Positions 1-27,992 of a stretch of DNA of 27,992 bases are shown in pieces. Source of the stretch: a virus. Every line of letters starts with the position of its first letter. Position 1 is the stretch's first letter. The notes under the pieces were generated by a model. That model was not told the origin of the DNA and did no database searches. It worked only from the letters and a program-made list of their open reading frames with translations. Position numbers and translations under genes: made by a program. Location: positions 1 through 27,992 of the IMG/VR virus record IMGVR_UViG_3300024256_001036. The stretch is one strand, 5' to 3'.

Positions 1-1934
1 TCGCTCTCTTCTTTGTTTTTATCCGTGATATAATATTCTTTATCTGCGTCTCAAGTACTATCTTCTATTTCCTTTTCCGTTGGTGGCAACGAGGGTTCAG
101 GTACGAATCCATCCGCCCCACCTCCAAACTGTTGCACCATACTTTCATCAATATTTATTTCTTCATTTTCTTCTTCAATCTCCTCTTCTTCTGCATCTTC
201 TATTTCATTTTCAGTAGGAACGCCATCGCCATATTTAGGTGCGTCAAATATTTCTTCTTTGTGCGAATCTGTTTTAAACCCTACATCGCTCGAAAATGGA
301 TAATTGCCGCGAATAGCTTCTTGAATGTCTTCACTTGCGAATATTAATCTATAATCCTGATATTCTTCGCTTTCGCCGTATATATCATCAATATTATTAA
401 TAATTTTATTATTTTTAATATTAATTAATTTTATTATTATATTATTTTGATTGTTATATCATTTTTTTCAAATTTTCTCTGCAACTAAAGTTTGAAATTT
501 GTCAGAAATGATAGGTTTATTTTCAAATTTGATAATGGTTTTATATAATTGTAATGTTAAATTCTTTGTAGAATCTAATTTACCTAAAAATTCTGGTCTT
601 AAATATTTTTTTGAATTATATTCAACATCTAACATTCTTGTTGCTATTAATGGTTTATTGTTTCTAAATATAAAATACATTTTTTGATACATAAATTTTG
701 GAATTAAATACGTATCTTCGTTTATTTGTTTAATAATATTTAATTTAACCGCTTTCTTTAAAGCTTCTATATTTGTTTTTATGCTGTTGTCTTTATGCTT
801 GTTAAATTCTTGAATTAAATATTTAAAAATTCGATCTATGCTTGCTTGCGGAAATTCTTCTTTTATTCGTTCGGGAGTTTCATTTAGGCATGTTGCTGTG
901 CCTTCTTGCAAGAATCCTATACCCACTGTTATAGAATTAATTAAATCTCGCTCGTTTTCCGTTAGATAAAAATTGCTACAAATTGTTTCTGTTTGCAAAT
1001 CTTTTTCTTTATTATTTTTTTGAATTTCTTTCAAGCTATTATTAAAATCTATAAGTAAAAAAATATTTGCTCAATTTCTGCGTTCTTCTTCGCTTTGAAT
1101 TTCACTTTCTTTCTTTCATATATCATTAAAGTCTTTTATGGAAATTATATTTCCAAGATTATTTATTATTTTAATATTATAGCTTTTACTATTTAACCAA
1201 AATTTTCATTTTTTTGCGGCAGATGGATATTGTATTGAATCGGATAAAATTGGGACTTTATAATAAATAGATAGCGTTTTGTAAATAGTAATCATTGCAT
1301 CAGGATAGTTAAATGCATCAAAATTTTCTATACCATGTATTTGGACGTGTGTTCCTAGCTTTTTATATGTAGCTAATCAAATAACCTCATAGTTATTTGA
1401 GACTTTATTTGATACTTTAAAAATCCAATCGTGGTCTTGTATGCGATTAATATAAATATTTTTATCGCTATTTATTAAAAAACCAACGTGCTGTCCGCTA
1501 TTTATTAACTTCTCGATATGCTTTTTACTATTGATTTTATTATATTTACCTGTATCATCAATAATAGGATTTTCATTTAATTGTGATCAATTAACTTTTA
1601 AAGGTTTAAGTCTAGTTGGTATAATTGGTCGTTGAACTTTTTCTTTCAAATGAAGTTCTTTTTCTTCGGCATCTTTTTCAATCTCTTCTATTTCTTCTGT
1701 ATCAACAGCTAAAAACGTTGCATTTTTATCATTAATTTTCTCGCCCGGATAAGGTTTGATATTATAATTTAATGGAAATTCAGAAAGCCCTTTACCGACA
1801 GCTGTCGCTTTACTATCAATTGAAGTGTCATATTTTTCTTCTAATGCCGCTAAATCTACGTTGTCTTGACTATGATAATTTTCTCAATCAGAATCATATT
1901 CTGCTTCAAAATCTTTTTTAAATTTTTCATCCAT
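1..1934 (-). CDS. Acidic phage protein with two copies of an unnamed domain (3' end outside window)
   Basis: Reading starts at ATG 1934 (MDEKFKKDF), behind an AAAAGGAAAAGG ribosome site, and stays open to the window edge, so at least 644 residues. It is open only if UGA is Trp: about nine in-frame TGA (for example 1071-1073, 468-470, 459-461, 51-53) against two TGG. The N-terminal 120 residues are acidic and low-complexity. Two later segments each end in a signature like L-x-L-Y-K-T...PIISD-x-x-Q-x-x-x-A-x-K-x-W-K-x-W; a third copy lies in the protein at 6113-6754. The C-terminal visible part is very acidic with a QQFGGGADGF stretch and Pro-rich turns. I do not recognise a function; a virion or head-associated role is only a guess from the repeat architecture and its place after the replication genes. 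Confidence 0.8.
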
Positions 1935-1964
1935 ACTTTATTAAAACCTTTTCCTTTTAATGCT

Positions 1965-1972
1965 TATTTATA
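1965..1972 (-). promoter_or_regulatory. TATAAATA box, possible T4-type late promoter
   Basis: The minus strand reads TATAAATA about 30 nt before the ATG at 1934, in the 49-base gap between two genes. This is the consensus late -10 element of T4-like phages. At this A+T content about eight chance copies per strand are expected in 28 kb, so only the intergenic placement supports it. Confidence 0.25.
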
Positions 1973-1983
1973 TATCGTTAATC

Positions 1984-2556
1984 TTACCAATTAGAGAAGG
2001 ATCTTTGCATTTCTCTTGGAATTAAATGCGAATATTTATTTAATACAAAGTACTTCATAGTCTCGTCAAGGATATAAGCTATTTGATCATTTTTACTTTT
2101 TGTTCTAAACTGATCAATAAAAGTATGGACCATTTGTTCTTGGTAAGCTTTTTGATTATTTTCAGCTAAAGCCGCTATTTCAGGGTTTCCTATATTGCCC
2201 CAAGGAATTTTACAAATTATTTTAAATTCACATTCATCTTCTTCTTGAATTATTGGTAAATCTCCTGAAGGCGACATTATAATAGTATTTTCTTCATATC
2301 TATTAAACCTAAATTTTTCTAATATATTTTCATTGTTTCCTGGATCAGTCATATATAGGGTTTTTAGTCTCGGGATTAAGATCTTTGAACACTTTAACCT
2401 GTCACTAATCAGCAAATTATTTGCATAAATTATCCCTTTAGAATCCTTATGCAAATTTATAATTTTTTCTACCATTTCAACTAAAGAAGGTACTGTCATT
2501 TCAATGTTTTTTTTATTTAATGAACCTACATTAATAATTTTTGAATATTGTTTCAT
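1984..2556 (-). CDS. Stand-alone, degenerate DinG/XPD-type helicase C-terminal domain
   Basis: 190 residues, starting at the ATG that overlaps the dnaE stop (TAATG), so probably translationally coupled to dnaE. The layout follows the second RecA domain of DinG/XPD helicases: GIIYANNLLISDRL (motif IV-like), then TIIMSPSGDL where the family has SPS-x-EGVDL, then CEFKIICKIPWGNIGNPE (family: ii-KvPfp-l-dp), then a Y...Q-x-x-x-x-x-x-x-x-D segment ending AYILDE (family: Q-x-x-GR-x-x-Rs-x-x-D...YilD). The GR and second Arg of motif VI are absent (DQFRTKSKND) and motif V lacks its acidic pair. No N-terminal ATPase half is present. I infer a non-catalytic or partner-dependent derivative; homology is by pattern only. 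Both Trp codons are TGG. Confidence 0.6.
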   Translation of the reverse strand: MKQYSKIINVGSLNKKNIEMTVPSLVEMVEKIINLHKDSKGIIYANNLLISDRLKCSKILIPRLKTLYMTDPGNNENILEKFRFNRYEENTIIMSPSGDLPIIQEEDECEFKIICKIPWGNIGNPEIAALAENNQKAYQEQMVHTFIDQFRTKSKNDQIAYILDETMKYFVLNKYSHLIPREMQRSFSNW

Positions 2557-5500
2557 TATTGCTCCTTGATTACTGTTAAAGATTTAAGATTCCAAGAGTC
2601 TCCGGCTCCCCATTTATTCTTTTGGGCCAAAAATACAATAGTATTATACTTTTGAAGGCTTGCAAATACTGTATGGCCTATTTTTTTAATGTCTTTTTCC
2701 CACACAAAGACGTCTAAAGCACCTTGCATAATAGAATCAATTTGCATAAAGAAAAACTTCTTACCTGTTTTTGTTGTTTTTTCCATAATTTTAGTTATCA
2801 ATCCTGCGTCATAATCTTTTCCGTTTCTAATTTTTGGATTTAATCTAATCTGCATTAATTTTATACGGAGCTTTTCAGCTGGGTTGGGACTAAAAGCCGA
2901 GCCCAATGCGTCAATTTCTGAAGCATAAAAGAAACTATCGATAATATTATTATCATCTACGTCTTTAATAATAGCTTCATCTAATTCCATAGGCCTATAT
3001 TTAGCCCTTTTTCCTTCCTTTTGCTCTTTTACAACTCGATAATTTGTCTTTTCTTTCATAATTAAAATTTTAGCCCTAGCTTCTTGCCTTGTCAACCCAA
3101 AGCTATCAAACATACCTATATTAGCCATTGTTAATAAAGCTCTTTTATTAATCGCAGAAAGTTTATTTTCTGCTAAATAATCAATAAAAGTATCAAACTT
3201 TTTAAACTTCACGTCGAACAATGTATTTAATGCTATTGCAGCTTTTTCACCAATTCCTTTTACTTGAGATAATCCAATATAAATAATTCCGCAGCTAGGA
3301 TCTTGCTCATCCATTTTAAACATACAATTTTCGTATAGATTGGAAAGCTGCGGCGGCACTATCTTAATCTTTAATCCTCTTTCTTTAATCTGCTTAATAA
3401 TATTTCCTAGTTTATCAAAACTTTCGTTTAATACAGAGGTATACCAATAACCAGGAAAATATGTGCTCATAAACATTGTTTGAAATGCCAAAATAGAATA
3501 TGAAAAACTATGACTTAAATTAAAACTATAATCTGAAAAGCTCTCCATCATATTCCACAATGAAATTAGGCTGTCTTCGTTTAAATTCTTTTCGACGCCT
3601 TTTTCAATAAACTGATTATAGAACTCTTTTTGAAGCTTATTAAATTTTCGTTTATTTTTTTTCTTCATAATTTGGCCGGTTTTGAGGAACTTTCGAAAGC
3701 CGTTTAATTGACCTGGGTCAAAATCCCCAATGTCTCTGCCGATTTTCATCACAGTTTCTTCATATACGAAAATGCCATAACTTTTATCCATATGCGGACC
3801 GATAATATCCCAAATATTTTTATCGAACTCTTTCCCAATATCATTAGGATTAAATTTATTTTTAATAACTTTTTCGTGAAGTCCGAAACCTAACGGGCCA
3901 GGCCTGTATAATGCGTTACAAATAGATAATTCGAATAAACTTTCTACCTTAAGATCTTTTAAAATCTTTGTCATACCAGATGAATTAAACTGAAAGATCC
4001 CCTCTGTATAACCTTGGCGAAAATTTTCAAATACGTGTTGGTCATTGAAATTGATGTTCGACGGATGAATCTTATTATAAAATTCATTTTTATCATTATC
4101 AAAATCTTCTGCCGCTCTATCAATAACTTCATGCAGCTGCCTTAAATTTGCCAATCCTAAGAAATCAAATTTAATTTTACCAATTGATTCTAATTCGGTT
4201 AAGCTGCCACTTTCAGAATAAGCTGATGCAAAATCTGCAATATCATTTCCTATTAATGGAATGAACGGAACAATTTCATCATTTTTGTCTAATAATAAAA
4301 CACCGCCAGCATGAACAGAAAGAAAATTTAAATTACCATTTAATTTTAATAAAATAGTTTTTAAATCCAAATCTTTTTCATCACCGACGTTGATTTGCCA
4401 ATCATCAATTATTTGTTTAAAATATTTATCCTCTAAAATGTCATGGATCGTTACACTCAAAAGATTATAATTAGCATCGATGTGTTTAGAGATTGTTTCG
4501 GCCGAGTTTAAGGAACTTTTACCTACGTTAGGGTATTCTATATCTAAAACCCGCCAAACCGTCTTAATCAAGCTCTTTGTATGCAGCATGCCTTTGTTTG
4601 AGATAAGCACGGCATCATGATTTGGAAATAGCTCTTTAATAATATTAATCGTTGTTTTGCGATCCATTACATCTACATCGATATCTGGCGCATCCAAGCG
4701 GGTCTCATCGAGAAACCTGGAAGAAAGAAAGCCTGTTTTAATCGGGTCTGCCGTTGTAATTTCTAATAAATAATTTGTTAAGAAGCTACCGCCTGAGCCT
4801 CGACCAGGGCCGTGATATACATTCTTTTCTCTCATGGTTTGTAATACACGTTGGACAACAAGAAAGTACGCCGCAAAATTTTTATTTTTAATAATTTCAA
4901 GTTCGTTTTTTAATCTATCTGCATATTTTTTTGGATTATCAAACGTATGATAAAACTTTTTAAAACCTTTTAAGCATTCTTGTTTTAATTGTTCATCAAT
5001 ATCTTCATCAAAATATTGCTTCATTGTATTTAGTTCTTGCTTTGCTTTTAATGAAAATTTTGTAATACTATGTGCAATATCAATTGTTGTTTTGCATGCA
5101 TTTTCAAATATATCTTCGGGAATAATTTCATTATGCCCGTTTTCATAATAAGTTTCTAATAAAGTCTTATTTGTTTTAAAATAAATATCAACTTGTTCTT
5201 CAGAACTATTTCTTTTACTATTAATAATATTAAATTGTTTTAGCGCAACCTTCCAATTTGCGGCCATTGTGATATCTCTTAAATAAGAGTCTTCTTTATC
5301 AATATAATGACTATCGCTTGTAACTACGGCCTTTTGGTCTTTATACTGATTCATAAACTTTACTTGTAATTCATTCATAAGCCTTTGTTTTGGATGATTT
5401 AGCGTTTGAAACTCAAAATAATAGTCTTGCCCGAACGTTTTTCTTAGCCAGTCTACTCTTAATTTTGTTTCTTTTAAATTATTATCAAATAATGCTGGGG

Positions 5501-5978
5501 CAAAAGCGTATGAACCTAAACACGCATTTAATGCAATTAAATTTTTAGGATTAACTTCTTCAATAATATCAGGAGTTATTAAAACATACCAACGTTTAAT
5601 TCTACTAACAAATACTTGCTTACGCTTAATTGCTATATTATTAATTCTAACAAGTTCTTTATAACCTTTTTTATTCTTTGCTAATAAAACTAAATGATAC
5701 CTAGAAGGTTGTTTAATATCTTTATTTTGCCATTTTTTTAATTCTTTTTCTGTTGTCATATAAATCTCGTTACCAACAATACTATTCACATCATTTTCTT
5801 TGCAAGTTTCAAGAAAATTGACGGTTGAGCCCATGTAGCCATGCTCCGTCATACTTAGATATGGCTCCATACTTTCTTTTTTAATAGTATTAATATAATC
5901 TTGGTAGTCAACGTGTGAATCGAGCAGTGAAAATTGACTGTGGCTATGCAAGTTTACATAATTTATTTTTTCTATCAT
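2556..5978 (-). CDS. dnaE: DNA polymerase III alpha subunit (DnaE-type, family C)
   Basis: 1140 residues, close to the about 1160 of bacterial DnaE; ATG at 5978 behind AAAGGAGC. Domains in order: N-terminal PHP domain (NLHSHSQFSLLDS at 9-21, TEHGYM, GNEIYM, TSDSHYID); polymerase palm with GPGRGSGGS (about 388-396) and the catalytic pair PDIDVDV (about 430); HAGGVLLLD near 556; third acidic site KFDFLGL near 605; NALYRPGPLGFG and YGIFVYEE of the thumb/fingers; a C-terminal helix-hairpin-helix part and an OB-like end (RNGKDYDAGLITKI). This is the likely replicative polymerase. The PHP metal residues look mostly kept, with Asp to Glu in TEHG. All 12 Trp are TGG, none TGA, unlike nearly all neighbours. 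A terminator lies just upstream, so it probably has its own promoter. Confidence 0.97.
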   Translation of the reverse strand: MIEKINYVNLHSHSQFSLLDSHVDYQDYINTIKKESMEPYLSMTEHGYMGSTVNFLETCKENDVNSIVGNEIYMTTEKELKKWQNKDIKQPSRYHLVLLAKNKKGYKELVRINNIAIKRKQVFVSRIKRWYVLITPDIIEEVNPKNLIALNACLGSYAFAPALFDNNLKETKLRVDWLRKTFGQDYYFEFQTLNHPKQRLMNELQVKFMNQYKDQKAVVTSDSHYIDKEDSYLRDITMAANWKVALKQFNIINSKRNSSEEQVDIYFKTNKTLLETYYENGHNEIIPEDIFENACKTTIDIAHSITKFSLKAKQELNTMKQYFDEDIDEQLKQECLKGFKKFYHTFDNPKKYADRLKNELEIIKNKNFAAYFLVVQRVLQTMREKNVYHGPGRGSGGSFLTNYLLEITTADPIKTGFLSSRFLDETRLDAPDIDVDVMDRKTTINIIKELFPNHDAVLISNKGMLHTKSLIKTVWRVLDIEYPNVGKSSLNSAETISKHIDANYNLLSVTIHDILEDKYFKQIIDDWQINVGDEKDLDLKTILLKLNGNLNFLSVHAGGVLLLDKNDEIVPFIPLIGNDIADFASAYSESGSLTELESIGKIKFDFLGLANLRQLHEVIDRAAEDFDNDKNEFYNKIHPSNINFNDQHVFENFRQGYTEGIFQFNSSGMTKILKDLKVESLFELSICNALYRPGPLGFGLHEKVIKNKFNPNDIGKEFDKNIWDIIGPHMDKSYGIFVYEETVMKIGRDIGDFDPGQLNGFRKFLKTGQIMKKKNKRKFNKLQKEFYNQFIEKGVEKNLNEDSLISLWNMMESFSDYSFNLSHSFSYSILAFQTMFMSTYFPGYWYTSVLNESFDKLGNIIKQIKERGLKIKIVPPQLSNLYENCMFKMDEQDPSCGIIYIGLSQVKGIGEKAAIALNTLFDVKFKKFDTFIDYLAENKLSAINKRALLTMANIGMFDSFGLTRQEARAKILIMKEKTNYRVVKEQKEGKRAKYRPMELDEAIIKDVDDNNIIDSFFYASEIDALGSAFSPNPAEKLRIKLMQIRLNPKIRNGKDYDAGLITKIMEKTTKTGKKFFFMQIDSIMQGALDVFVWEKDIKKIGHTVFASLQKYNTIVFLAQKNKWGAGDSWNLKSLTVIKEQ

Positions 5979-6009
5979 TTTAGCTCCTTTAATAACATTA
6001 TTTTAATTA

Positions 6010-6032
6010 AATATAAGAAATTTAATTGTAAA
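6010..6032 (-). promoter_or_regulatory. Weak candidate promoter for dnaE
   Basis: Between the terminator and dnaE the minus strand has TATATT (6010-6015), five of six to a sigma-70 -10 box, with TTTACA (6027-6032) upstream but at too short a spacing to be its -35. A promoter is expected here because of the terminator; the exact element is uncertain. Confidence 0.25.
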
Positions 6033-6056
6033 TAAAAAGGCCTAATTAAAGGCCTT
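6030..6056 (-). terminator. Rho-independent terminator upstream of dnaE
   Basis: A perfect 7-bp stem, AAGGCCT (6037-6043) with AGGCCTT (6050-6056) around a 6-base A/T loop, is followed on the minus strand by TTTATTT. It lies 57 bases past the stop at 6113 and ends the long upstream gene array, separating dnaE and its partner from it. It could also act on the plus strand, where TTTTAT follows a few bases later. Confidence 0.75.
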
Positions 6057-6112
6057 AAAGTTTTATCTGTATCTTGTATCAAATCTACAATCGCAAGCTT
6101 CTTCTTTTTCTT

Positions 6113-6754
6113 CTAAAATTTTGCGTTTATAGATTTCATTGATACAAGGTATTTAAAGTGTTCCTTGCTATCGCCAAATGGATTTTCTATATTTTTGCCA
6201 TTCAAAGATACAGTTTCGATTTCTAACCCATATTTTTTGGGATCGTTTAATCATTTTTTTCATACAGAAGTTGCTTGTTCAGTTTGTTCGGAATCCGTAA
6301 TAATTGGTACACCTGTTCTATTAGATATAGCCAAATAAAGTTCTAGCATTAAATCAGGATAGAGCCTTTCAAATTTTTCTGTATAAATGGGCTGCAAATA
6401 TGATTTATTAAAATAATTAATTGCTTTCATGTTTGTTGCTCCAACAATTCGATCGTCTTTTAAAGCAAAACAAATGCCTCCAAAATTTCTATTTGTAATT
6501 TTATAAATATTTTTATTGACTTTAACGATTCTATTATAAGAAATAGCTTTTTTGATTACTTTCGCTAAATTGTGATCAATAGAGCTTATTTGTAAAGTTA
6601 TTTTAATAGGGTCTTTCAAATTAACATCGGTTGTTTTTTTATCGAGTATTTCCTGCTTAAAAACATATGGGCCTTCATTTAAATTTATAAGTTCTATTCT
6701 AATAATTTCTTCTTTTATAAAGTCTTTCAACTCTGCTTTGGTTAAGTTATACAT
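6113..6754 (-). CDS. Unknown 213-aa protein with a domain shared with the gene at 1-1934
   Basis: ATG 6754 overlaps the previous stop (TAATG) and is preceded by AGGAAAA; the stop is TAG at 6113-6115. Two in-frame TGA (6260-6262, 6251-6253) extend it past the standard-code stop into V-W-M-K-K-W-L-N-D-P, where both Trp fit the domain's end. Residues about 90-170 match two parts of the long acidic protein: an alternating F-x-L/F-x-x-D-x-x-I-x-A-T-x-M strand pair, an L-x-L-Y-L-A-I helix, PIITDSEQTEQA and W-x-K-W. The first 60 residues (FIKEEIIRIELINLNEGPYVFKQ) are a separate alpha/beta region. No enzyme motif is seen. A family of phage domain with a GNAT-like or regulatory fold is possible but unproven. 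Confidence 0.75.
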
Positions 6755-7089
6755 TATAATTTTCCTGTCTGCTTAAATAATTGATATTCTTTAATCGCGC
6801 TTTCTGCAATTTGATCATATAAGTTTTCTTGTCATTGATCTATATCAGGATTATTAGTAATATAGGATGTTAAATTATTAAAAACAAAAAGAAATGCCGG
6901 GGTCGGTAGATTAACCTTATCCATAAATACGCCCGGCGTTTCTTTTTTCATTTCATCTGTCAAAATTCCACCATTCAAAAAGAAATATTTTAATGCAAAA
7001 AAGTATAAAACATTTGAAAAATGATTTGAAAAATGTAACATGAAATTTGTATATAATTCGTTTTTATTATTTATAAAATCTTTAAACAT
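6754..7089 (-). CDS. Hypothetical protein, 111 aa
   Basis: I take ATG 7089 (MFKDFINNKNELY), which overlaps the preceding stop by 8 bases (ATGTTTAA); a TTG nine bases upstream is less likely. One in-frame TGA (6832-6834) gives D-Q-W-Q-E-N-L-Y-D-Q and carries the frame to TAA 6754-6756, which overlaps the next ATG. Aromatic-rich helices at residues 15-45 (FMLHFSNHFSNVLYFFALKYFFL) could be amphipathic rather than membrane-spanning. No family recognised. Confidence 0.75.
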
Positions 7090-7456
7090 TTTTCTCAATT
7101 ATTTTTAATACTTCTGGCCCAACAATACTCCAATCCACAAAAGGTCTCGTCTCTTGGGAATGGATCAATGGAGTTCCAAAAGCTGCATCATCGACATAAA
7201 GCTGTGCAAATACTTTGGGGCTTGTTGTCCATTCGCTTTGTCTTGGATTAGTATTAATGCCATAAAACTTAATTCCATTTTCTTCGCAATAATCTACTGC
7301 TTCTTGTAAAGCTTCTCCGCTTCTCATTGTGAATAAAATTAAGCTCGCGCCTGCTTCCTGCCAAGACTTAAGCCATTTAAAAGCACCAATATCTTCTCCT
7401 ACAAATGGATACTTATGCTGTACAATCGTGCCATCAAAATCTACACAAATTTTCAT
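7082..7456 (-). CDS. HAD-superfamily hydrolase / phosphatase
   Basis: 124 residues, ATG behind AAAGGAATAAT. Motif I is VDFDGTIV (nucleophile Asp6 and Asp8), motif II is ILFTMRS (Thr near 43), Lys in SPKVFAQ is motif III and LYVDDAAFG is motif IV (Asp pair near 89-90). It is a compact cap-less HAD protein, resembling small phage and Bacteroides hydrolases of the BT0820 type, which act on phosphorylated sugars or nucleotides; the substrate cannot be told. All four Trp (FKWLKSW, SEW, VDW) are TGG, unlike the flanking genes, which use TGA. It overlaps the next gene by 8 bases. Confidence 0.88.
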   Translation of the reverse strand: MKICVDFDGTIVQHKYPFVGEDIGAFKWLKSWQEAGASLILFTMRSGEALQEAVDYCEENGIKFYGINTNPRQSEWTTSPKVFAQLYVDDAAFGTPLIHSQETRPFVDWSIVGPEVLKIIEKNV

Positions 7457-7459
7457 ATA

Positions 7460-7744
7460 TTATTCCTTTATAAAATGTCTAATTAAATTATGCTTTTCTA
7501 AATAATCTTTAATAGAACCTTCATCATAAAAATGATTAAAAGATATTATTGTTGTCATTTTTCAAATCAATGCTAATTCATAACTAGTTATATCTTTCTC
7601 TGGTTTAAATTCAAAACCAAAAATTGTTAAATTAGTATCATCTGAATACGTTGATTTGACAACGCACATTCCCGAATTATTTATTCATTGACCATCGTCG
7701 CGAACATGCATATCGTTATTAACATAGAGCGGATCTTTATTCAT
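7460..7744 (-). CDS. Hypothetical protein, 94 aa
   Basis: Invisible under the standard code because of two in-frame TGA. Reads MNKDPLYVNNDMHVRDDGQ-W-INNSGMCVVKS... with a second Trp in ALI-W-KMTTIISF, ending HLFIKE-type basic tail (NLIRHFIKE) and TAA 7460-7462. The start ATG overlaps the stop of the upstream gene by 8 bases (ATGAATAA), and its last codons supply the AAAGGAAT ribosome site of the HAD gene. Beta strands followed by a C-terminal helix are suggested. No known family. Confidence 0.75.
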
Positions 7745-7991
7745 TTGATAGTTCTTTTACATCTTCTTCTTTAAGTACATCAATAAACTTTGTCTGCTTG
7801 ACACTTGTTACTTCAAATTCAATATTTGGGTTCTTCAAGCTATTAATAATATTTACTTCTGCTTCTGTACAACTTAGAGCGTGAGTTAAATAAGCTTCTT
7901 TTTGTTTCTTAATAGCAACTTCGCCATTTGGCTTTTCAATTTCAATTTGAAATTCTACTCGTACTTCGTAATATTCGTAATTCTGTTCCAT
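7737..7991 (-). CDS. DUF4494-like small protein
   Basis: 84 residues, ATG 7991, AGGAGAG ribosome site overlapping the upstream stop. The pattern EVRVEFQIEIEKPNGEVAIKKQKEAYLTHALSCTEAEVNIINSL...EFEVTSVKQTKFIDVL matches my memory of the DUF4494 family (W-x-x-V-x-Y...E-x-Y-L-V-D-A-x-S-F-T-E-A-E...E-F-x-V-x-x-I-K), small proteins frequent in Bacteroidetes and their phages. Function unknown. It contains no Trp. Confidence 0.65.
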   Translation of the reverse strand: MEQNYEYYEVRVEFQIEIEKPNGEVAIKKQKEAYLTHALSCTEAEVNIINSLKNPNIEFEVTSVKQTKFIDVLKEEDVKELSNE

Positions 7992-7993
7992 TT

Positions 7994-8275
7994 TTACTCT
8001 CCTAATTTTACTAATTTGTTTATTCTAGTTAACATTTGTTCATTTTTTCTGAATCGTCTCTTTACTAATGGAATTGATACCATTTCTCATTTACTCTTTT
8101 CTGTCTTATAAACAACGCCCGTTGAGTTATTCATTTTTATTAAAAATAATTCATCTGTTTCCTGCATCGCTACTATTGCATCTGTGCACTTAGCCATAAA
8201 ATCATCAAATTTACTAAAACTTTTCTTTACTTTCCTTAAATTTTCTGAAATTAATTCTACTTTATACTTTTTCAC
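7994..8275 (-). CDS. Hypothetical protein, 93 aa, GTG start
   Basis: The start is GTG 8275, chosen because a strong AAGGAGGG lies 5-6 bases before it and no ATG fits. One in-frame TGA gives EKSK-W-EMVSIPLVKRRFRKNEQM, and TAA is at 7994-7996. The N-terminal half (KKYKVELISENLRKVKKSFSKFDDFMAKCTDAIVAMQETDELFLIKMNN) looks like a compact alpha/beta fold and the C-terminal part is basic, so nucleic-acid contact is possible. Not recognised. Confidence 0.75.
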
Positions 8276-8291
8276 AAGCCCTCCTTAAAAA

Positions 8292-9665
8292 TTAATTAAA
8301 AAGTTCGTCAATTTTTGACACATGATCTTCCTTTTGTTTTCCATTAATTTTTGCGTTTTTTTGGTATGTTCCTGATAAAATATCTTTTGTTGAATTAATA
8401 TCCATTGTATTAACTTTTATTTCAACAATAGATGTGTCCATATATACTGGATATAATAATCCATCACGTCCCGCTCGATTCTTTGCAATAAACATTGTTC
8501 CTTGATTTTCCAATCGTTGATCAATGCGTCTTGCCAGTGTAACAATAACATCTGAAATCATAACTTTATTAAAACTTTCGGCAATATCTTCTATTCCAAT
8601 ATAATCATTAGAAACACTGCTTCTATTACTCTGGCTGGCCGTTCAAATTGGAATCTGTAATTCGCCAGCTCATCCACGCAGATCCTCGTAAACTTCTTCT
8701 AATTGTAATCGCTTTTCTCAATTATTATTGCCAGAAGGCCTTAATAGATCGGCATAATCAATAATTATCATATCCGCTTTGAAACCGGTTGCTTTTAATT
8801 TATTTACATAAGCTTTTAATTTAAGAATACTTGCAGATTTTGTTGGATATTCTTGAATTTTTAAGCTTCCCATGCCTTCTCTCATAGACATTAACTTTTC
8901 TTTAACATCGCTTCTAAAAAAAGGAATTTTATCGATGGGATATTTTGTAAACCAAGAATCATAGCGAGTACCGACCGATCTTTTTCCAAGTTCTAAAGTA
9001 ATATGAACAATGTTTTTACCAGCCTTTACTGCGGCCGCGCCTAAATGGACTAAAACCATGCTTTTACCAGCACCCGGCCCACCAATAATTACCCCTAACT
9101 CGTTACCAGCCAATCCGCCTTGCATTTCTTCGTCAATAGTTGGTCAGCCAGTAGAAACAACATTGTATCGTACATTTTCCGCTCTATCATCAAATTCGGA
9201 TCAATAATCGTGATCTTCGACATCTGTATTTACTTTTTTAACAACATCCATCATTTCATTTTCAATACTATCAAATTGCTCAGATTTTAAATGTCCGGCC
9301 ATTTTAATTAAAGATTCTTTAATTTTTTGATGCTTGCAAAAAGTAAAAGCGGTATCTTTTACAAAATCTGCATCTGCATTATTCGAGGCTTCTATTGAAT
9401 TTATAGTTTTGTATAAAAGATTTTGTATATCGACGTCTTTTACTAACTTAACGTAGGTGCTTAAATTATCATATGTTGGTAATTTTTCATATTTTGTAAA
9501 ATGCATGAGAAGCAATTTATAAACAGATCTGAACATCTTATCTACAAAAAATTCTTCTTTTAAGATTTCAAAAATAGAAAGGAAAAAATGCGTGTCTTCA
9601 ATTAATAATGAAATTAATTTTGTTTGAAAATCTTTTCCATATTCTGATAATGAAACAACTGTCAT
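8292..9665 (-). CDS. dnaB: Replicative DNA helicase, DnaB/T4 gp41 family
   Basis: 457 residues (T4 gp41 is 475), ATG directly after the stop of the 5' nuclease gene (TAA-ATG). An N-terminal helical domain (1-150) is followed by the RecA-like motor: STGWPTIDEEMQGGL, Walker A GGPGAGKS (about 195-202), catalytic Glu in HITLELG, Walker B MIIIDYADLL (about 298-305), TASQSNR (H4, Gln near 345) and the arginine-finger region KNRAGRDG near 395. Five Trp are TGA and one TGG; under the standard code the gene falls into three fragments (8292-8561, 8718-9125, 9201-9665). It would unwind the fork ahead of the DnaE polymerase and load on gp32-type SSB-coated DNA. No primase is visible in the window. Confidence 0.93.
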
Positions 9666-10601
9666 TTATTTTCTCCCAAAAGTTTTTCTAACCATAAATT
9701 CAGCAAAAGGTATTAAAATTAATTTAAGATTATTTTTTGTAAAATCAAAATTATTAAACGTCTTAAAATACTTTATAATTTCTTCATTATCAAATTTATA
9801 TTTTCCATTAGCTTCGCAAAAAGCTTTTACTTCTAATGAAGCTAATGCGTGCAAAGGTATGAATAGTTGAATGACTCTAAAATTTTTTAAAATATCATTA
9901 ATAAATTCTTCTTTGCCATTTTTAATTAAAATTTCTTTAATTAAATTTGGCTTTCATTTTTCTTCTTTATGCAAATGATCAACAAATATCTTTTGAAAAG
10001 TTTTAATGCCTAAACCTTTAATTCCATCTATATTATCACTTTTATCTCCTACGATAGCTTTTTGTCAAATGAAATTAAATGGATTTGCTATTTCTTTTGA
10101 AATATCTTTTAAGGTTACATAATTTTTTTTTAAATGATTATAAATTATAACATTATCGGATAAAAGCTGATAAAAATCGGCATCCGCCGAAATTATTATA
10201 ATATTATCTTCATTATGAATTCTTGTTAAATTTGCTATAACGTCGTCGGCTTCTAAATTGTTTATAAAAAGTTGATGGATTGGCAGATTTTTAAATAATT
10301 TTGTTTTAAATAAAGTAATTTGCTGTTCAATATCTCCCATATCCATATTGTTTGCTTTTTTCATAGCATTTCTTTGGTTTGAGATTTTATGCCTATTAGC
10401 TTTATACTCTTTTAAAATATTTTGTCTGGGTTTTCTGCTATTTTCACCCTCTCAACAAATATAAACTTCATCTGGCTTAAATTTTTGATAAAAAAATGCT
10501 ATTTGTTTTAAAATTGAAACTTCTACATTGATTTTTGATTTTAAAGCAATGTACTTTAAAGCAACATTTGGGCCGTCGATTATCAAAATTCTATTTTTCA
10601 T
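9666..10601 (-). CDS. 5'-3' exonuclease / flap nuclease (T4 RNase H-like)
   Basis: 311 residues, close to T4 RNase H (305). ATG 10601 overlaps the upstream stop by 11 bases (ATGAAAAATAG). Family motifs in order: ILIIDGPNVALK near 5-16, VYIC-W-EGENSRKPRQ, LEADDVIANL near 115, IISADADFYQLL near 137, and VGDKSDNIDGIKGLGIKT near 184 with its helix-hairpin-helix. The acidic metal ligands are all kept. Three Trp are encoded by TGA (including FI-W-QKAIVGD) and none by TGG, so the standard code splits it into pieces. It would remove RNA primers and 5' flaps at Okazaki fragments, and it sits between recA and the helicase in the replication array. Confidence 0.92.
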
Positions 10602-10866
10602 TAATATTATATCTCTTTTGCGCTATTCTTAACTGATCACCAACATCTCTGGTACTTGCAAAAACTAACTTGCGCAATGATGAATCTTTAACGGAAGTTG
10701 CCAATAAATCAACTCTATAACAATATAAATTAGTTAAAGCGCCTTTGCCATTTAATATAATTTCATTAATAGCTTCTTGCTCGGCTTCCAAAACGTTAGT
10801 TGCTATAACATAAATTTCTGAAAAACTATTAGGATGCATATAACATTTATATAAATTAAGATTCAT
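10591..10866 (-). CDS. Hypothetical protein, 91 aa
   Basis: ATG 10866 (MNLNLYKCYMHPNSF) lies inside the end of recA (11-base overlap); an in-frame TTG one codon earlier is less likely. It ends in TAG 10591-10593 inside the start of the nuclease gene, so the three genes are chained. The predicted order is beta strands (NLYKCYMHP, EIYVIATN), a helix (LEAEQEAINEII) and strands (LTNLYCYRVDLLA), like small phage proteins of the ferredoxin-like type. No Trp, no motif, no known family. Confidence 0.75.
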   Translation of the reverse strand: MNLNLYKCYMHPNSFSEIYVIATNVLEAEQEAINEIILNGKGALTNLYCYRVDLLATSVKDSSLRKLVFASTRDVGDQLRIAQKRYNINEK

Positions 10867-12076
10867 CAATGGCCTCTTCTATTAATTTTGCTTTTTCGAT
10901 ATTTTCTTCGATGCTTTTTTTAACGACTTTAACAACTTCTGTTACTTCATCGGTCGGATACCATTCCTCGCTGGGCCTACCTAAGACGTCCGTGACGGAC
11001 CTCAAAGCTCATTGCTTTACATCTTTATTATCTTTAAACAGTTTTGGCCATTCTGATCCTCTAAAAGATAAGACACCTTTGTCATTACAACCCTCTTTAT
11101 TTTCTCAATTTAAGATTTTTTTATAAGCGCCTGCGCTTGCAATTAATTTTTCTTTTACTAAAAAATCAAAAATCGAAATATTATCTTGAATGCCGTATTC
11201 GAAATGTAATGGAATTTTTACCTCTTGCAAAGGTCTTGTAAAGCGGGTTTTTTCAGTTTTTATTCTTATTGTTTGACCAATAATATCACCACCTGTACTT
11301 TTTTTCATCTTAGTGCTTTTATAAAGCCTTAAAGAAGCAGAAGCGTGAAATATTTGCGCAGTGCCTGTTGGAATGATAAAACCGTCGCCCAAGAAAGAAT
11401 TCGAATTGATATCCGTTCTGAGCTGATTTAAAAGAATTAAAGAAAGATTAAATTTACTGATTGCGACTTGAAGTTTTCTCATGCCTTTCGACATTAGTCT
11501 TGCTTTTGTGGGATATTGCCTTCCGCCGAAATCATCAGCGTCTTCATCTTCGGTAGATAAAGCTGTCACACTATCTATAACAATACAACCAAATCTGTCT
11601 GGATCTTTGGACGCCGCAAGATTATTTAAAAATATTTCTACAATTCTAAAAGTTTCTTCTATTGTATTAATATCTGGAATAAAAACGATTTTAGATGTAT
11701 CGACACCAATCATTTCTGCAAATTCTAGATTAGTCGCACCTTCTGTATCAATATAAATGGCTATACCGCCTTTGTCAACAACATCTTTAATAGTATGTCA
11801 GGCAAGCAAACTTTTTCCAGCCCCACTTTCGCCATTCATTAAAGTAATTCTGCCTGCGGGCACTCCACCACGATTACCTTCCGCTCCTAGCTCTCCTCTC
11901 ATAATAAGATCTACTAAAGTTGACCCTGTTGAAAATCATTGTTTGACTTCTAACGGATCATCTTCCTTCATATTATAAGCTACGGTTCGATTCATTTGCT
12001 CGTTGATATTTGCTTTGATATCCGAGAGCAAGTCTGCAGACTTGCTCTCTTCAATCTGTTTCTTTTTTTTTGCCAT
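10856..12076 (-). CDS. recA: RecA/UvsX-type recombinase
   Basis: 406 residues, ATG 12076 behind AAAGG. Residues 1-40 are Lys-rich and charged. The core has FSTGSTLVDLIM, Walker A GESGAGKS (83-90), catalytic Glu in YIDTEGA, Walker B FGCIVIDSV, loop regions after RQYPTKARLM, and NQLRTDINSNSFLGDG with the Gln-sensor. The C-terminal 60 residues are acidic, as in bacterial RecA. Four Trp are TGA (in KQ-W-FSTG, LA-W-HTIK, LN-W-ENK, KQ-W-ALR) and two TGG. It forms filaments for recombination-dependent replication and repair, working with the SSB encoded just upstream. A perfect 26-bp palindrome lies in codons 10-18. Confidence 0.93.
12024..12049. repeat. Perfect 26-bp palindrome in the 5' part of recA
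   Basis: Left arm GAGAGCAAGTCTG is followed without spacer by its exact reverse complement. G+C is about 54%, far above the surroundings. In the recA mRNA it covers nucleotides 28-53 of the coding sequence and can form an 11-bp stem with a UGCA loop. It could be a protein dimer site or a translation-control hairpin. Confidence 0.85.
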
Positions 12077-12087
12077 ATTAACAACCT

Positions 12088-12921
12088 TTAATTATTGAAT
12101 AAATCTTCGATTTCATCTTCAATATTAGGTGTTTCTTCGCTCGCAGCCGGAGCAGGTGGGGTTGCCACTTCCTTCTTAGGCGCAGGCGCAGTTTCTTCGA
12201 GCATAGATGCTACCTTATCTTCTTCTTTTTGCTCATCTGAAGTATTATCAGATGTAATAAAAGTCTTCATAGCTTTAATTGCATCTTCCTTGGATGTTGG
12301 CTTATTGTATAAGGTTGCGATATCTGGGCATGTATCAAGAATTGCATCAATTTCTGCTTGCGAAGGTGCAAGTGGCAAAGGATTCTGCAAAGTCTTGACA
12401 TCATAGACTACGTCTACTTTCCCATAAATTAGGCCATTAGTTCCTGGCGGCGTCTTTTCTACAATAAAATCTGGCGCCGAATTAGGGTCTGTAATATCAC
12501 CCAATTCCTGAGTGAATCCTAGAATCTTCTCGTAAACAGTCTTACTAAACGCAAAAATTCGAATTTTTTCTTCACCTCGAACTAATACAGGCGCATAAAA
12601 ACGTTCTGATCCCATAAGTTCTCTTGCCAATGCTCGCTTTGATTCATCATTTTCTCGCTTTGCTTCGCGGAACATTTGAATTGTATATTGGCAAACAGGG
12701 CACCCTTCGCCTTGATTTTCTAAGCAAGTTACAGTTGGCTGTAAATTATAATGATGCTTAAAACGCATGAATGGCATGCGATCAGAAAATTTATTTGGCA
12801 CAAATCTAATCTTTGTCTTTCCTGGCTTTGGCGCAAACTTAACCTCTTTTAGGTTAGAACTTCCGCCTTGATTATTTAATGTTTCTAGTTCTTTGTTGAT
12901 TAGGTCCATATCGATTGGCAT
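12088..12921 (-). CDS. 32: Single-stranded DNA-binding protein, T4 gp32 type
   Basis: 277 residues (T4 gp32 is 301), ATG 12921 behind AAAGGAGACG. The zinc-binding module is clear: HHYNL (His56/57), Cys66, Cys74 and Cys77 in CLENQGEGCPVC, the same order as His64, Cys77, Cys87, Cys90 of T4 gp32. Upstream, FAPKPGKTKIRFVPNK is the start of the OB core. The C-terminal 60 residues are a Pro/Ala linker followed by an acidic tail ending EDEIEDLFNN, the usual docking tail for replication partners. It would coat single strands at the fork and assist RecA. It contains no Trp. It sits between the DnaJ-like gene and recA with short gaps. Confidence 0.93.
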   Translation of the reverse strand: MPIDMDLINKELETLNNQGGSSNLKEVKFAPKPGKTKIRFVPNKFSDRMPFMRFKHHYNLQPTVTCLENQGEGCPVCQYTIQMFREAKRENDESKRALARELMGSERFYAPVLVRGEEKIRIFAFSKTVYEKILGFTQELGDITDPNSAPDFIVEKTPPGTNGLIYGKVDVVYDVKTLQNPLPLAPSQAEIDAILDTCPDIATLYNKPTSKEDAIKAMKTFITSDNTSDEQKEEDKVASMLEETAPAPKKEVATPPAPAASEETPNIEDEIEDLFNN

Positions 12922-12932
12922 AATCGTCTCCT

Positions 12933-13715
12933 TTATAAATTGTGTTTTGTTAATTCTGTTAAATAATTTGATTCTAATAACAAATTAATATCTGTTATTT
13001 CTACTTTTACATAAACATTAATTCTATCCTTTATCTTGACTTTTTTATTTTTATCAAATACGTTTGTATCTAATTCCAAATTTCCTAGATCTTTAATTTT
13101 TAATATAAGCTTTTTAATTGTAAAATCAAAACAATCTAATAATTCATAATCTTTTAATTTAAAATTATAATCTAAAAACCATTTAGTAGTTGAATCTACA
13201 TGAAATCCTATTGGCAGTTCGTAATTTAAAATTACATGTAAATCTGCCTGTCTTCCGTATCGATCTATATCTCCGCCTGCTGGTAACGTTACTTTTGATG
13301 TATTTTTTTGTCTGGATACATCATCTAACTTTAATTCAACCTCATCTTCTCTGATTCCTGTGCCAAGGCAATATTTACATTTTTCTTCTATACCTTTGCA
13401 CTCACATGCAATCTTTCTAATATATTTTAAGTGTAAAGGCTCCTCGCCCAAAATTTGTTTTAAATTAATATTCACACCAATTTTTTTATGATTTAATATA
13501 GCAGAAACATTTGTAAAAGAAAAATCATAATCTAATCTTTTACTTTGATCTAATAGAATCTCTTTAGCTTCCCTTATAGAATTAAAAAAAGCCGCAGATC
13601 CGCCTTTATCCGGATGCGCAACTTTGATTAAGTCTCTATAAGCTTTTTTTAATTCTATTCAAGTAGAAGTGGGTTTGCAATTTAATATTTCATAAAAATT
13701 AACATTTTTTAGCAT
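12933..13715 (-). CDS. DnaJ-like co-chaperone
   Basis: 260 residues, ATG 13715 behind GAGGAAT. The first 70 residues are a J domain: NFYEILNCKPTST-W-IELKKAYRDLIKVAHPDKGG with HPD at 34-36; Trp19 is TGA, so the standard code would hide the J domain and leave only the last 180 residues. A short zinc ribbon follows (Cys104, Cys106, Cys113, Cys116 in CECKG...CKYCLGTG), half the usual DnaJ Cys-rich region. Then comes a DnaJ-type C-terminal substrate domain (VTLPAGGDIDRYGRQADLHVILN). It should stimulate host DnaK. Its place just ahead of the SSB and recA genes suggests a role in assembling or dismantling replication complexes, by analogy with DnaJ/DnaK at the lambda origin. Confidence 0.85.
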
Positions 13716-13725
13716 TTATTCCTCG

Positions 13726-14193
13726 CTACATTATATTCGTTAACCCAAAATATAAAGTTGGGGTTGGTATCGTTCCTATTAACATTAACCAATTTTCTTC
13801 AGTTTGACCCTGATTTAATCATTTTGAAAAATATATAGAAAAACTCTTTGAATTGTATTCATCGAAATCATATAAAAATGGCGGCATATAAAATATCTTA
13901 TTATAGATACCAGATAAATATCCTACTGGCGGTTTTACTATATCAAATATCGTATTTATAATTAATTCGTTAAAATAATCACGGTATGCAATATTTGTAT
14001 TATCACCAGTAGATATTTTTATTTTTAAATTTTCGATAGCTAAAGCCTTGCTAGGTAATAATATAACTTTATTGCCATGCGACTTTCAAAACGTTTCTAC
14101 AATAAGACTAATATGCTTATGAAAGTTTTCAATATTTGAAGGAAAAGAATCAAATTTCCGATTATCAAAAGCTAATTCTAATAGTGCTTCCAT
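13726..14193 (-). CDS. Hypothetical protein, 155 aa
   Basis: Hidden under the standard code by two TGA (VETF-W-KSHG and FSK-W-LNQG); one TGG Trp. ATG 14193 has no clear ribosome site; the stop is TAG 13726-13728, whose downstream bases form the ribosome site of the DnaJ gene. The protein reads MEALLELAFDNRKFDSFPSNIENFHKHISLIVETF..., then KPPVGYLSGIYNKIFYMPPFLYDFDEYNSKSF, and ends TIPTPTLYFGLTNIM. Alpha/beta, no signal peptide or catalytic motif. Family unknown. Confidence 0.75.
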
Positions 14194-14222
14194 TGCTTAT
14201 TATACTACTTTAAATTGTGAAA

Positions 14223-14474
14223 TTACTTATTTTTTTTAGGACGACCAGATTTTTTCTTAGGAGTTTTTGCAACTTCTTCAATAACTGGTTCGGCAATTTC
14301 TTCAACAACCGACTCAATAACTGGTTCGGCAATTTCTTCAACAACCGACTCAATAACTGGTTCGGCAACCGGCTCGATCTCTTCGCTAATTTCTGCTAAA
14401 AAATCTGTAAGTTTCACGGGCTGAGGAGCATTAACCGTTTTATTTCGTGTAAGTTTAATTCTTCTTCTTGGCAT
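14223..14474 (-). CDS. Small repeat protein with AT-hook-like tail
   Basis: 83 residues, ATG 14474 behind AAAGGAAACG. The N-terminus is basic (MPRRRIKLTRNK). The middle (residues 28-67) is an acidic repeat of EPVIESVVEEIA, encoded by two exact 36-bp DNA repeats plus a partial one. The C-terminus KTPKKKSGRPKKNK has the GRP core of an AT-hook, which would bind the minor groove of A+T-rich DNA. Basic ends with an acidic spacer suggest a nucleoid-type or linker protein; this is inference. Copy number of the repeat may vary between related genomes. Confidence 0.72.
   Translation of the reverse strand: MPRRRIKLTRNKTVNAPQPVKLTDFLAEISEEIEPVAEPVIESVVEEIAEPVIESVVEEIAEPVIEEVAKTPKKKSGRPKKNK
14280..14368. 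repeat. 36-bp tandem repeat, two full copies plus 17 bases
   Basis: Exact copies at 14280-14315 and 14316-14351, then 17 matching bases from 14352. The unit is a multiple of three and encodes a 12-residue acidic repeat, so copy-number change keeps the frame. Confidence 0.9.
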
Positions 14475-14487
14475 TTTTTCGTTTCCT

Positions 14488-16413
14488 TTATCTTTTTTTT
14501 AAATTTAATGTCATTGCAAATACATTTGCTAAATCAATGAACGTATTTGCTTCTTCAATATTTTTTTTCAAAATCAATAACTGATGCGCTGATAACTTTA
14601 TTAAGTATGTATGCTCAGATTTTTCTAAATATAATTCCTGTAGTCTATCTAACGCTTTTTCTATTTTGTTTACAATAAAAATTTTGTTAAAAGGCTCATT
14701 TGGATTTGAACCTTTGTTTCGTCTCGTTGATTTAAATTTAGCAGATTTAATACTTAAAAAATCTTCAACATTATCAAATTTTTCTCATTGTACTTTTGAT
14801 AATTCGGTTTTTAAACCTAATTCATTTACAATAGCCTTGTATAAGCTATTATCTCCTTGAGATATTAGGCTTTCGATTTGAGTTATTATATTATTATCAC
14901 TTGAACTTTTATTAATTTTTGATAATTGCCCTGTCTCAAACTGTCAATTTGATGTTTTTAAAGATACAACATGTTTGATATCTTTTAAATTTTCGCCTTC
15001 ATAACCTGTTACTTGTGATGTTGCCGCAACAGATCCTATATACTTCATCATTTCATTTAATATTTTTAAACTATTTTTAATTTCATTATCTTCCGACGTA
15101 ATATTACTCATTTTTATTATATTCGTCGAGTTTATATCTTTAAATATAATTTCTCCATTAATTCAATTGCCTTCTAATAAGCCGGAAGCTCTTAGAATAT
15201 TAGATGGAATCTTTTGTATTGATTGCTCTATCGCAGCTGCACCAGCTTTTAATGCTGTTTGCATTGGGTGCGCGTTTGATAACAAATCACTTGTGTCCGA
15301 TGTTATATTTGATCCAAAATTATAGAGAACTTTTCCTGAATTAACATCTAGACCTCATGATATTTTTAAACCGTTTTCTAAATCAGAAAATAATTTCATT
15401 TCTTTTAGCTTATTTTTTAAAATATATTTCTTATCTCTTATAATATAAGCGTCGGCGTTTTTATTAATTTTAAACGCAGGATTTAAGCTGCCATAATCCG
15501 CAACAAATCAAATTTTATTAAAATCATTGGTTACTCTGTCCAAACCTTTAGGAATCGGTAATGCCGGTGATTTTTTTAATTCTTTTTTTCTCTCAGCGGC
15601 AGCTAATGCAGCAAAATTAAAATCCTTGGATGGTTGCGGCTTTTTGGATTTTGATTTGCGTTGCTTTTGCTTAATTTCTCTTTCTCTAGTTTTGCCCATT
15701 GCCCATAATTTTGCCATTTCGTAATCATGCAATTCTTTACCAAATCCACGAATAGCTTTATCAGGATCTTTTAATCGTTTATTTCAAGATCTTCAATTAT
15801 GATGTACAGTTTTTCACACCATACCAGGCGCACGAATGCCTTGTCTGTGAGCATCTTCCAAAAGAGGCTTCGAGTTTTGTTTGTGTTCTACTCTTAATAA
15901 TATTAATTGATTTAAAAATTTAACATAATCGTTTTTACATATTTCATTATTTATTAATAATGAATTTATTAAGATATTTAAATTACTAAAATTATAACAA
16001 GGGCTGATTTTAAAAACAACAGGGATAGGCTTTTGTTCTTCTTCGAATATTAAGCCCTTTTCTATTAACATTTTAATGGCTTTTAATCTATGGGCTCCAT
16101 CTTCTATAACAATATCATTTTCTTCTAATCTAATTAATATAGGCTCATTTAATTTGCCATTACTATTTTTAATACTAATTAAAAACCTGGCCCATTCATA
16201 TTCAGAATATCTACCAAAATAATTGTTTTGTGGCTTCCCATCTAAATCTAATATAATTCTTGTACAGACTTCTGTTTCAGTTGGCAGTGTTTTAATAAAA
16301 TTATAAGAAATATCAATAGGTTCTAAAATTTGAATATAGTTATTATGATTATTATCATGTAACTCTAAATTTTCTAAAAGAGTATCTTCGGCTTTATTTT
16401 TTAAGTTTTTCAT
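14488..16413 (-). CDS. 641-aa protein with N-terminal ParB/sulfiredoxin-like domain
   Basis: Under the standard code this is several fragments; with UGA as Trp one frame runs from ATG 16413 to TAA 14488, with eight TGA and two TGG. Residues about 60-120 carry a ParB/Srx-type core: RYSEYEWARFL, then EPILIRLEENDIVIEDGAHRLKA with G-A-H-R at 106-109. Residues about 198-212 are Trp-rich (MV-W-KTVHHN-W-RS-W), and 240-265 are Lys/Arg-rich, suggesting DNA contact. The C-terminal 300 residues are alpha/beta with no family I recognise. Internal Met at 15111 and 15822 lack ribosome sites, so I keep one gene. ParB-fold proteins in phages act in CTP-dependent DNA binding, partition or as nucleases; which applies here is open. 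Confidence 0.72.
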
Positions 16414-16442
16414 ATCATTCCTAGAAAATAGTAATTAAGTTA

Positions 16443-16450
16443 TATTTATA
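16443..16450 (-). promoter_or_regulatory. TATAAATA box before the ParB-like gene
   Basis: In the 57-base gap between the nuclease stop and ATG 16413 the minus strand reads TATAAATA, about 30 nt before the ATG, as at 1965-1972. It matches the T4 late -10 consensus, but A+T content makes chance copies common. Confidence 0.25.
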
Positions 16451-16470
16451 TATAAAAAATATCGATAAAT

Positions 16471-16941
16471 TTAACTTAATAAGTGCCGTTTTCAATATCT
16501 ATATGTGAATTTTCTACTTATTTCGATTCTTTTCTTCTCATTCATAATCTTATTATTATGTAACATTTTTGGTTTTTTAATTTGTTCTAAATAAAGATTA
16601 TCTCAAACATAATATAAACCTGCATAATCAGGAACATCATCGATTGATATTAAATCCTTTGGTACAACAAAACTAAAATAGTTTGGTGTGCTGTTTTTTC
16701 TTACTCTTTTATCTTTTTTCATTAATTTTTCAAAAAGTTTATGTTTCTTCTTTTTGAAATCATGTTTAAAATCAGATTTTGAAATTTTAATTTCATATTC
16801 TTCTAAATAACCGGACATTAATTCTGCTAATATATCAGATTCATTTGTAAAAAAATAAATATTAGGAATAATCCATCTTCGACCCTTTTCTAATATATGA
16901 TCAAAGATGGATTGTTGTATGTTTTTTTCGTTAAGCTTCAT
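16471..16941 (-). CDS. PD-(D/E)XK-type nuclease-like protein (MmcB-like)
   Basis: 156 residues; ATG 16941, stop TAA 16471-16473 after two in-frame TGA (V-W-DNLYLEQ and RY-W-KRHLLS). Its layout follows small PD-(D/E)XK proteins of the MmcB type: NESDILAELMSGYLEEYEIKISKSDFKHDFKKKKH gives Asp, then E-I-K (the E-x-K pair), then the D-F-x-x-D-x-x-x-x-K helix; this is followed by PNYFSFVVPKDLISIDDVPDYAGLYYV, the strand and loop typical of the family. MmcB proteins are linked to DNA repair; related phage proteins process branched or damaged DNA. Call rests on pattern memory, not a search. It lies between gmd and the ParB-like gene. Confidence 0.62.
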
Positions 16942-16957
16942 AAATAATTAATTAATT

Positions 16958-17929
16958 CTAATATTTCTTCAATTCCTCGTTAATCATTTCGTCAATAAGA
17001 TCTTCAAAAGTATATTTATGCTTCCATCCTAGTAAATTTCTGGCTTTAGAGCAATCGCCTTTCAAATGTTCTAATTCTTCTGGCCTTAAATATTTTTGGT
17101 CTAATTCGACATATTTAGATCAATCTAAGTCTAAAGCCTTAAAAGTATATTCAACCAAATCTTTGACGGTATGAGATATTCCGGTCGAACAAACAAAATC
17201 ATCTGGTTTATTTTGTTGCAACATTAATCACATACATTCAACATAATCCTTTGCATGACCTCAATCTCGCGAAGCATTTAAGTTACCTAATTTAAGTTTA
17301 GTTTGGAGTCCTTTTTTAATCCTTATCGCCTCTTTAACAACTTTTGCTGTAACAAAATTTGATCCGCGTCTTGGGGATTCATGATTAAAAAGTATACCAT
17401 TACTAACAAACATCTTGTAAGATTGCCTATAGTTTCGTGTAATATTATAAGAAAATACTTTCGCGCATCCATATGGCGAAACTGGACTCATTGACGTAGT
17501 TTCTCTTTGAAACCCGTCGTCATCAATATTATTGCCGAACATTTCTGAACTTGATGCTTGGTATACTTTTGCATCTGGACAAATTAATCTAACTGCTTCT
17601 AATAAAACTAGCGTACCTACACCAGTCGTTTGGGTTGTATATAGCGGCTGATCAAACGAAATTCTAACATGACTTTGAGCTGCTAAATTATAAATTTCAT
17701 CTGGTTTAACATCTTGCAACACTCGAACTAACGATGCCATATCCGTCATATCTGCGTATATTAAATTATCTTTTATTTGCTCGTAAATTGTATTTAGCCT
17801 AGATGTTTGATTTTCTGATACAGAATTTCTTTTAATTGTTCCATAAACTTTATAACCTTTGTCTAAAAGAAATTCTGCTAAATATGATCCATCTTGGCCA
17901 TTTATGCCTGTAATTAATGCTATTTTCAT
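16958..17929 (-). CDS. gmd: GDP-mannose 4,6-dehydratase
   Basis: 323 residues (usual 345-370). Converts GDP-D-mannose to GDP-4-keto-6-deoxy-D-mannose with NADP. Start ATG 17929 follows the stop of the previous gene directly (TAA-ATG) with GAGGAAA inside it; stop TAG 16958-16960. Seen: Rossmann TGINGQDGSYLAEFL, SSSEMFG (catalytic Ser/Glu near 127-129), YGCAK (Tyr153, Lys157), NHESPRRG-x-x-FVTAK, and NASRD-W-GHAKDYVECM-W. Trp223 in the invariant RDWGHAKDY motif is TGA, as are two more; one Trp is TGG. The gene starts a pathway shared by GDP-fucose and GDP-colitose and sits with both types of downstream enzyme. Confidence 0.95.
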
Positions 17930-18820
17930 TTATTTCCTCGCTATTTTATAGTTATTGTTAAATCATTCTATCGTTTCTTTTAGACCATCTTCGATTGATG
18001 TAAATTTGAAGTTAGGTAAATATGACATTAATTTTTTATTACTAGATGGCTTTCTATATTGTCCATCTGACTTCGTTTTATCAAATATAATATTACCATC
18101 GAATTTCATATATTTAGCAATTAATAAAGCAATGTCTTTTATACTAATTTCTTCTGATGTTGAAAAAATTATAGGTTCTTCTTCGTTATAGTTTTCTAAC
18201 GCTCACATTGTTAATATAGCAATATCTTTTGTAAAAATAAATTCTCGTAAAGGTTTTCCGCTGCCTCAAATTATAAAATCTGTGTTATTCTTTTTTGCTA
18301 AATAACATTTATGGATTAAAGAAGGAATAACATGGCCGTTTTCTAAATTAAAATTATCGTTTGGACCATATATATTTGTTGGTATAACGTTCACGATATT
18401 CATTCCATATTGTTCTCTATAAGCTCTTGCTTGTACATCTAACATTCTTTTTGCATAAGCATACGGATAATTTGAAGTATGAGGTTCGCCGGTGTGAATT
18501 TGATCTTCTGTTAACGGATAAATAGGATTATCGGGAAAAACGCAAGTTGACAAGAATGAAACAACTTTTTTAACTCCGGTTTGACGCGCGGCTTCAATAA
18601 CATTTGTGTTTATCATAATATTATCAAAAAAGAATTCGCCCTTATAATTCATATTTCCACCTAAACCACCAACTCTGCCGGCTGTATGAATTATTTCAGT
18701 GGGTTGTATCTCTTTAAATAATACCAAAGTCTGTTGAAATTCACGAAGGTCTATGTCTTGCGTAGAAATTCTTTTTCCACTTAAGGCTGTTGCAACTAAA
18801 CCATTTCCAGTTATTAGCAT
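17930..18820 (-). CDS. fcl: GDP-L-fucose synthase-like epimerase/reductase (Fcl or ColC)
   Basis: 296 residues. NAD(P) site TGNGLVATAL, then VGGLGGNMNY, FLSTCVFPD (Ser91, Cys93), the Y-x-x-x-K pair Tyr120/Lys124 in YAYAKRM, NIYGPNDNF, and W-GSGKPLREFIF. These are the hallmarks of GDP-4-keto-6-deoxymannose 3,5-epimerase/4-reductase (GDP-fucose synthase). ColC of the colitose pathway is a close relative that acts on the 3-deoxy intermediate and needs only C5 epimerisation, so the neighbour ColD-like gene makes ColC an equal candidate. All three Trp are TGA (II-W-GSG, TM-W-ALE, IE-W-FNN), so the standard code stops it at 18266. Start ATG 18820 behind GGGAGAA; downstream it abuts gmd. Confidence 0.9.
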
Positions 18821-18821
18821 T

Positions 18822-19982
18822 TTATTCTCCCTTACTATTATTAATAATATTACATATAAACTTTACTTCTTCTGTCGTTATTTCATGATTGTTTGGCAAA
18901 TATATACCAAGTTTATCTACTATATCTGCGTATTGGAATTCCTGAGCTCCATATAAATTTGATCAGAATGGTTGTTTACCAATGTTGCCGGCAATTAACG
19001 GACGAGTTTCTATATTATTTTTCTTTAAATTATTAATTATATTTTTTATATTACGTGAAATAACCGGGTATGCAAAATTAGAAATAAATATATTTTCATC
19101 TTCTGAAATTTTGCACATATTATGATCTATATATTTTTTATATAAATTATAATTTTTATTCCTAATTTTTGATATTTCATCTATTTTTTTTATTTGTTCT
19201 ATACCAATATATGCTTGTAGATCTGTGGCTCGAAGATTGAAGCCGGGATAAACAAAAGTATATTGCTTTTTAAAATCATCAATATTATAATTTTCTAGCC
19301 AATCATTTTGAGTTTGTTCATTTACATCTCTAACCCAGCCATGACTTCGTATTGATTGTAAAATATTATACAATTCTTTATTATTTGTACAAACCATGCC
19401 GCCTTCGATAGTTGAAATATGATGTCCAAAATAAAACGAGAAAGAGCTCATTAGACCAAACGATCCAGTTTTTTTCCCATAATATTCAGATCCTACGCTT
19501 TCACATGAATCTTCTAAGATAATAACTTTATATTTTTCGCATAAGGCTTTTATTTCGTTCATTTTATTTGGTATGCCTAAAACATGAACTAACATAATTG
19601 CAGCTGGGGATTCTTTTATAAAAAGAGTTTCTAAGTCTTCTATATCTAATCCCAATGTTTCTTTATCGCATTCGCATAGAATTGGCTTTAATCCTAATTG
19701 AATTATTGGAGAAACCGTTGTTACTCATGAAATACTTGGGACAATAATTTTATTATTTTTCATTTTCTTAGATAGTAAAAGAGAATATATTATAGCTAAA
19801 TTGGCTGAGGATCCAGAATTTACAAAAACCGAATATTTTACTCCTAATCATTTCGATCATTCATCTTCGAACTGTTTTGTTAATTCGCCCTTCGTGAGGC
19901 GCGGATACGTTTTTATTCAATCGCTTAGTAAGTCTAATTCAACTTTACTAATAGTATCTCTAACTAATGGGATTTTATTCAT
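18822..19982 (-). CDS. colD: ColD-like PLP dehydratase (GDP-4-keto-6-deoxymannose 3-dehydratase)
   Basis: 386 residues, matching E. coli ColD (388). DegT/DnrJ/EryC1 fold: FVNSGSSANLA (PLP phosphate), IIVPSIS-W-VTT, LEDSCESVG (Asp to the pyridine N), then SFYFGHHISTIEGGM. Where aminotransferases have the Schiff-base Lys, this protein has His; the two His are residues 187 and 188, and ColD's catalytic base is His188 as I recall. SHGWVRD, YPGFNLRATDLQAYIGIEQIKKI and ETRPLIAGNI also align with ColD. It should remove the 3-hydroxyl to give a 3,6-dideoxy-4-keto sugar, not transfer an amino group. RfbH (CDP-sugar, iron-sulfur) also has His but is longer. Five Trp TGA, two TGG. ATG 19982 behind AGAGG. 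Confidence 0.85.
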
Positions 19983-20776
19983 TTTGCCTCTTTTTCTTCT
20001 TTTAATAATTTTAATTCTTCAATTGTGTCAGTTAATAATAAATTATACATACATTCTTTATGTTCTAAATAAAAAATATTATTTTGTTCATTTAAATTAT
20101 TTGGCATCTCTTTTACGAAATCTTCATAATTTAGATCAAAAGCTTTATATAAAGATCTAATAAAATCGTTGACGAAAGTGAGTCTTGCTGAACCAATAAT
20201 AGCATTTTGCTGTAGTGAAATAGATTGATTCACAATAAATTTTGGGTGTATTAAGTCCCTATAAAAATACGTGTTTCCTAATTCAATTTTTTTTAAATTA
20301 ATAATTGAGTCAAAAACTTTTGCAAACAAAAAGCCATTTTTTCTATAGATTGAATTAAAATTACTTAAATAATGTATAATTATATTTGAATATTGAGCTT
20401 TGTGTGTTAAAAGATAATCTGTTATATGCCTTTTTGATATAACATAATTTGACATAGTATGTTTAAATGGAGTATTAATGTTTATTGGTCCATTTTTTTT
20501 ATTTCATAACTCTATTGTTGAATAAAATATTATTTGTCTACTTCTTTCTTTGAAGAAATTTATAAATTTTAATGTATAATCATAATTTACTTTCATAAAA
20601 TCATTTAATGTTAGACTTCTATTAAAAGTTCTTTGCTCAGCAAAACAAATATAAACTCTATCAAAATTTCTAAGCTTAAAATTCTCAAAATCTATATTTC
20701 TTGCTGATATTTTTTCATATGTATTATCGAAATAATAAGCTAGCTGAGATGTATTTCCAATAATTAAGTTTTTCAT
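19964..20776 (-). CDS. Short-chain dehydrogenase/epimerase-like protein
   Basis: 270 residues. Under the standard code it splits in two; TGA 20504-20506 gives STIEL-W-NKKN, and TGA 19979-19981 (a stop in the standard code) extends the end by W-I-K-S-H to TAG 19964-19966, overlapping colD by 19 bases. A Rossmann start (MKNLIIGNTSQLAYYF, glycine pattern degenerate), IIFYSTIEL (Ser/Thr site) and YVISK (Y-x-x-x-K) place it in the extended SDR group of sugar-nucleotide enzymes. Probably it modifies a nucleotide sugar of this pathway; substrate unknown. Start ATG follows the upstream TAA directly, with no ribosome site, so it is likely coupled. Confidence 0.7.
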
Positions 20777-21112
20777 TTATTTATATAATTTGACAGAATC
20801 TTCAATTAATGACTTGCCACTAATAATCGCAGCTTCAAGCATTTTATTTATCGCTTCAATATATTTTGGCCTTTTTTGTTTAAAACATATATCAATTTTC
20901 CTTTTAAGAGCTGCGACCTCGGAATCCGAATTGGATGTGGAAATTGCATCTTCTAAATATCACATTCTACAATGCAGAATACATAATTTTTCAATAACCT
21001 CACCAATGTTATCGGTTTCAATTAAATTATTTGGTAATTCTACGCTTTTATCGCGACTTAATATTTTTTTTGTGGTTTCTTTAATAATTTTTTCTATATT
21101 TATTGCTATCAT
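20777..21112 (-). CDS. DUF4254-like protein
   Basis: 111 residues, hidden by one TGA. ATG 21112 behind AAAGGAAAG. The segment LHCRM-W-YLEDAISTSNSDSEVAALKRKIDICFKQKRPKYIEAINKML matches my memory of DUF4254 (N-x-x-x-W-h-x-E-D...KR-x-ID-x-x-N-x-x-R-x-x-x-I-x-x-I-D), where the invariant Trp is here TGA. The family is all-helical, of unknown function, and is often encoded next to heptosyltransferase-type glycosyltransferases, as it is here. Confidence 0.6.
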
Positions 21113-21133
21113 TATTACTTTCCTTTATTTTTA

Positions 21134-21985
21134 TTATAAAATATTTTTTCTTATTAAACTAATAATATTATTTTCAATGAAGTTATTAGACCAAATCTGG
21201 GTTGCAAGTGAATCTTCAAATCATATTCCTTCGTGCTTTCTATTTGTAAAGCTTATATATTTTTTATTTTTAGATAATAAGTTCTCTTTTATATGAGTAA
21301 AGCAATATGGGCCGCTAGCGCGACCAATAATTATATCGCAAAAAGTAGATAAATAACTTATTTTTAATAATTCGTTTTCCGAATCATTTATAATTGAAGA
21401 TGTATGCATAATATTTTCATTTAAATTTGAATTATTTGTTATAATAAATAAATAATTAAATTTATCAAAATCTTTATTTAATTGAAGAATTATTGGGTCA
21501 AAGTTAAAATTAATAGACTGGCCTGATTGCACTGCGCCATTACATATCAAAATTATTTTTTTATATTTCCGCTTTAGTCGTGTCATTTCTTGTTTAATAT
21601 TTTCAACAGTCAATTGTTGAAAATATATTACTGGCAACAAATCATTGTTTATAATATTTGTTGTATCAATATTTAATTTATTAAATATTTGCATTGCTAT
21701 TTTTTTATGATTTTCGAAAGTACATCCGCGCCAATCAAGGAAGCTATAAAAATTTTTCCCGATTCAAGTATTGATAATGTTGTCATTTCAATAGTCTAAT
21801 TCTTTGCTTCATAAAACAGATTTGCCGGCGTAATTACATGCTTCTAAATCATTCAATAAATTTTGTTTATTGTTATGATGATATTCGATCTTGAATTGTT
21901 CTTTTTCTAAAATATTTAAAATCATTCTAGAATAAAAAACATCTCCGTTATGAAAATTATTAAATAATTTTATTGATTTGTTCAT
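21134..21985 (-). CDS. Putative GT-B glycosyltransferase (GT9-like)
   Basis: 283 residues, ATG 21985 without a clear ribosome site, stop TAA 21134-21136; four TGA and two TGG Trp. N-terminal MNKSIKLFNNFHNGDVFYSRMILNIL resembles the heptosyltransferase start (G-D-x-x-x-x-R/x). The second half, KKIILICNGAVQSGQS, FNYLFIITNNSN and the ending LKISYLSTFCDIIIGRASGPYCF, follows the GT-B pattern of a nucleotide-binding C-terminal domain with a final 'd-IIG-x-x-SGP' site, as in ADP-heptose type enzymes. The DUF4254-like neighbour supports this. The exact sugar and family are uncertain. Confidence 0.6.
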
Positions 21986-22020
21986 TAATTGGGTTCCGTT
22001 TTTTTATAAATTCTTCTAAT

Positions 22021-22839
22021 TTACTTAGTATTTATTTCTCAATTAATCTGTTTTATATTTTTCACCATTCAATCTTCACCATTCATATATTGAAGTGCTG
22101 TTTTTAAATTTCTTTCGATATAAGGTATCATATTAAAGTAGACATCTTTATTTATTTTATTTAAAATTAAATCTAATTCTGTAAAATTTTTAAAATCTAA
22201 GATTCCGTTTTTATCAAAAAAATCTCCAATATTTTTACAGCCTCAATAGATAGGTATCGTACCTGTTGCAAAACAATCTAATATTTTTTCTGTAAAATAA
22301 TTTTTTACAGAAGAATTTTCTACAACTATCTGAAACATGTAATCTATACATACATCTTCTTTTTTGTCAAAGTTGTTTATACCTTTACCAAAAGCTTCGA
22401 TATAATTATATTTTTTTATTATTTGATGTCTTAGTTTATGACCGAATGTTCATTTTTTATATGATACAACAATATTTACTAATTTATTTTTTTCATATAT
22501 TTTATGATTTTTTTCTTTAATTCATGTTCTTCCATACGGACAGAAAACAGAATTACTAACGTTTTTAAGTAAATAGTCATCAAATGTAAAAATATAATCA
22601 AATTCTTTAGATAAAGTTTCTATTGTTTGATATATGTTTGGTTTAATCGCTCGAGGTTCATTTAATAATGCTATTTTAATTTTACTATCGCATATAGAGA
22701 CTTCTGTTATAGAATCATCAACAAAAAAGGTGATTCCATCTCATTTTTTCTTTTTTAATACAGGAATCGTATACTTTGATCTATTGGCTAGATCGTCTGG
22801 TGGTATATAATTTTGATCAAATATATTAATTAATTGCAT
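22021..22839 (-). CDS. Glycosyltransferase family 10 (fucosyltransferase-like)
   Basis: 272 residues, entirely hidden by the standard code: six Trp, all TGA. ATG 22839 (MQLINIFDQN) lies within the end of the GT2 gene (14-base overlap); stop TAA 22021-22023. The GT10 donor-site motif is clear: YMFQIVVENSSVKNYFTEKILDCFATGTIPIY-W-GC, matching the family's F-x-x-x-x-EN-x-x-x-x-Y-x-TEK-x-x-d-x-x-x-x-G-x-x-P-i-Y-x-G, followed by F-x-x-x-N-G-I-L-D-F. These enzymes use GDP-fucose, and family members can use related 6-deoxy GDP sugars. With gmd, fcl-like and colD-like genes beside it, the donor is likely GDP-fucose or GDP-colitose. Confidence 0.85.
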
Positions 22840-23542
22840 ATTTTTCTCATATTTTTTCAATTTCTAAATTTAATATGTTAGCGGAGGAATCACTCGTACT
22901 TACGCCGTTAGGATTATGATAATAAAGACATAATGGTTCTTTAATCATATATAACTTTGAAATATTGTGTATTGCTATTCACATATCTCAATCTGCACTT
23001 ATTGGGAAATTTTCTCCATCAAAATATCCGCAAATATTATGTAATTCTTTACGCCACATTGGGTCTGGTCCACACTGACTTTTTTTAAACCAATTTATGT
23101 CTTCGGGCGGCAAGCGGCGGCTCATCCCAATCATTCCTTGTGGATTATAAATGGTATCATTTTCGATAGTTGTAACATTTAATCAATTATATACTAAACC
23201 TATATCAGACTTTTTTTTAAGAATGATATATTTTTTTTCGTTTGCTTTTGGATATCTACGATCATCAATATTTCAATTTGTAACAATCTTAGTTGTTGAT
23301 TTTTTTATGCCTTCGTTCCAAGCATTATAAACGCCTTTGCCGGTTTCTTGATAAAAAAATATGTTATCTAGATGAGTATATTTATCAAATATTTTATGTC
23401 ATTTTGTATATATAATTATATGTTCCGTTCATCTAAACATTGTTTGTTTTTGGATATTTTGAAATCATCCTTCGATGGAATTTAAATATTTTTCTAGCGA
23501 ACCAATAGATCCTATGACCGATAAGTGGTAGTTTTTATTCAT
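22826..23542 (-). CDS. Glycosyltransferase family 2
   Basis: 238 residues, hidden by the standard code (eight TGA, three TGG Trp). ATG 23542 behind TGGAGAAAAG, overlapping the GT7 stop; TAA 22826-22828. GT-A fold with YHLSVIGS at the start, KGVYNA-W-NEGIKKSTTKIVTN-W-NIDDRR (the G-x-x-x-A-x-N-x-G helix and the D-x-D-like metal site), GLVYN-W, then FPISAD-W-DM-W-IAIHNISKLYMIKEPLCLYYHNPNGVS, typical of GT2 enzymes with the E/D-D-W-D acceptor-base region. Donor and acceptor cannot be told. It lies between the GT7 and GT10 genes in one overlapping array. Confidence 0.88.
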
Positions 23543-24317
23543 AACTTTTCTCCACTTCAATAGTAATTTTTGTAAATAATTTAAAGATTTTAGTTTCTAT
23601 TAAACTATACTGATCTTTCAGTTCATTGTAACCGTTATCATTCGTATTGGTTATCTTGGTTGTCTCCAACTCTTGTTGATTTTTAAATATCATATCGTTA
23701 GTTGATTTATCAAATTTTTGGTGAGGTATTGATCTAACAAACCCTGCACCTTGTCTGTCTCATGATAACCCACTCTTTTTAACTCTTTCTAGCAAATCAT
23801 CATCTTCAAACCCTCAACCTCAAAACTGATTGCTGAAGCCGTTTATTTGTTTAAAGTTCTCGATGGACATTTTTACTATTCCACCGAAACCATTTTCTAA
23901 ATGCACCTTTTTGTCTATGCGTATTTTAGCATCTTTGATGTATTTCATAACATCGTCGTTGTCATTTTTTAAATAATTTACTAAAATATTGCTATTATCA
24001 TGCGACTCTATGTAATGGCTTATCAAATGTTTAGGTGTTTCGCTAAAAGAATAGTCTACAACATTGTCGCTTAAGGTTGTAGGAAGGAGATCAACATCAT
24101 GTAATACTACATAATCAAAAGAATCATCTAATAACTTCACACCGACGTTAAATAATAAACCTTTATTAAATGGTTTATCTTCTATTTGTTCTATAACAAA
24201 TATTTTAAAATTAATATTTTGATTATTTAAATATTTAGTTATATAGGGAGCAAACTTAATTAAATGCTTTGCTCTATTTCTATATGGAACTATTATTGCC
24301 AACTTATGCTTTATCAT
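23535..24317 (-). CDS. Glycosyltransferase family 7 (galactosyltransferase-like)
   Basis: 260 residues. ATG 24317 (MIKHKLAIIVPYRNR); an in-frame TTG two codons upstream is less likely. The beta-1,4-galactosyltransferase pattern is clear: IVPYRNRAKHL, FKIFVIEQ...PFNKGLLFNVG, VVLHDVDLLP (D-x-D), HLENGFGGIVKMS, and NGFSNQF-W-G-W-G-FEDDDLLER. In that invariant motif both Trp (166 and 168) are TGA, and standard translation would end at 23820 before it. A third Trp (LS-W-DRQ) is also TGA. About 75 residues with a helical tail follow. Animal and bacterial members transfer Gal, GalNAc or GlcNAc from UDP-sugars; the specific donor is unknown. Confidence 0.92.
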
Positions 24318-24337
24318 AAACAACTCACTTAATCTTA

Positions 24338-24358
24338 TTTAACTTATCTTAAGTTAAA
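24338..24358. repeat. 9-bp inverted repeat over the GT4 stop codon
   Basis: TTTAACTTA (24338-24346) and TAAGTTAAA (24350-24358) flank TCT. It covers the end of the GT4 gene. No U-run follows on the minus strand, so it is not a classic terminator for that gene; as a 3' mRNA stem it could matter, or be chance in A+T-rich DNA. Confidence 0.5.
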
Positions 24359-25448
24359 TATTTTTATTGTAAAAACTTAATAATTCTTTTGAGAAATTTG
24401 ATTTTGTATATTCGTTTTCAAAACCTTTATTATAATCAAATTCATTATTCATTGCTTTTTCAATAGCATTTACCCAATAATAAGGGTTGCTTAAATCACC
24501 TTCAATAGGAATATAAGCGTCTGAGTTTAATAAATATTCCTCTGATCCTAAACCTGCATTACCAACGACTTGGCATCCGCACATTAACGCTTCTAGCGCC
24601 GGTAATCCGAATCCTTCACCATCTGTCATATTTAAAAAGATTTTACTTTCTTTTAAAATATCAGCGACTTCTTCTGGAGTCTTATTTGCAATTACAGCAA
24701 CTTCCCATCCATTTAACTTACCCATAGCTTGGGCGAGCGAAATAGCTTGATAGTATTTAATATCCACTCCTTTTCGGGGCATGAAAGCAATTCTATTTTT
24801 CTTTTCTTTCGGCTTAGAAACGGTTTTAATATCTAAATCGCCGTCTTCCGTCTCAATAACTTCTTCTATTTCTTCTATTCCAAAATCAGTATTGAACAAA
24901 GTTGTTTCTACATAATTAGGAATCTTAAAAATATTTTTTCTATCAAAAGGATTTGTTGTGTTTAAATCTTCAATAAATTGAGTTACCTTATCGCTTACTG
25001 TCATGATCTTATCGATTTCTAATGCATTAAATGGCACGACCTGCTTAAAGGAATTAAGCATTGACGGAATTATATAAGACCAACCTTGTGCAAATAAAAC
25101 TTTCTTTGAAGTAACTTCAAATTGTTTAAACAGCTGGAAGAAATTCATGAAGCCTTCGGGAATAACGATAACATCGTCGCTTGCAAAATTATGAATTTTT
25201 TCTACGGGCCTTCCTTCTTCGAACTTAAACATATTATCTAGATAATAAAAATTTAAATATTTAATGTCTTTGCCGAACTTCTTATTAATCTTTCCGAATT
25301 CTTTTTGAAGATGTACAATATATGCATTATGACCATTTTTATTTAATTCAATAACGTGATCATAAATAACATTAATTCCTCCCGATGCCTCTTTCATATC
25401 CGGGCAAAGATAATAGATCTTATTTAATGGTTTAAAAGCTTTATTCAT
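24354..25448 (-). CDS. Glycosyltransferase family 4 (GT-B, retaining)
   Basis: 364 residues. I choose ATG 25448 (MNKAFKPLNKIYYLCP) behind GAGGAAAAAT; an in-frame start nine codons upstream would overlap the previous gene. N-terminal acceptor domain with EASGGINVIYDHV (the G-G-x-x glycine loop), a C-terminal donor domain with IAFMPRKG, VADILKESKIFLNMT and DGEGFGLPALEALMCGCQVVGN, where the E-x7-E of retaining GT4 enzymes is replaced by an EGFGLP-x-x-E arrangement typical of the group. The acidic insert IEEIEEVIETEDGDLD near 200 is unusual. Its three Trp are all TGG, unlike the GT genes beside it, which suggests a different history or constraint. Confidence 0.9.
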   Translation of the reverse strand: MNKAFKPLNKIYYLCPDMKEASGGINVIYDHVIELNKNGHNAYIVHLQKEFGKINKKFGKDIKYLNFYYLDNMFKFEEGRPVEKIHNFASDDVIVIPEGFMNFFQLFKQFEVTSKKVLFAQGWSYIIPSMLNSFKQVVPFNALEIDKIMTVSDKVTQFIEDLNTTNPFDRKNIFKIPNYVETTLFNTDFGIEEIEEVIETEDGDLDIKTVSKPKEKKNRIAFMPRKGVDIKYYQAISLAQAMGKLNGWEVAVIANKTPEEVADILKESKIFLNMTDGEGFGLPALEALMCGCQVVGNAGLGSEEYLLNSDAYIPIEGDLSNPYYWVNAIEKAMNNEFDYNKGFENEYTKSNFSKELLSFYNKNI

Positions 25449-25449
25449 A

Positions 25450-26301
25450 TTATTTTTCCTCTTTATTATCAACAATTTCGTCTTCTGTAAATGTAACTGA
25501 TCCGTCTGTATTCTCGGAAGCTAATGCTAATGCATCAACAATGTCTTCTTCTTTCTTGCCAGCCTTCTTCATTGCTTCTATGTCTAGCCATTGCACAACT
25601 GAAATTTCGCTTGGATTGTAACCTTCTTTCTTCATCGCCTTCGCAATGGGAATAATTTCGTCCGTGACCAGCTTTCCGATATGAAACATAGCAATATTTT
25701 GACCATCTTCGCCCTGTTGTCTTAATACGGCCTTATTAAAGTCCATGGCTCCAATAATACTATGGGTTAAGAATAATTCATCAGGAATGATTTGATCGAT
25801 ATGTTTAGGGAAGTCGTCTAACCTATAAAATACTGTGCTGTTCTTTTCGTCATCAGCTTTCTTAATATCTTTAATTTCTAATTTTGATAGTAATCAGCCG
25901 CAACGTTTCTTGTTATTTTTATATTCATTCCAATGGGCTTGGATATGATTTGGTAATCAGAAGATTGGTGCTATGGATTTAAACGTACTTAGTTCGCCAT
26001 ATTCTCCATTAGCACAATTATCTGTGTAATTACGTACTTTATTAAAGCTATTATCATCTGAGAAGAAATATTTTAATTCGACTTGATCATTTCAAACATC
26101 AAATCTAGATTTAATACTTTCTGTATCTTCATACATATCCCGCATCTCTTCGCAAATTTGTGGCGTCGTGATTGTAACAACTTCAATTGATAAAGTTTTA
26201 TCAATTTTTTGAGAAGCTATATTTCCAATTTGTTCTAAATATTGGTTTATATCTGTGAAATGATCGCAACCCACAAATACTGTGACAGTGTTTTTTAACA
26301 T
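25450..26301 (-). CDS. Unknown 283-aa protein upstream of the GT4 gene
   Basis: The standard code splits it; three TGA (26092-26094 in FDV-W-NDQ, IF-W-LPN, CG-W-LLS) join the parts, with two TGG. ATG 26301 behind AAGGAAAAAT; TAA ends one base before the GT4 start. The N-terminus NTVTVFVGCDHFTDINQYLEQIGNIA and SIEVVTITTPQ look like the first strands of a nucleotide-sugar or Rossmann fold. The middle holds FSDDNSFNKVRNYTDN and STFKSIAPIF-W-LPNHIQAH; the C-terminal 110 residues are charged and end in an acidic tail (TFTEDEIVDNKEEK). I do not recognise a family. A glycosyltransferase partner role is only suggested by position. Confidence 0.75.
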
Positions 26302-26333
26302 ATTTTTCCTTATTCTTATGTAACATTAAATAA

Positions 26334-26406
26334 TAGCGGTGGTCAGATTCGAACTGACGATTCTTAGATTATGAGTCTAAACGGATAACCACTTCCACAC
26401 ACCGCA
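26334..26406 (-). tRNA. tRNA with CAU anticodon (Met or lysidine-type Ile)
   Basis: A 73-base cloverleaf folds on the minus strand: acceptor 7 positions, D-stem of 4 with an 8-base loop holding A14, G18, G19 and A21, anticodon stem TTAGA/TCTAA with loop CTCATAA (anticodon CAU, U33 and A37 present), 5-base variable loop, T-stem GTCAG/CTGAC with loop TTCGAAT, discriminator A, no encoded CCA. Position 1-72 is a U-U mismatch. That resembles initiator tRNA, but the three G-C pairs of an initiator anticodon stem are missing. It lies between two genes, 10 bases past the stop at 26416. Confidence 0.9.
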
Positions 26407-26415
26407 ATAAATTTC

Positions 26416-26886
26416 TTAAAATTCTTCTAATAATCAATTATTATCTTCTTTATATATACAACCAAGCTTCTGAATTTGATAATTTGCTAAATATTTTCTA
26501 TCTTTATTTGTCCTATCTGCCTCTAGAACTAAAAGTCGATTTTGATAATTGCTTCAATCAATTTTATAAGTCGGATCGATTTCGCCAATTTCACTAAGAA
26601 TTACTCTATTTAAAGCGTTTATTGTAAAAAATGTATTAGATCTTGCTTTTCTATTTATAAACTTTGCTCGTAATTCCTGTATTTTCTCTCGCTCTTCTTC
26701 GCCGTCCGTTGCTATTATCTTAAAAGTAATAAATTTTGAAGTATATTTTGATATTTTTTCATAGATGAAAATATCTGATTTTAAAATAAAGGTTTGTTCA
26801 ATTTTTGTAGCGATTAATTTTATATCATTTATTGTAGTTTGGTTATTACAAAATATAATCATCGTTTTAATATTTTCTTCTCACAT
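26416..26886 (-). CDS. Hypothetical protein, 156 aa
   Basis: I choose ATG 26886 (M-W-EENIKTMIIFCNNQ), after AGAGGAA, in preference to the internal ATG 26862; all three Trp (residue 2, KID-W-SNYQN, DNN-W-LLEEF) are TGA, so the standard code ends it at 26554. Strand-helix pattern: MIIFCNNQTTINDIKLIATKIEQ, SDIFIYEKISKY, FITFKIIATDGEEE, then TFFTINALNRVILSEIG, followed by YQNRLLVLEADRTNKDRKYL. The gene follows the family A polymerase with a 17-base gap. No known family; no catalytic motif seen. Confidence 0.75.
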
Positions 26887-26903
26887 ATCACAGGGAATTC
26901 CTC

Positions 26904-27992
26904 TTATTTTAAATTAAAAGTCTTACTCGTTGTTATCTCAAAAGGAAGGTTTGTTATTATTTTATTCAACAAAGATTTTATAGTGTCAACTTCGTCTTCT
27001 ACACAATCTATAATAATTTGATCATGAATTAACATCTTAATTTTGGATCGTAATTTAAATTTTCTAATGTTATACCAGAGCAATGTAATATTATTTATCA
27101 TCAAATCATTTGATTCTGATTGATTGAAGTTGTTTAATAATTTATTATAATTATTATTTATATGTATAATTCTTTTAAATTTAGTCTGAATATAATCTGG
27201 CATGTCAGATCCTATTCGTTCTTTTACATCTAATTCTGGATAATTTTCTAAGATTAATTGCTTTATTAAGACTTCTTCCATATCAAATGAAGTAGATCCA
27301 TATAAAAGCTTAATTAATGTATTTTTTATTAAACTTCGACTTTCTTCCAAGCTTAAATCATTTTTAATATAGTTATATATATCAAAACTATTTGTAATCT
27401 CAACATTATCAAGCATTTTGGTATAATTTTTAATGAAATAAAAGACTTCCATGCCATTAATATCCATAGAAATGAATTCATCAAACTCTGGTACAATGAT
27501 TTCTCTTGTCTTATTTTTTGGAATTGATAACAAATTGATTTTATTTATATTATTTGCAGTTAATCTGCCTGTTATCGAATTATTATGCTTATAACTTATG
27601 GGAAACAAATTTGTATCATTCTTATCACAATAGGCCGATATCTTTGAAAGGAATGAATTTGTTTGCTTTTCTCCAGATGTTTGCGCATTCATATTATTAA
27701 TATCAATTTTTAAAGTTTCTTTCTCGATATCTGATAAAACAAACGAAAATAATTGCATTCTTTTCAAAAGAGTCTCTTGCTCTAATTTAATATGAATTTT
27801 TTCAAAAATTATTCCATAATAATATAAAAACGCTGATTCAAATATCATAACTTTATGAAGAATATGCCTCGGTATATAGTAATGTGCCGAGGTTGTCTTA
27901 TGGACTTTGTCTAATATGATTTTTACTTTTTGAGAATATTGATTATGTTCATCAAATAGGTGATTATCCTTATTTAAATTAATAATATAATC
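26904..27992 (-). CDS. polA: Divergent family A (Pol I-type) DNA polymerase, 5' end outside window
   Basis: At least 362 residues; frame open to the right edge, TAA at 26904-26906. Motifs in order: SITGRLTA (family TGRLSS), REIIVPEFDEFISMDINGMEVF (motif A, catalytic Asp and the following Glu), FDIYNYI, R-S-L-I-K-N-T-L-I-K-L-L-Y-G (motif B: Arg, Lys +4, Tyr +8 of the Lys, Gly), and KMLIHDQIIIDC (motif C, HDE changed to HDQ). Both catalytic Asp remain, so it may be active, but the sequence is shorter than usual between motifs B and C and lacks recognisable O-helix Phe. The sole Trp is TGG. Its role alongside DnaE (gap filling, repair or recombination synthesis) is an inference. Confidence 0.8.
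   Translation of the reverse strand, partial: DYIINLNKDNHLFDEHNQYSQKVKIILDKVHKTTSAHYYIPRHILHKVMIFESAFLYYYGIIFEKIHIKLEQETLLKRMQLFSFVLSDIEKETLKIDINNMNAQTSGEKQTNSFLSKISAYCDKNDTNLFPISYKHNNSITGRLTANNINKINLLSIPKNKTREIIVPEFDEFISMDINGMEVFYFIKNYTKMLDNVEITNSFDIYNYIKNDLSLEESRSLIKNTLIKLLYGSTSFDMEEVLIKQLILENYPELDVKERIGSDMPDYIQTKFKRIIHINNNYNKLLNNFNQSESNDLMINNITLLWYNIRKFKLRSKIKMLIHDQIIIDCVEDEVDTIKSLLNKIITNLPFEITTSKTFNLK

Follow-up and report, generated by a model that had tools for sequence, protein, structure and literature searches.

Selection for UGA-free DNA polymerase genes in a phage clade that writes most tryptophan codons as TGA

The window, by which we mean the whole 27,992-base viral record analysed here, is a fragment of the genome of a tailed phage, and the clade to which this phage belongs encodes most Trp residues by TGA. 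Its genes lie almost all on the minus strand, and most of them are open only when TGA is read through. The DNA polymerase gene dnaE and the gene coupled to it, which together form a TGA-free island, were considered alongside the following neighbours.

3..1934, minus strand: same-strand gene directly downstream of the island, 9 TGA/2 TGG, contrast gene
1984..2556, minus strand: partner gene, 190 aa, C-terminal (RecA2) half of an XPD/DinG-like helicase (phrog_2488), 0 TGA/2 TGG
2556..5978, minus strand: dnaE, C-family DNA polymerase, 1140 aa (phrog_405, E=1e-199), 0 TGA/12 TGG
6037..6056, minus strand: terminator-like hairpin, 7 pairs followed by a T-rich tail, separating dnaE from the upstream gene
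7082..7456, minus strand: small HAD-like hydrolase, 0 TGA/4 TGG, a possible further UGA-free member
8292..9665, minus strand: DnaB-like replicative helicase (phrog_19), 5 TGA/1 TGG, contrast gene
9666..10601, minus strand: 5'-3' exonuclease (Pfam 5_3_exonuc_N), 3 TGA/0 TGG, contrast gene
10856..12076, minus strand: RecA/UvsX-like recombinase (phrog_97), 4 TGA/2 TGG, contrast gene

The polymerase contained the Pfam domains PHP, DNA_pol3_alpha, DNA_pol3_finger, and HHH_6, with the PHP, palm/NTPase, finger, and HHH regions ordered as in C-family enzymes. Its partner, with which it overlaps as TAATG, spans only profile positions 397-574 of the 579 in phrog_2488; the pair of RecA-like halves, with a Walker A and a DEAH-type box, was sought in the window partner and not found there, while the homologues in relatives are full length. 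In two relatives, these full-length homologues carried Pfam DEAD_2 and Helicase_C_2 and were TGA-free (0 TGA/8 TGG and 0/7). The product of 7082-7456 had no Pfam match and was named from the DFDGT motif of its translation. An earlier note on this DNA had given the island its own terminator boundary at 6030-6056, which holds at one end: the hairpin at 6037-6056 lies upstream of dnaE on the dnaE strand, but no terminator-like site was seen downstream of the partner, where the TGA-rich gene at 3-1934 starts after 49 nt. The island is thus bounded by genes and apparently not by transcripts.

The reading of TGA as Trp in the window and the clade was supported by comparison with standard-code homologues. 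The TGA columns of the clade's RecA, exonuclease, and DnaB proteins most often faced W in two standard-code phages, and their substitution profile was that of TGG columns. When a GDP-mannose dehydratase was translated with code 4, the W residues of solved enzymes were preserved. These alignments show that TGA specifies Trp.

Recounting the Trp codons gave 0 TGA/12 TGG for dnaE and 0/2 for the partner, as the earlier note had reported. Its figure of 81 TGA for the other genes was also reproduced, but these 30 genes contain 29 TGG instead of 21, so that the TGA share is 74% and not about 80%. Twelve TGG in a row had been called very unlikely by chance; this agrees with the hypergeometric test for dnaE alone (p = 9.6e-7) and with label shuffling, in which 0 of 200,000 shuffles matched dnaE. 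Three further Trp-containing genes lack TGA, at 7082-7456 (0/4), 24354-25475 (0/3), and 26904-27992 (0/1). The polymerase gene is the extreme case among the TGA-free genes of the window, not the sole one.

Alignment-based scans found four relatives that read TGA as Trp, namely L015, L095, L262, and L016, the last on a 48-kb contig designated G003 (also L174-L176). Single-protein queries retrieved nothing beyond contigs of near-identical strains; the distant relatives were found with broad, then narrower DnaE alignments. A last scan with all five lineages as the query gave no further relatives. Two contigs 99.98% identical to the window represent nearly the same strain and are uninformative on conservation. 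Contig L188 had a partly recoded look and was set aside as GC-rich with spurious long antisense frames.

In the four relatives, dnaE is 48-50% identical to the window gene and sits in the same replication-gene neighbourhood; identities between lineages range from 47 to 60%, except for one pair at 85% (L095/L016). The expectation that relatives would keep dnaE TGA-free was borne out, none of them having more than one TGA: the TGA/TGG counts were 1/12 in L015, 0/8 in G003, 0/7 in L095 (a partial gene), and 1/12 in L262, with 59-73% TGA in the remaining genes of each contig. The corresponding hypergeometric p values were 3.7e-4, 4.4e-4, 4.3e-4, and 4.9e-3. Combining these with the window value gave p of about 5e-14, which is somewhat optimistic because L095 and L016 are closer kin and not fully independent. 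The window dnaE was picked after the fact, and the four relatives are a test of a hypothesis set beforehand. Across the five lineages, 2 of 53 Trp codons in dnaE are TGA. If read as a stop, the TGA of L015 (codon 1120 of 1135) would remove only about 15 residues, with little harm to the protein; that of L262 is internal (codon 144) and a true exception, so the rule is not absolute.

These relatives bear directly on the other origin proposed in the earlier note, a recent arrival of dnaE and its partner from a standard-code genome with TGA not yet gained. Zero TGA in TGA-rich surroundings would be expected from such a transfer, and replicative polymerases have been swapped among phages elsewhere (PMC7886860, PMC12386605). 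However, the diverged homologues in four recoded relatives, in the same neighbourhood, are also nearly TGA-free. Whichever of dnaE, RecA, exonuclease, and DnaB is compared, the same two lineage pairs come out closest, and for these pairs the dnaE distances track those of the other three proteins. The A/G-ending codon usage of dnaE is ordinary and matches that of its neighbours, and the best database matches outside the clade are only about 24-29% identical. We reject recent acquisition, to which we assign very little probability.

Comparison of aligned codons separated selection from inertia. Aligned Trp codons differed between lineages in 3 of 60 pairs for dnaE, against 18 of 44 for RecA, 9 of 33 for the exonuclease, and 16 of 41 for DnaB. 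The codon for conserved Lys, Glu, or Gln residues in dnaE differed in 36% of pairwise comparisons, so the silent sites of this gene have turned over. Even Trp residues of dnaE restricted to one or two lineages were nearly all encoded by TGG. The retention of TGG through this silent turnover, together with the switching seen in RecA, exonuclease, and DnaB, means that dnaE is under selection and was not recently acquired. Chance, or the base composition of a G-richer gene, is a scarcely credible cause: GC3 of dnaE is slightly above the window average (0.26), but RecA, with a similar GC3, has 4 TGA/2 TGG, and the window result, which no shuffle reproduced, recurs in four more lineages. Among A/G-ending two-choice codons, the G-ending share in dnaE (0.17-0.31) is near that of other genes, and this ordinary share leaves the 92-100% TGG of dnaE unexplained by composition. 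The UGA-free state of dnaE is held by purifying selection across the clade.

The XPD-like helicase, which adjoins dnaE in the relatives, has 0 TGA/17 TGG in three genomes, and this and other early-type enzymes were likewise shown to be held UGA-free by purifying selection. Among nucleotide enzymes, the dCMP deaminase of L016 has 0 TGA/2 TGG, the L095 gene in the corresponding position 0/2, and the NTP-pyrophosphohydrolase of L015 0/4. Positions 40150-47360 of G003, a block that includes genes for an RNA ligase, a phosphoesterase, and a glycosylase similar to T4 endonuclease V, contain 3 TGA/41 TGG, and dnaE, helicase, and dCMP deaminase together have 0/17, versus 142 TGA/35 TGG in the rest of the contig (Fisher p 5e-20 for the block and 2e-11 for the three genes). 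Within this near-UGA-free block, one short reading frame contains several TGA, so the pattern follows individual genes instead of regions. The division of the genes into a UGA-free and a UGA-rich class exceeds what chance would give. The TGA-rich class holds structural-like genes and homing endonucleases. As the earlier note had argued, the rule is not one of all replication genes, since RecA, exonuclease, and DnaB carry TGA in the window and in the relatives. A polymerase, nucleotide enzymes, an RNA ligase, and a repair glycosylase are early functions in T4-like phages, and gene identity suggests that the UGA-free class may be the one expressed early. In an unrelated TGA-containing phage contig (L169), DnaE has 0 TGA/20 TGG and an endolysin-like gene 16/3.

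The main rival to a timed switch is a host that natively reads UGA as Trp, with UGA kept out of certain genes for the sake of accurate or efficient translation and no switch in time. The cause of such avoidance could be slow decoding, residual termination, or a harmful truncated polymerase, and no phage-borne decoder was seen on the fragments. DnaE is both long and essential, so a truncated product is possibly costly. Length, however, is not what excludes UGA, as very long genes of G003 are TGA-rich (31 TGA/4 TGG over 1336 aa, and 11/0 over 1204 aa in a gene with a weak phage-cement match). The small dCMP deaminase, endonuclease V-like enzyme, and RNA ligase are UGA-free, whereas RecA, DnaB, and the exonuclease, all of them essential, contain UGA. 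Efficiency alone predicts no functional split between early and late genes. We regard this native-code reading with accuracy selection as unlikely, though ahead of the other alternatives.

Searches for a decoder covered the window and its relatives. ARAGORN and Rfam, used to look for a UCA-anticodon tRNA, found only a tRNA-Met(CAT) in the window, and ARAGORN at a very low threshold returned noise and no tRNA-Trp(UCA). In 111 kb from the five lineages, all of them fragments, there was no tRNA-Trp(UCA), TrpRS, or RF1. A scan of genome contigs for a carrier genome gave only two distant matches and no carrier. Sigma-70-type promoter scans scored only slightly above shuffles, and no conserved early promoter common to the lineages emerged; the motif TTTTTTCA-N15-CTATTT occurs twice in G003 and is not common to the clade.

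We consider it probable that the UGA-free genes are kept so by selection for timing, before UGA decoding is switched on. DnaE, the XPD-like helicase, and other early-type enzymes would be needed at full length while the cell still stops at UGA or decodes it poorly. Decoding would become effective only later, through a factor encoded beyond these contigs, and the UGA-containing genes (RecA, DnaB, 5'-3' exonuclease, and structural-like genes) would be made in quantity only after the switch. The code change would then act as a translational timer, with its first boundary inside the replication machinery. The earlier note had already suggested translation of dnaE before UGA decoding or in a host that stops at UGA. 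This suggestion is supported by the persistence of the UGA-free state in five lineages, by the opposite pattern in RecA, exonuclease, and DnaB, and by the dnaE-like state of other early-type genes; the timing itself and the decoder are inferred.

On a multi-host reading, the UGA-free genes must work in more than one host, some of which stop at UGA, while UGA-decoding hosts alone require the other genes. There are described phages without in-frame TGA that seem fit for both codes (PMC10746230), and the pattern alone cannot tell action before the switch from action in another host. Growth in a UGA-stopping host, however, would presumably be impossible without the TGA-rich structural-like genes, and a genome only partly fit for two codes would bring little benefit unless it served the opening phase of one and the same infection. 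We consider a multi-host explanation improbable.

A more specific form of the timing reading is put forward tentatively. UGA decoding may serve as a clock, with the polymerase and XPD-like helicase acting first and the recombinase, replicative helicase, and exonuclease following after the switch. A codon, in place of a promoter, would then hold back full replication or recombination, and early and late products could come from shared transcripts, as the gene 49 nt past the island (9 TGA) would allow. The early/late boundary is moved, some replication proteins lying on its early side and others on its late side, and with a boundary inside replication the order of code switch and replication start becomes testable. 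The published early/late idea needs evidence, at the level of codons, that a given gene is actively kept free of a reassigned stop over large divergence; the present comparison supplies it, and counts of genes in a single genome cannot.

The pattern fits a published model whereby decoding of UGA is turned on in the course of infection; a broader survey of recoded phages (Borges et al. 2022, doi 10.1038/s41564-022-01128-6) is, in the papers citing it, a source for the switch model (PMC9523058, PMC10746230). In gene order, the window resembles Microcystis phage Mel-JY01 (PP395634) and the IMG/VR contig L177, which share the arrangement RecA, 5'-3' exonuclease, DnaB, with DnaB proteins 33-37% identical. 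Unlike the window, neither shows a sign of TGA recoding, and Mel-JY01 has no detectable relative of the window dnaE. The DnaE-like polymerases of phrog_405, for example from Bacillus and Streptomyces phages, belong to the family of the window dnaE over nearly its full length, but are only about 25-28% identical to it, and the aligned genes are open in the standard code.

The clade shares the use of TGA as Trp in a gene subset with crAss-like recoded phages (PMC7886860; Zeta group, PMC12386605), to which it is unrelated; its replisome has a C-family DnaE with UvsX/RecA-like and DnaB-like proteins. In crAss-like phages, reassignment is confined mostly to late genes, although in one of them even the polymerase carries TGA (PMC7886860). 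Peptide data back late recoded structural proteins (PMC9523058). As in late-gene-recoded phages, early-type genes here are compatible with the standard code and structural-like and lysis-type genes are rich in the recoded codon. Published recoded phages have no detectable suppressor in some cases (PMC7886860). In contrast to the published late-gene-limited cases, recoding in this clade reaches RecA, exonuclease, and DnaB while the polymerase stays UGA-free, and selection for that UGA-free state is shown here by codon comparison across lineages.

The motif TTTTTTCA-N15-CTATTT was present in two exact copies in the 48-kb contig G003 of lineage L016 (positions 10343 and 15508 of piece L176, corresponding to G003 42343 and 47508), and was absent from the remaining lineages of the clade. 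One copy was located immediately upstream of TGA-free genes and is a candidate early promoter; the other was found just past the TGA-free block. In the same contig, a homing-endonuclease-like gene was inserted in the DnaB-like helicase gene, splitting the latter (L174 8466-11383); the inserted gene was TGA-rich (8 TGA/1 TGG).

The following features were identified in the window:
1984-2556, minus strand, partner of dnaE: XPD/DinG-like helicase, second RecA-like half only
14223-14474, small acidic protein carrying tandem (EEIAEPVIESVV) repeats
16958-25475, large cluster of sugar-nucleotide and glycosyltransferase genes (GDP-mannose dehydratase, epimerase-like, aminotransferase-like, several glycosyltransferases), most containing TGA
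26333-26407, a clear tRNA-Met (CAT)
26904-27992, family A DNA polymerase-like protein, C-terminal part, gene cut at the window end

In the dnaE partner, the arginines of motif VI appear to be missing. Two phages carry full-length relatives of this protein close to dnaE, and the partner itself may be what is left of a helicase, retained as a polymerase-associated protein. The family A polymerase-like protein and DnaE are both carried by one phage. The repeat units of the acidic protein gene were near-identical at the DNA level, and no tRNA besides tRNA-Met was found across the five lineages.

L177 (IMGVR_UViG_3300012920_006394), a relative without clear recoding whose DnaB is 33% identical, contained nearly no in-frame TGA when its genes were extended to TAA/TAG, possibly representing a pre-recoding state with depleted TGA stops. 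In the unrelated contig L169 (IMGVR_UViG_3300021399_000587), which has in-gene TGA, an endolysin-like gene used 16 TGA and 3 TGG, whereas replication genes used TGG only, providing a second system on which to run the same TGA/TGG test.
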